Shown: positions 1 through 64,000 of the stretch, one piece after another
Layout: each line of letters starts with the position of its first letter
Position numbering within the stretch: the stretch's first letter is position 1
Assembly: GCF_000708885.1 (NCBI RefSeq)
Contig: NZ_JEOE01000003.1
Coordinates: forward strand, 1 to 64,000
Reading direction: 5' to 3'
DNA: 64,000 bases
Source of the DNA: Cellulomonas sp. HZM
GTDB lineage: Bacteria; Actinomycetota; Actinomycetes; Actinomycetales; Cellulomonadaceae
The notes under the pieces: model-generated
Databases searched by the model: none
The model's input: only the letters and a program-made list of their open reading frames with translations
What the model was told of the DNA's origin: nothing
Position numbers and translations under genes: made by a program

Positions 1-34
1 CCCCGCCCCGGCCGCGTCCGGGCCCACGCCCGCC

Positions 35-1021
<987 letters not shown>

Positions 1022-1023
1022 CG

Positions 1024-2316
1024 GTGGCGGTCACCTGGCGCGCGGTGCTGCTGGCCGCGCTCGGCATCCCGGCGGTCCTCGTCGTGCCCTCGGGCGGGAC
1101 GGTGCTGCTGTGGGCGCTCGTCGTGCTGCTCGTGTGCCTCGTCGACGTCGCGCTCGCCGCCTCGCCGCGCCGCGTCGGCCTCGCCCGCTCGGTCCCGGGC
1201 GCGGTTCGCCTCGGCGAGCCGACGACGTGCGAGCTCACGGTCACGAACGTCTCGGGACGGCGGCTGCGGGCGCTCGTGCGCGACGCGTGGCCGCCGTCGA
1301 CGGGTGCGGTCGGCGAGCGGCACGCCGTCGACGTCCGGCGCGACGAGGGCGTGCGCCTGCGCACGCGACTGGTCCCGACGCGGCGGGGCGACGCGCACGC
1401 GGCTGCAGTGACCGTCCGCAGCATGGGGCCGCTCGGCGTGGCCGCGCGCCAGGCGTCGCTCGACGTCCCGGCCCGGCTGCGGGTGCTGCCCGAGTTCGCC
1501 TCCCGGCGGCACCTGCCGAGCCGGCTCGCGCGGCTGCGCGAGCTCGACGGCCGCTCGGCCGTCCAGGTCCGCGGTCCGGGCACCGAGTTCGACTCGCTGC
1601 GCGAGTACGTCATCGGCGACGACGTGCGCTCGATCGACTGGCGCGCCTCGGCGCGGCGCGCGGACGTCGTCGTGCGGACCTGGCGACCGGAGCGGGACCG
1701 GCGGGTGGTCATCGTGCTCGACACGGGCCGGACCTCGGCCGTCCGCGTGCTCGACGCGCCTCGGGTCGACGCGTCGATCGAGGCCGCGCTGCTGCTCTCG
1801 GCGCTCGCCGCGCGCGCGGGCGACCGCGTCGAGCTGCTCGCGTTCGACCGGCGCGTGCGCGCACGCGTCGCGGCGACGACCGGCGCGCGGCTCATGCCCG
1901 CGATGGCCGACGCCCTCGCGACGGTCGACCCCGCGCTCGTCGAGACGGACTGGCCGGCGCTCGTGGCCCAGGTACGCGAGCGCACGAGCCAGCGCGCGCT
2001 CGTCGTGCTGCTGACGGCGCTCGAGCCCGCCGCCGTGGAGAACGGGCTGCTCGGCGTCGTCGGTCAGCTCACGCAGCGCCATCAGGTGGTGGTCGCCTCT
2101 GTCGCCGACCCCGAGGTCGAGGCCATGGCGCGCGCTCGCGACGACGTCACGGCGGTGTTCGACGCGGCGGCGGCCGAACGGGCCGGTCTCGAGCGCGCGG
2201 CCGTGGGCGTGCGGCTGCGTCAGCGCGGTGCAGAGGTGGTCGACGCGCTCCCCGACGACCTCGCGCCGCGGCTCGCGGACACGTACCTCGCGCTGAAGGC
2301 CGCAGGACGGCTCTAG
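1024..2316 (+). CDS. DUF58 domain-containing protein
   Basis: Membrane protein of the DUF58 family, the usual operon partner of MoxR. Two hydrophobic segments (about residues 7-48) anchor the N-terminus. The family signature DDVRSIDWRASAR is present near residue 200, followed by a von Willebrand A-like region beginning VIVLDTGR. It starts on GTG, 2 bp after the MoxR stop, and is 430 aa. The biochemical role of the family is not settled. SpoIIM and RDD genes nearby (3601-5464) complete a gene set common in actinobacteria, which supports the assignment. Confidence 0.92.
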   Translation: MAVTWRAVLLAALGIPAVLVVPSGGTVLLWALVVLLVCLVDVALAASPRRVGLARSVPGAVRLGEPTTCELTVTNVSGRRLRALVRDAWPPSTGAVGERHAVDVRRDEGVRLRTRLVPTRRGDAHAAAVTVRSMGPLGVAARQASLDVPARLRVLPEFASRRHLPSRLARLRELDGRSAVQVRGPGTEFDSLREYVIGDDVRSIDWRASARRADVVVRTWRPERDRRVVIVLDTGRTSAVRVLDAPRVDASIEAALLLSALAARAGDRVELLAFDRRVRARVAATTGARLMPAMADALATVDPALVETDWPALVAQVRERTSQRALVVLLTALEPAAVENGLLGVVGQLTQRHQVVVASVADPEVEAMARARDDVTAVFDAAAAERAGLERAAVGVRLRQRGAEVVDALPDDLAPRLADTYLALKAAGRL

Positions 2317-2346
2317 ACGTGGTGTCCGGGGAGCCCCTCCCGCGGC

Positions 2347-3573
2347 ATGTCGGAGGTCGTCCGTAGGCTCGCGACGACCGAGCTCGCCTCTCGCACGACA
2401 CGCACCGGGAGCCCCGTGGCCGCACTCCCTGTCCTGACCGCCTCCGAGCTCTCGCGTGCACTGCTCGCACGTCAGCACCTGCTCGAACGCACGGACGCCC
2501 CGTTCGAGACCGTCGTCCGCGAGCTCGTCGGGCTCCAGGCCCAGAACGCCTGGTCGCCGTACCTGGCGCTGTTCAGCCGCGTCCGGGGATTCACGCACGC
2601 GCAGCTCGGTGACGCCCTCCAGGCGCGGACCGTGGCCCGCATCGGGGTGCAGCGTGGCACCATCCACCTCGTCACGGCCGACGACGCGCTGCTGCTGCCG
2701 GTCCTCACCGCCCCGCTGCACGCGCGCGACCTGCTCGTCAACGCAGCGCACTCAGCAGCGCTGCGGACGGTGCACGTCCCGGACGTCACCCGCGCCGCGC
2801 GTGCCCTCGTCGAGGAGCGGCCGCGGGTCACCACCGAGCTCGGACGCCTGCTCGCACAGGTGTGGCCGGACGTGCCGCCGACGACGCTCGCGTACGCGGC
2901 ACGCGGCACCCTGCCGATGGTCCAGGTGCCCCCGCGCGGCGTGTGGGGCCGGTCGGGGGCGACGACGTGGACCACCGCGTGGTCGTGGCTCGGGCGGCCG
3001 GCACCGGTGCTCGAGGGCGACGCGCTCGACGCCGCCATGGAGGACCTGGTGCTGCGGTACCTCGCCGCTTACGGGCCGGCGAGCGTCGCGGACGTGCAGT
3101 CGTGGTCCGGGCTGACCGGCCTGCGCGCGGTCGTCGACCGACTGGGCGACCGCGTGGTGCGGCTCGTCGCCGAGCCGAGTCCCGGCAAGGTCCGGCCACG
3201 CGAGGTGCTCGACGTCCCGGACGGCCCGCGCCCCGACGGCGAGACGCCCGCGCCCGTGCGGTTCCTGCCGGACTACGACGACGCGCTGCTCGCCCACGCC
3301 GACCGCACGCGCGTGTTCGCCGACGACGACCGACGCACGCTGCAGTCACCCAACGGCGTCCTGCCGGGGACGTTCCTGCACGACGGCCGTGTCGCGGGTT
3401 CCTGGCGGATCGTGCGCACCAGCGTCGCACGCGGGCGTGAGCTCGCGACGCTCGTCGTCACGCCGTTCCGGCCGCCGACGTCCACAGGGCGGCGCGAGGT
3501 CGAGCAGGAGGCCTGGGAGGTCGTGCGCTTCATGGCCGACGACGCGGCCGAGCACGAGGTGGTCGTCGGCTGA
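2347..3573 (+). CDS. winged helix DNA-binding domain protein (HTH_42 type)
   Basis: Protein of up to 408 aa matching the winged-helix family typified by YcaQ/AlkX-like proteins: an N-terminal part with VRELVGLQAQNAWSPYLAL and a region rich in RIGVQRGTIHLV, then a PDYDDALLAH segment near the C-terminus. Some family members are DNA glycosylases that resolve interstrand crosslinks, but activity cannot be read from the sequence here. The first ATG is at 2347; GTG at 2416, just before the conserved part, is an equally plausible start and would give 385 aa. It lies between DUF58 and SpoIIM and is probably functionally unrelated to them. Confidence 0.85.
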   Translation: MSEVVRRLATTELASRTTRTGSPVAALPVLTASELSRALLARQHLLERTDAPFETVVRELVGLQAQNAWSPYLALFSRVRGFTHAQLGDALQARTVARIGVQRGTIHLVTADDALLLPVLTAPLHARDLLVNAAHSAALRTVHVPDVTRAARALVEERPRVTTELGRLLAQVWPDVPPTTLAYAARGTLPMVQVPPRGVWGRSGATTWTTAWSWLGRPAPVLEGDALDAAMEDLVLRYLAAYGPASVADVQSWSGLTGLRAVVDRLGDRVVRLVAEPSPGKVRPREVLDVPDGPRPDGETPAPVRFLPDYDDALLAHADRTRVFADDDRRTLQSPNGVLPGTFLHDGRVAGSWRIVRTSVARGRELATLVVTPFRPPTSTGRREVEQEAWEVVRFMADDAAEHEVVVG

Positions 3574-3600
3574 CCCTCGCCCCGACCCCGGGCTGCGCGG

Positions 3601-4590
3601 TCAGCCGACCGTGGCGAGCACGTAGCCCGCGCGGTCCTCCTCGAGGTCGCCCGTGTGACCCGCGCGCACGGCCCGACCGCCGAGCACGATCGTGTACGTC
3701 CAGAAGGCCGCGAGCGCGACGGCGCCGGTCACGATCTTGAGCCACCAGGCCAGGCCCGAGCCGGTCACGAAGCCCTCGATCAGACCCGACACCGCGAGCA
3801 CCCCGACGAGCCCGATCGCGACGGTGAACAGCGAGCGCCCCTCCTCCGCGAGCGCGCGCCCCCGCGGGCGCGGACCGGGGGCGAGCCACGCCCAGAAGAT
3901 GCGCAGGCCCGCGGCGCCGGCGACGAAGACAGCCGTGAGCTCGAGCATCCCGTGCGGGGCGATGAGCTGCAGGAAGATCCCCAGCCGGTCGTGCGCGGCC
4001 ATCATGCCGCCGATCGCACCGACCTGGATCGCGTTCTGGGCGAGGAACCACACAGGCCCGATCCCCGTGATCCCGAACGCGACGCACAGGGCCGCGAGGA
4101 ACGCGTTGTTGGTCCACACCGTCGCCGCGAAGCCGATCCCGGGGTCGTAGTAGGACGCGAACGCCTTGTCCACGTACTCCTGCTGCTGCGACGGCGTCCC
4201 CATCGCGGCCAGCGCGTCGGGGTTCGTCGCGACCCACCACCCGGCCGTGACCGACAGCGCGAGGAAGACGACCATCACCCCGACCGTCCACCACCGGATC
4301 CGGTACAGCGCCGCCGGCAGCGTCACGACGACGAAACCGGTGACGTCGCGCCACGCGGGCTCGTGGGTGCCCGCGATCGCGGCGCGCGCTCGGGCCACCG
4401 ACTGGGACAGCCGCATCAGCGTCTCGGGGTCCGGTGCCGCGGACCGGATCACCGAGAGGTCGGTCGCGGCCGACTGGTAGAGCCGCACCAGCTCGTCGGC
4501 CTCGGCACCCGTGCGGCGGCGGCGGCGCGACAGCTCGTCGAGGCGCTGCCACGACGGGCCGTGCACCAGCTGGTAGGCGTCGAGGTCCAT
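3601..4590 (-). CDS. SpoIIM-family (DUF95) integral membrane protein
   Basis: Integral membrane protein of 329 aa. A soluble N-terminal part (residues 1-95, opening MDLDAYQLVHGPSWQRL) is followed by about five hydrophobic segments, with the family-typical NNAFLAALCVAFGITGIGP in the middle. In spore formers SpoIIM belongs to the peptidoglycan-remodelling engulfment complex; in non-sporulating actinobacteria the role is unknown. It is divergent from the RDD gene at 4640 and convergent with 3573. A CAGGCT hexamer at 4598-4603, read on this strand, sits 7 nt before the ATG and could be a leaderless -10 box. Confidence 0.92.
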   Translation of the reverse strand: MDLDAYQLVHGPSWQRLDELSRRRRRTGAEADELVRLYQSAATDLSVIRSAAPDPETLMRLSQSVARARAAIAGTHEPAWRDVTGFVVVTLPAALYRIRWWTVGVMVVFLALSVTAGWWVATNPDALAAMGTPSQQQEYVDKAFASYYDPGIGFAATVWTNNAFLAALCVAFGITGIGPVWFLAQNAIQVGAIGGMMAAHDRLGIFLQLIAPHGMLELTAVFVAGAAGLRIFWAWLAPGPRPRGRALAEEGRSLFTVAIGLVGVLAVSGLIEGFVTGSGLAWWLKIVTGAVALAAFWTYTIVLGGRAVRAGHTGDLEEDRAGYVLATVG

Positions 4591-4627
4591 GGCGCACAGC
4601 CTGCCACCTGCGACGACCGCCAGCGGC

Positions 4628-4633
4628 TAGTCT
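4628..4633 (+). promoter_or_regulatory. -10 box TAGTCT, leaderless promoter for the RDD gene
   Basis: TAGTCT ends 6 nt before the GTG start at 4640, the spacing at which transcription starts on the start codon itself. No Shine-Dalgarno sequence is present. No good -35 hexamer is visible. Confidence 0.55.
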
Positions 4634-4639
4634 GCGCAC

Positions 4640-5464
4640 GTGGTCACGGACGGCATCCTCACCGGCGAGGGCGTCGTGCTGGACACGCACGCCGCCTCTG
4701 CCCCGTCCCGCATCCTCGCCGGGCTCATCGACGTCGTCGCGATCTTCGCGGTGCTGCTCGTCGGCACCATCGTCGCCAACAGCCTCCTGCAGTGGAACCC
4801 GTCGGGCTCGGCCGCGCGCATCCTGACGATCGTCCTGATCGTGACGGTGCTCGTCGTTCTTCCCGTGACCGTCGAGACGCTCACTCGCGGGCGGTCGCTC
4901 GGCAAGCTCGTCGCCGGCATCCGCGTGGTGCGCGACGACGGCGGCCCCGTGGTGTTCCGCCAGTCGTTCGTGCGCGCGCTGACCGGGATCGTCGAGCTGT
5001 GGATCACGTTCGGCTCGATCGCGATCATCTGCTCGATCGTGCACCCGAAGGGCAAGCGCGTCGGCGACATCCTGGCCGGCACGTACGCCATCCGGGTGCG
5101 GGGAGCGAAGGTCGCGCGCGCCCTACCGGGCGTCCCCGCGTACCTGTGGGCGTGGTCGCGCACCGCCGAGGTGGGCCGGCTGCCCGACGGGCTCGCGCTC
5201 GCCGTGCGCCAGTTCCTGTCCAGGGCGCACATGCTGCACCAGCACTCGCGCGTCGAGCTCGGGTCGCGGCTCACCGCAGAGGTGGGCCGATACGTGCAGC
5301 CGCCGCCTCCCATCGGTGCGCACCCCGAGGAGTTCCTCGCCGCGGTGCTGGCCGTCAGGCGGGACACCGAGCTGCGGATCGCTGCTCAGGACGCCGCGCG
5401 CGACGAGCGGGACGCGGCGGGCGTGCGGCGCCTGCCGCACGGCGTGCCCGACCCGGTGGACTGA
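4640..5464 (+). CDS. RDD family membrane protein
   Basis: Membrane protein of 274 aa with the RDD domain (about residues 13-155): APSRILAGLIDVVAIF, then RSLGKLVAGIRVV and a final KRVGDILAGTYAI. Three transmembrane segments are apparent. The C-terminal 120 residues are soluble and have no recognised domain. Start GTG at 4640 is supported by the -10 box 6 nt upstream. RDD genes commonly face SpoIIM genes in actinobacteria; here the two are divergent across 49 bp. The transported substrate, if any, is unknown. Confidence 0.92.
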   Translation: MVTDGILTGEGVVLDTHAASAPSRILAGLIDVVAIFAVLLVGTIVANSLLQWNPSGSAARILTIVLIVTVLVVLPVTVETLTRGRSLGKLVAGIRVVRDDGGPVVFRQSFVRALTGIVELWITFGSIAIICSIVHPKGKRVGDILAGTYAIRVRGAKVARALPGVPAYLWAWSRTAEVGRLPDGLALAVRQFLSRAHMLHQHSRVELGSRLTAEVGRYVQPPPPIGAHPEEFLAAVLAVRRDTELRIAAQDAARDERDAAGVRRLPHGVPDPVD

Positions 5465-5498
5465 CGGCCCTGCGGCTCGCCGGCCGAGGCCGCTCGGG

Positions 5499-5530
5499 TC
5501 AGGCTCGGCGCAGGTCAGGCTCGGCGCAGG
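5499..5530. repeat. 16-bp tandem duplication at the 3' end of the CDF gene
   Basis: Two exact head-to-tail copies of tcaggctcggcgcagg (5499-5514 and 5515-5530), followed by a degraded third start. The inner copy holds the stop codon and last codons (DLRRA) of the transporter gene on the minus strand; the outer copy would encode the same tail again just after the stop. Confidence 0.8.
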
Positions 5531-6426
5531 TCGGGCTCCAGGTAGATGACGCGCGCGATGGGCACGGCGGCCCGCACGCGCTGCTCGGCCGCGTCGATCG
5601 CCGCCGCGACCTCGGCCGCGGTGTCCGCGGCGGGGACCTCGATCTTCGCCGCGACGAGCACCTCCTCGGGCCCGAGGTGCAGCGTGCGCAGGTGGATGAC
5701 GGAGGTGACGCCGTCACCGAGGAGCGCCGACCTGATCGCGGCCACCTCGCGTGTCCCGGCCGACTCGCCCAGCAGCAGCGACTTGGTCTCGAGCGCGAGC
5801 ACCACCGCGATCACGACGAGCAGCACGCCGATGCCCGCGGTCCCGGCCGCGTCCCAGCGCCCGTCGTCGGTCGCGAGGGTCATCCCCACGCCGACGAGCG
5901 CCAGCGCGAGGCCGATGAGGGCCCCGAAGTCCTCGAGCAGCACCACCGGCAGCTCGGGCGCCTTCGCGGTGCGGACGTACTGCACCCACGACTGCGAGCC
6001 GCGCGTGCGGTTCGACTCGTGGATCGCGGTGCGGAAGGAGAAGCCCTCGAGGCAGATCGCGACCACGAGGACGACGACCGGCACCCACTTCCACGACTCG
6101 ATCGGGTGCGGGTCGTGCCACTTGTGGTACGCCTCGTAGAGCGCGAACAGGCCACCGAGGGTGAACAGCACGATCGACACGATGAACGCGTACACGTACC
6201 GCTCACGCCCGTACCCGAACGGGTGCTCCTCGTCCGCCGCACGCTTGGCCCGGCGCCCGCCGACCAGCAGCAGGAGCTGGTTGCCCGAGTCGGCGAACGA
6301 GTGCACGGCCTCGGCGAGCATCGAGCTCGAGCCGGTGAGCAGGAACGCGACGAACTTCGTCAGCGCGATGCCGAGGTTCGCTCCGAGCGCCGCGACGATC
6401 GCTCTCGTGCCGCCTTCGTGGGCCAT
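5515..6426 (-). CDS. cation diffusion facilitator family transporter
   Basis: Secondary transporter of the CDF family, which exports divalent metals such as zinc or manganese in exchange for protons. The N-terminal helix carries the family pattern MLAEAVHSFADSGNQLLLL with the expected D and H residues, and later helices contain AGTAGIGVLLVVIAVVLALE; a cytoplasmic C-terminal domain follows. ATG at 6426 is chosen because GGAAGG lies 6 nt upstream, giving 303 aa; an ATG at 6453 would add nine residues. Metal specificity cannot be judged. Confidence 0.92.
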   Translation of the reverse strand: MAHEGGTRAIVAALGANLGIALTKFVAFLLTGSSSMLAEAVHSFADSGNQLLLLVGGRRAKRAADEEHPFGYGRERYVYAFIVSIVLFTLGGLFALYEAYHKWHDPHPIESWKWVPVVVLVVAICLEGFSFRTAIHESNRTRGSQSWVQYVRTAKAPELPVVLLEDFGALIGLALALVGVGMTLATDDGRWDAAGTAGIGVLLVVIAVVLALETKSLLLGESAGTREVAAIRSALLGDGVTSVIHLRTLHLGPEEVLVAAKIEVPAADTAAEVAAAIDAAEQRVRAAVPIARVIYLEPDLRRA

Positions 6427-6489
6427 GTGCCGCCTTCCGTCCGTGGGTCGCACGGAAGCGTAGCCGCCGCCGGTGACTCCCGGGCGGGG

Positions 6490-6678
6490 CTACCGCGCCT
6501 CGTCGACGAGCAGCACCGGGATGCCGTCACGCACGGGGTAGGTCCGCGGGTCCGTCGGGTGCGTCGAGACGAGCACGGGCTCACCGTCCTCGTCGACGCC
6601 GTCGACGAGGGTGGCACCCGTGACGGGGCAGCGCAGGAGGTCACGGGCCCACTGCTCGAGGTTCACGCCGCTGCTCAT
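6490..6678 (-). CDS. Trm112 family protein
   Basis: Small protein of 62 aa with the Trm112 fold signature LLRCPVTGATL at the start and YPVRDGIPVLLVDEAR at the end. The family includes activators of methyltransferases and YcaR-like proteins; this member keeps only one cysteine, so it is not expected to bind zinc like the eukaryotic protein. In many actinobacteria this gene lies beside phosphomannomutase and DUF3499 genes; here the mutase is missing. Confidence 0.88.
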   Translation of the reverse strand: MSSGVNLEQWARDLLRCPVTGATLVDGVDEDGEPVLVSTHPTDPRTYPVRDGIPVLLVDEAR

Positions 6679-6719
6679 CCCTGGTCCCCGTCCGTCGTGC
6701 CGTCGTGTCGTCGGCGCCC

Positions 6720-6725
6720 ACTCTA
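6720..6725 (-). promoter_or_regulatory. -10 box TAGAGT upstream of Trm112
   Basis: Read on the minus strand, TAGAGT lies 41 nt upstream of the Trm112 ATG, implying a leader of about 35 nt. No convincing -35 is visible. Confidence 0.4.
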
Positions 6726-6739
6726 GGCGCGTGCGCGCG

Positions 6740-7000
6740 TCAGGGACCGAGCACCTCGGAGCGGTCCAGGGGCGTGCCGTCCCCCCCGAGCGCGAACCAG
6801 TTGGTCTGCTCGCACGCCTTGCACGAGACGAACACCGCCGGTCGTCCGTCGCGCAGCGCCATGCGGATCCGTGTCACGTCGGACGAGCCGCACCGCGCAC
6901 ACACCTTGGTCCCGTCGACGAGAGGCCCGGTGGCCTGGCTCATCGAACCGAGCGGCTCGGCCGGCTGGTCCCCCCGCCCACCCTGGCGACGCCGAGCCAT
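6740..7000 (-). CDS. small zinc-ribbon-like protein, function unknown
   Basis: Protein of 86 aa. Two CxxC pairs, CARC at residues 34-37 and CKAC at 60-63, are spaced as in a zinc ribbon; the core reads VCARCGSSDVTRIRMALR. The N-terminus is basic (MARRRQGGRG). The ATG overlaps the stop of the DUF3499 gene by one base (TGATG), so the two are translationally coupled. I do not recognise a named family. Its place between DUF3499 and Trm112 is where phosphomannomutase stands in related genomes. Confidence 0.8.
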   Translation of the reverse strand: MARRRQGGRGDQPAEPLGSMSQATGPLVDGTKVCARCGSSDVTRIRMALRDGRPAVFVSCKACEQTNWFALGGDGTPLDRSEVLGP

Positions 7001-7350
7001 CAGCCCTCCCCCCGCAGCACGCGCAGGTGCCCGCGACGCGGCGCCTCGGTGAGCGCGGCGGGCTCCGGCTCGACACGCGGCCGACCTGCCTCGCGGACCG
7101 CGTCGGCGAGCGCCAGCAGGTCGTCGGTGCTCGGAGCCGCCGGCTCGAAGTCGGGCGTGAGCCGGACGACCTCCCACCCGCGCGGCGCGGTGAGCCGCTC
7201 GGCGTGCTCGACGCACAGGTCGTACGAGTGCGGCTCGGCGAGCTGCGCCAACGGTCCCAGGACCGCCGTCGAGTCCGAGTACACGTACGTCAGGGTGGCC
7301 ACGGCGGGGCGGCCGCACGCGGTGCGCGAGCACTGCCGGACGGTTCTCAC
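7000..7350 (-). CDS. DUF3499 family protein
   Basis: Conserved actinobacterial protein of 116 aa and unknown function. The family hallmark is at the start: RQCSRTACGRPAVATLTYVY, then EPHSYDLCVEHAERLTAPRG, with cysteines and histidines arranged as a likely metal site. GTG at 7350 is the start because the conserved part begins three residues later and a -10 box stands 6 nt upstream. The matching mycobacterial gene is Rv3258c, next to manB; here the following gene is a zinc-ribbon protein. Confidence 0.9.
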   Translation of the reverse strand: MRTVRQCSRTACGRPAVATLTYVYSDSTAVLGPLAQLAEPHSYDLCVEHAERLTAPRGWEVVRLTPDFEPAAPSTDDLLALADAVREAGRPRVEPEPAALTEAPRRGHLRVLRGEG

Positions 7351-7356
7351 CCGCAG

Positions 7357-7362
7357 AAGGTA
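7357..7362 (-). promoter_or_regulatory. -10 box TACCTT, leaderless promoter for DUF3499
   Basis: Read on the minus strand, TACCTT is followed by 6 nt and then the GTG start at 7350. There is no ribosome binding site, consistent with a leaderless message. Confidence 0.5.
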
Positions 7363-7431
7363 CCCCCGCGCACCGACACGGCGCCCCGGGCGCGCCGGAC
7401 GAGCCGCGCGGACGCGCACCGCGACGCTGGC

Positions 7432-7437
7432 TAGAGT
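7432..7437 (+). promoter_or_regulatory. -10 box TAGAGT, leaderless promoter for the zincin-like gene
   Basis: TAGAGT is followed by 7 nt and the GTG start at 7445. With the DUF3499 box on the other strand this forms a compact divergent promoter pair. Confidence 0.55.
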
Positions 7438-7444
7438 TCGTCGC

Positions 7445-7951
7445 GTGACGTCTGACGAGCCCTCGCGCAGGGGTTTCCTGTCGCGCCGCGGCACCGGGAC
7501 GCCCGCGACGGGGCTCGCTGCGGCGTCGGCGTCGGTGCAGCCCGTGCGGCGTCGGGACCGTCGCGGCCGCGGCCCGCGCGGCCCGCTCATGCCGAGCAGC
7601 ACCCCGGCCTACCGGACGCGTGCCGAGCGCTTCGACGACCTCGTGCTCGACGCCGTCGAGCGGGTCGAGCGCCGGTGGGCGCGGCAGCTCGAGGGCAGCG
7701 AGTTCGGTGTCGAGGACGTGCCGCCCTCGAACCCCGCACCGTGGGAGCACGGCGGCGTCCCGCTCGGTCGGTACTTCCCCGCGGACGCGGGCCAGCCCGC
7801 GCGCGTCGTGGTCTACCGGCGCCCGGTCGAGCAGCGAGCGTCGGACGACCTCGACCTCGCGGACCTGGTCCGGGAGGTGGTCGTCGAGCAGGTCGCGCAC
7901 ATGCTCGGTCGCTCGCCCGAGGAGATCGACCCGGAGCTGGGCGACCTCTGA
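7445..7951 (+). CDS. metallopeptidase (zincin-like) family protein with degenerate active site
   Basis: Protein of 168 aa. The C-terminal 115 residues match the zincin-like metallopeptidase family of small bacterial proteins, ending REVVVEQVAHMLGRSPEEID. Where zincins have HExxH this protein has EQVAH, so the first zinc ligand and the catalytic glutamate are replaced and peptidase activity is doubtful. The N-terminal 50 residues are basic and low complexity. Start GTG at 7445 follows a -10 box by 7 nt. The mycobacterial counterpart is Rv3259 beside whiB2. Confidence 0.85.
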   Translation: MTSDEPSRRGFLSRRGTGTPATGLAAASASVQPVRRRDRRGRGPRGPLMPSSTPAYRTRAERFDDLVLDAVERVERRWARQLEGSEFGVEDVPPSNPAPWEHGGVPLGRYFPADAGQPARVVVYRRPVEQRASDDLDLADLVREVVVEQVAHMLGRSPEEIDPELGDL

Positions 7952-7966
7952 CGGTCACGTCCGCGC

Positions 7967-8009
7967 CGGGGAACCGGACGACCGGCCCTCCGACGCGCGG
8001 TTCCCGGTG
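7967..8009. terminator. imperfect inverted repeat between convergent genes, possible bidirectional terminator
   Basis: ccggggaaccg (7967-7977) pairs with cggttcccgg (8000-8009) apart from one bulged G, across a GC-rich loop. It lies between two convergent stops. No U tract follows, as is common in high-GC genomes. Confidence 0.35.
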
Positions 8010-8014
8010 ACTCG

Positions 8015-8044
8015 GTGCTCAGCAGTGCTCAGTCGTGCTCAGTC
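8015..8044. repeat. three tandem copies of a 10-bp unit
   Basis: gtgctcagca, gtgctcagtc and gtgctcagtc stand head to tail. The last copy covers the stop codon of the DUF5719 gene on the minus strand, so the repeat arose at its 3' end. Confidence 0.75.
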
Positions 8045-9628
8045 CTCGGTCCCGAGCCGGGGGTCCCGACGCACGGTGACGCTCGACGCGTCCGCCGCCT
8101 GCGACGTGGGTCGCAGGACCGAGACGAGCACACCGTCGGGGCGCTGCACCTGCGCGACGAGCGCCCACGCGAGCCGCACGGGCGCCGCCCCTTCGGTCGT
8201 GAGGTCCACCGCGACGACGTGATCCTGCGTCGCCGCGGGCCGCGCACCGGGCGCGAGCGCTCCCTGCCCGAGGAGCGCGTCAGCGGCCCACGTCGCGGTG
8301 CGACCGGCCGCGAGGCTCACGGTTCGCGTGGCGACCACCCGGCCGCTCGCGCCGATCGTCCGCAGCGTGCCTGTCGCGTTCCCGGTGGGCGCGTCGGTCG
8401 CCGTCGTCGGGACCGCGGCCAGCACGAGCGTGCCCTGCGTCCCGGGGGGCACCGCGACGGTGCCACCCTGACCTGCGGTGGACGACGCGACCCACGCGCG
8501 CTCGGCGCTCGCGTCGGGGTCCGTGGCAGTCGGTGCGCCGGCCCGCGCGACGAGCGCACCGGCCACGACCGGACGACCGGCGTCGACGACGACGGTGTAC
8601 GTGCCCGCCGGCAGCCCCCCGAGAGGCACGTCGGTGACCTGCCCCGCGTCGAGGTCGACGGATGCGGCACCGGGCAGGTCCGTCAGCCCGTCGGGCCCGA
8701 GCACCTGGACGTGCGCCGTGGTCCCCTTCGAGCCCGGCACCATGAGGCGCAGCTGGCCGGCGAGCGGGTCGTCGACCCCCGCCGCGACCACGGACACGCC
8801 TGCGAGGACCTGTCGCCGGGCGGGGTCCTGCCCCGCCACCACGAGGTCCGTCCCCTTGGGCGTGAACCCGTCGAGGCGGTTGTCCTGGACGTACGCGGTG
8901 ACGGGACCGCCCGAGGCGCTCACGTGCACGACGAGCCGCCGCTGCTCGGGTGCGACAGCGGCGAGCACCACGGTCTTGCTCGCTCCGGGCGCGACGACGT
9001 AGTGGTCCGCGGTGGTGTCGACGCGGCCGCTCGGCCCGTAGACGTCGACCGAGACCTCCGCGGGAGTCGCACCCGCCGCGGTGAGCACCAGCTGGTCGGT
9101 GCTGCCGAGGTCCGTCGCCCCGCCGACGAGCCACGCGTCGGTCGTCGGCGCCTGGCAGCTCGCCGCGGAGAGGCCTCGCAGGTCCCCGGCCGTGACGACC
9201 GAACCGAACGCCGCCGTCGCGCGCGGGGCGTCCTCACCCGCACGGGCCGTGAGCACGAGCGGCACACGCACCCCCGGGACGCCCACCACGGCCGAACCGG
9301 GCGCGAGCGTGCCGACGGTCGCGGTACCGCCGAGCGGGACGAGCGTGCCACCGGCCGACGACGTCGCGGCGGCGAGCACCGACGTCACCGGCGCGACGGG
9401 AACGGGCTGGAACGCGGCGTCGCCCTTGCCTGCCTCGGGCAGCACGAGGGGCCCGGGGCACGTGAGCGCGACAGCCGACGGCGGCACGTCGACCGCGGTG
9501 CCGTCCGCCGCGGTCGACGGCTCGGCGGGCGGCAGCCGCAGCCCTCCGGCGACCGCGGCACCGACGAGCGCGACGACCCCGATGCCGGACACGACGCGTA
9601 CGCCGCGCCCGATCCACCCGCGGCTCAT
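8039..9628 (-). CDS. DUF5719 family protein
   Basis: Protein of 529 aa with an N-terminal membrane anchor (residues 10-30, GVRVVSGIGVVALVGAAVAG) and a long extracytoplasmic part rich in Val, Ala, Thr and Gly with beta-type repeats. This matches DUF5719, a family found next to the large membrane glycosyltransferase and whiB in many actinobacteria. ATG at 9628 overlaps the stop of the upstream glycosyltransferase by 4 bp (ATGA), so the two are coupled. The function is unknown; the position suggests a surface partner of the glycosyltransferase. Confidence 0.87.
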   Translation of the reverse strand: MSRGWIGRGVRVVSGIGVVALVGAAVAGGLRLPPAEPSTAADGTAVDVPPSAVALTCPGPLVLPEAGKGDAAFQPVPVAPVTSVLAAATSSAGGTLVPLGGTATVGTLAPGSAVVGVPGVRVPLVLTARAGEDAPRATAAFGSVVTAGDLRGLSAASCQAPTTDAWLVGGATDLGSTDQLVLTAAGATPAEVSVDVYGPSGRVDTTADHYVVAPGASKTVVLAAVAPEQRRLVVHVSASGGPVTAYVQDNRLDGFTPKGTDLVVAGQDPARRQVLAGVSVVAAGVDDPLAGQLRLMVPGSKGTTAHVQVLGPDGLTDLPGAASVDLDAGQVTDVPLGGLPAGTYTVVVDAGRPVVAGALVARAGAPTATDPDASAERAWVASSTAGQGGTVAVPPGTQGTLVLAAVPTTATDAPTGNATGTLRTIGASGRVVATRTVSLAAGRTATWAADALLGQGALAPGARPAATQDHVVAVDLTTEGAAPVRLAWALVAQVQRPDGVLVSVLRPTSQAADASSVTVRRDPRLGTED

Positions 9629-12600
9629 GCGCGCACCCCCCGACGGCGGCGCACGGGCACCGCGAGCAGCACCGTCACGAGCAGGACGACGCCCTGCGCG
9701 ACGAGCCACGGCGTTCGCTGCGGCGCGTCGTAGCGGACCACGAGGTGCCCTGAGGAGGAGCCGAGGTCGAACGCCTGGCGCCACCCCGCGTCCACCGCGC
9801 GTAGCGAACGGCCGTCCAGCCATGCCCGCCAGTGCGCGTCGGCGCGCTCGGCGAGCACGAGCGTGCGTCCCGAGGTCGAGGCGGGCACACGGGTGTCGAC
9901 GTCCCGGTCCCCCGCCGGCACCGGGCTGCCAAGCCCCGGCGAGGGCTGCTCACCCTGCTGCACGGTCCTGGCCCACGCGGTGACGACGTCGGTCGACGAG
10001 TCCTGCACACGCCACAGCGTCCCGGCCGCCCCCTGCGAGACGCGCTCGAGCCCGTCGGTCGCGTCGAGGCGCGCGACGAGCTCGTCGCGCGCACGGCGAG
10101 CCGCGTCGCCGCCACGCGCGGGCGGCACGAGGACGTCGCTCACCGCGAGCGACGCGAGCGGTGGTGCCGCGTCCTGCGCGGAACCCGCGACGAGCCGCGC
10201 GACGAGGTCCTGCACCTCGCTCGTCGCGGCATCGGGGCTCGCCACGGCGACGGACGTCAGGTCGTCGCCCAGGGCGCGCGTGCTCACGGCCGCGGCCTGG
10301 TCGACGAGCTGCGGCCCGTCTCCCCGGAACAGCTGCCAGCTCACGGCAGGGCCGGCACCGGGGTGCCGGGCCTCGGCCGCGATCGCCAGCACGCGCGAAC
10401 GGTCCGGGCCGGTCTGTGCCTGCTGGCCGACCGCGGGCACCACGGGGTCGTCGAGGGTCCCGAGCGCGACGGCGTCCCCCGTCCGCGCCTCCCACGCCCA
10501 CCCGCCGAGCCACGCGACGGGCACGAGAACCGCGACGACCGTGACGAGCGCGACGACCGGCTGGCGCCAGCCGAAGCTGCGCTTCCCGAGACGATCCTGG
10601 AGCCGGTCCGTCCCGAGCACCGCCGCCGCCAGCAGACCGGCTCCCGCGAGCGACAGCGCAGACCCGGTCCAGCCGTGCACCACGGCGCCGTCCTGCGTCC
10701 CGACGGGAACGCGCGCGACGAGCGTCGCGACGCCGAGGCCGATCGCCGCGACGACCCATGCGACGCGCACAGCGCGTGCGAAGGGCGCCCCCCGCAGCAG
10801 CGCGAGCAGCGCGAGGACGAGCACGACGCCGCCGAGCGCGAGCGGCCAGACCTCCGCGACCGACGAGGCCCAGCCGGGCACGACAGCGGACGCGTCGGCC
10901 GGCACCCCGAGGAGTCGCTGCAGGGATCCGGCGGTGTCGGCGGCGGTCGCGACGCCGGGGCCCGCGACGAGCAGGCGCCAGCCCGCGGCGCCTCGGCTCG
11001 CGGCCTCGACGAGCGTCGGGCCGAGCACGACGAGCGCCGGGACCGGCACGAGCAGGAGCCGACCGCGAGCGCGAGGGGCGCACAGGGCCCACACCACGAG
11101 TGCGGCGGCCGCGGGAAGTGCGAGCACCGGTGCACCGACCGCGACGAGCACGAACGCGAGCGCGGCGCCTGCCGCAGCGGCGATCGAGCCCGTGGGGTCG
11201 GGCGCTCCGACCAGCAAACCCTCTGCGCGAGCGGCCGCGTGGTCGTCGGCCCCCGCAGGTATCGCACCGGCGCCGTCCTCGGTCGCGTCGCCGGGCCGAC
11301 GCGGTCCGGGGACGTCCGGCAGTCCCGCCGCGACGCCGCGAGCAGGCGTGACGACGTCGGCCTCCTCGACCTCCCGGCCCACCTCGACCTCCCGGCGCAC
11401 GTCGACGTCGCCGTCCTCGTGGCTCGCCGTCGCGAGACCGGACAGCACCTGGTCGACGCGCTGGACGCCCACCGCCCGGGCTGCGCCGAGCGCGACCCAC
11501 GGGAGCGCGACGTGCGCGACGACCGGCCCGAGCCGCCCGTCGCCCACCGCGAGCAGCAGCGCGGGCGCTCCCGCCCAGACCACGGCGGCCCAGGCACGCA
11601 CCCCGGTCGACCGCGTCGCGGCACCGGCGGCGGCCCACGCGCCGAGCCCGGCCAGCAGCACGGCCGCGAGCACGAGCGACGCGACGACCGCCCCGGTCCG
11701 TCCCCCCACGACCGCCGACGGCGCCGCGAGCATCCCGAGCAGCGGGTCGGCGGGGCCGGGCGCGCCTAGCCCGTCCGCGACCCAGCCGGACGTCGCCGCC
11801 GACCACAGCGCGCCAAGTCCTGACGTGGCGGGCGCGAGCGCCGACCCGACGAGCCGCGCACCGCCGGCGACGGCCGACACGAGCGGACCGAGGGCGACCA
11901 CCGCGACGAGCGCGAGCACGAGCGCGACCGCGCCGAGCGTCACGCGGCGGCGCGTCGTGATCGCCGCGAGCTCTCGCCGCTCGAGCTCGCTCGGCGCGCG
12001 CACGACCTTCCGTGCCTCGGCCCGCGCGAGCTGACGATCACGAGCCTGGCGCCACACGTCCGCCCACGTCGCCTGCAGCGGGTGCAGCGTGCGGCGCGGG
12101 AGCACGCGGGTCCGACGAGCGGCGGCACGCGCGCGGACCACCGCGACGGGCCGCGCGAGCGCCTCGAGCGGGGCTCGCAGCTCGTCGACCGCGAGGCCGG
12201 GCTGCTTGGCGGCGAGCTGCACGAGGCTGCGCACGACGCCCACGGCGAGCGCGAGCACCGCGACGACCGGCAGCAGCAGGAGCGGAGCACCGGCGAGCCG
12301 CTGGTGCACGAGTGCCCTGCGACGCGCCCGGTAGGAGCGTCGCTCGTCGGGCTCGGCACCCGAGCGCGTACCTCGCAACGACGCCTGCGCGTGGCGCACG
12401 ACGGCGCTCGGGACGACCACGACGCGATGACCGGCCAGGCGCGTCCGCCGGGACAGCTCGGGACCGTCACCGAACGGGCCGAGCACGGGGTCGGTGCCAC
12501 GCAGCGCGTCCCACACGTCGCGACGGACGAGCGCCCCTGCGAGCCCGACGCCGAGCACGTCGTCGCGCGCGTCGTGCTGCCCCTGGTCGAGCTCACCCGG

Positions 12601-13152
12601 TTCGACGCCCGTCATCCGGCGCCCCGAGCGCGACGTGCGCACGCCCGCCTCGAGGATCCGGTCGGGATCGTCCCACGCGCTCTGCTTGACGCCCGCGACG
12701 CCCACCGAGCGGGCGAGGTTGACCGCGCGGGCGAGCTCGGCGAGGGCGGTGGGCTCGGGTGCGCTGTCGTCGTGCAGGAGCCACAGCCAGGTCGCCGGGA
12801 CGCCGTCGCCCTCCGCGCCGTCGGCCAGCGCGCGGCGCACCGCGGCGCCGAACGTGCGCACACCGGGCGCCGCGACGGTGACGAGCATGGGGCGGGGGTG
12901 GCCGCCCGCGGCGGTCACGGCGGAGTCCAGGAGGTCGGCCAGGCGCCTGTCGGGGCCAGCGGAGCCGGCGTGGTCCGCGACGTCGACGAGCACGACGCGC
13001 AGCGGGCGTCGCGTCTGCCCGGCGAGCGCCGCGAGCGTCGTCGGGAGGTACTCGGTGAGACCCCGGGTGACGACGACGGCTGTGACCGGCGCCGTCGTCG
13101 GCGTCGTCGAGGTCGTCGTGGTGGGGACCACGGGCTGGAACGTCTCAGTCAT
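9625..13152 (-). CDS. large membrane-bound family 2 glycosyltransferase
   Basis: Protein of 1175 aa. Residues about 15-300 form a GT2 GT-A domain: TAVVVTRGLTEYLPTTL, then LLHDDSAPEP holding the acidic sugar-nucleotide-binding residues, then VVRHAQASLRG. The rest is a polytopic membrane region with more than ten hydrophobic segments and an extracytoplasmic stretch near the C-terminus. ATG at 13152 precedes a Thr/Val-rich leader. Giant GT2 proteins of this type sit beside DUF5719 and whiB in actinobacteria and are presumed to build an envelope glycan; substrate unknown. Confidence 0.9.
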   Translation of the reverse strand: MTETFQPVVPTTTTSTTPTTAPVTAVVVTRGLTEYLPTTLAALAGQTRRPLRVVLVDVADHAGSAGPDRRLADLLDSAVTAAGGHPRPMLVTVAAPGVRTFGAAVRRALADGAEGDGVPATWLWLLHDDSAPEPTALAELARAVNLARSVGVAGVKQSAWDDPDRILEAGVRTSRSGRRMTGVEPGELDQGQHDARDDVLGVGLAGALVRRDVWDALRGTDPVLGPFGDGPELSRRTRLAGHRVVVVPSAVVRHAQASLRGTRSGAEPDERRSYRARRRALVHQRLAGAPLLLLPVVAVLALAVGVVRSLVQLAAKQPGLAVDELRAPLEALARPVAVVRARAAARRTRVLPRRTLHPLQATWADVWRQARDRQLARAEARKVVRAPSELERRELAAITTRRRVTLGAVALVLALVAVVALGPLVSAVAGGARLVGSALAPATSGLGALWSAATSGWVADGLGAPGPADPLLGMLAAPSAVVGGRTGAVVASLVLAAVLLAGLGAWAAAGAATRSTGVRAWAAVVWAGAPALLLAVGDGRLGPVVAHVALPWVALGAARAVGVQRVDQVLSGLATASHEDGDVDVRREVEVGREVEEADVVTPARGVAAGLPDVPGPRRPGDATEDGAGAIPAGADDHAAARAEGLLVGAPDPTGSIAAAAGAALAFVLVAVGAPVLALPAAAALVVWALCAPRARGRLLLVPVPALVVLGPTLVEAASRGAAGWRLLVAGPGVATAADTAGSLQRLLGVPADASAVVPGWASSVAEVWPLALGGVVLVLALLALLRGAPFARAVRVAWVVAAIGLGVATLVARVPVGTQDGAVVHGWTGSALSLAGAGLLAAAVLGTDRLQDRLGKRSFGWRQPVVALVTVVAVLVPVAWLGGWAWEARTGDAVALGTLDDPVVPAVGQQAQTGPDRSRVLAIAAEARHPGAGPAVSWQLFRGDGPQLVDQAAAVSTRALGDDLTSVAVASPDAATSEVQDLVARLVAGSAQDAAPPLASLAVSDVLVPPARGGDAARRARDELVARLDATDGLERVSQGAAGTLWRVQDSSTDVVTAWARTVQQGEQPSPGLGSPVPAGDRDVDTRVPASTSGRTLVLAERADAHWRAWLDGRSLRAVDAGWRQAFDLGSSSGHLVVRYDAPQRTPWLVAQGVVLLVTVLLAVPVRRRRGVRA

Positions 13153-13262
13153 GCTGCGGCCATGATGCCCGCGGATCGCGGCGGTCCTGGGAGCGACACT
13201 CGGCGGGTCGCTGTGCGTTCCGGGGTCACCCACGGGCTCGGTGCCGCCGTGGCGCGACGAGG

Positions 13263-13592
13263 TCAGACGACCCGACGCTTGAGCTTGCGCCGCTCACGCT
13301 CGGACAGGCCGCCCCAGATGCCGAACCGCTCGTCGTTGGCGAGCGCGTACTCGAGGCACTCGGCCTTGACCTCGCAGCCCGTGCAGACCTTCTTCGCCTC
13401 GCGCGTCGAGCCGCCCTTCTCGGGGAAGAACGCCTCTGGGTCCGTCTGCGCGCACAGCGCGCGCTCCTGCCAGCCCATCGGGCCGTCGTCGACGTCGTCG
13501 TCGAACATCGCGAAGACGTTGGTCGGCTGCGTCGGCGCAGCCGCGCGAGCGTCGGAGGGGAACTCCTCGTCGCCGTCGAGCAGGTGCCACAT
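13263..13592 (-). CDS. whiB2: WhiB-family transcriptional regulator (WhiB2/WhmD-like)
   Basis: Iron-sulfur regulator of 109 aa. Four cysteines at 47, 70, 73 and 79 (C, then CxxC, then C after five residues) hold the [4Fe-4S] cluster, followed by the GIWGG turn at 91-95 and the basic tail RERRKLKRRVV. WhiB2/WhmD controls septation in mycobacteria. The neighbourhood with the zincin-like, DUF3499 and TIGR03089 genes matches that of whiB2 and supports this subtype. GGAGG lies 6 nt before the ATG. A promoter is visible at 13708-13736. Confidence 0.93.
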   Translation of the reverse strand: MWHLLDGDEEFPSDARAAAPTQPTNVFAMFDDDVDDGPMGWQERALCAQTDPEAFFPEKGGSTREAKKVCTGCEVKAECLEYALANDERFGIWGGLSERERRKLKRRVV

Positions 13593-13707
13593 CGCGTGCC
13601 TCCGTGCGTATCGTTCGTGGTGCTGTGCAAGGCCCGTCTGGTGCGGAGGTCCCGGGTGGGGACCACCGCGTCGTGGTGCTCACTGCGCCGTGGTCGGCCG
13701 TCACTGA

Positions 13708-13736
13708 ATTACACGCGTGTCGTTCCCGTGCGTCAA
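13708..13736 (-). promoter_or_regulatory. whiB promoter, -35 TTGACG and -10 TGTAAT
   Basis: On the minus strand TTGACG (13736-13731) and TGTAAT (13713-13708) are separated by 17 bp, an excellent match to a primary-sigma promoter. Transcription should begin near 13701, leaving a leader of about 110 nt before the whiB ATG. Confidence 0.65.
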
Positions 13737-13819
13737 GCCGAGCCGTGGTAGTTGTCCGGATATGTCGGGTGAACTTGCGCGTCATATCGCGGTGCGACGG
13801 CGTGTCGACGCCTCGCGCC

Positions 13820-13825
13820 TAGGCT
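13820..13825 (+). promoter_or_regulatory. -10 box TAGGCT, leaderless promoter for the TIGR03089 gene
   Basis: TAGGCT is followed by 6 nt (gacgag) and the GTG start at 13832. Confidence 0.55.
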
Positions 13826-13831
13826 GACGAG

Positions 13832-14542
13832 GTGATCGCCGCCGCCGTCCCGTCGTCCGCCGCCGCACTGCTGGACCTGCTCGCGCGGGACCCCGGCCGC
13901 CCCCGCATCACCTGGTACGGCGACGACGGCGAGCGCGTCGAGCTGTCCGGGGCGGTCCTGGGCAACTGGGTGTCCAAGACGACGAACCTGCTCGTCGAGG
14001 AGCTCGACGTGGCGCCCGGTCACCGCGTCCTGATCGATCTGCCGCCGCACTGGCGCACGCTGGTGTGGGCGCTCGCGACGTGGCGTGCGGGAGCGTGCGT
14101 CGTCGTGGCGGGCGATGCCGACGTCGTCGTCACCACGCGCCCCTCGGAGCACCGCGGCGACGTCGTCGCGGTGTCGCTCCCCGCGCTCGCGCGCAGGTTC
14201 GACGGCGACCTGCCCCCCGGTGCGCTCGACGCCGCAGCCTCGGTGATGACGTACGGCGACGTCGTCGGATGGGTCCCGCCCGCCGATCCCGGCGCCCCCG
14301 CGCTCGAAGGCGTCGCGCACGCGGAGCTCGCAGCGTGGTGGGCGCCGTTCGTCCCGGGGCGGCGCCTGCTCGTCGAGGCGGGCGAGGACGTGGCGGCGTT
14401 CCTGCAGACGGTCGCGCGCGAGCTCGCGGCGGACGGCTCGGTCGTCGCGCTCTCCCCCGGGCGCTCGTCGACGCTCCACCAGGACCCGGCCGCCCTCGCG
14501 CGCCTGCTCGACGGAGAGCGCGCGGTGGTCGGTACGCCATGA
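13832..14542 (+). CDS. TIGR03089 family protein
   Basis: Protein of 236 aa matching TIGR03089, an actinobacterial family related to the N-terminal part of acyl-CoA synthetases: [20 protein letters not shown], then a [12 protein letters not shown] segment and a [14 protein letters not shown] strand. The AMP-binding core with its catalytic lysine is absent, so it is probably not an active ligase. The GTG start follows a -10 box by 6 nt. The stop at 14540-14542 lies inside the proposed rmlA -10 box. Confidence 0.87.
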
Positions 14543-14543
14543 T
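14538..14543 (+). promoter_or_regulatory. -10 box CATGAT, leaderless promoter for rmlA
   Basis: CATGAT is followed by 6 nt and the ATG at 14550. It overlaps the stop codon of the TIGR03089 gene. Confidence 0.4.
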
Positions 14544-14549
14544 GTCCGG

Positions 14550-15419
14550 ATGCGAGGCATCATCCTGGCCGGTGGTTCCGGTACGCGGCTGCACCCCATC
14601 ACGCTCGGAGTCAGCAAGCAGCTGGTCCCGGTCTACGACAAGCCGATGGTCTACTACCCGCTCTCGACGCTGATCCTCGCGGGGATCCGGGACGTGCTCG
14701 TCATCACGACGCCGCACGACGCGGACCAGTTCCGCCGGCTGCTCGGCGACGGATCCCAGTTCGGCATCTCGATCGAGTACACGGTCCAGGCCGAGCCCAA
14801 CGGGCTCGCGCAGGCGTTCGTGCTGGGTGCGGGCTTCGTCGGCAACGAGCCCGCCGCGCTCGTCCTGGGCGACAACATCTTCTACGGCCCCGGGCTGGGC
14901 TCCCAGCTCCAGCGGTTCTCGACGATCGACGGTGGCGCGGTCTTCGCCTACCGCGTCGCCGACCCCACGGCGTACGGCGTCGTCGAGTTCGACGAGGCGG
15001 GGCGCGCGCTCTCGATCGAGGAGAAGCCCGCCGCGCCCAAGAGCAGCTACGCCGTGCCCGGTCTCTACTTCTACGACAACGACGTCGTCGTCATCGCCCG
15101 CGACCTGCAGCCGTCGGCGCGCGGCGAGTACGAGATCACGGACGTCAACCGCGTGTACCTCGAGCAGGGTCGTCTGCAGGTCGGTGTGCTGCCGCGCGGC
15201 ACCGCGTGGCTCGACACCGGCACGTTCGACTCGCTCATCGAGGCGTCCGACTACGTGCGCACGGTCGAGCACCGCCAGGGCCTCAAGATCGGCGCCCCGG
15301 AGGAGGTCGCGTGGCGGCGCGGGTTCCTGTCCGACGACGAGCTGCGCGTGCGCGCCGAGGCGCTCGTGAAGTCGGGGTACGGGACCTACCTGCTCGGGCT
15401 GCTCGCCGAGGGTCGCTGA
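14550..15419 (+). CDS. rmlA: glucose-1-phosphate thymidylyltransferase
   Basis: First enzyme of dTDP-L-rhamnose synthesis: joins dTTP and glucose 1-phosphate to dTDP-glucose. The nucleotide-binding signature [11 protein letters not shown] is at residues 8-18, with [11 protein letters not shown] after it, VLGDNIFYG in the middle and [13 protein letters not shown] near the C-terminus. At 289 aa the length is exact for the family. The last 34 bp overlap the 3' end of the opposing rmlD gene. Rhamnose supplied here would feed the wall polymer genes that follow. Confidence 0.97.
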
Positions 15420-16261
15420 CCCAGCACCTCGTCGGCCGCTGCAGCCCAGCGCTCGTCCCATGCCCCGATCGGGGCGACGCCGATGCGCTCGAGCGCGGCG
15501 TGCCCGAGCACGGAGAACGCCGGCCGCGGCGCGGGACGCACGAACGCCTCGCTCGTCGTCGGGGCGACGATCGCCGGGTCGAGCCCCGCCGAGCCGACGA
15601 CCGCCCGCGCGAACCCGTGCCACGACGTCCGGCCCGACGAGGTGCCGTGGTACGTGCCGCCCGGGGCGTCGGCCTCGACGAGCCGCACGACCAGGTCGGC
15701 GAGGTCGCGCGTCCAGGTGGGCTGCCCGACCTGGTCGTCGACGACGTCCAGGCCGCCTCGCTCGGCCGCGACGCGCGCGATCGTCTTGGGGAAGCACGGC
15801 CCGCCCGCACCGTAGAGCCACGCGGTGCGCACGACCATGTGCCCCGGGTGCGCCGCGCGCACGGCCCACTCGCCCGCGGCCTTGGTCCGTCCGTACGCCG
15901 ACCGCGGGGCCACGGGTGCCTCCTCGTCGTACGGCTCCGCGGCCGCCCCGTCGAACACGTAGTCCGTGCTCACGTGGACCATGCGGGCGCCGACGGCGGC
16001 TGCCGCACGCGCGACGTTCGCCGCGCCCACGGCGTTGACCGTGAACGCCGCGGGCTCGTCGGTCTCCGCGGCGTCGACCGCCGTGTACGCCGCGCAGCTC
16101 ACGACGACCTCGGCACCGACGAGCAGGCGGTGGGCGGCCTCGGGGTCGGTCACGTCGAGATCCTCGCGCGCCAGCGCGACGACACCCTCGCCAGCCAGCG
16201 CCACCCGCTGGACGACGTCACGGCCCAGCATCCCGTGAGCCCCGGTGACGACCCAATGCAT
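15386..16261 (-). CDS. rmlD: dTDP-4-dehydrorhamnose reductase
   Basis: Last enzyme of dTDP-L-rhamnose synthesis, an NAD(P)H-dependent reductase of the extended SDR family. It shows the dinucleotide motif TGAHGMLG (6-13), STDYVFDG, and the catalytic YGRTK. The protein is 291 aa. AGGAG lies 5 nt before the ATG. Its 3' end overlaps rmlA by 34 bp in convergent orientation. The C-terminal tail (about the last 10 residues, [10 protein letters not shown]) is produced by the overlap and is not conserved in type. Confidence 0.95.
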
Positions 16262-16322
16262 TGCAGCTCCTCTGCTCGCCCCCGCGCGTGTGCGCCGGAT
16301 CGACCCGGTCGACGGTGAGAAC

Positions 16323-16328
16323 TAGTGT
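16323..16328 (+). promoter_or_regulatory. -10 box TAGTGT upstream of rmlC
   Basis: TAGTGT lies 100 nt before the rmlC ATG and would give a leader of about 95 nt. It overlaps the palindrome ACTAGT (16321-16326), so a divergent promoter toward rmlD is possible. No clear -35. Confidence 0.35.
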
Positions 16329-16428
16329 TCCACCGAGCGTGCGTCCAGAGCCGCAGGTCCACCCCTCCGAGCTCTGGTGACGGCGTGGCACCCGCAGCTC
16401 GTACCCACGTCCACCCCAGGAGCCGTCG

Positions 16429-17034
16429 ATGCAGTACCGAGAGCTCGCCATCCCGGGCGCGTGGGAGATCACGCCCCGCCAGTTCGGGGACCCGCGCGGG
16501 CTGTTCCTCGAGTGGTTCAAGGAGGCGCCGTTCGCCGCGCACGCCGGGCACCCGCTCGCGCTCGCGCAGGCGAACCTGTCGGTGTCGGCGGCCGGAGTCG
16601 TGCGCGGGATCCACTTCGCGGACGTGCCCCCCGGGCAGGCGAAGTACGTCACGTGCGCACGGGGCGCTGTGCTCGACGTCGTGGTCGACATCCGTGCCGG
16701 GTCGCCGACGTTCGGCCGATGGGACAGCGTGCTGCTCGACGACGTCGACCGCCGCGCGATCTACCTCGCCGAGGGCCTGGGGCACGCCTTCATGTCGCTC
16801 GAGGACGACTCCACCGTGCTGTACCTGTGCTCGACGGGGTACAACCCGGCGGCCGAGCACGGCATCCACCCACTGGACGAGCAGGTCGGGATCGAGTGGC
16901 CGACCATCGCGCGCGACGGGCGACCCATCCGCCCGCTCCTGTCCGAGAAGGACGCGGGCGCAGTGACGCTCGCCGACGCACTGTCACGGGGCGCGCTGCC
17001 CACGTTCGAGCGGCCGGACGCCGTCGAGCACTGA
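16429..17034 (+). CDS. rmlC: dTDP-4-dehydrorhamnose 3,5-epimerase
   Basis: Third enzyme of dTDP-L-rhamnose synthesis, a small cupin. Conserved elements are GLFLEWFKEAPF, the active-site histidine in VVRGIHFADVPPG, GHAFMSLEDDS, and TGYNPAAEHGI with the catalytic-type tyrosine. At 201 aa it fits the family. AGGAG (16418-16422) is 6 nt before the ATG. It stands alone on this strand between rmlD and the glycosyltransferase on the other strand. Confidence 0.95.
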   Translation: MQYRELAIPGAWEITPRQFGDPRGLFLEWFKEAPFAAHAGHPLALAQANLSVSAAGVVRGIHFADVPPGQAKYVTCARGAVLDVVVDIRAGSPTFGRWDSVLLDDVDRRAIYLAEGLGHAFMSLEDDSTVLYLCSTGYNPAAEHGIHPLDEQVGIEWPTIARDGRPIRPLLSEKDAGAVTLADALSRGALPTFERPDAVEH

Positions 17035-17043
17035 GGGGCGACG

Positions 17044-18933
17044 TCACTCCGTCGTGCCTGGCGTCTCGGCGACGCGCACGGCGAACCAACCGCGCTCTGT
17101 GGACAGCGGCACGAAGCACGGCGTGTCCGACTCGAGCGGGGTGTCGGGGGCCGCCGCGACCTGAACCCGCTTCGCACGGTCGGTCTCGGCCCAGAGCCGC
17201 CAGAACCGGGCCTCGGGCACGACGTCGGCTGGTAGGTCCGCCGTGACGAGCCAGGTGCCGCCACCGTCTCCTTCGATCGCGACTGGCTGCGCGGTCCCCC
17301 CGGGAAGCGTGAACTCGGCGCCCGTGAGCCTGGCAGCGCCGGTCGCCGCGACACGCACCGTGACCCGGGCTCCTCCGGTGACAGCCTTCACGACGCCGGA
17401 CCGCACGACGAACGGTCGCCGGCGCACGACGACGCGAAGTGGTGCCCCCCTCTCGGCGGACACCGCCACGGCGGTCCCGTCAGGCGAGATCGACGTGGCG
17501 AGCGTGCCGAGGGAACCGCGCACCGAACGGGTGACGACGCGCGCTTCTCGCGACGCGGCGCCATGCCTCACCACGAGCCGCACCTCGCGGTCGGACCGTC
17601 CGGAGGCGACGAGGTCGGGACGCGGCCAGCGAGCCACGAAGAGCGCGGGGCCACGCTCGGCCGGGTTCTCCACCTCGACCTGGGCGCGCACCCGGTGCTC
17701 GCCGTCGACGAGCTCCACGGCGACGCCGACGTCCTTCGCCGGGAGGCCCCGCAGGCGCGCGCGGCCGGAGAGCTCGAGGACGTCGTCGTCCCACCGCGCG
17801 GCCGTGACCGACACCTCCGGCGCCGTCAGGTCACCGTCGATCGTGCGCAGGCGGTCAGCGAGTGGCGGCAGGCGCACACCCCCCAGGACCGGGGGGACTT
17901 CCACGACGGCCCGATCGTCCCTGACCTGCACGAGTGGCAGGTCCTGCCCGTGCTCCCGGAAGAACTCGACCGTGGGTGCGAGCGCGTCCCAGGCTCGACG
18001 TCGTACGAGGTGGTGAAGGACACGGGCACGCACGGGAAGGCGCCGCGCGTCGACACGACGCAGCGCTCGACGCGACGCGACGCGGAGAGTGCGGCGTAGG
18101 CGTCGGTCGCCGACAGCAGCGGCGGGTGCGTACAGAAGAAGGTCCATCGTCGCGACCTTCTCGTCGAAGGCTCGCAGCACGTCGGCGCCCGCGCTCGAGA
18201 ACGCCCGCCGCGACGCCGCGAGCGCGCGGAGCCGATGCTCGAGGTTCTGAGGCCTCTGGCGCTGCTGCGTGATGGACGTGCCGTCCTCGCGCAGTCGCCA
18301 CAGATAGGTCACGGAGCCCACGATGTCGACCGACGACGCGGTCGCGTACGCGTGCGCCATGGTCGCCATGTCCTCGTACAGCACACCGACGGCGAACGAC
18401 AGCCCGGCGCGATCCCAGAACGTGCGTCTGAACAACGAGTTGCACGACGTCGTCGCCCAGACGAGATCCGGACGACGTCGAAGGTTCGTGGCGGGATCCG
18501 GCAGCGAGAGCGCCGGCGCGTGCTGTGGCGAGCGTTGCCGCATCTCCTTGCCGACCAGGCGCTCGACGTTGCCCGTCGCGAAGTCCGAGCCGGTGCGCTC
18601 GAGCGATGCGACGAGCGTGGCGACCGCCTTCGGCGGCAGCACGTCGTCGCCGTCGACGAACATGACGTACTCGCCGTGCGCGTGCTCGAGGCCTCGGTTG
18701 CGCGCCGACCCCAGTCCGCCGTTGGGATACCCGTGGACCTCGATCCTGGCGTCGCTCTGCGCGAGCCGGCGCGCGATGGTGGCGGAGGCGTCGAGCGAGC
18801 CGTCGTCGACAACCACGACCTCGAGGTTGGCGTAGGTCTGCTCGAGGATGCTCCGCAGGCACTGCTCGACGAACTGCTCGACGCCGAACACCGGCACCAC
18901 CACGCTCACACGTGGCCCGGCGGCATCAACCAC
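17044..18933 (-). CDS. family 2 glycosyltransferase with C-terminal beta domains
   Basis: Protein of 629 aa. Residues 8-230 are a GT2 domain: VSVVVPVFGVEQFVEQCL, VVVDDGS, NGGLGSARNRGLEHA and MFVDGDDVLPP with the DxD-type metal-binding residues. The C-terminal half (about 370-620) is beta-rich and resembles the immunoglobulin-like tails of wall teichoic acid glycosyltransferases such as TarS; this is inference from pattern only. The GTG start overlaps the 3' end of the exporter ATPase gene by 8 bp, so it is co-expressed with the ABC exporter and probably glycosylates the exported polymer. Confidence 0.88.
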   Translation of the reverse strand: MVDAAGPRVSVVVPVFGVEQFVEQCLRSILEQTYANLEVVVVDDGSLDASATIARRLAQSDARIEVHGYPNGGLGSARNRGLEHAHGEYVMFVDGDDVLPPKAVATLVASLERTGSDFATGNVERLVGKEMRQRSPQHAPALSLPDPATNLRRRPDLVWATTSCNSLFRRTFWDRAGLSFAVGVLYEDMATMAHAYATASSVDIVGSVTYLWRLREDGTSITQQRQRPQNLEHRLRALAASRRAFSSAGADVLRAFDEKVATMDLLLYAPAAAVGDRRLRRTLRVASRRALRRVDARRLPVRARVLHHLVRRRAWDALAPTVEFFREHGQDLPLVQVRDDRAVVEVPPVLGGVRLPPLADRLRTIDGDLTAPEVSVTAARWDDDVLELSGRARLRGLPAKDVGVAVELVDGEHRVRAQVEVENPAERGPALFVARWPRPDLVASGRSDREVRLVVRHGAASREARVVTRSVRGSLGTLATSISPDGTAVAVSAERGAPLRVVVRRRPFVVRSGVVKAVTGGARVTVRVAATGAARLTGAEFTLPGGTAQPVAIEGDGGGTWLVTADLPADVVPEARFWRLWAETDRAKRVQVAAAPDTPLESDTPCFVPLSTERGWFAVRVAETPGTTE

Positions 18934-19780
18934 GCGAGTCCTGGGCCTTCACGAACGCCTTGTAGGCCGCGCACACCTCGTCGGACGGGCCGTCCATGAC
19001 GAGCTTGCCCTGGTGGATCCACAGCGTGCGCGAGCAGATGCTCTCGATCGTCGCGAGCGAGTGGCTCACGAGGAACACGGTCCCGGCCTGGTCGCGGATC
19101 GCGTCGATGCGGTCCTTGCTCTTCTTGCGGAACGCCGCGTCGCCCGTGGCGAGCGCCTCGTCGATCATCAGGACGTCCGGCACCGCGGCCGCACTGATCG
19201 CGAACCGCAGGCGTGCACCCATGCCTGACGAGTACGTGTTCATCGGCAGGTAGATCGCGTCGCCGATGCCGGAGAACTCGACGATGTCGTCGAACCGCTC
19301 CTCGACCTCGTCCTGGGTCAGCCCGAGCGCGAGACCGCCGATCATGACGTTGCGCTCACCGGTGAGCGAGCCCATGAGCACGGCGTTCACACCCAGCAGC
19401 GAGGGGTCGCCCGAGACGTAGACCGACCCCTTCGTCGGCGGGATGAGACCGGCGACCGCCCGCAGCAGCGTGCTCTTGCCGGACCCGTTGACGCCGACGA
19501 TGCCGATCGACTCGCCGTGCCGGGCGATGAAGGAGATGCCGCGCACCGCCTCGACGGCCGTGATGCCGCCGACGTGCGTGCGCCCGCGACTGAGGAATCG
19601 CGAGAGCAGGTTCGGCGGCGTCCCAGTGCCGGGCGCGACCCGCTTGCCGCCGAAGACGCGGTAGGTGATGTACAGGTCGTCGACGACGAGCGACGGAGCG
19701 CCCAGCTCACGGTCGCGGTCGACGAGCGGGGTCAGCTCGTCGGCGTCGACCTCGAAGTCGATCTCCTCGGGGATGCTCAT
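18926..19780 (-). CDS. polysaccharide/teichoic acid ABC exporter, ATP-binding subunit (Wzt/TagH-like)
   Basis: ATPase subunit of 284 aa of an ABC-2 type glycopolymer exporter. Walker A GVNGSGKST, the signature loop SSGMGARLRFAIS and Walker B VLMIDEAL are present, followed by the H-loop FLVSHSL. Wzt and TagH proteins share this degenerate signature loop. There is no C-terminal carbohydrate-binding extension of the kind that recognises a capped glycan. The ATG overlaps the permease stop by one base (TGATG). Confidence 0.93.
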   Translation of the reverse strand: MSIPEEIDFEVDADELTPLVDRDRELGAPSLVVDDLYITYRVFGGKRVAPGTGTPPNLLSRFLSRGRTHVGGITAVEAVRGISFIARHGESIGIVGVNGSGKSTLLRAVAGLIPPTKGSVYVSGDPSLLGVNAVLMGSLTGERNVMIGGLALGLTQDEVEERFDDIVEFSGIGDAIYLPMNTYSSGMGARLRFAISAAAVPDVLMIDEALATGDAAFRKKSKDRIDAIRDQAGTVFLVSHSLATIESICSRTLWIHQGKLVMDGPSDEVCAAYKAFVKAQDSRG

Positions 19781-20817
19781 CAGTCGCGACCGTACCGTTC
19801 CTCGCCGCGCCAGAAGATGAAGAAGCCGACCAGCAGGAACAGGACGGCCCAGCCGGCGCCGAAGATCCACATCACCCCGTCGACGGGGATCGTCGGCTCG
19901 TCCAGGACGGCGGACCGCGCGAGGTTCAGGTACACCGCGATGGGTTGGTAGTTGAGCAGGTGCGCGATCGGGCCGTGGCCCGCGTAGTGCGTGACGCTGA
20001 ACAGCACGCCCGACGCGTAGAACACGAACCGGAGGGCGAAGGGGATGACGTTCTCGAGGTCCGGGGTGATCGCTACCCAGCGGGCGACCATGAACGCGCA
20101 ACCGGTGTTGAAGACCCACATGAGCAGGACCGCGGGCGGCAGGAGCAGCAGGCGCCACGTGATGGGTACGTCGGCGTACTCGGGCAGCAGACCTGACGTC
20201 CACGAGATCAGGCACATCACGACGATCGCGGGCGCGAGCGTCGCGAGCTCGGTGACGGTGGTCGACACGGGCAGCACAGCACGTGGGAAGTGCACCGACC
20301 GCACGAGGCTCAGGTTGCCCTTGATGGACCTGGCACCCGAGCTCACCGACGAGTCGAAGAAGCGGTACATGAAGACGCCGACGACGATGAAGGCGATCGC
20401 GTTGGTGACGCCTCGGGTCGACTTGATGAGCAGGCCGAACACGAGCACGTAGACCATCGAGTTCAGCAGCGGCGTCAGCACCGACCACAGCTGACCCAGG
20501 TACGACCCCTGGTTGCGCGCGTAGGCCTTGGCGTTGCCGAGCGTGCGGATGAACGTACGGCGCGCCCAGACCGAGCGGATGTACTCCCCGAGTGGCGGAC
20601 GCACGCCCATCTGGCGCAGACCGCTCGCCTCGGCGACGGCGCGAAGGTCGTCGGACGACGCGAAGACCCCGAGCTCCTCGGGAAGCTCCCCGTCCGCGGG
20701 CACGGCCCGTCCAGGACGGGACGGGATCGGCACGCCGTTCACCGACCCGTCCGTCGGGTGGGGGCCCGAAGGGTGCACCGGGTCTGTCACGTGCGCAGTC
20801 ACGTGGTGGGGCGCCAT
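19780..20817 (-). CDS. polysaccharide/teichoic acid ABC exporter, permease (Wzm/TagG-like)
   Basis: Permease of 345 aa of the ABC-2 family. A soluble N-terminal region of about 100 residues is followed by six hydrophobic segments, with the family-typical SYLGQLWSVLTPLLNSMVY and FFDSSVSSGARSIKGNLSL. It would move the completed lipid-linked polymer across the membrane with the ATPase encoded downstream. ATG at 20817 is chosen: an upstream extension would enter the divergent promoter region. Confidence 0.93.
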   Translation of the reverse strand: MAPHHVTAHVTDPVHPSGPHPTDGSVNGVPIPSRPGRAVPADGELPEELGVFASSDDLRAVAEASGLRQMGVRPPLGEYIRSVWARRTFIRTLGNAKAYARNQGSYLGQLWSVLTPLLNSMVYVLVFGLLIKSTRGVTNAIAFIVVGVFMYRFFDSSVSSGARSIKGNLSLVRSVHFPRAVLPVSTTVTELATLAPAIVVMCLISWTSGLLPEYADVPITWRLLLLPPAVLLMWVFNTGCAFMVARWVAITPDLENVIPFALRFVFYASGVLFSVTHYAGHGPIAHLLNYQPIAVYLNLARSAVLDEPTIPVDGVMWIFGAGWAVLFLLVGFFIFWRGEERYGRD

Positions 20818-20872
20818 TCTGTCGGGGACCGGGCCGGGCCCGGGGCGCGACGGGACGCCCGGACCGATGGCC

Positions 20873-20879
20873 CATACTA
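20873..20879. promoter_or_regulatory. overlapping divergent -10 boxes for the exporter and the cytidylyltransferase operons
   Basis: CATACT (20873-20878) on the plus strand and TAGTAT (20879-20874) on the minus strand use the same bases. Leaders of about 95 nt to the gene at 20978 and about 50 nt to the permease ATG would result. Competition between the two is expected. Confidence 0.4.
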
Positions 20880-20977
20880 GACGCCGGGCGGGACACCGCC
20901 GTCCGCACGCGCAGCACGCGCGCGGGACGACTTCAGACGGCCGACGACGGCCCGACGCCACCGAGAGGACCACCTCG

Positions 20978-21667
20978 ATGTTCTCGTTGCTGCTGCTCAA
21001 CGGCGGGGTGGGAGCCCGCGCCGGTGCCGGGCAGCCCAAGCAGCTCGTCAAGGTCAACGGCCTGCCGATCCTGGTGTACTCGCTCGTCGCGGCGGACGCT
21101 GTGCCGGACATCACGCAGATCGTCCTGAACTACCCGGACGGCTGGCGCTCCCAGATCGAGGCGATCGTGGCGGACTACGCGATCCGCACCCCGGTCACGT
21201 ACGTGCGTGCGGGGGCGAGCCGGCACGAGTCGGTGCGCGCGATGCTCGACGTCGCGACGCAGGACGACGTGATCATCCACGAGACCGCGCGCCCGCTCGT
21301 GACGACGGAGGACTTCCAGTCCCTCGTCGCGTCCGAGCACCGCAACGTCTCGCTCATGCTCGAGATCCCCTTCACCGTGGCACCGGTCGACCCGGCGGAG
21401 CAGAAGGTGACGGGCTACCTCGAGCGCTCGACGCTGCGCAACGTGCAGCTCCCCCAGAAGTTCTCGATCGCCGACCTGCGCGACGCGCACGCGTTCGCCG
21501 AGCGCGAGGGCCGGCTGTTCACGGAGGACGCGACGCTCGTCGCGGTCGCCGGGCACGACGTCCGGTTCGTCAACGGGTCTGACCGCAACATCAAGGTGAC
21601 CACCCCCACCGACATCAAGCTCGCGACCTACCTGCTCACCGGCGGAGACGAAGACTGGAATGACTAA
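20978..21667 (+). CDS. IspD/TarI-like cytidylyltransferase, probably D-ribitol-5-phosphate cytidylyltransferase
   Basis: Protein of 229 aa with the IspD/TarI fold: the CTP-binding motif GGVGARAGAGQPKQ (residues 9-22, with conserved Arg and Lys) and a late KVTTPTDIKLA. IspD itself is a core isoprenoid gene; this copy in a polymer cluster, fused in operon to an SDR, fits CDP-ribitol synthesis. In Haemophilus Bcs1/Acs1 one polypeptide carries the same two domains in the same order. GAGAGGA precedes the ATG. The last 8 bp overlap the next gene. Confidence 0.85.
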   Translation: MFSLLLLNGGVGARAGAGQPKQLVKVNGLPILVYSLVAADAVPDITQIVLNYPDGWRSQIEAIVADYAIRTPVTYVRAGASRHESVRAMLDVATQDDVIIHETARPLVTTEDFQSLVASEHRNVSLMLEIPFTVAPVDPAEQKVTGYLERSTLRNVQLPQKFSIADLRDAHAFAEREGRLFTEDATLVAVAGHDVRFVNGSDRNIKVTTPTDIKLATYLLTGGDEDWND

Positions 21668-22391
21668 GACGCTGCTCGTCACGGGCGCCTCGCGCGGCAT
21701 CGGTCTGGAGACCGTGCGCCGCTTCCTGCAGGAACCGGCCGCCGGACGCGGACCCGAGAAGGGCGACGTCTCGCGCATCGTGCTCGTCGCCCGCGACTCC
21801 GACGACTACTCCGAGGCGTTGGCCGACCTCGAGGCGCACAACCCACGCGGGGTCACGCTGTCCGCCTACCGCGCCGACGTCGGCGACCGCGCCGCGCTCG
21901 TCGAGCTGATCGACGAGATCGCAGAGAACGACGGCAACATCGACTACCTGGTCAACAACGCGGGGTACACCAACCCCGTGGCGCTGCAGCAGGTCGACTT
22001 CGCCGACTTCGAGCGGACCATGTCGGTCAACCTGTACGCGCCGTTCACGCTGGTACAGCAGCTGCTGCACCGCGGCAACCACTTCGACCTCATCGTGAAC
22101 ATCGCCTCGACCGCCGGTATCGGTGGCCGCTCGGGCTGGCTCACGTACTCGGCGTCGAAGGCGGCGCTCATCAACATGAGCGAGGTCATGCGCGAGGAGC
22201 TCGCGATCTACGGGACGCGCGTGGTGTGCATCTCGCCCGGTCGCACCGCCACCGCGCTGCGGCGCGTGCTCGCGCCGACCGAGGACCCGTCGACGATCAT
22301 GCAGGCCGGTGACGTCGCCGCGGTGATCGAGATGCTCGCCTCGCCGGTCGGTCGTTTCGTCGACTCCGCGAACCTCGTCGTGCGCCAGTGA
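21660..22391 (+). CDS. SDR family oxidoreductase, probable ribulose-5-phosphate reductase
   Basis: Classical short-chain dehydrogenase of 243 aa: TGASRGIG (8-15), NNAG (99-102), Ser150 and the catalytic pair Tyr163/Lys167 in YSASK. It overlaps the cytidylyltransferase gene by 8 bp and the next transferase gene by 4 bp (GTGA). By analogy with the C-terminal domain of Bcs1/Acs1 it would reduce ribulose 5-phosphate to ribitol 5-phosphate; Gram-positive TarJ does this step with an unrelated MDR enzyme. Substrate is inferred, not seen. Confidence 0.85.
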   Translation: MTKTLLVTGASRGIGLETVRRFLQEPAAGRGPEKGDVSRIVLVARDSDDYSEALADLEAHNPRGVTLSAYRADVGDRAALVELIDEIAENDGNIDYLVNNAGYTNPVALQQVDFADFERTMSVNLYAPFTLVQQLLHRGNHFDLIVNIASTAGIGGRSGWLTYSASKAALINMSEVMREELAIYGTRVVCISPGRTATALRRVLAPTEDPSTIMQAGDVAAVIEMLASPVGRFVDSANLVVRQ

Positions 22392-24163
22392 GCGCACTGC
22401 TGGGACGCGCGAGGGCCCTCGTGCGCGGCGGCTCTGCGGGCCGTGCGCTGTACACGGCCGCGCTGAACGGTCTCGCGGTCCTGGCAGTGGGTGCCGCGGC
22501 CCTGGACCACACCGGCGCGGCACTCGTGCTGCTCGCACTCGTGCTGGTGCTCACGGGCGTCGGCCTGCGCCGCGGCTCGCGTGCGCTGCGCCACCTCGGA
22601 CGCTGGGGGGCCGCGCGCACGCTCGTCTCGGTCGCCGCACTCGTGCTGCTCGCGCGATCCGACGCACCACGGTGGACGATCGTGTGCGCGGCCCTGCTCA
22701 CGGCCCTCGTCGCGACCGAGCCCTCGGGCGCGCGCCTGTGGCGGTCCGCCGCGCGGCCCGTGCACGCGCTGCCCGGGTTCGCGCTCTCGCGGCCCTACGC
22801 GTCGTCGGGCGGCCTCGTCGTCGTCGCGTCGCTCGTCCTCGCGGCGCTCACCGGTCTGGGCGCGGTGTGGACCCCTCTCGCACCTGTCGCCGCGGTCGGC
22901 ACCCTGGCCGACGCCGCCGTGATCGGTGCGTGGACGGCGATGGCCGCGCGCGACCGGGGACGCATCGGCGCGCTCGTGCACGACGCGCTCGAGGACTACG
23001 CACCGCAGGTCATGGTGTACGTCTCCGGACCGGGTGGCACCGAGTACCAGCTGCGCACGTGGCTCGAGCACCTCGCGGAGGTCGACCGCCGCTGGGTCGT
23101 CGTGACGCGCGAGACCCCGCTCGCCAACGCCGTCGCGCGGCTCACCGACGTGCCGGTGGTCGCGGCCCGCACGCTCGTCGAGCTGGACCAGGTCCAGGTG
23201 CCGAGCCTGCGCGTGGCGATCTACGTGAACAACGGCGCGAAGAACGGCCACAACGTCCGCTACCGCGAGCTCACGCACGTGCAGCTGCTGCACGGAGACA
23301 GCGACAAGCCGTCGTCGTACAACCCGGTCACCGCGATGTTCGACGTCGTCTTCGTGGCCGGTCAGGCGGGGATCGACCGCTACGGCGCGCACGGCGTGCG
23401 CATCCCGGAGGAGAAGTTCAGGATCGTCGGTCGCCCGCAGGTGCGCGGGATCACGCGTGCTCACGACGAGCGACGCGAGCACGTCATGTACGCGCCCACG
23501 TGGACCGGCTTCCACGCGGACAACAACTTCGGGTCGCTCCAGTGGGGCACGACGATCGTGCGGGCGCTGCTCGACGACGGCTGGACCGTCACGTTCCGTC
23601 CGCACCCGTTCTCGCTCGCGCACGCGCCGTCGCTCCAGCACATCGCCGACGTGCACGCGCTGCTGGCCGCCGACGCCGCGGGCAGCGGGCGTGCGCACGT
23701 CTACGGCGAGGCCGCGACGCAGCTCGACCTCGTCGAGTCGTTCAACGCGTCGGACGCCCTGGTCGCGGACGTGTCGTCGGTGCCGGCCGACTACCTGTTC
23801 AGCGAGAAGCCGTTCGTGCTGGCGCGCGTCGGCGAGCTCGACGACGACGACTTCCTCGCCGACTTCCCGCTGGCTCGCGCCGCCTACGTCGCTCCTGCGG
23901 CGGACGCCGCCGCGATGGCAGCCGCCGTGGCGCGCCTGCGTTCCGACGACATGGCCGCGACGCGCGCCGACCTGCGCCGCTACTACCTGGGCGACCTGCC
24001 GACGGAAACGTACGGCCAGGTGTTCGTCGACGCGGTGCGCGAGCTCGTGGACGCGGCGCCGCCTGAGCACAGCGCGGCGGAGCACGGCACGCCGCAGCAC
24101 GGCACCGCGGACGACGACGAGCTCGAGGCCGACCTTCAGCTCGGCGAGGACGACGAGGCCTGA
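22388..24163 (+). CDS. CDP-glycerol glycerophosphotransferase-family polymerase (TagF/TarL-like) with N-terminal membrane domain
   Basis: Protein of 591 aa. About four hydrophobic segments occupy residues 20-190; the catalytic GT-B domain follows with YVNNGAKNG, the variant active-site motif HGDSDK (302-307), YAPTW, RPHP (404-407) and DVSS (from 461). The family transfers polyol phosphate from a CDP-polyol to a growing chain. Directly downstream of the CDP-ribitol pair and overlapping it by 4 bp, it is the best candidate for a ribitol-phosphate transferase. The acidic, low-complexity tail (from about 555) is unusual. Confidence 0.88.
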   Translation: MSALLGRARALVRGGSAGRALYTAALNGLAVLAVGAAALDHTGAALVLLALVLVLTGVGLRRGSRALRHLGRWGAARTLVSVAALVLLARSDAPRWTIVCAALLTALVATEPSGARLWRSAARPVHALPGFALSRPYASSGGLVVVASLVLAALTGLGAVWTPLAPVAAVGTLADAAVIGAWTAMAARDRGRIGALVHDALEDYAPQVMVYVSGPGGTEYQLRTWLEHLAEVDRRWVVVTRETPLANAVARLTDVPVVAARTLVELDQVQVPSLRVAIYVNNGAKNGHNVRYRELTHVQLLHGDSDKPSSYNPVTAMFDVVFVAGQAGIDRYGAHGVRIPEEKFRIVGRPQVRGITRAHDERREHVMYAPTWTGFHADNNFGSLQWGTTIVRALLDDGWTVTFRPHPFSLAHAPSLQHIADVHALLAADAAGSGRAHVYGEAATQLDLVESFNASDALVADVSSVPADYLFSEKPFVLARVGELDDDDFLADFPLARAAYVAPAADAAAMAAAVARLRSDDMAATRADLRRYYLGDLPTETYGQVFVDAVRELVDAAPPEHSAAEHGTPQHGTADDDELEADLQLGEDDEA

Positions 24164-24181
24164 GCCCGGCCGCTCACGCGG

Positions 24182-25426
24182 TCAGTCCCGCGCTTCTGCC
24201 TGCCGAGGCTCGGCCGCGGCGACGACGGGCTCCTGCCCCGCGAGGATCCGCTCGCACGCGTCGAGGAACCTGCGCAGCGAGGCTCCGGGCGTCGTGTCGC
24301 CGAGGTAGTACTCGGCCATCGCCTTGCGCTCGGCCGCGTACGGGTCGCGCTCGACCTCGTCGCGCGCGATCACGGCGGCGTCGATCGCCCGCTCGGCCGC
24401 CAGGCTGCGGACCTCCCGCACGAGCAGCCCACGGTCGACCCCGCTCCCGGACGGGTCCGTGAGCACGAGCGGACGGCTCGTGGCGAGCCAGTCGACCGCG
24501 ACGGCCGAGACGTCGCACACGAGCACGTCGGCCTCGGCGAAGTCCGCCTCGAGCGACCCGGCTCCCGAGACCCGACCGCGGGTGCCGGCCTCGGCGACGA
24601 TGCGCCGCACCGCGACGTCGGCCTCGCCGTACGTGGGGTTGCGTACCCCGGTGAGCGGGTGCGGGCGGTAGACGAACCGCACGTCCGGGTCACCGACGAG
24701 GGAGCGCGCGATCGCCGCACCGTGCGTGACGAGCGAGCTGTAGGCCGCCGACGTCTGTGCACCTTCCCAGGTGGGTGCGTACAGGACCGTGAGCTGCTCG
24801 CCCCGCTCGCGTGGGAGCGGAGCGGCTTGCGGACGTCCGACGACGACGCAACGGCGCTCGGCGTCGAAGCGGCGCAGCCCCGACGCGAGCCGGTCCACCG
24901 CGGCGCGACCGGCGACGAACATGAAGTCGTACGCCTTCGCCTGGTTGGACACCGAGACGACCTTGTCGCTGTCCCCGTGCAGGAGCGAGACGTGCGTGAG
25001 GTCGGCGAATCGCAGCAGCGAGAAGTTCTGCACGTGGTGGTTGACGTAGAGCGCGAGCCGCGCGGCTCCTCCCGTGACCATCTCGTCGAAGGTCGCGTAC
25101 CGCGACACCGTGACGACGCGCAGACCGGTCAGCGCGCGGACGTCCGCCGCGGCCCGCGAGTCGGCCGTGACGACGACGACGGGGTGCCGTGCGTGCAGCT
25201 GTTCGAGCACCGGGAGCCACTGCGCGAGCTGGTAGACGCTCTCGCGCGTGCTGCCGAAGTAGACGACCACGTGCTCCGCGAGCGGGCCCGCGGCCACGAG
25301 CTCACGGTCGTTCCCCCGGGCATCGGGGACCCCGGCGGGCAGCAGTCCGAGCCGCTGGACGACCCGGCCACCGACGCTGCGGGCGCGTCGGCGCAGGGAG
25401 TCCGGCCTCGGGTCACTCGTCGTCAT
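24182..25426 (-). CDS. CDP-glycerol glycerophosphotransferase-family protein, paralogue 1
   Basis: Protein of 414 aa without membrane segments, presumably peripheral. Motifs: HGDSDK (150-155), YAPTWEG (216-222), RPHP (254-257), and DVSAVAVDWL where TagF has DYSS. It is closely similar in plan and wording to the proteins at 35431-36657 and 39688-40920 (for example VYQLAQW and VVVTADSRAA near the N-terminus). It converges on the gene ending at 24163. Likely adds a polyol phosphate or similar unit to the wall polymer. Confidence 0.88.
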   Translation of the reverse strand: MTTSDPRPDSLRRRARSVGGRVVQRLGLLPAGVPDARGNDRELVAAGPLAEHVVVYFGSTRESVYQLAQWLPVLEQLHARHPVVVVTADSRAAADVRALTGLRVVTVSRYATFDEMVTGGAARLALYVNHHVQNFSLLRFADLTHVSLLHGDSDKVVSVSNQAKAYDFMFVAGRAAVDRLASGLRRFDAERRCVVVGRPQAAPLPRERGEQLTVLYAPTWEGAQTSAAYSSLVTHGAAIARSLVGDPDVRFVYRPHPLTGVRNPTYGEADVAVRRIVAEAGTRGRVSGAGSLEADFAEADVLVCDVSAVAVDWLATSRPLVLTDPSGSGVDRGLLVREVRSLAAERAIDAAVIARDEVERDPYAAERKAMAEYYLGDTTPGASLRRFLDACERILAGQEPVVAAAEPRQAEARD

Positions 25427-25454
25427 CGTCGTCCGTTCGGTCGCTGGCCCCCGG

Positions 25455-25460
25455 ATTCTA
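25455..25460 (-). promoter_or_regulatory. -10 box TAGAAT upstream of the 24182-25426 gene
   Basis: TAGAAT on the minus strand lies 28 nt before the ATG, giving a leader of about 22 nt. A TAGTAC on the opposite strand (25459-25464) overlaps it. Confidence 0.4.
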
Positions 25461-25587
25461 GTACGGACAGATGTCCAGGACGGAGGGCGATGGAAGGCGT
25501 GTGCGCGCGTCATTCACCCGCGCGAGGTGCCGACGCGGGCGCCCGGCGCTGGGAAGATCTCCTCAGTCAGTCGCACGACCCCAATCC

Positions 25588-25593
25588 AAGGAG
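25588..25593 (+). promoter_or_regulatory. ribosome binding site AAGGAG deciding the start at 25602
   Basis: AAGGAG lies 8 nt before GTG 25602 and directly before a signal peptide, so start codons further upstream are rejected. Confidence 0.7.
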
Positions 25594-25601
25594 ACATCAC
25601 A

Positions 25602-27530
25602 GTGAGACGCACTTCGTCCTGGGTGCTGGCGCTCGTCGCCGCGCTCGTCGTCGGGCTCGTGGGCGCGACGCCCGCGACCGCCGCCGACTCGTACACCGTC
25701 ACGGTGAAGGTGACGACCGCCGGCGGTGCCGGGGTCTCGGATGTCTACCTCTCGCTCAGCCAGGACTCGCCGTACTACTGGGACAGCGAGGACACCGACG
25801 CATCGGGCGTCGCGACGTTCACGGGCGTGCCCGGCGCGTCGACGCTCTCGCTCAGCGGCTCCGTGTACGTCGGCAGCACCCAGAAGCAGATCTCGCAGAC
25901 CATCTCGGTCGCGAGCGCGAACGTCTCGACAACCGTCAAGCTCGCGGGCACGCAGGCCATCACGGGCAAGGTGACGGACAAGGGCACCGGGGCCGCGCTG
26001 GCGAACGCCTACGTCAACGCGAGCGCCTGGTCCGGCAGCGGCTCCGGCGGCTACGCGCAGACCGCCGCCAACGGCACGTACTCGATGATCGTCCCTACGG
26101 GCACGTTCCGCGTCTCGGTGTCGGCGTCGTCGGGCGACTACCTCTACTCGTACTACCCCGGCACGACCGACTACAACGCCGCCAAGAAGGTCACCGTCGC
26201 GTCCGGCAAGGACACCGCCGGGGTCAACGTCGCGCTCGTGAAGCCCGGCAAGATCTCCGGGAAGGTCACGTACAACGGCAAGGCCGCGAAGTCGCTGACC
26301 GTGTACGCGTCCGGTCCCGGCTACGGCTCGGCGACCACGTCGTCGACCGGTGCGTACACCACCAAGGTCGACCCGGGTGCCTACACCCTCGAGGTGTACC
26401 GCTCTCCCACGTCGTCGTTCCTGACGACGTACTACGGCGGCACGGTCCGGGCCCCCGAGGCGAAGAAGGTCTCCGTCGGCTCCGGTGCGTCGGCCACGGC
26501 GAACATCGCGCTCAAGGCGGGTGCGACGCTCAAGGGTGTCGTCAAGAACAGCAAGGGCAAGGCCGTCAAGGGCGCCCAGGTCTCGGCGTACAACACGACC
26601 CGCGCGGGCTACGCCTACGCGACCACGAACGCCAAGGGCGCTTACGTGCTCTACGGCCTGGCGAGCGGCAAGGTGAGCGTCTCCGCGAGCACCGGCGACG
26701 GAGCGACCTACGGCACGAAGACAGCCACCGCGACGCAGGGCAAGACGAAGTCCGTCAAGACGATCGTGGTCCGGGCCTACGGCACCGCGACGATCAAGGG
26801 CAAGATCGCCGTCAAGAGCGGAAAGCTCGCGGACGCCACCGCCGTGCTCATCGGTGCGAAGAAGGTCGTCTACGGCCAGCGCGGACCCAGCAAGTCCGGT
26901 GCGGTCACCTTCAAGCACGTCCCAGCGGGCACGTACACCGTGGTCGTCTCGGGGTCGAACGTCGCCAAGAAGGTCACCGTGAAGTCCGGCAAGACCGTGA
27001 GCTTCGGCAAGCTGACCCGGCCCAAGCTCACGACCGTCAAGGGCACTGTGAAGGCACCCAACGGCAAGGTCCTTCGCGATGCCTCGGTCGTGCTGTACGA
27101 CTCCTACGGCACGTGGGCAGGCAGCGCCACCACGTCCACGAAGGGCACCTACAGCATCAAGGGCCTCGCCAAGGGCACCTACCACCTGTGGGCGGGCTCC
27201 TCGTCCGGCACCTACGTCCCCGTGACGTCGACGTTCACCGCCAAGTCGGGCAAGAACGTGAGCAAGTCGCTCAAGCTCAAGACGGGCGGCACGCTCAAGG
27301 GTGTCGTCAAGAACTCGAAGGGCAAGCCCGTCGCGGGCGTCAACGTGTCGGCCGGTGGCGCGTACACGACGACGAACTCGAAGGGTGCCTATGTCCTCAA
27401 GGGCGTCGCGTCCGGCAAGGCGACCGTGTACTTCTCCGACCCGTACGTCGGTGGGTACCTGAACGCCACCAAGTCGGCGAAGGCGAAGGCGGGCAAGACG
27501 GTCTCGGTCTCGACGGTCAAGCTGAAGTGA
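25602..27530 (+). CDS. secreted carboxypeptidase-regulatory-like repeat protein
   Basis: Exported protein of 642 aa. A signal peptide (residues 1-27, ending ATPATAA) is followed by a chain of seven to eight beta-sandwich repeats of the carboxypeptidase regulatory-like type, each opening with a pattern such as ITGKVTDKGTG or LKGVVKNSKGK and closing near GTYTV or GAYVL. It is rich in Lys, Ser, Thr and Gly and very basic. No sortase motif or membrane anchor is seen at the end. It may coat or bind the anionic wall polymer; that is inference. A strong hairpin follows the stop. Confidence 0.85.
   Translation: MRRTSSWVLALVAALVVGLVGATPATAADSYTVTVKVTTAGGAGVSDVYLSLSQDSPYYWDSEDTDASGVATFTGVPGASTLSLSGSVYVGSTQKQISQTISVASANVSTTVKLAGTQAITGKVTDKGTGAALANAYVNASAWSGSGSGGYAQTAANGTYSMIVPTGTFRVSVSASSGDYLYSYYPGTTDYNAAKKVTVASGKDTAGVNVALVKPGKISGKVTYNGKAAKSLTVYASGPGYGSATTSSTGAYTTKVDPGAYTLEVYRSPTSSFLTTYYGGTVRAPEAKKVSVGSGASATANIALKAGATLKGVVKNSKGKAVKGAQVSAYNTTRAGYAYATTNAKGAYVLYGLASGKVSVSASTGDGATYGTKTATATQGKTKSVKTIVVRAYGTATIKGKIAVKSGKLADATAVLIGAKKVVYGQRGPSKSGAVTFKHVPAGTYTVVVSGSNVAKKVTVKSGKTVSFGKLTRPKLTTVKGTVKAPNGKVLRDASVVLYDSYGTWAGSATTSTKGTYSIKGLAKGTYHLWAGSSSGTYVPVTSTFTAKSGKNVSKSLKLKTGGTLKGVVKNSKGKPVAGVNVSAGGAYTTTNSKGAYVLKGVASGKATVYFSDPYVGGYLNATKSAKAKAGKTVSVSTVKLK
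26526..27314 (+). repeat. internal DNA repeat in the secreted repeat protein
   Basis: The 24-bp block at 26526-26549 recurs exactly at 27291-27314 (both encode LKGVVKN followed by SKGK) and the flanking sequence is similar. Recent duplication or conversion between repeats is likely. Confidence 0.75.
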
Positions 27531-27551
27531 CCTCGCCGACCGGCTGAACGC

Positions 27552-27585
27552 ACGAGAGCCCCGCTCCCTGGAGCGGGGCTCTCGT
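27552..27585. terminator. bidirectional terminator, perfect 15-bp stem with a 4-nt loop
   Basis: 27552-27566 pairs perfectly with 27571-27585 around the loop cctg. It lies between the convergent stops at 27530 and 27597 and would serve both. Confidence 0.85.
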
Positions 27586-27596
27586 CGTATGGAGGC

Positions 27597-30356
27597 TCAG
27601 CGGCCGAGCACGACCGCCGAGATCCGCACCGGCTTCGAGTCGGCGGTCGTGATCGTGAGCGTGCCGCTCGTCGCCTTCGTCAGGGCGACGTCGACGTGGT
27701 GGTGCGTCGAGTGCGCGCGTGATGCGAGCGAGACTGTCGCGACCTTGGTGCCACCAACGCGCACGACGACGCGGCCGCGACCCGGTGCCGAGTCGACGAT
27801 CAGGCGCACCTCGCGTACCTTGACCGCCTTCGCGACCGTCAGGGTGCGTCCCTTGCTCGTCGCCTGCCACACCTGGTCGCGATACCAGGCGTCGGCGTGC
27901 TTGGTGGACCAGCCGGCGGAGCGCTTGACGAGCGTGCTCGAGACCGGCCGCGACGCGGACGGGTACGCGGTGATCGCGCTCGTGCCGCCCGCACTCACGG
28001 CCCGTACGCCGACCACCCAGGTCCGCCCCGTCTGCGACGTCGCGAGCCGGTACGACGTGCGCGTCGTCGTGGCGACCTTCGTCCAGGAGCTCGGGAGCGC
28101 CGTGCCGTGCGCCGCGGTCCGGACGAAGACCTCGTACCGCTTCGCGTTCTTGAGCGGCTGCCACGAGTAGGTCGAGGTCGTCGCCTCGCGGAACGGCGCC
28201 TGCGCCGCGGACAGCGCGACCTTCGTCGGCGTCGCGGCCGGCAGGGAGCCCGTGCCGAGCACCTTGGACCCCACGGCGACGCGCGCGAACGCGATCGCGT
28301 TGACCTGCACGCTTCCCGTACCGGCCACCCTGCGCAGCGTGAGCGTGCCCGAGACGGACCGCGGGAGGTCGAGATGGACCACCGCACGCGTCGTGGCGGT
28401 CGCCGCTCGCGTGTCGATCGTGCCGAGCACGGTCGACCCGGACCGGACCTGGAGACGTCCCGTCGACGGACCGCGAGCCACGTCGAGCACCACCGAGCGA
28501 GCCTGGCTCACCTTCACGGCGAGGGTGCGCGAGCCCGAGGTCGCGCGGTAGGACTGCGCACCGGTCACCTTGGTGCTCGACCAGCCCGACGAGCGCACCA
28601 CCGACGACCACGGCACGGGCCGTGTGACCTGCCCGAGGACCGTCACCGACCCGCGGCGGCCGTGGCTGTCGATGCCGCGCACCGCGACCACGCGCGTGCG
28701 CCCGGCGTCCGTCGAGAACGACGTCGACGTTCCCTTCACCGTCTTGAGGACGGTCCACGCGCGGTCGTCGTCCATCGTGTACGTGAGGCCCGACGAGCGC
28801 GTGAGCACCTGGTACCTGACGGCGCCCTTCACGGCGCCCCAGTGGTAGGCACGCGAGGTCGCCCACTGCACGGGCGTCTGGGTGCTGGTCATCGCGACCT
28901 TGCCCGGTGCGGCCAGGGCGGCGACCGGCTTGCCGTACGTCGTGGTGGCGGCGTCGACCTGCGTCTTGACGGCCTTGCGGATGGACGGGAGCTTCGCGTA
29001 CAGCTTCCAGCCCGGGCACGCGGTCCCGTTCGTGTCACGGTGGCCGAGGATCACGGGGACCTTCACCCACGTGCCGGCCTTCGCCTTGGTGTCGCTGCCC
29101 GTGCTGCTGCCCGTGAGGAGCTTGGTGGACCCGGTCGGGTTCAGCCCGTGCGCGTACGCCTGCCAGGCGAACACCTTCTCGATCGACGCGACCATCGCGG
29201 CCGGGGGCGCCGCCGACTGGAAGTTGCCCATCGCCGAGACACCGATGGTGTCGGTGTTGTAGCCGCCCGCCTGCGCACCGATGGGCAGGTCGTCGATCGC
29301 GTCGCGACGGCCCTGGTAGATGGTCCCGAACCGGTCGACGAGGAACTGGTAGCCGATGTCCGGCCAGCCGCGGCTGCCGGTGTGGAACGCATAGATGCCG
29401 CGCACGATCGCGGCCGACTGCGCCTTGGTGTAGCCGTTGCTGCCCGCGGTGTGGTGCAGGTACATCGCCGTCAGGCGCGACGACACCTCGGGCCACGCCG
29501 AGCCGCGCTTCTCGTTGGCACCCCACTGGGCACGGGTCACGATCTTCGGGCGGATGACGTCGCCCTTGGCGGCGCCCTTCGCGACGTCGGTCGTCGTCGT
29601 GGTCGTCGTCGTGGTCGTCGTCGTGGTGGTCGTGGTGGTGGTCGACGAGGCCGGCGGTGCGGGATCCGTCGTCGGGCTGGGTGCGGGCGTGGGATCGGTC
29701 GAGGTCGGGTCGGCCGGGGTCGGGTCGGTCGAGGGATCCGTCGGGGAGTCGTCGTCGGCCGCCACGACGTCGAGACGCAGCCCGGCGGGCTCGGATGCGC
29801 CGTCGGCCGTCTCGACCCGCACCTGGGCCGCGTCCGCCCCTGACGTCACGAGCGCCTCGGTCCCGGGCCGCTCCCCCGCGACGCCCGTGTCGACGACGTC
29901 GAGCGCCTGCCAGTCGGTCCACGTGCCGTCCTCACGGACGCGCACCGCGACCTGAGTGACGTCGACGCGCTGGCCGGGGTCCCACGTCACGCCGGCGACG
30001 AGGAACCGGCCGGTGAACGTGCGGGCACCGAGCGCGACGACGTCGTCGCGCTCGACCGGTTCGAGCCCGTCGTCCGTCGCCGAGGTCGCCTCGCCCGCGG
30101 CGGGCGCGAACGCACCCGGCTCGCGTGCGGCCGACCGGTCGACGCCCCCGACCGCATGCGTCGTGATCGTCGGGTCGTCGACGGGAGCGGTCGCGAGATC
30201 GGCGCTACCCTCCGTCGCGCTCGGTGCACCGCCCTGCTCGTCGGCAACGGCCTGCCGCACCACCGGGCCGAGGTCCGCCTGCGCGATCTCGGCCGGCGCC
30301 ACGAGGGCAGCACCCAGCAGGGCTGCAACGGATGCTCGGATCAACCGTCGGGTCAT
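27597..30356 (-). CDS. PGRP-type N-acetylmuramoyl-L-alanine amidase with C-terminal repeats
   Basis: Secreted peptidoglycan hydrolase of 919 aa. Signal peptide at 1-28; a Thr/Pro/Asp-rich linker ends in 18 consecutive threonines (29589-29642). The amidase domain (about 275-445) begins TRAQWGANEK and has zinc ligands in YLHHTAGS and LGHRDTNGTACPG. After it come two copies of a region beginning TPVQWATSRAYHW / APFREATTSTYSW, each with a fibronectin-like part and a wall-binding-like part (SAGWSTK, AWYRDQVW). It would cut the amide bond between muramic acid and the stem peptide. Confidence 0.93.
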   Translation of the reverse strand: MTRRLIRASVAALLGAALVAPAEIAQADLGPVVRQAVADEQGGAPSATEGSADLATAPVDDPTITTHAVGGVDRSAAREPGAFAPAAGEATSATDDGLEPVERDDVVALGARTFTGRFLVAGVTWDPGQRVDVTQVAVRVREDGTWTDWQALDVVDTGVAGERPGTEALVTSGADAAQVRVETADGASEPAGLRLDVVAADDDSPTDPSTDPTPADPTSTDPTPAPSPTTDPAPPASSTTTTTTTTTTTTTTTTTTDVAKGAAKGDVIRPKIVTRAQWGANEKRGSAWPEVSSRLTAMYLHHTAGSNGYTKAQSAAIVRGIYAFHTGSRGWPDIGYQFLVDRFGTIYQGRRDAIDDLPIGAQAGGYNTDTIGVSAMGNFQSAAPPAAMVASIEKVFAWQAYAHGLNPTGSTKLLTGSSTGSDTKAKAGTWVKVPVILGHRDTNGTACPGWKLYAKLPSIRKAVKTQVDAATTTYGKPVAALAAPGKVAMTSTQTPVQWATSRAYHWGAVKGAVRYQVLTRSSGLTYTMDDDRAWTVLKTVKGTSTSFSTDAGRTRVVAVRGIDSHGRRGSVTVLGQVTRPVPWSSVVRSSGWSSTKVTGAQSYRATSGSRTLAVKVSQARSVVLDVARGPSTGRLQVRSGSTVLGTIDTRAATATTRAVVHLDLPRSVSGTLTLRRVAGTGSVQVNAIAFARVAVGSKVLGTGSLPAATPTKVALSAAQAPFREATTSTYSWQPLKNAKRYEVFVRTAAHGTALPSSWTKVATTTRTSYRLATSQTGRTWVVGVRAVSAGGTSAITAYPSASRPVSSTLVKRSAGWSTKHADAWYRDQVWQATSKGRTLTVAKAVKVREVRLIVDSAPGRGRVVVRVGGTKVATVSLASRAHSTHHHVDVALTKATSGTLTITTADSKPVRISAVVLGR
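29589..29642. repeat. poly-threonine trinucleotide tract
   Basis: Eighteen uninterrupted Thr codons on the minus strand, all ACC or ACG, form a near-perfect trinucleotide repeat in the linker before the amidase domain. Confidence 0.9.
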
Positions 30357-30406
30357 GGTGGCTCCCCCTCATAGCGCCCCGGACCGGGACACGGTACGTC
30401 GCCCGA

Positions 30407-31489
<1,083 letters not shown>

Positions 31490-31490
31490 C

Positions 31491-33686
31491 CTACTTCGGC
31501 AGCACCGGCTTGAGGGACTTGACCCACGGCGACTTGACGTATCCCGATGCAATCGCGTTCAGGTCGGCTCGCATGGCATCGGTCTTGCCCGGACCGCTCC
31601 TGGGGACAGAGGCAGTCGTTCCCGACGACGAGGTTGCCGTCAGTCGTACGACCCCTCCGCCCTGTCGCGTCTTCTGCACCGCGATCGACACGACGTCCGC
31701 GAGCCCGAAATACTTCTCCGCCGCCGCCTGCGAGAGCGTGGCGGTCCAGGAGATGTTCGGGTTGCCCGACGAGGTCTTGAGACTCCAGGGGTCGGGCACC
31801 GAACGCTCGTACGGGACGGCCGTCACCCATACGTCCTCGCTGTTCAGCGTGCTACCGCCTGACGCAGAGTAGTAGTGGGCGGCCACCGGCTCGCCACCGG
31901 AGGTCAGGAGCATCCCCGCGTCTCCGGTGATCGTCGCGGCGACTGCCTTCCGCCAGATCGAGCCGTAGTAGCCGTCCGAGGTGCTGCCGTACAGCCCGTT
32001 GTGACCCTCATTCTCCTTCTTCCACCCCGTGAAGTTCTGGTCACGCACGTCGTCACGCAGGTGGCATCCGCACCGGGACTTGATCCCCTTGTCGAACTGC
32101 AGGAGCGCGAACGAACGCGCGGCGATGGCCTGCGCCTGTAGCGCGGCAGAACCGTTGACACCCCACGACGACTGCACCTCGGCGATGCCGTTCAGGTATT
32201 CAGTGTTGAGTTCGAGGTCGTTCACGACGTTGATGTGACCGCCGATATTCGTCACGGTCAGGCGACCGTGCCGGTACGCGCCCTGCGCACCGGCGACCGT
32301 CACGTAGGTCTGCTTCGACGTGTGACTGGGGTAGTAGTAGGAGGTCGACTCCCAGTGCAGACGCACGGTCGTGTCGGTCGAGACGACCTTGCCGTCGATC
32401 GAAGCGGTAACCTCGCCCTGAGGTGCGACGGCAAATGTCACTTTCTCGTCGTCGACCCCGTATGCGACAGTCGAGCCTGCCGAGGTGCGCACACGCCATC
32501 CGCCGTCGTGGACTCTCACGGCGACTTCCGTGGACAGATCCTCGTAGGCCGCGTACTTCGGGTCCGGACCGAACACCTGCACAGAAAGCGGTGAGGCGGG
32601 CATCGCGGCTGAGGTCACGTCAACACCTGTGTAGTAGGTCTTCAGGATCGTCGTCGCAGACTTCCCCGCCTGAGCCATCGCGTACGCGCCGTACTGCGAC
32701 ATCCCGACGCCGTGGCCGAAACCCGAGCCGTTGATCGTGAACGACGTCGGGATCACGGTCGTGACGGCGACCTTGACCGTCGAGCTGCTCGTCTTGCCGA
32801 CGAGCACGCGGTACGAGCGCGTCACGACGGGCGTGATCTTGACCGTGGCCGAACCGGCGCTCACCTTCACGGACTTCGCGGTCTTCCAGCTGCCCGACCC
32901 GGTGCGCTGCTGCAGCGTCACGGTTCCGGTGCCGGGGTGGCCGGCGGCGTACCAGCGGATCGTCGCCGTGGTGGTGGACGTGGACGTGGGCAACGAGGTC
33001 GACGAGAAGGAGAGGGAAGCCCAGTCGCGGTCGACGCTCAGCGCACGCGAGCTGCTCACGACGCTCCCGCGCACGACACGGAACGTGTGGGACAGGGTGG
33101 GTGCGAGCTTCGTCGTCGCGTAGCCGGATGCCGGAACCTTGACGTCCTTGTAGCGCAGCCACGTCGAGCCCTTGCGGTACTGCACCGTGACGGTTCCTGC
33201 CGCCGGCTTCCCGCCCCGCACCAGGCGGATCTTGGCGATCGTGGCGGTGCCCGCCTTCACGGACGCGGGACTCAGGCCGAACGAGATCCACGACGTCTTG
33301 ACGGTGAGCTTCTTCGACGCGCTGACCCTGGACCCGTACTTCAGGCGGTAGGTCGTGGTGGTGGTGGGCTTCACGCTGGTCTTGCCCGAGCCCTTGGTGA
33401 CCTTGACGGTCGCCACGGTCTTCCAGGTCGATCCCTTCTTGGCCTGCAGCGATACCTTGGCAGTCGGCTTCGACGACCCGACGCGCAGCGAGGCCGTCAG
33501 CGTCGCCGCGCTGCCGAGGCGGACGGACGACGACCCGCCGAGCTTGATCGTCGTACCGGACGTCGCTGCGGACGCGGGCGAGAGCCCGACCAGGACGAGC
33601 GCTGCCGCGACGACGACCACGAGCAGGGACCGCCGCCGGGGCACGGCGACGTGACGCATGTGACGCATGTGACGCATGGCGCACAC
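31491..33686 (-). CDS. exported SpoIID/LytB-domain protein
   Basis: Protein of 731 aa. After a signal peptide (about 1-41, ending SPASA) come three Ig-like beta repeats (about 45-320), then a SpoIID domain: GFGHGVGMSQYGAYAMA, the putative catalytic Glu in IAEVQSSW, ALQAQAIAARSFAL and YYSASGGST. SpoIID is a lytic transglycosylase acting on peptide-free glycan; this subclass in actinobacteria is presumed to be a wall hydrolase. GTG 33686 is chosen because GGGGGGA lies 9 nt upstream. The residues after the start are a triple Met-Arg-His repeat. Confidence 0.9.
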   Translation of the reverse strand: MCAMRHMRHMRHVAVPRRRSLLVVVVAAALVLVGLSPASAATSGTTIKLGGSSSVRLGSAATLTASLRVGSSKPTAKVSLQAKKGSTWKTVATVKVTKGSGKTSVKPTTTTTYRLKYGSRVSASKKLTVKTSWISFGLSPASVKAGTATIAKIRLVRGGKPAAGTVTVQYRKGSTWLRYKDVKVPASGYATTKLAPTLSHTFRVVRGSVVSSSRALSVDRDWASLSFSSTSLPTSTSTTTATIRWYAAGHPGTGTVTLQQRTGSGSWKTAKSVKVSAGSATVKITPVVTRSYRVLVGKTSSSTVKVAVTTVIPTSFTINGSGFGHGVGMSQYGAYAMAQAGKSATTILKTYYTGVDVTSAAMPASPLSVQVFGPDPKYAAYEDLSTEVAVRVHDGGWRVRTSAGSTVAYGVDDEKVTFAVAPQGEVTASIDGKVVSTDTTVRLHWESTSYYYPSHTSKQTYVTVAGAQGAYRHGRLTVTNIGGHINVVNDLELNTEYLNGIAEVQSSWGVNGSAALQAQAIAARSFALLQFDKGIKSRCGCHLRDDVRDQNFTGWKKENEGHNGLYGSTSDGYYGSIWRKAVAATITGDAGMLLTSGGEPVAAHYYSASGGSTLNSEDVWVTAVPYERSVPDPWSLKTSSGNPNISWTATLSQAAAEKYFGLADVVSIAVQKTRQGGGVVRLTATSSSGTTASVPRSGPGKTDAMRADLNAIASGYVKSPWVKSLKPVLPK
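33652..33678. repeat. three tandem 9-bp units at the start of the SpoIID gene
   Basis: tgacgcatg is repeated exactly three times, encoding MRH three times on the minus strand and offering three in-frame ATG codons beside the GTG start. Confidence 0.9.
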
Positions 33687-33737
33687 TGTGACACGTCCCC
33701 CCGGGAAATCCCACCACCGCCCAACGACGCGCCACGC

Positions 33738-34613
33738 TCAGATCACGGGCGGACGCCCTCGCAGGGTCATGCGCGCCACGGTCCGCCACGACATGACCTG
33801 CCGCTCCCCCGCGTCGCTCGTGACGCCCTCCCGGAACCCGCCGAACCACACGCGCAGCGCGGGCAGGTCGGAGCGGTCCCGGATCACCTGCGCCGCCGTC
33901 CACGTGCCCACGTACAGCGGGCGCAGCAGTGCCGGGAGGTTGCGGCGCGCGAGCCACACGCGGTTGCGCCCGTTGAGCCGCTGCGAGACCGCGTGCCGCG
34001 ACGGGTGCGTCGCCGGGTGGTGCATCTCGACGTCACCCATGTGCCACACCTCGAAGCCCTGGTCCCACACGCGCCACGCGAGCTCGATGCCCTCGTGCGC
34101 GTAGAAGAACTGGCCCGCCCACCCGTGCGCGCCCTCGAACGCGTCGCGGCGCACCATGGTGACCCCCTCCGTGACCGAGAAGATCGGCGTCGAGCGTTCC
34201 GGGTCGCCCTTGCGCAGCCGGCGCACCCACCGACCGGGCGGCTCGGACCCGTCGAGCGTCGTGAGCAGCGCCTGCGCCATGCCGAGGCGCGAGCTGCGAG
34301 CGAAGCGCTCCGCCATGGTGCGCAGCGCGTCGGTCGACGGGATGACCGCATCGTCGTCCAGGAAGAAGATCAGGTCCCCGACGACGTGCGCGGCGCCGAC
34401 GTTGCGGCCCTCGGGGATGCCCACGTTCTCCGCGAGCGCCAGCCCGCGCGCACCGTCGGGCAGGCCCGTCGGCTCCCAGCCGTTGCCGACGACGAGCACG
34501 TCGAGGTCGACGCCCTCCTGCGCGAGGGCGGAGGAGACCGCGGTCGCGAGCTCGACCGGGCGGTTGCCCATCGACAGGACGACGACGCCGACGGACGGCA
34601 ACGCGGCGCTCAT
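33738..34613 (-). CDS. family 2 glycosyltransferase
   Basis: Protein of 291 aa with a single GT-A domain: VGVVVLSMGNRPVELATAV, NVGIPEGRNVGAAH and FFLDDDAVIPS with the metal-binding aspartates, then EGVTMVRRDAFE and the acceptor-side motif YAHEGIELAWRVWDQGFEV. No membrane segment. The ATG overlaps the stop of the CDP-alcohol phosphatidyltransferase gene by 4 bp (ATGA), so it is the last of a four-gene coupled operon (37352 to 33738). Confidence 0.9.
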   Translation of the reverse strand: MSAALPSVGVVVLSMGNRPVELATAVSSALAQEGVDLDVLVVGNGWEPTGLPDGARGLALAENVGIPEGRNVGAAHVVGDLIFFLDDDAVIPSTDALRTMAERFARSSRLGMAQALLTTLDGSEPPGRWVRRLRKGDPERSTPIFSVTEGVTMVRRDAFEGAHGWAGQFFYAHEGIELAWRVWDQGFEVWHMGDVEMHHPATHPSRHAVSQRLNGRNRVWLARRNLPALLRPLYVGTWTAAQVIRDRSDLPALRVWFGGFREGVTSDAGERQVMSWRTVARMTLRGRPPVI

Positions 34614-35434
34614 GCGCGCAGCCGCGAGGACGTGAGGATCGCGACGAGGTGCCCGGCACCGGTCACCACGACGGCGACGATGAGCCCGACGAGCGTCCAG
34701 CGCGTCACGTCGTCACCGCCGAGGAAGGCGTCGGCGATCGCCGCGACGGCGATCACCGTCGCCAGCTCGACCGCGTGGAACAGGCGGTGGAACGGCACGA
34801 ACCGCGCGGCGCGGCGCAGCCGGGCGACGCCGCCCACGCGCGGCGCGGCGACCTCGGCCGCGTCCTTCGCCGGCGGCAGCCCGCCCTGCGCACGCGACGA
34901 GACGACGAGGTCGTTGACGACCTTGTTGAGCAGGAGCAGCGTGGCGAACAGGCCGCCGAGCGTCGTCCACGCGAGGTTGTCCGGGATCTCACCGAAGCCA
35001 CCGGCCGCGCGAACGCCGAGCGCGAGCGCGATGAGCGCCTCGGTCGTGTAGTGCGCGAGCTTGTCGATGAAGATGCCGACCGGTCCGGTGGTCCGCTTCC
35101 AGCGCGCGAGCTCGCCGTCGGAGGAGTCGACCAGCATCTGCAGGTGTGCCAGCGCGACGGCGAGCACCGCGAACCCCCACCCGGGCAGCGCGACGGCGAG
35201 CGCCGCCACCCATCCGATCGCGAGCATCAGCCACGTGACCTGGTTGGCGCTCATGCCGAGGCGCAGCGCTACCAGCGTGAGGTACGGCGAGATGCGCCGC
35301 CCGTACACGTCGGCCGTCCAGTGCTCGGCGTTGCGGCGCTGGCGGATCTGGTCCGGCTGGCCGACGCGGCGCAGCTCGGCGACGCTGGGCCGCCGGTCGT
35401 CGGGGTCGTGCGTCAGTTCGGTGGTGCTGCTCAT
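34610..35434 (-). CDS. CDP-alcohol phosphatidyltransferase-family membrane protein
   Basis: Membrane enzyme of 274 aa with about six hydrophobic segments. The family signature is at 103-128: Asp103, Asp106-Gly107, Ala110-Arg111, Gly120, Asp124, but the last conserved aspartate is His128. The family joins a CDP-activated alcohol to an acceptor alcohol, releasing CMP. Both ends overlap neighbours by 4 bp (ATGA). With a CTP-type nucleotidyltransferase two genes upstream, it probably uses a product of that enzyme; the identity of both alcohols is unknown. Confidence 0.87.
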   Translation of the reverse strand: MSSTTELTHDPDDRRPSVAELRRVGQPDQIRQRRNAEHWTADVYGRRISPYLTLVALRLGMSANQVTWLMLAIGWVAALAVALPGWGFAVLAVALAHLQMLVDSSDGELARWKRTTGPVGIFIDKLAHYTTEALIALALGVRAAGGFGEIPDNLAWTTLGGLFATLLLLNKVVNDLVVSSRAQGGLPPAKDAAEVAAPRVGGVARLRRAARFVPFHRLFHAVELATVIAVAAIADAFLGGDDVTRWTLVGLIVAVVVTGAGHLVAILTSSRLRA

Positions 35435-36657
35435 TCCCGTCCTCGTCCGCCGCGGAGCGCGTCGCGCTCGCGGATGATGCGGTCGCACTCGACGACGAAC
35501 CGCTTGGTCGCGCCGCCGACGGCGCCGAAGTAGTACTCGACGAGACGTGCCCGCTCGTCGTGCCCGGGGTCCTGGTCGACCTCGCGCCCGAGCACGTCGC
35601 CGACGTGCGCGATCTCGCGCGCCGTGAGCCGGGGCACGGCGGCCAGCAGCCGCGTCTCCGCGACGTCGGCGCCCTGCGGCGGGACCGTGACGACGAGCGG
35701 GCGACCCGTCGCGAGCCAGTCGAACGCGATGGCCGAGACGTCGGTGACCATGACGTCGGCACGCGCGAACGTCCGGTAGGGGTCGGCACCGGTGTCGACC
35801 ACGTGGCCAGGCCCGGCCGCCGCGAGGATCGCGCGGATCCGCTCGTCGGCGGTCGCGAACCGGGCGTCGCTCACGCCCGTGCGCGGGTGCGGCCGGTAGA
35901 CCACGCGGAAGCGTCCGTCGTCGACCAGCGCCTGCACGAGCCGCTCGCCGTGGCTCACGACCGACGAGTACGCCGAGGACCCCTGCCCGCCTTCCCAAGT
36001 GGGCGCGTAGAGGACGACGACCGGCGAGCCCGGAGCACGCTCACGCGGACCGGTCGGGACGTCGTCGAGCTGCGGTCGCCCGACCGCGACGACGTGCGCG
36101 GGGGCGTCGAAGTTCATGAGCTGGCCCGCGAACCGGTCGATCGCGCCCTGGCCCGCGACGAACGCGTAGTCGTACGCCTTGACCAAGTTGGACGCCGAGA
36201 CCCGCTTGTCGCTCTCGCCGTGCGAGAGGAACACGTGCATCGCGCCCGGGACCCGCAGCGCGTTGAAGTTGCCCACGTCGTGCCCGACGTAGCAGAACAG
36301 CGCGACGTCCGAGCGTTCCGCGAGCGCGTCGATCGTCGCGCTGCGGCCCACGACGACGACGGGAAGCGGCTGCTCGCGCGCGACGACCCGGGCCGCGCGG
36401 GAGTCGGCGCACACCACGAGGACCCGGTGCTCGGCGTCGAGCGCGCGCAGCGGCGCGTACCACTGCCGGAGCTGGTACAGGTTCTGCACCGTGCCGGCGA
36501 AGTACACGACGACGCGCTGCTCGTGGCTCGCCGCGAGCACGGCCGCGTCGTCACCGAGCCCGTCGGGCATGCCCGCGGGGAGCCAGCCGAGCCTGCGCAG
36601 GGCGCTGCCGCCCCAGCTGCGCACGCGTCGGCGCAGGCGCGCCCGATCGAAGCCCAC
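35431..36657 (-). CDS. CDP-glycerol glycerophosphotransferase-family protein, paralogue 2
   Basis: Protein of 408 aa, closest in layout to the products of 24182-25426 and 39688-40920. Motifs: HGESDK (146-151), YAPTWEG (217-223), RPHP (255-258) and DVSAIAFDWL (from 306). Both it and paralogue 1 begin with a similar stretch, RRLGWLPAGMPDG here. GTG 36657 starts 5 bp after the nucleotidyltransferase stop and is preferred because it begins the conserved part. It overlaps the CDP-alcohol transferase gene by 4 bp. Confidence 0.88.
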   Translation of the reverse strand: MGFDRARLRRRVRSWGGSALRRLGWLPAGMPDGLGDDAAVLAASHEQRVVVYFAGTVQNLYQLRQWYAPLRALDAEHRVLVVCADSRAARVVAREQPLPVVVVGRSATIDALAERSDVALFCYVGHDVGNFNALRVPGAMHVFLSHGESDKRVSASNLVKAYDYAFVAGQGAIDRFAGQLMNFDAPAHVVAVGRPQLDDVPTGPRERAPGSPVVVLYAPTWEGGQGSSAYSSVVSHGERLVQALVDDGRFRVVYRPHPRTGVSDARFATADERIRAILAAAGPGHVVDTGADPYRTFARADVMVTDVSAIAFDWLATGRPLVVTVPPQGADVAETRLLAAVPRLTAREIAHVGDVLGREVDQDPGHDERARLVEYYFGAVGGATKRFVVECDRIIRERDALRGGRGRE

Positions 36658-36662
36658 GCGGC

Positions 36663-37352
36663 TCAGACGTGCTCGTTGGCGCGCTCGAGGTCCTCGTCGA
36701 AGTCGACCTCGACCGCCCACAGGTCGGAGATGTCGACCGGCAGGAACTTCACGCCGTCGCGCTCGATCGCCAGCTCGATGCCGCGCTCGAAGTAGTCCTG
36801 GTCCTCGACTTCCTCGAGCCGCGCGACGAGGGTCGCCTTGTCCTGCGCCGCGACGTAGTTGATGCCCACGGCCTCGCCCAGCGCGTCGACGACCTGCTTG
36901 GAGAGGGCGTCGATGTACCCGTCGGCGTCGACCGTGTACTTGACCTCCTCCTCGGCCACCTTGGCGGTGTTGACCGAGACGAGCGAGGTCTCGCTCTCGA
37001 GGTACGGCTTGAGTCGCTCGAGGATCGCGGGGTCGAACACGACGTCGCCGTTCATCCACAGCACGCCGCCGTCGCCCGACGCGCGCAGCACGCGCAGCAG
37101 GCTCTTCGACGTGTTCGTGCGGTCGTACTCCTCGTTGTAGACGAACAGCGAGCGAGGGTGCGCCTCGAGGATCATCTCGAGCTTGAAGCCGACGACCGTG
37201 TAGAGCTGCACGTCGGCGAACGCACCACGGATCTTCTCGACCTGCTGGTCCATGATCGTGTGCCCGTCGCGCAGCGGCGTGAGCGGCTTGGGGAACGGCC
37301 GTCCGAGCCGGGTGCCCATGCCTGCGGCGAGGATCGCCACCTGAGTCGTCAT
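36663..37352 (-). CDS. LicC-like nucleotidyltransferase (phosphocholine cytidylyltransferase family)
   Basis: Protein of 229 aa with the NTP-transferase fold: AILAAGMGTRLGRPFPKPL (6-24), NTSKSLLRVL and MNGDVVFDP with the metal-binding Asp. The short form with YNEEYDRTNTSKSL resembles LicC/inositol-phosphate cytidylyltransferase-type enzymes, which activate a phosphorylated alcohol with CTP. First gene of a coupled set with a TagF-like transferase, a CDP-alcohol transferase and a GT2 enzyme. The activated alcohol cannot be named. Confidence 0.85.
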   Translation of the reverse strand: MTTQVAILAAGMGTRLGRPFPKPLTPLRDGHTIMDQQVEKIRGAFADVQLYTVVGFKLEMILEAHPRSLFVYNEEYDRTNTSKSLLRVLRASGDGGVLWMNGDVVFDPAILERLKPYLESETSLVSVNTAKVAEEEVKYTVDADGYIDALSKQVVDALGEAVGINYVAAQDKATLVARLEEVEDQDYFERGIELAIERDGVKFLPVDISDLWAVEVDFDEDLERANEHV

Positions 37353-37446
37353 CGAGAAGTCACTCCCTGGTCGTGGCCTGTTCGGCGGCCGTTCGTCAGC
37401 TGTTGTCCGGCGCCTCGGAGCGCCGCTGCCCGCGGCACCCCTAGGC

Positions 37447-37452
37447 ATGCTA
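37447..37452 (-). promoter_or_regulatory. -10 box TAGCAT upstream of the nucleotidyltransferase operon
   Basis: TAGCAT on the minus strand implies a leader of about 88 nt to the ATG at 37352. It lies between the acyltransferase stop at 37482 and this operon, so the operon can be transcribed separately. Confidence 0.4.
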
Positions 37453-37481
37453 GTCGCGCCGCCACCGGCGGCGCGCAGGGA

Positions 37482-39626
37482 TCACCGTCCGACGTACGGC
37501 TCCAGCCGCTCCCACAGGTACGGCGCGACGCTGCGCGCGTAGGTCGACGAGATGTGGTCGTCGTCGCGGTGCACGTCGGCACCCCCGATGACCGCCGGGC
37601 ACGTCGAGCCCTTGCAGTACAGGTCGGTGAGCTCGACGAGAGGCACGCGCCCCTGGCTGCGGTCCGTGGCGTCGCGCAGCGGGTCGTGCTTCACGAGCAC
37701 GTCGGCGCGGCGCTGGTCGCACCGGCTCGGGTCGGCGCGACCCTCCTTGAGGAGGCACTCGTTGGGGTCCGTGTGCGACGTCGGGTTGTCGAGGATCGCG
37801 ACCACCGGGGTGCCCGCGTCGAGCACCGGCTGCCATGCGTCCAGGAGGCCGGAGGCGACCACGTCGCGCTTGTTCGCCCCCGCGGGCACCTGCATCTTCT
37901 GGCGCGCGTACCCGGTCACGACGACGGCGTCGTAGTCGTGCGCCTTCGCCAGGAGGTCGGCGCCCACCTCCTGCTGCCATGTCCCGCAGCCCTGAGCGAC
38001 GGACGGCACCGAACGCCTCGGCAGGACCGTGCTCCAGACGCACGACGCCTTGAGGTAGCTGGTCACGACGACGTCGCCGTCGTCGACCAGGCGCTCGAAC
38101 GCCGGCAGCATCGCGCGTGCGTGCGAGTCGCCCACCAGGGCGATGTGCGGCACGCCGGCACGCGGCTTGCCGAACGTGCACGGTTCCATGTCCGGCTCGC
38201 TGTTGTCGCTCCAGCACTGCTGCAGCCCGGCGTCGTCGTTCTTCACGTCGGACGGGTCGGGGACGACGACGTGCGCGAGAGCCGGGTCGGGGCACCCCTT
38301 GCCGTCGTTCACCATGCTGGCGGCGCCGAAGCAGTGCGGCTTGCTCGCGACGACACTCTCGGCGTGGGCGGCCGCCCGTGCGCTCGCGGCACCCGCGGCG
38401 TTCGAGCCGACGACGCACACGGCGGCGACGACGCACATGCCCGCCGCGGTGAGCGCGAACGTCACGCCGGACCGTCGCAGCCCGAACCGGTGCGTCGACC
38501 GCACGGGGTCCTCGACCCACCGCTTGGTCGCCCACGCCAGCACGACCACCGCTGCGAGCAGGAGCAGCTTGTCGACGGCGTGCAGCTCGTGACCGAGCGC
38601 GAACGGCAGGATCACGATCGGCGGCCAGTGCCACAGGTACGTCGAGTAGGAGATGTCACCGAGCGTCTGGACGGGCCGCAGGGCCAGCGCGCGGGTCGGC
38701 GCCCACGCCGCACGCGGCGCTCCCGCGGCGATCACCGCGGCGGTGCCGAGCACCGGCACGAGCGCGGCGGTGCCGGGGAACGGTGTCGCCGAGGTGAACG
38801 ACACGCCCGTCCATGCCAGCGCTCCGAGCCCGGCCCACGAGAGCACCGCTCGAGCCCTGTCGAAGCGTTGCGCGCGCTCCTCGAACGCCACCATCGCGAG
38901 CGCGAGCAGCGCCCCGGCGCCGAACTGCCACGCGCGGGCTGTCGTGACGAAGTACGCCTGCGGCGCGTCGGTCGTCGTCAGGTGCAGGGACCACCCGAAG
39001 CTCACGACCGTGACGACGCCCAGCAGAGCCGCCGCCACCGTGCCGTTCCTGCGGCCCGTGCGCGCGGCAACCCAGAGCGCGAGGAGCACGAGCAGCGGCC
39101 ACACGAGGTAGAACTGCTCCTCGACCGAGAGCGACCAGTAGTGCTGCACGGGAGACGGCGCGGCGTCGGCCGCGAGGTAGTCGACGGCGTCGTGCGCCAG
39201 GACCCAGTTCAGGACGTAGAAGCCCGCGGCGCCGACCTGACGCAGGTAGTCCTTCCACAGGCCGCTCGGGACCCATGCGAACGTCGCGACCGCGGTGACC
39301 ACGAGCACGAGGAGCGACGCAGGCAGCAGTCGGCGCGCACGCCGCGCCCAGAACCGCCCGAGCGCGACGCGCCCCGTGCGCTCACCCTCCCGCAGCAGGT
39401 GCCCGGTGATGAGGAAGCCGGAGATGACGAAGAAGACGTCGACGCCCACGTAGCCGCCGGTGAGCCGCTTGGGCCACAGGTGGTAGAGCACCACGAGCAT
39501 CACCGCGACGGCACGCAGCGCCTGGACCTCGACGCGCACCTTCGTGCCGGACGGGCGCCGCTCGGCCGGCGGGACGGCCACCTCGGGCGGGACGTCCTCG
39601 GCGACGGACGGACGGGTCGACGACAC
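37482..39626 (-). CDS. OafA/YrhL-type membrane acyltransferase with C-terminal SGNH domain
   Basis: Protein of 714 aa. Residues about 35-400 are the acyltransferase-3 membrane domain with ten or so helices: VVLYHLWPKRL with the catalytic-type His, VDVFFVISGFLITG and WSLSVEEQFYLVWP. The extracytoplasmic SGNH part has GDSHARAML and a C-terminal DDDHISSTY supplying the Asp-His pair. Such proteins O-acetylate surface glycans. GTG 39626 is chosen because GAGGAG lies 10 nt upstream. It is 61 bp downstream of paralogue 3 of the TagF-like family and probably decorates the same polymer. Confidence 0.92.
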   Translation of the reverse strand: MSSTRPSVAEDVPPEVAVPPAERRPSGTKVRVEVQALRAVAVMLVVLYHLWPKRLTGGYVGVDVFFVISGFLITGHLLREGERTGRVALGRFWARRARRLLPASLLVLVVTAVATFAWVPSGLWKDYLRQVGAAGFYVLNWVLAHDAVDYLAADAAPSPVQHYWSLSVEEQFYLVWPLLVLLALWVAARTGRRNGTVAAALLGVVTVVSFGWSLHLTTTDAPQAYFVTTARAWQFGAGALLALAMVAFEERAQRFDRARAVLSWAGLGALAWTGVSFTSATPFPGTAALVPVLGTAAVIAAGAPRAAWAPTRALALRPVQTLGDISYSTYLWHWPPIVILPFALGHELHAVDKLLLLAAVVVLAWATKRWVEDPVRSTHRFGLRRSGVTFALTAAGMCVVAAVCVVGSNAAGAASARAAAHAESVVASKPHCFGAASMVNDGKGCPDPALAHVVVPDPSDVKNDDAGLQQCWSDNSEPDMEPCTFGKPRAGVPHIALVGDSHARAMLPAFERLVDDGDVVVTSYLKASCVWSTVLPRRSVPSVAQGCGTWQQEVGADLLAKAHDYDAVVVTGYARQKMQVPAGANKRDVVASGLLDAWQPVLDAGTPVVAILDNPTSHTDPNECLLKEGRADPSRCDQRRADVLVKHDPLRDATDRSQGRVPLVELTDLYCKGSTCPAVIGGADVHRDDDHISSTYARSVAPYLWERLEPYVGR

Positions 39627-39687
39627 GGGCTGCGGACTCCTCGCTGCGGGGAAAAACCGGTTCAGGGTACCCGTGCGGGCGGGCCGG

Positions 39688-40920
39688 TCAGGCCCGCGTG
39701 CCGTGCCGCTCGCGCTGCGCAGCCCGACGGTCGCGCACCACGCGGTCGGCGACGACGAGGAACCGGGACATGGCCGCCCCGGGGCGCGTGTCGCCGAAGT
39801 AGTCTGCGACCACCTCGGCGTACGCGTCGTCGGCGCCCCGCGCCAGGAGGGCGTCGACGACCGCGACCGCGCCACCGGCGTCCTGCGCTGCGATCGTGTC
39901 GACGCGGTCGGCCAGCGAACCCGGTTCCACCACAGCGGTCGGCGACTCGGGCCGGGTCAGCAGGAGGGGACGGCCCGTCGCGAGCCAGTCGAACGCGACG
40001 GCCGAGACGTCCGTGACGCACACGTCCGCGGCGCGCAGGTGCCACCCGAAGGCGGTGTCACGGTCCACGAGGTGCTCCGCGCCCGGGTCGCTCTCGTTCG
40101 CTCGCGCGAGGATCCCCGCCAGGCGCGCGTCACCCGCGGCGAACCGACCGTCCTGCACACCGGTGCGCGGGTGCGGGCGGTACACGACGCGGAAGCGTGG
40201 GTCGGCGACGAGCGCCTCGAGCAGCGCGGGGCCGTGCGAGAGCACCGAGGAGTACTCCATCGAGGGCCGGTCGCCCTCCCACGTGGGCGCGTACAGCACC
40301 ACCGTGCGGTCGTCGTCCGGGAGCTCCGGCCCGGCGTACGTCACGTCGACCTGCGGACGTCCGACGAGCAGGATGCGTGCCGGGTCGAGCCCGTAGACGT
40401 TGCGCTCGATCCGTCGCACGGCGGCCGGCCCCGCGGCGAGCACGTGGTCGTAGGCCTTCAGCTGGTTGGACACCATGTAGGACTTGTCCGACTCGCCGTG
40501 CGACATGAACACGTGCGCCGGCTCGGTGAAGCGCAGCGTCGAGAAGTTCTCGCGGTTCTGGTTGACGTAGAGCATCGCGGCGACCGGGTGCGTGCCGAGC
40601 CAGCGCTCGAGCTCGGCGATCGTCGAGAAGTGCAGGACCGGGACGGGGCACTCGTCGAACAGCGCACGCGCGGAGTCCGGCGAACGCGTCACGACCACCA
40701 CGGGGTGCTGCTCGTCGAGCCGCCGCAGCGGCTCGAACCACTGCCGCACCTGGTAGAGGTTGACGGCGCCGTCCGCGAAGTAGACGACGACCTCGACGGT
40801 CCCGGCGACGACGGCGGGACGCGACCGTGCGATCGCGGCGACCTCTCGTCGGAGCCGCCGCCGGGTCAGCACCTCCCCGACCTTCGCACTCCCCCGTCTC
40901 ACGTCACCCAGCAGTCCCAC
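39688..40920 (-). CDS. CDP-glycerol glycerophosphotransferase-family protein, paralogue 3
   Basis: Protein of 410 aa. Motifs: HGESDK (141-146), YAPTWEGD (210-217), RPHP (248-251) and DVSAVAFDWLATGRPLLLT. The N-terminal 35 residues are basic and differ from those of paralogues 1 and 2. The start is GTG at 40920. It lies between the CHAP protein gene (stop at 40996) and the acyltransferase gene on the same strand, with 75 and 61 bp gaps. Confidence 0.88.
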   Translation of the reverse strand: MGLLGDVRRGSAKVGEVLTRRRLRREVAAIARSRPAVVAGTVEVVVYFADGAVNLYQVRQWFEPLRRLDEQHPVVVVTRSPDSARALFDECPVPVLHFSTIAELERWLGTHPVAAMLYVNQNRENFSTLRFTEPAHVFMSHGESDKSYMVSNQLKAYDHVLAAGPAAVRRIERNVYGLDPARILLVGRPQVDVTYAGPELPDDDRTVVLYAPTWEGDRPSMEYSSVLSHGPALLEALVADPRFRVVYRPHPRTGVQDGRFAAGDARLAGILARANESDPGAEHLVDRDTAFGWHLRAADVCVTDVSAVAFDWLATGRPLLLTRPESPTAVVEPGSLADRVDTIAAQDAGGAVAVVDALLARGADDAYAEVVADYFGDTRPGAAMSRFLVVADRVVRDRRAAQRERHGTRA

Positions 40921-40995
40921 GGCACCCGCTCCTCGTCGCGCCGCGCGCGCTGCGCCGCGGTCAGGTCACGGTACCGGCCTCGCGGCGGGCAGGGC

Positions 40996-42204
40996 TCACC
41001 ACCGCGGGTCGGCGTAGAACAGGACTCGCTTCGCCGAGCGGTGGTGCACGTACACGCCGCGGGCGTCCGTGAACCGGGTCCCCTTCGACGAGTTGCCCTC
41101 GAGCACCACGAGGTCGTCGCCCGACCTGCTCAGCAGCAGCCCGACGTGGCTCGCCTTCTTCGGCGACGCGTTGCGGAAGTCGAAGAACACGAGCGTCCCG
41201 ACCTTGGGCTTGCGGCTCGAGCCGGGCTTGTAGTCCGTCATCGCCTTCTTCGACGCCGCGACGAACGAGTCGAACGACGACCGGGCGGGCACCACGCCGG
41301 GGCGCCCGATCGCGGCGGACACCCATGACTGGAAGGTCCCGCACCACGCCGCCGAGTACCCGAACCACGCGTTGTACTTGGACTTGCGCCAGGCCGGCTC
41401 GCGGTACCCGACCTGCGAGCGCGCCGCCGCCAGGTACTGCGCACGGGCACCGCTCCCGGCCTGGTAGTGCGCGATCTTCGTCGTCGACGAGGCGTACGCC
41501 GCCACCTTCGCGAACTGCTGCGTGCAGCCCGACTCGAGCACGACGCACCGCGCGTCCGCGCGCGGGACCCCGAACGTGCCCGTCATACGCCCCTTCGCGA
41601 CGTACCGGTCGCGGATCTTGCCGGGGACGAACCAGGTGCGGGTCACGCCTGAGCGGACCACCTCGACGAGCATGCCTCTCTCGAAGTCCTTGTACCGCAC
41701 CGACGTCACACCCGAGTCCTTGACGCGCGACGCCGCGACGCGTCGCGTCCCGGTCGTCGCATCGCCCAGACGGCCGGCGAGGTCCTTCGCACGGGCAGCG
41801 AGGGTGCGCGCGGTCGAGCTCTTGGCGACCTCGAGCACCGGACCGTGCACGGACGACGAGCCCGTCGTGCGGACGTAGTACTCGGCCGACCCGGTCGGCG
41901 TGGCGGGCACCGCGAACCGGCCCGTCGACGTCGTGCGGAAGGTCGCCAGCACCGTGCGCGTCGTGCTCGTCCGGCGTACCAGCTGCACCTGGGCGGAGGC
42001 GACGCCGGCCGACCCCTTCGTCACGCGGCCCGTGAACCACACGCTCTCGCCCGTGCGGTACGTCGTCGACGTGGCCTTCGTCGTGACCACCTTCGTCGCG
42101 GCCTTCGTCGCAGCGTGCGACTCGGGTGCGGCCACGAGCGTCGTTCCGCCCAGGCCCAGCACGACGACGAGTGCCGCGAGAACCCTGCCCATCAGTCTGC
42201 CCAT
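40996..42204 (-). CDS. secreted CHAP-domain protein, paralogue A
   Basis: Exported protein of 402 aa. Signal peptide 1-31 (ending ESHAA), an Ig-like domain (about 45-125), an LGFP-like wall-binding unit (FGVPRADARCVVLESGC), and a C-terminal CHAP cysteine-peptidase domain with the catalytic Cys in AAWCGTFQSWV and His in ASHVGLLLS. CHAP domains cut peptide bonds in peptidoglycan. The ATG overlaps the stop of the paralogue upstream by one base; ATG 42192 is an alternative start. Confidence 0.87.
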   Translation of the reverse strand: MGRLMGRVLAALVVVLGLGGTTLVAAPESHAATKAATKVVTTKATSTTYRTGESVWFTGRVTKGSAGVASAQVQLVRRTSTTRTVLATFRTTSTGRFAVPATPTGSAEYYVRTTGSSSVHGPVLEVAKSSTARTLAARAKDLAGRLGDATTGTRRVAASRVKDSGVTSVRYKDFERGMLVEVVRSGVTRTWFVPGKIRDRYVAKGRMTGTFGVPRADARCVVLESGCTQQFAKVAAYASSTTKIAHYQAGSGARAQYLAAARSQVGYREPAWRKSKYNAWFGYSAAWCGTFQSWVSAAIGRPGVVPARSSFDSFVAASKKAMTDYKPGSSRKPKVGTLVFFDFRNASPKKASHVGLLLSRSGDDLVVLEGNSSKGTRFTDARGVYVHHRSAKRVLFYADPRW

Positions 42205-43361
42205 CAGTACGTCGGGTAGGCGTAGTAGAGCGGCATCGAGCGCGGTCGCGTCTTCTGGTAGACGCCGCGGCCGGCGCTGTCACCGGGGGTGCTGGTGTTG
42301 CCCTCGATCGTCACGATGCTCGACGCGTTGACCTTGACGACGACGCCCACGTGCGTCGCGGCCGTGCGGCCGTCGCTGATCGTGTCGTAGAAGACGAGCG
42401 CACCGACCTTGGGTGTCTTGCCGAGCTTCATGTGTGCGCGCACGTCGGCGAGGAACACCGACCACTTCGCGTGCTTCGGGATCGCGCCGGGGTTGCCCGA
42501 CGCGACGGCCGCCCAGGACTGGAACACCGAGCACCACGCGCCGACGCGCCCCACCCACGCGTTGTACTTCGAGTCGTTGTAGCGCTTCTGCCGGTACCCG
42601 ACCTGCGACCGCGCGGCGGCGATCACCTCGGCGGCCTTGGTCTTCCCGTACGCGACCGCGCCCTTGGTGTGCTTGTTGTCGTAGATCGCACCACCCGAGA
42701 ACCGCTGGACGCAGCCGCTCTCGATCAGCCCGCACTTCGGGTCCGCGAGCGGGACGCCGAGCTTGCCCTTCGGGCCGCCGGCCTTCTTGTACGCCGTCAG
42801 GATGTCGCCGTAGACGAACCAGGTGCGCACCGAACCCGCCTTGTTGGTGACCTGGACCAGCATCCCGTGGGAGTAGGACCGGTATCGCACCGCCGTGGTC
42901 CCCGCCACCTTCGCGGACGCCGTCGAACCACGCGCCGCACCCGCGCGGTCGCCGAGGATCGCCGCCCGCGCCGCGATCGTGCGCTTGCCGTACGTGAGGT
43001 GGATCTTGCGAACGGTGCTCTTCACCCCCGACGCGGTGGCCCGTGCGCGGTACGAGTACTCGCCGTAGGGCCGCTGCCGAACGGAGAACGTGCCGGAGCT
43101 CGACGTCGTCGACGTCGCGACGCGGTGCCATCCCGACGACGTGCGGCGCTCGAGCACGACGGTGCGCGCCTTGAGCCCCTTGCCTCCCGACGTGAGCTTC
43201 CCGGTGAACCACACCATCTCGCCGTGGCGGATGCTCGGCGAGCTGACCTGGAGCTTCAGGGACGTCCCGGTAGCGAGCGCGGGCCCCGCAGCACCGACGA
43301 GCCCGCCGAGCGCGAGCACGGCTGCGAGGAGGGCGGCGGTGAGGTGTCGTCGTCGGGCCAT
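42204..43361 (-). CDS. secreted CHAP-domain protein, paralogue B
   Basis: Exported protein of 385 aa with the same order as its neighbour: signal peptide (1-30, ending GPALA), Ig-like domain, LGFP-like unit (LGVPLADPKCGLIESGC, then GGAIYDN), and CHAP domain with the catalytic Cys in GAWCSVFQSWA and His in ATHVGVVVK. The two proteins share the spacing of all these elements, so they are a tandem duplication that has diverged. The ATG at 43361 is 83 bp from the divergent acyltransferase start. Confidence 0.87.
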   Translation of the reverse strand: MARRRHLTAALLAAVLALGGLVGAAGPALATGTSLKLQVSSPSIRHGEMVWFTGKLTSGGKGLKARTVVLERRTSSGWHRVATSTTSSSGTFSVRQRPYGEYSYRARATASGVKSTVRKIHLTYGKRTIAARAAILGDRAGAARGSTASAKVAGTTAVRYRSYSHGMLVQVTNKAGSVRTWFVYGDILTAYKKAGGPKGKLGVPLADPKCGLIESGCVQRFSGGAIYDNKHTKGAVAYGKTKAAEVIAAARSQVGYRQKRYNDSKYNAWVGRVGAWCSVFQSWAAVASGNPGAIPKHAKWSVFLADVRAHMKLGKTPKVGALVFYDTISDGRTAATHVGVVVKVNASSIVTIEGNTSTPGDSAGRGVYQKTRPRSMPLYYAYPTY

Positions 43362-43444
43362 GCCCTACCTTGAACGGGACGGTACGACGAGGCAACCGGA
43401 ACGCCCGGGACCTGCGCTGGCCTTGCGGCGGGACAGCCGCCACG

Positions 43445-44473
43445 ATGGCACGCGTGACGAGCACCGGCGACCGCCACCCGTTCTGGGACAACGCGAAGGC
43501 CGTGCTCGTCACGCTCGTCGTCGTCGGGCACGCGCTGCAACCGGCCGCAGCCGCGGGCGTCGCCGTCGCGGACGTGCTCTACCGCTGGGTGTACCTGTTT
43601 CACATGCCGGCGTTCGTGCTGGTCACGGGCGTGCTGACGGCAGAGCTCACGACGCGGCGCGCCGGCCGCCTGGTCACCGGTCTGCTCGCGCCGTACGTCG
43701 TGTTCCAGGTCCTGCAGACCGCCGAGGTCTCCCTGCTGCGCGGGTCGCTCGCACCGCTGCACCTGCTGGAACCCCGCTGGACGCTGTGGTTCCTCCTCGC
43801 GGCGGTGCTCTGGCGCCTGTCGGCTCCGCTGTGGACCGCGTTGCAGCCGTCCGTCGCCATCGGGCTCGCGGTCGTCGTGTGCCTGCTCGCAGGGCTCGGC
43901 GACGGGGTGGGGCACGTGCTCGCGCTCGACGACGCGCTCGGGTTCCTTCCGTTCTTCGTCGCCGGCCTCGTGCTGCGCTCGTCGGCCTGGTCCGGGCGCC
44001 TGACGACCGCACCCCGGACCCCCGTCGTCCTCGCCGGGGCCGTCGTGCTCGCCGCGGCCCTCGTGCTCGCCGCCGTGACGCGGGACGCGTTCACGTCGAG
44101 CGCCCTCCAGCTCGGGTTCGCGACGGACGACGTGGGAGCCACGGCCGCGCGTGGGACGGCCCTGCGGGCGGCGCTCCTGCTCGCCGCCGCGGCGTGCGTC
44201 GCCGCGGTGCTCGCCGTGGTGCCGCGCCGGGAGCTGACGTGGACGTCCGTGGGCCGCGCGTCGCTGTACGTGTACCTGCTGCACCCCTTGCTGCTGCTGC
44301 CGCTGCGCGACGGGCGGTGGGTGGCAGGTGGGGCGGTCGCGCTCGCGACCGCGCTCGGTGCGGTCGTTCTCGCGCTCGTGCTCGCGTCCTCCCCGGTGCG
44401 CCGCGTCGCCCGGCCGTTCGTCGAGCCGCCGCTCGACCGCTTGCTGCTCGCGCGGCCCGGCGGGCGAGCCTGA
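43445..44473 (+). CDS. acyltransferase family membrane protein (fucose 4-O-acetylase type)
   Basis: Membrane protein of 342 aa with about ten hydrophobic segments. It opens WDNAKAVLVTLVVVGHALQP, with the catalytic-type His in VVGHAL, then YLFHMPAFVLVTGVLT, both typical of acyltransferase-3 enzymes of the fucose-acetylase branch. No SGNH domain. It would transfer an acyl group from acyl-CoA to a glycan at the membrane. ATG 43445 is chosen; GTG 43454 is possible. It converges on the GT4 gene with 2 bp between stops. Confidence 0.87.
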   Translation: MARVTSTGDRHPFWDNAKAVLVTLVVVGHALQPAAAAGVAVADVLYRWVYLFHMPAFVLVTGVLTAELTTRRAGRLVTGLLAPYVVFQVLQTAEVSLLRGSLAPLHLLEPRWTLWFLLAAVLWRLSAPLWTALQPSVAIGLAVVVCLLAGLGDGVGHVLALDDALGFLPFFVAGLVLRSSAWSGRLTTAPRTPVVLAGAVVLAAALVLAAVTRDAFTSSALQLGFATDDVGATAARGTALRAALLLAAAACVAAVLAVVPRRELTWTSVGRASLYVYLLHPLLLLPLRDGRWVAGGAVALATALGAVVLALVLASSPVRRVARPFVEPPLDRLLLARPGGRA

Positions 44474-44475
44474 GC

Positions 44476-46038
44476 TCAGCCCGCGTCGAGAGCGCGACGC
44501 TCGCGCAGCACGTCGGCGACGAGGGCGAGCCAGCGCTCGTCATGGCCGCGCTCCGAGTAGGTCCGCCGCACGCGGAGCGCCATGATCCCCTTGATCCGCG
44601 AGCGGATCGGGTGCCGCACGGCGCGCTCGAGCGCCGCCGCGAGGGCCGCCACGTCGCCTGACGGGACGAGCCATCCCGCACTCCTGCCGACGAGGTCACG
44701 TGGGCCGTACGGGTAGTCGTAGGAGACCACGGGCGTGCCGACGGCGAGCGCCTCGAGCGTCGCGATCCCGAAGCCCTCGCTGCGTGAGGCGGACACTGCG
44801 ACGCAGCCCGAGCGGAGCGCCTTGACCGGGTCGGCGGTGAACCCCTCGAACGTCACCGACCCCGCGAGGCCGAGCTCGGTCACGAGCGCCCGCAGGTCTG
44901 CTTCCGCGACGCCGCTCCCCCAGATGCGCAGACGCGCCTCCGGTGCCCGGTCGACGACCGTCCGGAACGCCCGCACCACGTCGTCGACGCGCTTGTGCGG
45001 CACGAGCCGCGTGACCACGACGACGTGCGGAGGTCTCCTGACCATGCGCTTGACGCGCCCGCGCAGCCGAGGGCTGCTCGCCGGCGGCTCCCCCACCGCA
45101 TGGGGCAGCACGACGACCCCGGGCGACCGTCCGTAGTGGGCCTCGACGTCGGCCGCCTGCCCGCGCGAGAGCAGCACGAGCCTCGAGAAGGCTGCCGCGT
45201 TGGTCAGCGCCCAGTCGTTGTACGTCCAGACGTTCTGCGGGTCGTCGTACGGCGGGCGCAGGTGGCAGCTGTGGATGCTCGCGACCGACGCGACCGGTGG
45301 CATGTGCGGGTTGAGGCGGACCACGTGCCCGTCGTACGAGCGCGACTCGCACAGGAAGACCGCGTCACGCCCCGACCCGGCCAGAGTGCCGAACCACCGC
45401 AGCTCGAGCTCGCGCTGCGGCAGCTCCTCGTCGCCCGTCGCCACCGGCCCGCGCAGCACGCGCAGGTGCGACGAGCCGTCCGAACCGATCCGCTCCTCGA
45501 GGTACGGTTCGCCGCCGGGCGTCAGGTACCTCCGTGCGACAGGTGTCTTGCCTTCGGTGGTGGTGACGACGCGCAGGGCACCCGTGCGGTCGAAGTTGCT
45601 GTGCCGGACCCGCGTCCCGTCGGCCCACTCGTCGGAGTAGTTGAGCGACCCGTCCTCGCGCAGCACGTACCGGGCACGCAACGCACGGTCCTCGTCGCGC
45701 ACCTCCCACTGGCCCTCGCGACCACGACGGCGCTTCATGCCCGGTGCAGGCTTGAACGGGGTGCGCCGGCCGACGGCGTAGAGCGGCTCGCCCGCCAGGT
45801 GCTCGAAGAGGTTGGCGAGCACGACGTTCTCGGGCAGCGAGTACCGTTGCCGCCAGGACGTCATGATCTCGTCGTACGCCAGTCGGTGGTTGAACGTCAC
45901 GAGCTGCACCGAGCGGTAGTGCGGCGCGAGCAGCGCGGCGCGCGTCAGAGCGGACTGCGTGCGGCCGCCCGAGTCCGCGCTGAACCGGCCGACGACCAGG
46001 TACACCGTCGCCGGGTCCGGCCCGCGCGGGGCGTCCAC
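44476..46038 (-). CDS. family 4 glycosyltransferase (TagE/TarM-like)
   Basis: Protein of 520 aa with a GT-B fold. The N-terminal half includes VYLVVGRFSADSGGRTQSAL and a beta-rich insert (about 125-200, RALRARYVLREDGSLNY) like that of teichoic acid alpha-glucosyltransferases TagE/TarM; the C-terminal half has VTRLVPHKRVDDVV and EGFGIATLEALAVGTPVV. TagE/TarM add glucose or GlcNAc to polyol-phosphate chains. The GTG start lies 1 bp after the stop of the double TagF-like gene, so the two are co-expressed, in line with that role. Confidence 0.9.
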   Translation of the reverse strand: MDAPRGPDPATVYLVVGRFSADSGGRTQSALTRAALLAPHYRSVQLVTFNHRLAYDEIMTSWRQRYSLPENVVLANLFEHLAGEPLYAVGRRTPFKPAPGMKRRRGREGQWEVRDEDRALRARYVLREDGSLNYSDEWADGTRVRHSNFDRTGALRVVTTTEGKTPVARRYLTPGGEPYLEERIGSDGSSHLRVLRGPVATGDEELPQRELELRWFGTLAGSGRDAVFLCESRSYDGHVVRLNPHMPPVASVASIHSCHLRPPYDDPQNVWTYNDWALTNAAAFSRLVLLSRGQAADVEAHYGRSPGVVVLPHAVGEPPASSPRLRGRVKRMVRRPPHVVVVTRLVPHKRVDDVVRAFRTVVDRAPEARLRIWGSGVAEADLRALVTELGLAGSVTFEGFTADPVKALRSGCVAVSASRSEGFGIATLEALAVGTPVVSYDYPYGPRDLVGRSAGWLVPSGDVAALAAALERAVRHPIRSRIKGIMALRVRRTYSERGHDERWLALVADVLRERRALDAG

Positions 46039-46039
46039 G

Positions 46040-49000
46040 TCAGGCGCCGTCCGCGGCCGCGAGCGTCCGCTCGGCCCGGTCAGGGACCATGAGCGACGTC
46101 GCGGGCCCCACCCGGTCGCCGAAGAACTCGTCGAGCACCCGGTCGCTCGCGTTGCCGTCGTCGCGCGGGCCGTACGTGGCCCGGAACTCCTCGAGGTGGT
46201 CGGCGTGGTCCGGCCACACCTCGTCGAGCCGGGACAGCACGTCCGCCAGCTCGGCGTTGGTCCGCACGATCGGACCGGGCACCTGGGTGTCGTAGTCCAG
46301 GTAGAAACCGCGCAGCTCGTCGCGGTACTTCTCGAGGTCGTACGCGAAGAACACCATGGGCCTGCGCAGCGCAGCGAAGTCGAAGAACAGCGACGAGTAG
46401 TCGGTCACCAGCACGTCGGAAGCCATCATCAGCTCCTGCACGTCCGGGTAGTGCGACGCGTCGAGCACGAACGAGGAGTCCTTGTACTCGACCGGCAGCG
46501 GGTTGCGGACCAGCTGGTGGAACCGGACGACGAGCACGTAGCGGTCGGCGAGCGCCGCCTCGAGGCGCGGTAGGTCGAGCGACAGCTCCTGGCGCCAGTG
46601 CACGCCCTGTCGCTCGTCGTCGCGGAACGTGGGCGCGTACAGGATGACCTTGCGGTCGTCGTCGGCCAGCCCGAGCCGCGCACGGACCCCCGCCGCACGC
46701 TCGTCGGTCCCGGGCCACGAGAACACGTCGTTGCGCGGGTAGCCGAGCTCGAGGATCGTGCCGTCGAACCGGAATGCGCTGCGGAACGCCGCGGTCGCGT
46801 ACGCGCTCGCCGACAGCAGCGCGGTCCAGTAGCTCGTCAGTCGCGCCGCACGCTTCTGGTAGTTGCCCTGCCGGCCCGCCATGTTCTCGACGTCGTGCTG
46901 CATGCGCTTCAGCGGCGTCCCGTGCCACGCCTGAAGGAACTCGGTGCCGGTGCCGGGGCGCAGGTCCGCCGGGAAGTTCTGGTTGTTGACCCAGTAGCGC
47001 GCGCGGGACGCGACCCACCAGTACGTGGGCGAGTGCCGGCGGATCTTGCGCGCGCGCGGGTCGGTGAGCCGGAGCGTCGTGTTGCTCGCCCACACCATCT
47101 GCAAGCCGTGCTCGCGCGCCGCGAGCCGCTCGTACAGGTAGCGCGGAGAGTCGCCGTAGTGCTCGCCGCGGTCGCACTCGAACAGCACGACGTCCTGGCG
47201 CGGCAGCCGCTTGGCGACGAAGTTGAGCGCCCGCATCGATCGGAAGTACATCGGCTTCTTGCGGAACCAGCGCCACCCGAGCTGCACGGTCGCGTTGTTG
47301 CGCACCCGCTCGAGGGCCACCTTCGCATCCCACGCGTGCGCGACGACCTGCTCGATCCGCTCGCAGTTGTCCTGGTCCCGGTACGTGAGGAAGCCGTCGG
47401 CTCGCTCGACGAACTGCGGCTCCATCACCAGGTCGCGCGCGATCGTCGCCTCCACCTCGCCGACGAGCTGCTTGGGCGTCGCCGCGATCGGGCCGGGGAG
47501 CGAGACGTCGAAGTCGATGTGCGGCGCGCGCTGACGCACGAGCGCCGAGCGGTCGAACTGGAAGAACAGCACCGGCTTGTGCAGGTAGCTGAAGTCCCAG
47601 CACACGCTCGAGAAGTCGGTGATCAGCACGGCACACGACTTGAGCAGCCGCTGCACGTCGACGTCGTCCTGCCGGATCAGCTGCACGCGCTCGGACTCGA
47701 AGTGGTCCGCGTACTTGCGCATGTTCGGGTGCAGCAGCATCTTCACCTGCATGCCCGAGCGCTCGAGAGCGGCGTGCAGGTCCGGCGACTGCAGGAAGCC
47801 GCGCCAGTTCGCGTAGTAGTCGCTCGCGAGGAACACCTCCTCGCGCATGAGCGCGTCGCGCCACGTCGGCATGACCAGGATGGTCCGCTCGTGCTCGACG
47901 TCGTCCTCGAAGAGCCGGTCGAAGCGAGCGAACCCCGCCACGCTCACCTGGTGCGGACGGTAGCCGTAGTCCTCGACGACGATCCGCTTCTCGAGTTCGC
48001 TCACCGCGATCCAGCGCTCGGTCGGCCGCTCGGCCGTGCCCTGCCGCCCGTAGTTGAGGGTGACGTTCTTGTTGGCGGTGGGCCCGTGCTGGAGGAACAC
48101 GCGCACGCCACGCGCCCACCGCGCGACGCGGTGGTCACGCGACGCGAGCAGGTACTCCGCGTGGTGCGAGCCGACGAGCCGCGAGGCCGCCATCGTGTAG
48201 CGGATGTGCCGGCGCGAGCGCAGCAGCACGACGTTGCCGAGCTCCTCGACCTTCGCGCGGTCGGGCGACGCCGGGTCGATCACGTAGTACGCGCGACGAC
48301 GCGGGCTGTGCGTCCGGACGTGGCGGAACAGCTGGTAGCCGTTGTCCTGCGCCTTGTACGGCACCTCCCCGATCAACCAGATCCGCGTGAACGGCCGCGT
48401 CAGGACGAACACCCACCCGAACGGAGCGAGCCTGCGCAGGTAGCGGTAGTCGGCCGCCGTGTACCGCTCCACGCGGTACGAGACGTTGTGCGCGCGGAAG
48501 GTCGAGTACGGCACGAGCATCGTCGACTGGTCGCCGACCGTCACGGCCGACGAGCGCATGTGCCGGCCTTTGCGGCCGCGCGGGGTGCGCACGCGCACCC
48601 AGCGTTCGTCGTCGGTCCCGGGGTTGGTGACCACGTGTAGGTCGATCGTCTCCTCCGACTGCGGCAGGCCCGCGAGGCCCGTGAGCGGGAGGTCGCCCGT
48701 GACGTCGACGACGAGGCGGCCGTTCTTGACCTCGCTCAGGTCGGGGCGGGCCGCGACCCGCGCGGGCGCGACGACGTGGAGGCCCGTCTGGCGACCGATG
48801 CCGACGAGGTTCGCGGCCTCGATCGGCTGGTTGCGGGTCGAGAGCTCGAGGTCCAGCCCGAGCAAGTCTCCGCCCCGGCGGACCCGACGGGTCACTGTCG
48901 CCGGTGCAGCCTCCAGACGTTCGCCGTAACGCACGCAGAGGTTTCCGCGCTGCGTGTTCTCGATCGTCACGGGCACCCCGTCGACGGTCGCGGCGAGACG

Positions 49001-49435
49001 ACGATCGGGGCGGCGAGTGCGAGCGAAGTGCCCGACCTTGACTCGACGGCTCGCGCCGTCCAGCGATTCGAGCAGCAGCGTCAGGTCGACGTCGTCGTCG
49101 TCGATCGCCAGCTCACGGCGCAGGGCGGCCAGCTCCAGGTCGAACTCGAACGTCGGAGCCTCTGCTTCCGTCGGCGCCACGACGCCGACGCCCGCGCGCC
49201 GCGCCCAGAGCTCTAGGCCCGTCACGTGCCAGTAGCGCGCAGCGTATGTCCCCGTGAGTGTGAGGCGCGTCCCGTCGAGCGAGTAGGAGAGGTCCGCACG
49301 CACAGGCTTTCGGACGACGGCGACCACACGCCGGCGCACGCGCGACGGCAACACCCTGAGAAGCGCGCGTCCGGGAACGGTGAGCGCCCGTCGAACCATT
49401 GCCATCACGTCAGCCACGCCCCTGCCCTTGTCCAT
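46040..49435 (-). CDS. double-domain CDP-glycerol glycerophosphotransferase-like polymerase
   Basis: Protein of 1131 aa. After a basic N-terminus and beta-rich domains (about 45-320) come two complete TagF-type GT-B domains: the first with QHG at 449-451, LLHP and DFSS (from 607); the second with AWHGTPLK (837-844), RFH (971-973) and DYSSLFFDFA (from 1012). The second keeps the canonical active-site wording, the first does not. ATG 49435 is preferred since TATTCT ends 13 nt upstream; starts at 49480, 49417 and 49405 are possible. Probably makes the main polyol-phosphate chain. Confidence 0.88.
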   Translation of the reverse strand: MDKGRGVADVMAMVRRALTVPGRALLRVLPSRVRRRVVAVVRKPVRADLSYSLDGTRLTLTGTYAARYWHVTGLELWARRAGVGVVAPTEAEAPTFEFDLELAALRRELAIDDDDVDLTLLLESLDGASRRVKVGHFARTRRPDRRLAATVDGVPVTIENTQRGNLCVRYGERLEAAPATVTRRVRRGGDLLGLDLELSTRNQPIEAANLVGIGRQTGLHVVAPARVAARPDLSEVKNGRLVVDVTGDLPLTGLAGLPQSEETIDLHVVTNPGTDDERWVRVRTPRGRKGRHMRSSAVTVGDQSTMLVPYSTFRAHNVSYRVERYTAADYRYLRRLAPFGWVFVLTRPFTRIWLIGEVPYKAQDNGYQLFRHVRTHSPRRRAYYVIDPASPDRAKVEELGNVVLLRSRRHIRYTMAASRLVGSHHAEYLLASRDHRVARWARGVRVFLQHGPTANKNVTLNYGRQGTAERPTERWIAVSELEKRIVVEDYGYRPHQVSVAGFARFDRLFEDDVEHERTILVMPTWRDALMREEVFLASDYYANWRGFLQSPDLHAALERSGMQVKMLLHPNMRKYADHFESERVQLIRQDDVDVQRLLKSCAVLITDFSSVCWDFSYLHKPVLFFQFDRSALVRQRAPHIDFDVSLPGPIAATPKQLVGEVEATIARDLVMEPQFVERADGFLTYRDQDNCERIEQVVAHAWDAKVALERVRNNATVQLGWRWFRKKPMYFRSMRALNFVAKRLPRQDVVLFECDRGEHYGDSPRYLYERLAAREHGLQMVWASNTTLRLTDPRARKIRRHSPTYWWVASRARYWVNNQNFPADLRPGTGTEFLQAWHGTPLKRMQHDVENMAGRQGNYQKRAARLTSYWTALLSASAYATAAFRSAFRFDGTILELGYPRNDVFSWPGTDERAAGVRARLGLADDDRKVILYAPTFRDDERQGVHWRQELSLDLPRLEAALADRYVLVVRFHQLVRNPLPVEYKDSSFVLDASHYPDVQELMMASDVLVTDYSSLFFDFAALRRPMVFFAYDLEKYRDELRGFYLDYDTQVPGPIVRTNAELADVLSRLDEVWPDHADHLEEFRATYGPRDDGNASDRVLDEFFGDRVGPATSLMVPDRAERTLAAADGA

Positions 49436-49448
49436 CCCGCACCGCCGC

Positions 49449-49454
49449 AGAATA
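49449..49454 (-). promoter_or_regulatory. -10 box TATTCT upstream of the double-domain polymerase
   Basis: TATTCT on the minus strand predicts transcription from about 49442, only 7 nt before ATG 49435. No -35 was found. Confidence 0.45.
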
Positions 49455-49597
49455 GGACACGCCGGAGCACACCCACGCATCGCTGGTGGACGGTCCCTGG
49501 CGAACCTGGCGATGCCCCAGGCAACAGCTGCGACCCTTGACGATCGGGACGACGTCGGCGCGGGCCGTACGTGTGTGCGAGCGACGGCGCCGTGCCG

Positions 49598-51718
49598 CTA
49601 CGGCGTCATCTCGTCGGAGACTTGGCGCCCCGAGACGTCGGCGAGAAGTCGACGCAGCAGAGCGGCGCCCGCAGGACCGTCTCCCAGCCGGGTTCGCAAC
49701 AAGTCCGGCATCTGGTCCATCGCGCTGCCCTCCTCGACGAGGGCCCAGACCGGGGTCCCGGAGCCGAGGTAGTCGCTCACCTTGGACGGCAGGTAGGGGT
49801 TCGTTCCGATGACCTCCCGCATCCGGGAGTCCGTCACGACCAGGAGGTCCAAGCGCCGGGCTAGGGCAAGGAACTCGAGGTACGGAAGGTAGGACGAGAC
49901 GCGGACCTGCTCGCGTAGTCCGGCGTCGTCCACCGCCTCTCGGGTTTGCTCGGGCTCCCCCGTGAAGACGTGAACGACGATCCGGCGGCGTTCCGGCGCC
50001 TCAAGCCAGTCCAGCGCGGCGACGAGGTCGTCGAGCCCGCGGGCTGCGAAGAAGGTGCCGAAGTAGCCGACGTTGAGCACGTCGTCGGACAGCAGGTAGG
50101 TCGATGGCGCGAGCGTGTACAGGTCGGCGTCAGGCGTCGGGTGCGCCGTGATGCGCGAGCGGACGCGGACCCGTGCCGCCAGGCCGGGATCGATCCGCTG
50201 GAGCATCACGGCGCGCTGGTTCACGTTGGTGAACACGACATGGTCCGCCAGCTCGAGGACAAGCATCTCCACAAGCTCGAAGAGCGTGCGCATCGCCGAC
50301 GCCGGCACGCCCCGCTCGGCCAGCGCACCGCGAAGCTCCCGGCTGAGGTCGGTATCGGGCACCCGTCCGGCCCGTCGCCTGCCCCTGGAGTCGAATGTCA
50401 GCGGGTCGGAGAACTCTGCGGTCCACGGAAGGCCCGGACGACGGACCTTGAGCAGAGCCGCGAGCGCGTGCGACGCGGGTGGCATCGACCGGCTGTAGAT
50501 GCTGCGGTAGGGGCCCTGCGCCAGTTCCGACCGCGCGACGAGGTGGGCTCCTCGCATGGTGAACTCCTCGAGGGGCGCCCAAGCGCTCATGGGCAATGCG
50601 GGGCCGGGAACCCTCAGCACCTGGCCCACGAGGCCTGCGGTCACGCCCGGCGTCGACAGGTCACGACGCTCACTCGTGGGCGGTTCTGCCGCGACCACGT
50701 CGACAGCACGCGCCGCGACTCGAACGCGCCGCGCGGCGACGAGCCCGGACGTCTCCGCACTCGGAGGGAAGAGATAGGACACGACCAGGTCCCGTCCGAG
50801 AGCACGGTTCATCGCATCGAACGGAAAATCGGCGACGTTCTTGCCGCGCAACCCGGCGACGATCTCTGGACGCTGGTCCGGATCAGCGGCGAGCAGGTCG
50901 CGCAGACGCGTTGCTTGCAGATGGACGGCCGGATGGTCGCGGAGTCCTGCGTCGAGCAGCACGTTGGACAGCCGTGTGCGGATCGCGGCCTCCTCACGTC
51001 GCGACTCCACGGCCGGGATGCCGGTGTGCCCCAGCCGGACGACGAAACGACTGTCGAGCGGAGCGACGGCCACGTCGTGCAGCTCGCTGAGCGCATCGAC
51101 CCAGCCGACCTCGTCCGCGACGGACCGTCCGCGATGCCCAGTTTCCTCGGGAGCGCGCACCCTCGAGTCGACGTCTGCGAGCGTTCCACGGCGCACGGAC
51201 CAACCCACCGGTCCAGGTACGGTCCCGAGCAGCAACCGGAGAGGGACCACGTTTCCGGCATGCTTCGCCAGCTCGGCACTCGCGCAGTCTCGGCTCGCGA
51301 TCGTCCCTCGCCCAGCGTCCACAGCCGGCACCACCACAGTCCCGCACGAGTCGAGCTGGGAGCGCAGAGCCGCAACTAGCTCCGTCGTGACGATCCCCCG
51401 CCCGATGAACAGCACGTGGGCGCCGGAGCTGGCTTGATAGCCGAGTCGCCAGGGTGAGCCTCTGTAGCTCTCGGGTGCTCGCACGGCGACGACACGACCT
51501 GCTCTCAGGACCGCGTCCGCGTCCGAGAGCTCCGTCTCGGACGCGACTGCGACCACCTCGACGCCGTCCGCGCAGGTCGGCGTGCCGAGCGAGCCGATGA
51601 CCCGCGCGAGCTCCTCCGGGTTCCGCCACCCCCAGACAACCACCGAGAGCCACGCGTCGGACGTGCACGAGGGCGTCACCGACTGCTGTGCGCGCTCGTC
51701 TGACACAGGACGAACCAT
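49598..51718 (-). CDS. fused glycosyltransferase: degenerate GT2-like N-terminus plus GT4-like C-terminus
   Basis: Protein of 706 aa. The first 220 residues resemble a GT-A fold (LSVVVWGWRNPEELARVIGSL, then GWSVRRGTL) but lack a clear DxD. Residues about 310-700 form a GT-B glycosyltransferase of the group 1/GT4 type: VSYLFPPSAETSGLVAARR, NVGYFGTFFAARGLDDLV and NPYLPSKVSDYLGSGTPVWA. ATG at 51718 follows the acyltransferase stop by 16 bp. Substrates unknown. Either a bifunctional enzyme or a GT4 enzyme with an accessory domain. Confidence 0.82.
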   Translation of the reverse strand: MVRPVSDERAQQSVTPSCTSDAWLSVVVWGWRNPEELARVIGSLGTPTCADGVEVVAVASETELSDADAVLRAGRVVAVRAPESYRGSPWRLGYQASSGAHVLFIGRGIVTTELVAALRSQLDSCGTVVVPAVDAGRGTIASRDCASAELAKHAGNVVPLRLLLGTVPGPVGWSVRRGTLADVDSRVRAPEETGHRGRSVADEVGWVDALSELHDVAVAPLDSRFVVRLGHTGIPAVESRREEAAIRTRLSNVLLDAGLRDHPAVHLQATRLRDLLAADPDQRPEIVAGLRGKNVADFPFDAMNRALGRDLVVSYLFPPSAETSGLVAARRVRVAARAVDVVAAEPPTSERRDLSTPGVTAGLVGQVLRVPGPALPMSAWAPLEEFTMRGAHLVARSELAQGPYRSIYSRSMPPASHALAALLKVRRPGLPWTAEFSDPLTFDSRGRRRAGRVPDTDLSRELRGALAERGVPASAMRTLFELVEMLVLELADHVVFTNVNQRAVMLQRIDPGLAARVRVRSRITAHPTPDADLYTLAPSTYLLSDDVLNVGYFGTFFAARGLDDLVAALDWLEAPERRRIVVHVFTGEPEQTREAVDDAGLREQVRVSSYLPYLEFLALARRLDLLVVTDSRMREVIGTNPYLPSKVSDYLGSGTPVWALVEEGSAMDQMPDLLRTRLGDGPAGAALLRRLLADVSGRQVSDEMTP

Positions 51719-51734
51719 ATCCGGGGCCGCCGCG

Positions 51735-53810
51735 TCACTCGCTCGATGCGAACGAGGAGAGCAGCCGCTGCTCGAGCACAGGCTCGAGCGAGTCGATGTA
51801 GGTCTTCGTCAGATGCGAGCCCTGCCGGTACACGAGCACGTCGCCGATCACCGGGGGGCAGACACCAGACGGGCAGATCTGGTCGTTCAGATCGAGGATC
51901 TCGACGCCCGGGACACGGGACGCCGCTTCGCGCTGGACGTCCGCGACCAGCTCCGGCGCGGTGAAGGTACAGGCGGAGAGGTTGTCGAGGTGCTCGGCGA
52001 CGCACTCGTAGATCTCCTGAGACGGCCCCGGGTTGCCCAGGAGCGCGACCACGGGGATGCCCGCCGCCTCGAGTGCTGCCCATCGGGACGCCAGGCCGTC
52101 GATCATCGCTTGCGGGGTGTCGGCGGACCTGGCGTCCAGCGGGTCCTTCAGCGCCCGGAACCCTCCTTGGCTCGTCACGACCGCGCGGGGTCGCATCTCG
52201 AGCACCGTGCGCAGGGCGTCCTTGTTCCAGTCCGCGCAGTCGCTGTATCTCTCCTCGAGACGGATCACCGCACCGTCAGCGAAGGCGCACGAAGACTTCA
52301 GGACGGTCACGAGCTTCCACCCGTTGCGCCGCGCGATCGGGTCCAGGGCGGACTGCCACTGGGCGGCCTTGCTGTCACCGACCAGCGCGATGACGGACGA
52401 GCTGGCCGGGTCACCGTAGGTGCAGGTCACCGCCGTCCGGGCGGCGTCCTGGCAACCGTCGGCGTAGATCACCGGCACGTCGTCGGGGGCTGCCGCCGGA
52501 GCCGGGGTGATCGACGCGACCTCGTCGACGAGCGCCCAGTCGACGGAGCGGTCGGCGCGCAGCGCGGCAGCGCCCAGGGCGTCCGCGTCCGGCTGGTTCG
52601 TGCGCTCGCGGTCGATCACATCGGGGATGATCAGGGCGAGCCCGGCGCATACGCCAACGATCGTCGCGACAGCACCGAGTCGAAGCACAGCGCCGGGGTG
52701 GCCGGAATACCGCCGACCGTGCCTGATGGGATTCTCGACGAAGCGGTGGCACAGCCACGCGGGCACGAACGCCGCAGCCACCACGAGCATCCCGCGCCTC
52801 GCGCCGAGCTCACCCCACGCCCCCTGCGCGGCGACCAGCAGTGGCCAGTGCCACAGGTAGAGCGAATAGCTCAGCCCGCCGAGCCACACGAGAGGCGGGA
52901 CCGCCAGCACCCGGCTCGGTCCCGTCCCCTCCGTGGCGATCCCGCCTGCGAGGACTGAGGCGGCGCCGAGCACCGGAAGCGCCGCCAGGCTGCCCGGCCA
53001 ACTCGCGGAGGCGTCGATGAGGAGCCCCGAGGCGACGATGCCCCCGAGACCGGCAACGACCAGGGCTCCTCCCCCGACAACCGGAAGCCGACGGAGGCGT
53101 GGAGCAGCCAGGGCGACCCCCGCGCCCGCCGCCAGCTCCCAGAGCCTCGTCGACGTTAGAAAGAAGCTCTGCTCGGGCGAGGAGGCAGTCTGGAGGACCG
53201 ATGCGCCGAACGACAGCACGGCGATCAGCCCGAGCCCGATCCACAGTGCGTGCGAGAGTTTTACCCCGCGCCGCCGGGCCAGGTGGACGACGCCCACGAT
53301 CACGACCGGCCAGACCACGTAGAACTGCTCCTCGACCGCCAGCGACCAGAAGTGCTGGACGGGGGACGTGACGACCCCCTCCGCCAGGTAGTCGACCGAT
53401 CGGGCCGCGAGGCGCCAGTTCACGACGTACAGCGCGGAAGCGACGACGTCACCGCCGAACACCTGGCGTTGGGTGACCGGCAACCACAGCCAGGTCAGGA
53501 GCCCGGTCGCCACGAGGACGACCGCAGTCGCCGGGAGCAGTCGCTTGGCACGACGGGCGTAGAACGACACGAGGGACAACCGACCCGACCGTTCGATCTC
53601 CCGCACCAGCAGACCAGTGATGAGGAACCCCGAGATCACGAAGAACACGTCGACACCGACGAAGCCGCCCGGAACGAAGCGCAGCCCGGCGTGGTACGCG
53701 AGCACCAGTCCGATGGCTACCGCGCGAAGTCCCTCGACGTCCGGCCGGAAGTGCCCGGCCCGCGGGCGACGCCGTGCCAGCGATGTCTCCCCCAGCGTCG
53801 CCGCGGTCAT
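51735..53810 (-). CDS. OafA-type membrane acyltransferase with SGNH-like domain
   Basis: Protein of 691 aa. Acyltransferase-3 membrane domain (about 20-380): LAYHAGLRFVPGG, VDVFFVISGFLITG and WSLAVEEQFYVVWP. The SGNH-like part has ALVGDSKAAQW, but near the C-terminus the residues before His are QGS, so the Asp of the usual DxxH pair is missing. GAGGAG lies 6 nt before ATG 53810. Likely O-acylates the wall glycan, like the relative at 37482-39626. Confidence 0.92.
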   Translation of the reverse strand: MTAATLGETSLARRRPRAGHFRPDVEGLRAVAIGLVLAYHAGLRFVPGGFVGVDVFFVISGFLITGLLVREIERSGRLSLVSFYARRAKRLLPATAVVLVATGLLTWLWLPVTQRQVFGGDVVASALYVVNWRLAARSVDYLAEGVVTSPVQHFWSLAVEEQFYVVWPVVIVGVVHLARRRGVKLSHALWIGLGLIAVLSFGASVLQTASSPEQSFFLTSTRLWELAAGAGVALAAPRLRRLPVVGGGALVVAGLGGIVASGLLIDASASWPGSLAALPVLGAASVLAGGIATEGTGPSRVLAVPPLVWLGGLSYSLYLWHWPLLVAAQGAWGELGARRGMLVVAAAFVPAWLCHRFVENPIRHGRRYSGHPGAVLRLGAVATIVGVCAGLALIIPDVIDRERTNQPDADALGAAALRADRSVDWALVDEVASITPAPAAAPDDVPVIYADGCQDAARTAVTCTYGDPASSSVIALVGDSKAAQWQSALDPIARRNGWKLVTVLKSSCAFADGAVIRLEERYSDCADWNKDALRTVLEMRPRAVVTSQGGFRALKDPLDARSADTPQAMIDGLASRWAALEAAGIPVVALLGNPGPSQEIYECVAEHLDNLSACTFTAPELVADVQREAASRVPGVEILDLNDQICPSGVCPPVIGDVLVYRQGSHLTKTYIDSLEPVLEQRLLSSFASSE

Positions 53811-53860
53811 CGCGCGCTCCTCGCTCTCGTCCCACACACCATGCCCGGCGGCTCGGCCGG

Positions 53861-53866
53861 TAGCCT
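53861..53866 (+). promoter_or_regulatory. -10 box TAGCCT, leaderless promoter for the 53874 operon
   Basis: TAGCCT is followed by 7 nt and ATG 53874. This supports ATG 53874 over the upstream ATG at 53841. Confidence 0.55.
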
Positions 53867-53873
53867 ACCCACC

Positions 53874-54263
53874 ATGCCTGCGCTCCCCGCCGCTGTCCGA
53901 GCCCACGGCAGAGCTCTGGTCCGGCGCTATCTCGTTCCTGCTTCTGGGGCCGTGGTCGTAGCAGTCGGGGTCGTGGTGGAGCTCGTGCGCGGCGACCTGG
54001 TGCTCGCACTGGTCAGCGCGACGTCGACAGCGGCGCTCGCACTCGCGGGGTGGTCCTGGATCCGGGATCGCTCGTCCATGCGTGCCACCGCCGCCGTGCG
54101 CCGCCGTAGCGCGCGGCTCGCGCAAGCGACCCAGGACCTCGGTGCGAAGGTTGACCAGGTCGCGTCCGACCTCGACGGCCTCGGAGTCCGGCTGGAGACG
54201 ATCGAGTCGGACCTGGTCGACCTCCACCACCGCACAGACGCCGCTCCGAAGCTGCTCCCATGA
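53874..54263 (+). CDS. small membrane protein with coiled coil, partner of the heparinase-like protein
   Basis: Protein of 129 aa. Two hydrophobic helices (about 20-39 and 43-61) are followed by a basic stretch and a heptad-like coil (85-122, KVDQVASDLDGLGVRLETIE). The same order (helix pair, basic stretch with RRR, acidic coil) opens the next protein, which overlaps it by 4 bp. I know of no named family. It may dimerise through the coil with that neighbour. Confidence 0.75.
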   Translation: MPALPAAVRAHGRALVRRYLVPASGAVVVAVGVVVELVRGDLVLALVSATSTAALALAGWSWIRDRSSMRATAAVRRRSARLAQATQDLGAKVDQVASDLDGLGVRLETIESDLVDLHHRTDAAPKLLP

Positions 54264-56827
54264 CCGGCCTCGGTACCCGCGAGGCTGGGCGGGTGCGAAG
54301 GGTGCAGTCCGCCGCGATCGTGCCCGTGATCCTCGTGATGGCTGCCCTGTGTGCAGCTGCGGTGGTCGCGCAGACGCACGACGCGCTCCTCGCCGCCCTG
54401 GTTGTCGTGAACGGCATCACGGCGTGCTTCGCTCATGGGGCGTGGAGAGCGAGGACCGCGTCACGAGCGCGTCGCCGCGGCGCAGCGGCCGAGATCGACC
54501 GTCACCGTCGCGCGGGCGTCACGCGCTCGCTTCGCGCAGGCGCCCGCGCCAACGACGCGCGAGCCTCGCACCTGTCGGACTCGGTCGACGACATCGAGGT
54601 CCAGGTCGCTGCTCTGCGGCGCGGTGCGGAGCTGGCACACGTCCTCGACTCGGCGCCCGCGCTCACCGGCGCGCCAGGGGTGCTCGGACTCGAGACGTCG
54701 CAGGCGTGGCTCGCACATCATTTCCCGGAGCGACAGATCCTTGACGCGGTCGTGCGCCGAGGCGTCGACCGGCTCGACCACAACGACTCCATTGTCGGTC
54801 CCGCCAGCATGACGGCAGACGCGACGGAGCAGGCGCCTGGACCGGAGGAGCCGACGTGGCGCAGCTTGGTCCGCTCGATCGATCTCGGGCGCGTCGTGCC
54901 GAACGCGACCGGCTACGCCGTCGTGTACCGCGTGCGGGGCTGGCGAAGCATCCGGTACGTCGCGGTGGGTGTGGAGGGGGCCGACGGCACATTCCGGCAC
55001 GTCAAGGTCCGCCATCCTCGCCAGGGACACTGGGACTCGGTGGCCGTGGACGTGACGGATCTCGTGCACGGGCTTGAGAACGGCTGGGACACCCTTCACA
55101 CCGGGGCGGTCCAGAGCGTCCAGATCCGTGTGAGCGGATCAGATGACGACGGACTAGGAACGGCGGACGTGGCGTGGGCAGCCACGTGGCGCGCGGACCC
55201 CGAGCTGCGCCTCTCGGCCACTGCCGAGCACCGCTCCGTCACGCGAGCCGTGGTGTCGGCGCTCGCGGACTATGTCGCGCAGACCCAGCTCGCGAGCCGC
55301 GCCGAGGCGTTCCTGCGCGATCGCCGACTGTCTCTGGCCGGGCCGGAGACTCACGTCTGGCACGCCGGAAGTGCGAAACCGGTCGGCCCGGGCGACGACC
55401 CGACATCCAGGTTCCTGTGGCACGGGCTCGTCCCCGCCTCCGGCCTGCTTGCGCACGGTCTAGCGACAGGCTCGGCCGATGCCCGCGCCGCCGGGCACGA
55501 ACTCGTGCGCGCCTGGCTCGCCGAGAGCTACCAGACCGTCGACGACGATCCACGCTACGCCTGGTACGACCACGCTGCGGCCGAGCGCATGGTGGCATTC
55601 GTCCTGGCCCGAGACGACGCCGCCGAGCACGGCGGAGCGGCCTATGCCGCGACGCTCGACGACGCCGTGCGACGGCACGCGCTGCTGCTCGAGTCCGAAG
55701 CGTTCTACGTGCGAAACCAGAACTACCGATACCACAACCACGCGATGTTCCAGGACCTCGCGCTCCTCGCTGCGGGCCTGGTGACCGATCTCGCCGGGGC
55801 CGATCGACTGGTTCGACGCGCGCTCTCGCGGCTGGCGGACCAGGTCGACCATCTCATCGTCCACGAGGGTGACCATGCGGTCCTGGTGGAGAACTCCATC
55901 GGCTACCACCATGCGATGGAGAGGCTCCTCGCCTGTGCGAGCACCCTCAGCAGACTCGCCGGGGAGGACCGTCGGGCGTCGGGCACCGTCGCGGCGATGC
56001 GACGGTTCTCTCGGGCCTTCCAGTATGCCGACGGGCGCCACCCAGCGGTGGGGGACACGTGGAGGGATCCCGCTGACGCGACCGCCGAGCGGCCACGAGA
56101 CGACGACCTGGGGGTCGTCACACTGCCCCGCGCCGGCTATGTCGCCGCACACAGCGCTGACGGGACCTCGATGTTCGTGGTCGCCACCTCGTTGTCGGCG
56201 ACGCACAAGCACTGCGACAACCTCTCGATGACCTTGTTCTCACAAGGGGTCGAGTGGTTCGTGGACCCCAGCTTCTTCTCGCACGCATACGACGAGCCCG
56301 TGCCGTCATATCTTCGCGGCCCGTTCGCCCACACGGCAGTCGTGGTCCCCGGAGCCGACTACAGCATCGAGCCTGGAACAGCACGCATCGAAGCGTCCGG
56401 CGACGAGTACGACATGGTCATCCGCGGCAGCCACACCGCCTTCGCGGGATATCGCGTCGACCGCCAGATCACCGGCGGTCTCCAACCGCTCGACCTGACC
56501 GTGCGCGACCACGTGCACTCGCTGGACGCCAACGATCCCGCTCAGCCGGTCGCTGTGCTCCACCTGGCGGAGGGCGTCTCCGCGCGGCTGGCGCAGGCCG
56601 ACGGACGCTCCGCGGTCCTGACTCACCCCGACGCGGTGAACGGCCTCCTCCTCACCTGGGACCACGCCACCGCAAGGGTCGTGAGCGGCTGGCACGCGAA
56701 CCGTCCGGAGACCTCCAGCGTCGCCGGGTCGACGTTCGGCGTCATGGCCGACACGACCAGCATCCTGCTGGCGATGCCCTCGGACGGGGCGGGCACGTGG
56801 CGCGTGCGCACCGCGCCAGCGCCGTAG
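54260..56827 (+). CDS. membrane-anchored heparinase II/III family protein
   Basis: Protein of 855 aa. Two N-terminal helices (17-36 and 42-60) and a short coil (about 104-122) anchor it; an alpha-helical toroid (about 320-580) and a C-terminal beta-sandwich follow, as in heparinase II/III and alginate lyases. Signature residues are in NQNYRYHNHAMFQDL and THKHCDNLSMTLFSQG (near 648), then FVDPSFF. The family eliminates or cleaves uronic-acid linkages. ATGA overlap with the upstream gene. UDP-ManNAcA genes lie nearby, which suggests a uronic-acid-containing substrate. Confidence 0.85.
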   Translation: MTGLGTREAGRVRRVQSAAIVPVILVMAALCAAAVVAQTHDALLAALVVVNGITACFAHGAWRARTASRARRRGAAAEIDRHRRAGVTRSLRAGARANDARASHLSDSVDDIEVQVAALRRGAELAHVLDSAPALTGAPGVLGLETSQAWLAHHFPERQILDAVVRRGVDRLDHNDSIVGPASMTADATEQAPGPEEPTWRSLVRSIDLGRVVPNATGYAVVYRVRGWRSIRYVAVGVEGADGTFRHVKVRHPRQGHWDSVAVDVTDLVHGLENGWDTLHTGAVQSVQIRVSGSDDDGLGTADVAWAATWRADPELRLSATAEHRSVTRAVVSALADYVAQTQLASRAEAFLRDRRLSLAGPETHVWHAGSAKPVGPGDDPTSRFLWHGLVPASGLLAHGLATGSADARAAGHELVRAWLAESYQTVDDDPRYAWYDHAAAERMVAFVLARDDAAEHGGAAYAATLDDAVRRHALLLESEAFYVRNQNYRYHNHAMFQDLALLAAGLVTDLAGADRLVRRALSRLADQVDHLIVHEGDHAVLVENSIGYHHAMERLLACASTLSRLAGEDRRASGTVAAMRRFSRAFQYADGRHPAVGDTWRDPADATAERPRDDDLGVVTLPRAGYVAAHSADGTSMFVVATSLSATHKHCDNLSMTLFSQGVEWFVDPSFFSHAYDEPVPSYLRGPFAHTAVVVPGADYSIEPGTARIEASGDEYDMVIRGSHTAFAGYRVDRQITGGLQPLDLTVRDHVHSLDANDPAQPVAVLHLAEGVSARLAQADGRSAVLTHPDAVNGLLLTWDHATARVVSGWHANRPETSSVAGSTFGVMADTTSILLAMPSDGAGTWRVRTAPAP

Positions 56828-56836
56828 ATCCTCGGG

Positions 56837-59800
56837 TCAGCGCCCGATGGCCACCTCGCGTGCAAGATGTTCGACGAACTGCCGGTAGTACGCCTCCGTG
56901 TAGTGGAACGGCGCCACGCCCCATCGGTGCTCGGCAGCTGCCACGAAGCTGTACGCGGGATAGGTGTAGAACTGCGACTCGCCGAGGTCCTCGGCGATGC
57001 GGGCGTACATGCGCTCGAGGAACTCATTGGCCGCGACTGTCACGCGCGTCGGGTAGACGGTGGGGAGCTCGTCACCCAGCTCGGTCTCCGTCGACCAGTA
57101 GACCTTGTTGATCCGCAGCCGGTCCAGCCGGCCACAGCCGCTCAGCCGAGATACGAGCGTCGTCCAGCCCTTCTCCCACAACACGAAGTACTCGTCCGTC
57201 CTGGCGCCGACGCGACGCGCGGACGCCGACAGCGACGTCGTCGCCCGCAGGAACTCGCTGGACCTCGTCGCAAGACCGCCGCCCGGCACCATCAAGAGGT
57301 CGAACCGTTCGTCGATGAGGTCGTAGACCAGGACGTCGAAATCCCCCGTCCCGAGGTAGTCGCGCAACGAGCCCTCGAGATCCTGCTCGACCATCCGTCG
57401 CTGGAATGCGGACTCGATCGACGAGGTGTCGACCCCCGTCACCACCTGTTCGCTCAAGGCACTGGCAAGGGCGCTGCGAGCGAAGTACGCCGTCGGGTCG
57501 CCCGTGGTGTCGGCGTACATCGCGAACGCGTCTCGCGTGACGCAGCTGCCCAGGATTGCCGCGCGCACCGTCACGGCGGACGGCGACGCGACCGTTCCGC
57601 TGGCGGCGATCAGCTCGAGCTCACGCGGGATCACGATGTCGGCGGCGGTCTGAGACCGAGCACGCTGGGCAGCGGCCGCAGACTTCCGCAGGAAGTCGTC
57701 GGGGTGGAGGTACAGGTGGGTGATCGCAGCCGCCAGACCTTCGTGGTCGTCGAAGGGAGCGAGGAAGCCGACACTGGCATCGACGAACTCAGGGATCGCC
57801 GCCACGTCGCTGCTGACGGGCACGAGTCCGGAAGCCATCGCCTCGTCTTTCGACACACCCTGGGCGTCCATGCGGGTGGGCACGAGAAACACGCCGTACT
57901 GGCGGTGCAGCGCTGCGATCTGGCGCTGGTCGAGGAACCCTCGCTCGATGACGACGTTCGAGAACGGGCGCAACGGCTCGAGCGTCCGGTCGAACAACGG
58001 GCCGTCGCCGACGAACCGGAACTCGAGCTCGCTGAACCACGGCATCCGAGCGAGCTCGAGGACCGCAGCCACGGACAAGTCGTTGGCGTACTTCGCCGAG
58101 GCGTAGGGCCGGATCGACAGGATGCGCGTGCGCTGCGACGCGTCCTTGTCGACATACGTGAAGATCGACGTGTCGATCGGGTTGTGAATGATGGACACCT
58201 GACCGGGCGGAAATTGTTTGTCCACGTCCTGCGCCACCTCGTCCGCGAAGTACCGCGAGACGAAGACGAAATGGGTCTGCGGGTGCAACTCCTCGAGCAC
58301 CCGTCGCCAGAATGCGAGACGGGCGTCAGACGCGGGCTTGGCGGCCTCCAGCTGTTCCTGCGTCTCGTAGTTGTACGCACGTCTCCACCACGGCTGGACC
58401 TCGGCGCCATGCACCCAGACGATCACGCGCACGCGGTCCTGGAAAACACGCAGGACTTCCCACATCTCCGGGCTGAGAAAGTGCACGAGCACTGTCCGGT
58501 AGGAACCGCTCGACAAGAGCCGACGTAGTGCACGCGCCGCACCCGTGGCGACCTGAACGCCCTCGAACTCCTCGTACGTGAGGGGTGCGTCACGTCGGAA
58601 CCGGAAGACGTCCGCGACGACCCCGGCCTCACGGTAGGACCGCACGCGCGAGTGGACGAATCCGTTGCGATAGAGCGCACCGTAGGCGGGGTAGTTGTCG
58701 CTCAGAACCAGGATGTCCGACGTCCCTGACAGGAGAGGCGAGGTCAGCGCCGCGTCGTCGAGCCACACCCGGTGCACCGTGCTCCGCCCCGGACCGAGGA
58801 TCCTCAAGCCGAACGCCAGCTCGACCGCGTTCTCGGGTATGTGCTGGACCAGGGCATGCTCGCCCGAGACGCTCTGGCTGCGCACTACGGCACCCGCCGC
58901 GTCGTAGAAGCGCACGGCAAGCCGCACGTCGGCGTCACCCACGATGATCGGTGCCAGGTGGACGGACCGGGAAGGCCAGATCTCGTCGGGTGCGTACCTC
59001 TCCGTCGACCACAGGTAGCGGCTCTTGTCCTCGTCGAGCGTCGACGTGACGACCAGTCCTGAGCTCGTTCGCCGTGCCTGCAGCTCGTCACCTTCGACAG
59101 CCGTCCGGACCGGAAGAGCCTCCTGCCTGAGCAGTCGTGCACCGGCACGGACAGTGTGCGCACCGACGTGGGTGCCGACCCGACGGTAGAGCTCATGGGT
59201 CTCGATGCCGCAGTCGATCGGAAGCCAGCCCTGGGCGCTCTCGCGGGCCTGTGTGTCCGCCACCGAGCCCATCTCGATGTAGTCGAACCGCCCCACGGCG
59301 AGCTGCGAGAGGCCGTCGAGCACCCACTGGCCAGAGCTCGCCCAGTCCGCCGCGTCGAGAGCCTCGGCGCCGCGGCGAGAGACCGCAGCTCGGCGCGGGG
59401 CGAGCCCGCTCGCCGGCACGTACTCATCGCCCGCCGCATGCTCCTCGAGCCCTGAACCGTTCCAGATCAGGCGCGCCTTCTTGCCGACGACCTCCGCATC
59501 CGTATAGCTCCGCGCGTGAGCGAGATCGACGAGATAGTGGTCGCCGTACCAGTCGTCGGAGTGGATCAGCGCGATCGACTCTGCGCCGTCCATCACCTCT
59601 GCGAGCCGGACACCCTCGAGCGATGACGGCGACGCGACCGCCGCGCCACGCGTCGTGAGCCAGGCCGCTGCGTCGACATCGTCCGTGAGGTACAGGGCAC
59701 GGACTTCGACCGAGCGCTGACGCGCGACGGTGTCCCATCCAGACTTCGCTGCGCTCACGTCGCCCACCGGCACGACGACCGCAATGACCGGAACGCGCGG

Positions 59801-61369
59801 TACGTACTCGGTGCCGGCCGCAGTCGCGACGACGTACGCGAGCCGGTCCGCGTAGGTGTGCTCGCCGTGCACCTTGCGCAGCCCCATGAGGCGGAGCTTG
59901 TCGGCACGGTCGCGGTCGGCAACCAGGTCCGCGAGGTGGGCTCGCGTGCCCGCCGCGGAGTCGCTCATCGGGATGAGATCCCCGAAGACCTGCTGCAGGC
60001 CCCGCGCATAGTTGGAGATCGTGATCGTCCCGCACGACAACAACTCGTACGCGCGCCGTGCAAACATCGTCTGCGACGACTTCACCGAGTTGAGGTTCAG
60101 GGCGAAGCGGTACCCCTTGTACGCGACGTCGATCTCGCTCGGGTCGAGGGTACCGACGATGAGGTGCTGGTACCTGTCGGGAAACGAGTACTCGTCGTAG
60201 GTCGTTCCAAGCATCCGGTCATAGATCTCCACCGGCATGACATCGACTGCGCCGTCGATGATTGCAGCGAGGTTCTCCATGCGCTCGCGATAGCGCGTGT
60301 AGTAGCCCCCTGCGAAAACGAGCGCGTCGCGACGAGGTCGCGTCTCGATCGGATTCTGCAGGCGGGGCTGGCATGCGAAGCCGAGATAGCGCACGCGGTC
60401 GTGCCCGAGCATCACACGGTAGTGGTCGATGCGATCGGCATCGGTCGTGAAGACGTGGTCGAACTGAGCGGCGGTTCGCAGGAACGACTCGAAGTGGACG
60501 GGATCTTCCTTGTTCCAGAAGATCGTCGGCACGCCGTGCGCTGAGCACCACTCGATAATGTCCACGAGTTCCTGCGGGGTGCTGGGGATCGTGTTGTGCC
60601 ACGAGCCCCCCTCCCCGCGCCACGCCGACTCGACGAAGAGCAGGTGCGGCGCAAATCCCTCGATCTCATCCCTCCACGGGCCGGGATGCAGATCCAGGAG
60701 GGAGCAGTCGAGCGACAGCGACTGGCGCGTGAAGTCGTCGACGATGGCCGCGACCCTCAGCCTGTCCCCCGAGGCGAGAGACTCGCGCAGGACCGCTCCA
60801 CTGGCATTCGCCGTCACGCTGCGCTGCTCGAGCACGTCGGGTGCGGTTGCTCGAAGCGTCTCGATGACCGCCGTCGGCTGCGCCTTGGTGAGGGCGATCG
60901 TGGCCTTCTCGGCGGCCGCCCGTGCGCTTCGGGGGCGGGGCTTCGGGCGACGCGCCTCACGAACCAGGTCCAGGGGCAGGCGCACGAGCGCTCGCGGAGA
61001 CCTCAGCGATTCCGTGACGACCTTTGCCATCCGCACGGATCGCTTCGAACGCTCTTTGGCGAGACGAGAGTTGGCCGTACGCGTGGCCCGCTTCTGCTCG
61101 TCCAGCGCGCGCGAGAGCTTCCTCGCCCGCCGCTTGGCCTCTCGCACCTCAGCACGGAGCTGCACGATCCGCTGGGTGCCCTCGTCCCGCGAACGCCGAT
61201 ACACGAACGCCTCGCCACGTACGCGCTCGTATGCAGCGCGCATGTTGGCCAGGTCCCGCGTCAACCGCGCAATCTGTTCGTGCTGCTCCGTCACTTGTTC
61301 GTCGAGGTGAGCAGCCGATCGGTGCGGGCCGCCCTGCGCCTCTGGGCCAACGCGGTCGGTCAACGCCAC
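56837..61369 (-). CDS. giant multidomain glycosyltransferase (CgeB-like, GT4 and DUF6270)
   Basis: Protein of 1510 aa. In order: a coiled coil (about 20-125, with EQHEQIARLTRDLANM), a spore-protein CgeB-like GT-B region (about 200-510, with FNLNSVKSS-type wording NLNSVKSSQ and FARRAYELLSCGT), a remnant GT-A-like stretch (510-680), a beta-rich linker (690-880), a GT4 domain (890-1255, with SKDEAMASGLVPVSSD) and a C-terminal DUF6270 domain (about 1265-1510, opening LGSCVTRDAF). GTG 61369 overlaps the wecC stop by 10 bp. Probably transfers two or more sugars; the DUF6270 part is SGNH-like and may modify the product. Confidence 0.8.
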   Translation of the reverse strand: MALTDRVGPEAQGGPHRSAAHLDEQVTEQHEQIARLTRDLANMRAAYERVRGEAFVYRRSRDEGTQRIVQLRAEVREAKRRARKLSRALDEQKRATRTANSRLAKERSKRSVRMAKVVTESLRSPRALVRLPLDLVREARRPKPRPRSARAAAEKATIALTKAQPTAVIETLRATAPDVLEQRSVTANASGAVLRESLASGDRLRVAAIVDDFTRQSLSLDCSLLDLHPGPWRDEIEGFAPHLLFVESAWRGEGGSWHNTIPSTPQELVDIIEWCSAHGVPTIFWNKEDPVHFESFLRTAAQFDHVFTTDADRIDHYRVMLGHDRVRYLGFACQPRLQNPIETRPRRDALVFAGGYYTRYRERMENLAAIIDGAVDVMPVEIYDRMLGTTYDEYSFPDRYQHLIVGTLDPSEIDVAYKGYRFALNLNSVKSSQTMFARRAYELLSCGTITISNYARGLQQVFGDLIPMSDSAAGTRAHLADLVADRDRADKLRLMGLRKVHGEHTYADRLAYVVATAAGTEYVPRVPVIAVVVPVGDVSAAKSGWDTVARQRSVEVRALYLTDDVDAAAWLTTRGAAVASPSSLEGVRLAEVMDGAESIALIHSDDWYGDHYLVDLAHARSYTDAEVVGKKARLIWNGSGLEEHAAGDEYVPASGLAPRRAAVSRRGAEALDAADWASSGQWVLDGLSQLAVGRFDYIEMGSVADTQARESAQGWLPIDCGIETHELYRRVGTHVGAHTVRAGARLLRQEALPVRTAVEGDELQARRTSSGLVVTSTLDEDKSRYLWSTERYAPDEIWPSRSVHLAPIIVGDADVRLAVRFYDAAGAVVRSQSVSGEHALVQHIPENAVELAFGLRILGPGRSTVHRVWLDDAALTSPLLSGTSDILVLSDNYPAYGALYRNGFVHSRVRSYREAGVVADVFRFRRDAPLTYEEFEGVQVATGAARALRRLLSSGSYRTVLVHFLSPEMWEVLRVFQDRVRVIVWVHGAEVQPWWRRAYNYETQEQLEAAKPASDARLAFWRRVLEELHPQTHFVFVSRYFADEVAQDVDKQFPPGQVSIIHNPIDTSIFTYVDKDASQRTRILSIRPYASAKYANDLSVAAVLELARMPWFSELEFRFVGDGPLFDRTLEPLRPFSNVVIERGFLDQRQIAALHRQYGVFLVPTRMDAQGVSKDEAMASGLVPVSSDVAAIPEFVDASVGFLAPFDDHEGLAAAITHLYLHPDDFLRKSAAAAQRARSQTAADIVIPRELELIAASGTVASPSAVTVRAAILGSCVTRDAFAMYADTTGDPTAYFARSALASALSEQVVTGVDTSSIESAFQRRMVEQDLEGSLRDYLGTGDFDVLVYDLIDERFDLLMVPGGGLATRSSEFLRATTSLSASARRVGARTDEYFVLWEKGWTTLVSRLSGCGRLDRLRINKVYWSTETELGDELPTVYPTRVTVAANEFLERMYARIAEDLGESQFYTYPAYSFVAAAEHRWGVAPFHYTEAYYRQFVEHLAREVAIGR

Positions 61370-62598
61370 GCGCCCTTGGTGTCGATCACCACTACACCGG
61401 GATCCAGTAGGGGAGCCGACCGGAATACCACGTGGTCCACGAGAAGGACGACGACGTCCGCCTGTTCCATCGCTGCGTCGTAGTCAGTGAGCTCGACGTT
61501 GCGCCGGTTTCCCAGCTCGATCGGCAGCGCATCGACGTGAGGTTCGACGGCGAGCACGCGGCCAGACGGAACGGCGTCGGCGACCAGGCCGACGATCTGT
61601 CGCGCAGGCGACTCCCGCATGTCGTCGATGTCGGCCTTGAAGGCCAGACCGAGGGTCGCGATGACGGGGTTGGCGATCGTCGCCACCGCTTCGACCACCT
61701 GCTCGACCACCCAGCGCGGCTTGGCGTCGTTGACCTCGCGGGCCGTCCGGATCAGGCGCGCGTCCTGCGGGTCAGCGGCGACGATGAACCAGGGGTCGAC
61801 AGCGATGCAGTGACCGCCGACGCCTGGGCCTGGCTGGAGGATGTTGACCCGAGGGTGATGGTTGGCGAGATCGATGAGCTCCCACACGTCGATCCCAAGG
61901 CGGTCGGCTATGAGCGACAACTCGTTGGCGAACGCAATATTGACGTCCCGGAACGAGTTTTCCACCAGCTTGGCCATCTCCGCGGTCACGGCGTCGGTCA
62001 GAAGGATCTGCCCCTGGCAGAACACCTCATAGACCTCTTTCGCGCGCTCCGCAGCAGCCGGCGTGAGACCGCCGACGATGCGATCGTTCGTGACGAGCTC
62101 GACCATCACGCGGCCTGGCAGCACACGCTCGGGGCAGTGCGCTATGAGGAACGTCGCCTCGCCTGACGTATCGCGGAGGTCTGGCCGGGCCTCGATGAGC
62201 CAGTCGTAGAGCTGCCGGGTCGCTCCCGGGGGCGAGGTCGACTCGAGGATCACCAGTGCGCCGGAGGCCAGGTGCGGGGCGATCGACCCCGCAGCAGCCC
62301 GGATGTAGGACAAGTCCGGCGAACGGTCGTCGAGGAAAGGCGTCGGGACGGCGACGATGTACACGTCGGCGGCCTTGACCTCGGTGCTCGCCCCCAGGAG
62401 CCCGTCGGCGACAGCCTTCGCGACGTACCCCGCAAGGTCGGGCTCCACGAACGGCACCGTGCCCGCATTGACCGCATCAACCGTGCGCTGCGAAACGTCG
62501 ACGCCGTGCACGGTGACGCCGTTTGCCGCCAGGATCGCCGCCGTCGGCAATCCGATGTAGCCGAGGCCGACCACGACCGCCGTGAGGTTGGTTCCCAC
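61360..62598 (-). CDS. wecC: UDP-N-acetyl-D-mannosaminuronate dehydrogenase
   Basis: Nucleotide-sugar dehydrogenase of 412 aa that oxidises UDP-ManNAc twice to UDP-ManNAcA. Visible: GLGYIGLPTA, VPTPF, CPERVLPGR, the catalytic Cys in GPGVGGHCIAVDPW, and GLAFKADIDDMRESPA. GTG 62598 is preferred because GAGGGG lies 9 nt upstream and the Rossmann strand starts at once; ATG 62619 would add seven residues including a rare TTA codon. UDP-GlcA or another sugar is possible as substrate, but wecB next door favours ManNAc. Confidence 0.9.
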   Translation of the reverse strand: MGTNLTAVVVGLGYIGLPTAAILAANGVTVHGVDVSQRTVDAVNAGTVPFVEPDLAGYVAKAVADGLLGASTEVKAADVYIVAVPTPFLDDRSPDLSYIRAAAGSIAPHLASGALVILESTSPPGATRQLYDWLIEARPDLRDTSGEATFLIAHCPERVLPGRVMVELVTNDRIVGGLTPAAAERAKEVYEVFCQGQILLTDAVTAEMAKLVENSFRDVNIAFANELSLIADRLGIDVWELIDLANHHPRVNILQPGPGVGGHCIAVDPWFIVAADPQDARLIRTAREVNDAKPRWVVEQVVEAVATIANPVIATLGLAFKADIDDMRESPARQIVGLVADAVPSGRVLAVEPHVDALPIELGNRRNVELTDYDAAMEQADVVVLLVDHVVFRSAPLLDPGVVVIDTKGAWR

Positions 62599-62646
62599 CG
62601 TTAAATTCCCCTCGTCCATGCCCCCGCCGCGCCTGAGGCGGGCGTC

Positions 62647-62652
62647 ATCCTA
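62647..62652 (-). promoter_or_regulatory. -10 box TAGGAT upstream of wecC
   Basis: TAGGAT on the minus strand, in the 62-83 bp gap after wecB, predicts a separate wecC transcript with a leader of about 40 nt. Confidence 0.4.
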
Positions 62653-62681
62653 CCGACCAGTTGACGTGCCCTGAGCAACGA

Positions 62682-63827
62682 TCAACCAGCGAAGTCCGCC
62701 AGCCGTTCTCCCACCCCGAGCATGGCCGCGATCGCTGCGACGCTCCGCTCCGCCGCGCGACCGTCACCGTACGGGTTCACCGCGTTGGCCATCGCTGCGT
62801 AGTGCGACGCGTCGTGCAAGAGCTTGCCGACCTCGTTCACGACTCGCTCTTCGTCGGTGCCGATCAGCGTGGCGGTACCTGCGGTGATCGCCTCGGGTCG
62901 TTCGGTGTCCTCACGCAGCACCAGAACGGGCTTGCCGAGCGAAGGAGCCTCCTCCTGAACCCCGCCGGAGTCGGTGACCACCAGCGTGCTTCGGGCCGTC
63001 AGCTGCGCGAAGTCCGTGTACCCGAGCGGCTCCGTCAGCAGCACGTTCGGCAATTCCGAGAGCGCCGGGACGAAGATCTCTCGAACGAGCGGGTTGGCGT
63101 GCAGCGGCAGGACGAACACGACCTCGGGCTCAGTCGTCGCCAGGCGCGCGAGCGCTCGTGCTGTGGAGCGCATCGGCTCGCCCCAAGACTCACGCCGATG
63201 CGACGTGACGAGCACGACCCGCCGCCCGTCGAGGTCGGCCGCGGCGAGGATCGGGTCAACGACGGGGCGCTCGACCTTCGCAGTGCTGAGAAGGGCGTCG
63301 ATCACGGAGTTCCCCGTCACGACGACCGTCGTCGGGTCGACACCCTCACGCAGCAGGTTGTCACGGCTGCCCGCGGTGGGAGCGAGGTGCAGCGAGGTGA
63401 TGTGAGACAGCAGGCGCCGGTTGCCCTCCTCGGGGAACGGTGACCAGATCGTCGCCGTGCGCAGCCCGGCCTCGACGTGGACCACCGGGATCTTGAGGTA
63501 GAACGCCGCGAGGCCAGCAGCGAAGGCGGACGTCGTGTCACCCTGCACCACCACGACGTCGGGGCGCTCGTCGCGTAGCACGGGTGTCAGTCGCTCGAGC
63601 GTGCGGCTCGTCACGGCCTCGAGCCCCTGGCCGTGGGCAAAGATGTCGAGGTCGTGCGCAGGTGTGATCCCGAACACCTCGTTCACCTGGTCGAGCATCG
63701 CGCGGTGCTGACCGGTGACCACGACCGTGCAGTCGAGCCGCGGGTCCGACTCGAGTGCGGCGACGATCGGTGCCATCTTGATGGCTTCTGGGCGTGTGCC
63801 GTAGACCGGCATCACCTTGGGAGACAC
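62682..63827 (-). CDS. wecB: UDP-N-acetylglucosamine 2-epimerase (non-hydrolysing)
   Basis: Converts UDP-GlcNAc to UDP-ManNAc, 381 aa as usual. Conserved parts: PVYGTRPEAIKMAPI at the N-terminus, QGDTTSAFA, VHVEAGLRT, TSHRRESWG and DSGGVQEEAPSLGKP, together holding the active-site Asp, Glu and His residues. The GTG start has GAGGT 8 nt upstream. With wecC it supplies UDP-ManNAcA, a sugar known from actinobacterial teichuronic acids. Confidence 0.94.
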   Translation of the reverse strand: MSPKVMPVYGTRPEAIKMAPIVAALESDPRLDCTVVVTGQHRAMLDQVNEVFGITPAHDLDIFAHGQGLEAVTSRTLERLTPVLRDERPDVVVVQGDTTSAFAAGLAAFYLKIPVVHVEAGLRTATIWSPFPEEGNRRLLSHITSLHLAPTAGSRDNLLREGVDPTTVVVTGNSVIDALLSTAKVERPVVDPILAAADLDGRRVVLVTSHRRESWGEPMRSTARALARLATTEPEVVFVLPLHANPLVREIFVPALSELPNVLLTEPLGYTDFAQLTARSTLVVTDSGGVQEEAPSLGKPVLVLREDTERPEAITAGTATLIGTDEERVVNEVGKLLHDASHYAAMANAVNPYGDGRAAERSVAAIAAMLGVGERLADFAG

Positions 63828-64000
63828 AGTGCGACCTCACGATCGAGTTGTAGTAGGGCGCGGCGCGGCGCCCCCGCGAACAAATCCGGCGCCCCACGAG
63901 AGGTGCATGGTGCCGATGACGGCAGGAAGGCGACACAGCGCGGACGAGCTCAGTCGCCGTCCGACGACGATCGACACGGTCGCCACGCCGACCGCGTAGG
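63828..64000. other. right-edge intergenic stretch
   Basis: The 173 bases upstream of wecB hold no gene I can support. A short frame from ATG 63907 ends at TAG 63997 and has no family resemblance. No confident promoter box is seen for wecB. Confidence 0.5.

Follow-up and report, generated by a model that had tools for sequence, protein, structure and literature searches.

A clade of CDP-alcohol phosphotransferases lacking the fourth signature aspartate, in a putative teichoic-type gene region of Cellulomonas sp. HZM

The window analysed here, a 64,000-nt stretch of DNA from Cellulomonas sp. HZM, carries on its minus strand four genes that encode, in order of transcription, a nucleotidyltransferase (NT), a TagF-like protein, a CDP-alcohol phosphotransferase (CDP-AP) and a family 2 glycosyltransferase (GT2) (Table 1). 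All four products matched a Pfam family above its gathering score (NTP_transf_3, Glyphos_transf, CDP-OH_P_transf and Glycos_transf_2, respectively). A 5-bp gap separates the NT stop from the TagF-like start, and overlaps of 4 bp join the TagF-like gene to the CDP-AP gene and the CDP-AP gene to the GT2 gene; the tight coupling claimed in a preliminary description of this DNA was confirmed in its coordinates, strand and junctions. Conservation of the quartet elsewhere was found in part: four other Cellulomonas (L001 to L004) have the same gene order, but outside Cellulomonas the set is rearranged and the stable core is the CDP-AP/GT2 pair.

Table 1. Coordinates of the quartet and of the teichoic-type genes around it
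Feature	Position	Strand	Remarks
TagH-like ABC exporter ATPase (long ORF)	18926..20917	-	PF00005; NF010065 E=9.3e-58, under its cut-off
IspD/TarI-type cytidylyltransferase	20993..21640	+	140 bits; ranks second among the four IspD matches of the genome
SDR dehydrogenase adjoining TarI-like gene	21660..22391	+	PF00106
TagF-like protein	22388..24163	+	PF04464
GT2, family 2 glycosyltransferase	33738..34613	-	291 aa; ATG start 34613; Glycos_transf_2 34.8 bits
CDP-AP, CDP-alcohol phosphotransferase of the D4-less clade	34610..35434	-	274 aa; ATG start 35434; PF01066 27.8 bits (cut-off 22); H128 at D4, E223, H262
TagF-like glycerophosphotransferase-family protein	35431..36657	-	408 aa; GTG start 36657; PF04464 42.8 bits (cut-off 22.1), residues encoded from 36615 onward scanned
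NT, NTP_transf_3 (LicC/PntC-like) nucleotidyltransferase	36663..37352	-	229 aa; ATG start 37352; PF12804 57.7 bits (cut-off 27)
AT3-SGNH acyltransferase	37482..39572	-	PF01757 + PF19040; start approximate
Second TagF-like protein	39688..40920	-	PF04464
TarF-like protein, two PF04464 stretches	46040..49480	-	NF041712 E=4.9e-89, under its cut-off

The genome has six PF04464 stretches, in five proteins, and all of them lie within the window. The TarI-like protein scored 147 bits against the NCBIfam ispD model and 96 bits against the ribitol-5-phosphate model, both under cut-off, and CDP-ribitol as its product would be a guess. The AT3-SGNH acyltransferase may possibly serve in O-acylation of a polymer. 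No TagG permease was identified among the window ORFs scanned. Elsewhere in the genome, the TagD model gave one match, below its cut-off and away from the TarI-like gene, and the search for a glycerol-1-phosphate dehydrogenase gave two weak Fe-ADH_2 matches, both outside the window.

The last signature aspartate of the CDP-alcohol phosphotransferase superfamily, D4, is described as its presumed catalytic base and as 'absolutely conserved', and a D-to-N change at this position in PIP synthase is reported to nearly abolish activity (PMC4634129). The signature of the Cellulomonas CDP-AP reads D103-SS-D106-G-EL-A-R-x8-G120-IFI-D124-KLA-H128, and H128 also stands opposite D4 in a phmmer alignment to AF2299, which bears out the earlier observation of His128 in place of this aspartate. 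When close homologues were checked, His128 was kept in 15 relatives. A profile search for CDP-AP over the fetched loci, carried out with no motif filter and yielding redundant copies, separated high-scoring (317 bits or more) from low-scoring (116.6 bits or less) copies. At D4 the redundant high-scoring copies had His (44 of 66) or Ala (22 of 66) and never Asp, and D1xxD2GxxAR...GxxxD3, the metal and CDP site, was present in all 66, none of which had been chosen by motif. Asp occupied D4 in 33 of the 37 low-scoring copies, the remaining four being without the strict motif, and of 54 other loci taken separately as background, 51 carried the motif, all with Asp at D4, while the other three were off-motif. 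A local mutation or sequencing error at His128 is ruled out by His in the relatives and by His or Ala in all 66 high-scoring copies.

Forty distinct D4-less sequences (27 with His, 13 with Ala) were picked by the D1-D3 motif and by the absence of Asp at D4, so that the presence of D1-D3 in 40/40 of this set is by construction. They form one clade in the tree with support 100/100 and a long stem, and D4-less CDP-AP was found in 21 of 396 sampled Actinomycetota genomes, about 1 in 20. Judged from these sequences, D4 was most simply lost once, by the clade as a whole, with the metal and CDP site retained. No mention of D4 loss was found in the literature searched.

The emphasis of the preliminary description on His128 did not hold, since 13 of the 40 distinct members have Ala there. 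For the same reason it is quite improbable that His128 is itself the base in a simple Asp-to-His exchange: this would suit the 27 members with His, but the same GT2 neighbour stands beside 11 of the 13 members with Ala, and the His group has weak support inside the clade (82/51).

Across the 40 D4-less loci, GT2 adjoins the CDP-AP in 37. The third partner was found in three settings, namely NT (LicC/PntC-like, with TagF) in 17 loci, a glycerol-1-phosphate dehydrogenase with another nucleotidyltransferase in 17, and TagD in 2; a predicted nucleotidyltransferase is nearby in 36 of the 40, and TagGH-type export genes are nearby in several.

The AF2 model of the CDP-AP (pLDDT 80.7) has the six-helix fold of the superfamily. 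Structure comparison gave AF2299 (Z 17.6, rmsd 3.7 A, 218 aligned residues), the archaeal IPCT-DIPPS (Z 16.5), and PIP synthases (Z 14.8 to 16.3, trailing AF2299 by 1 to 3). The closeness of the PIP synthase folds would agree with CDP-diacylglycerol as the donor, as in those enzymes, and a polyol or sugar as the acceptor, giving a glycophospholipid anchor of a polymer. We regard this as unlikely, because the nucleotidyltransferase found near most of these CDP-APs would then be superfluous for the CDP-AP, and because AF2299 was the only solved structure matched by sequence.

The acceptor region of the clade differs from that of PIP synthases, in which the binding of inositol phosphate is ascribed to R155, R195 and R94 (PMC4634129, PMC6506517). 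These arginines were not found at their places in the D4-less clade, although the register in TM5 is uncertain. The position after D4 (the place of R94; residue 129) holds Y in 38, H in 1 and W in 1 of 40, and the place of the TM6 arginine holds H in 39 and R in 1; the PIPS-type arginine columns are anchored, since L019 of the window genome aligns end to end with the R. salmoninarum PIP synthase (E 2.4e-59). Residues 218-231 are without Arg or Lys in 40/40 and residues 254-269 in 39/40. An arginine may yet be present in the pocket, because position 217, six residues before E223, is basic throughout (R 39, K 1) and Arg207 is kept in 38/40. Invariant in the distinct set are E37-H38-W39 and Glu223 (each 40/40), and His262 occurs in 39/40; L129 is exceptional, with Arg262, Ala175 and Phe216.

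The register of E223 and H262 relative to the PIPS arginines varies by alignment. The local profile-profile alignment spanned TM1-3 only, and HHalign puts part of the region in gaps; of the global profile-profile alignments, the one to the DUF5941-type placed E223 on the acid preceding the arginine and left H262 in a gap, and the one to the PIPS-type left E223 in a gap and placed H262 on the residue preceding the arginine. From sequence comparison, Glu223 and His262 would lie at or near the places of two acceptor arginines of PIP synthase, and they are the strongest candidates for the role of a new base; a His-Glu pair is reported to be required by the eukaryotic CHPT1 (PMC10182977). It is possible, if rather doubtful, that the branch works without D4 by having rebuilt a PIPS-type acceptor site around Glu223/His262 as base, becoming a primase-like CDP-glycerol transferase for lipid-linked wall glycans in Actinomycetota.

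Two other explanations of the missing aspartate have to be weighed against these residues. The CDP-AP might be a pseudoenzyme or scaffold that binds the CDP-alcohol or a lipid intermediate and hands it to GT2 or TagF, as would fit the nearly dead D4-to-N mutant of PIP synthase (PMC4634129), the His/Ala variation at D4 and the tandem with GT2. This appears improbable, however: decay should let a site drift, whereas none of the 66 high-scoring copies has lost the remaining metal and nucleotide residues, and new invariant residues arose. Less probable still is an acceptor that is already ionised, such as polyprenyl phosphate, and needs no base; CDP-glycerol and a lipid phosphate would then give a lipid-diphosphate-glycerol primer to be extended by GT2 and TagF. 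Such an acceptor would explain why Ala is tolerated at D4, Arg217 could hold its phosphate, and the TagGH-type export genes would be in keeping with it, but E223, invariant and sited where the acceptor should lie, would be an odd partner for an anion, and we know of no CDP-AP that makes a diphosphate.

With NT as a single-sequence query, no PDB match was obtained at E 0.01. Its profile matched PntC best (6pd1, E=1.4e-7), with LicC (1jyk) at E=0.015, and in fold comparison of the NT model (pLDDT 70) GlmU, PntC and LicC were tied, LicC and PntC at Z 18.8 each. Within the genus (17 genomes) NT and CDP-AP were both present in 7 and both absent from 10, and among 150 family genomes NT was found in 30 and CDP-AP in 7, showing that NT is not exclusive to the module. 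A search for PEP mutase in 10 genomes, at E 0.001, found none in the window genome and four of nine relatives, and matches in five, all under cut-off; aminoethylphosphonate is therefore not favoured as the alcohol. NT as the sole CDP-alcohol source of the genome was likewise ruled out, by the TarI-like gene, on account of which another alcohol may also be activated.

The dedicated CDP-activated alcohol suggested in the preliminary description is likely. Inositol phosphate or phosphocholine, named there as precedents, are not favoured, because nearly all members lack the acceptor arginines (after D4 and in TM6) and the genes nearby are of teichoic type: TagH-like, TarI-like and TarF-like in the window, and TagD or glycerol-1-phosphate dehydrogenase-like in relatives. 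NT is here proposed to be a CDP-glycerol synthase, with glycerol phosphate as its presumed substrate. Counting against the overall reading set out below are the nearness of NT by sequence to PntC, an aminoethylphosphonate enzyme, its wider spread than the module, the TarI-like gene in the window, the varying register of E223 and H262, the residues of L129, and Arg217.

Our tentative reading, to which we give somewhat less than an even chance, is that the quartet serves to add glycerol phosphate, by way of CDP-glycerol, in the synthesis of a teichoic-acid-like wall glycopolymer, with a CDP-AP whose acceptor site has been re-made. NT would convert CTP and a glycerol phosphate to CDP-glycerol, which two transferases, the CDP-AP and, by its family, the TagF-like protein, would use. 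As their tandem is near-constant, GT2 would act before the CDP-AP, making a lipid-linked sugar for the CDP-AP to modify. The CDP-AP is most likely still an enzyme and would deprotonate a neutral sugar or lipid hydroxyl in the re-made site, with Glu223 and/or His262 abstracting the proton. A conserved clade without D4, the base held to be absolutely conserved in a superfamily that makes phospholipids, is a natural test of mechanism, and it points, with concrete residues and substrates, to an uncharacterised step in the synthesis of a teichoic-acid-type polymer.

The Cellulomonas CDP-AP resembles AF2299 and IPCT-DIPPS in fold, D1-D3, CDP-site residues and an associated nucleotidyltransferase, but is without D4 and has teichoic-type neighbours instead of an inositol phosphate context. 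It shares its fold, and its signature apart from D4, with the actinobacterial PIP synthase PgsA1, from which it differs in that D4 and the following Arg are replaced, as is the TM6 Arg in 39/40, and the TM5 Arg is absent at its place, with Arg217 lying upstream of E223. NT resembles the LicC/PntC cytidylyltransferases in its PF12804 domain and fold, PntC being its best PDB profile match, but stands among teichoic-type neighbours in a genome without a PEP mutase match. A syntenic CDP-alcohol phosphatidyltransferase/GT2/tagG/tagH/araM region has been reported in Streptomyces (PMC13118837, 2026) and is probably the same CDP-AP/GT2 pair, in the Ala branch (L027-L034, L049-L053); the part of that report available covers Streptomyces synteny and is silent on D4, the His branch and other genera. 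Finally, the window resembles the wall teichoic acid TagB/TagF/TarIJL system in its PF04464 proteins and TagH-like, TarI-like and TarF-like genes, and adds to it an integral-membrane CDP-AP with GT2, a combination that, to our knowledge, the system of Bacillus and Staphylococcus does not include.

Four coupled minus-strand genes were found in the window as first described: a LicC/PntC-like nucleotidyltransferase (NT), a TagF-like protein, a CDP-alcohol phosphotransferase (CDP-AP) and a family 2 glycosyltransferase (GT2), spaced by one 5-bp gap and two 4-bp overlaps. The CDP-AP signature is intact through its third aspartate, D3 (D124), and the place of the fourth, D4, the presumed catalytic base, is taken by His128 as previously noted, with which an alignment to solved AF2299 concurs. 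The occurrence of a CDP-AP lacking D4 in a coupled quartet is real. All six PF04464 stretches in the genome, in five proteins, lie inside the window, and the quartet is surrounded by genes for a TagH-like ATPase, a TarI/IspD-like protein with an SDR, a TarF-like protein, acyltransferases, a UDP-GlcNAc 2-epimerase and likely wall hydrolases. A polymer with a ribitol-type main chain and a glycerol-phosphate linkage unit would fit.

Quartet genes and other features of the window
Feature	Position	Strand	Remarks
NT	36663-37352	-	Pfam above gathering score
TagF-like	35431-36657	-	GTG start; Pfam above gathering score
CDP-AP	34610-35434	-	Pfam above gathering score
GT2	33738-34613	-	Pfam above gathering score
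TarI/IspD-like gene, then SDR, then TagF-like gene	20993-22391	+	Possible separate CDP-ribitol route
Repeated CarboxypepD_reg-like domains	25527-27530	+	In one protein
Amidase_2 protein	27597-30356	-	Long threonine run
Tandem pair of LGFP and CHAP-like proteins	40996-43361	-	Possible wall hydrolases; CHAP of first protein below cut-off
DUF6270 joined to glycosyltransferase domains	56837-61369	-	One 1510-aa ORF

The preliminary description had proposed checking the conservation of His128, and His was present in all 15 relatives from named genomes (5 Cellulomonas, 4 Plantibacter, 4 actinobacterial MAGs, one labelled Nanopelagicaceae, and 2 Arthrobacter). A profile of 23 members, applied with no motif filter to every ORF of the loci collected up to that point, divided its matches cleanly. 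Of 66 that scored at least 317 bits, counting repeat copies of a gene, each had the D1-D3 motif, and D4 was His in 44 and Ala in 22; the other 37 stayed at or below 116.6 bits, 33 with Asp at D4 and 4 off the strict motif. A local mutation was thus ruled out, as the relatives and these high-scoring unfiltered matches all lack Asp at D4. A background of 54 loci was made up of 4 paralogues from the window genome and 50 PF01066 matches, namely the 30 best and 20 weaker ones; the strict motif was found in 51, with Asp at D4 in 51/51, and one of the other three has Asp with a spacing one shorter. In an even sample of 396 Actinomycetota genomes, 21 gave full-length D4-less matches (E < 1e-90); 25 genomes matched in all, the remaining 4 only weakly and through proteins with Asp at D4. 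Within the family, 7/150 genomes carry the D4-less enzyme, all 7 belonging to the window genus (17 genomes).

Forty distinct D4-less sequences were collected (His 27, Ala 13; two Plantibacter pairs are >98.5% identical), and since they were chosen by motif (D1-D3 required, non-Asp at D4) they are informative only in other columns. The Ala branch corresponds to genus g8 of family f6, which we take, partly on the basis of PMC13118837, to be Streptomyces. In a 94-row tree, in which several long branches were flagged, the 32 D4-less rows fell together across one branch with a long stem and 100/100 support; inside this clade the A group had 100/92 and the H group only 82/51. For comparison, 11 DUF5941-type and 11 PIP synthase (PIPS)-type canonical enzymes were used, labelled from gene context and tree; one PIPS-type enzyme, L019, matched the PIP synthase of R. 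salmoninarum along its length (E 2.4e-59). Canonical enzymes have Asp-Arg at D4 and the next position, whereas in the clade D4 is His or Ala and the next residue is Tyr in 38 members, His in one and Trp in one. With MAFFT, E223 shared a column with the TM5 acceptor arginine in 3/5 settings (the acid immediately preceding in 2/5), and H262 with the TM6 acceptor arginine in 5/5 settings for PIPS-type and 4/5 for DUF5941-type enzymes; HHalign was partly gapped or shifted by one residue over this region. By a less register-dependent measure, residues 218-231 are free of Arg and Lys in 40/40 members, as are 254-269 except in L129, which has Arg262. E37-H38-W39 and E223 are invariant (40/40), and H262 is kept in 39/40. 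Position 217, six residues upstream of E223, is invariantly basic (R 39, K 1) and Arg207 is kept in 38/40, which argues against a simple loss. Judged by sequence, the departure of this CDP-AP is larger than initially noticed.

A PDB search with the single NT sequence gave no match. An NT profile gave PntC as the best PDB match (E 1.4e-7), followed by LicC (0.015) and an inositol-phosphate enzyme (0.039), and GlmU, PntC and LicC tied in a fold comparison (model pLDDT 70). PEP mutase was not found in the window genome. In the genus, counted irrespective of kinship, NT and CDP-AP were both present in 7/17 genomes and both absent in 10/17. NT is not exclusive to CDP-AP genomes, being present in 30/150 family genomes, and of 12 phylum-sample genomes with NT only 4 also had CDP-AP. 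Sixteen 20-kb NT stretches were taken from 11/23 family and 4/8 phylum genomes with NT but without CDP-AP, and from genome G225, which has both. As 11/16 contain a TagF- or TarF-like gene (none was found within the stretches of L167, L169, L177, L180 and L181), NT is mostly an independent member of teichoic clusters.

A GT2 relative lies immediately downstream of CDP-AP on the same strand in 37/40 loci; L036 and L130 depart from this arrangement, and L037 is at a contig end. Three settings were distinguished, with counts from tblastn, part of the loci being viewed with only 1.5 kb per side. NT and TagF-like genes characterize the first (the window, L001-L012, L015 and larger stretches around L023, L042 and L043), NT lying within about 10 kb of CDP-AP in 17/40 loci and about 16 kb away in L022. 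Conservation of the quartet held in part: the strict order NT-TagF-CDP-AP-GT2 was found in L001-L004, but TagF is upstream of NT in L005 and the order differs elsewhere. In the second, of two Arthrobacter (L013, L014), TagD shortly follows GT2, with TagGH-like genes; L013 TagD scored 155.5 bits with TIGR01518, just below the 165.4 cut-off, and L014 TagD is 94% identical to it. The third has a glycerol-1-phosphate dehydrogenase-like gene (18/40 loci), a different NTase in 17 of those 18, and in many cases also TagGH-like genes and a canonical CDP-AP fused to DUF5941. CDP-glycerol was taken as the donor because the putative supplier of activated glycerol varies while the CDP-AP/GT2 pair persists.

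Some clusters hold two CDP-APs with different active sites, a canonical-D4 enzyme (DUF5941-fused, or a related one in four MAGs) beside the D4-less one (L010 2783-5199, L011, L012, L015, L046, L048-L053). The dehydrogenase-like gene (L051:8422-9516 and relatives, the same 18/40 loci; NF002022 245.8 bits in L051, below cut-off) abuts CDP-AP in bacterial teichoic-type clusters, which hints at sn-glycerol-1-phosphate, of archaeal stereochemistry. The Streptomyces synteny CDP-AP, GT2, tagG, tagH, araM, NTase is already recorded in PMC13118837; no mention of D4 loss was found in searches of an open-licence library.

The likeliest of the mechanisms considered is a predicted CDP-glycerol transfer by a CDP-AP with a relocated base, the pathway assignment of the quartet being more secure than this chemistry. 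An AF2 model (pLDDT 80.7) matched AF2299 with Z 17.6 and rmsd 3.7 over 218 residues, IPCT-DIPPS with Z 16.5, and PIP synthases with Z 14.8 to 16.3. For PIP synthases the base is presumed to be D4, replacement of which by Asn leaves very little activity, inositol phosphate being thought bound by R155, R195 and R94 (PMC6506517, PMC4634129). A TM3 His-Glu pair is the proposed activator of the lipid hydroxyl in CHPT1, each Ala mutant being nearly dead (PMC10182977), and in CEPT1 His155 or His197 is proposed (PMC10156783); these proposals provide a precedent for His-based catalysis in the CDP-AP fold.
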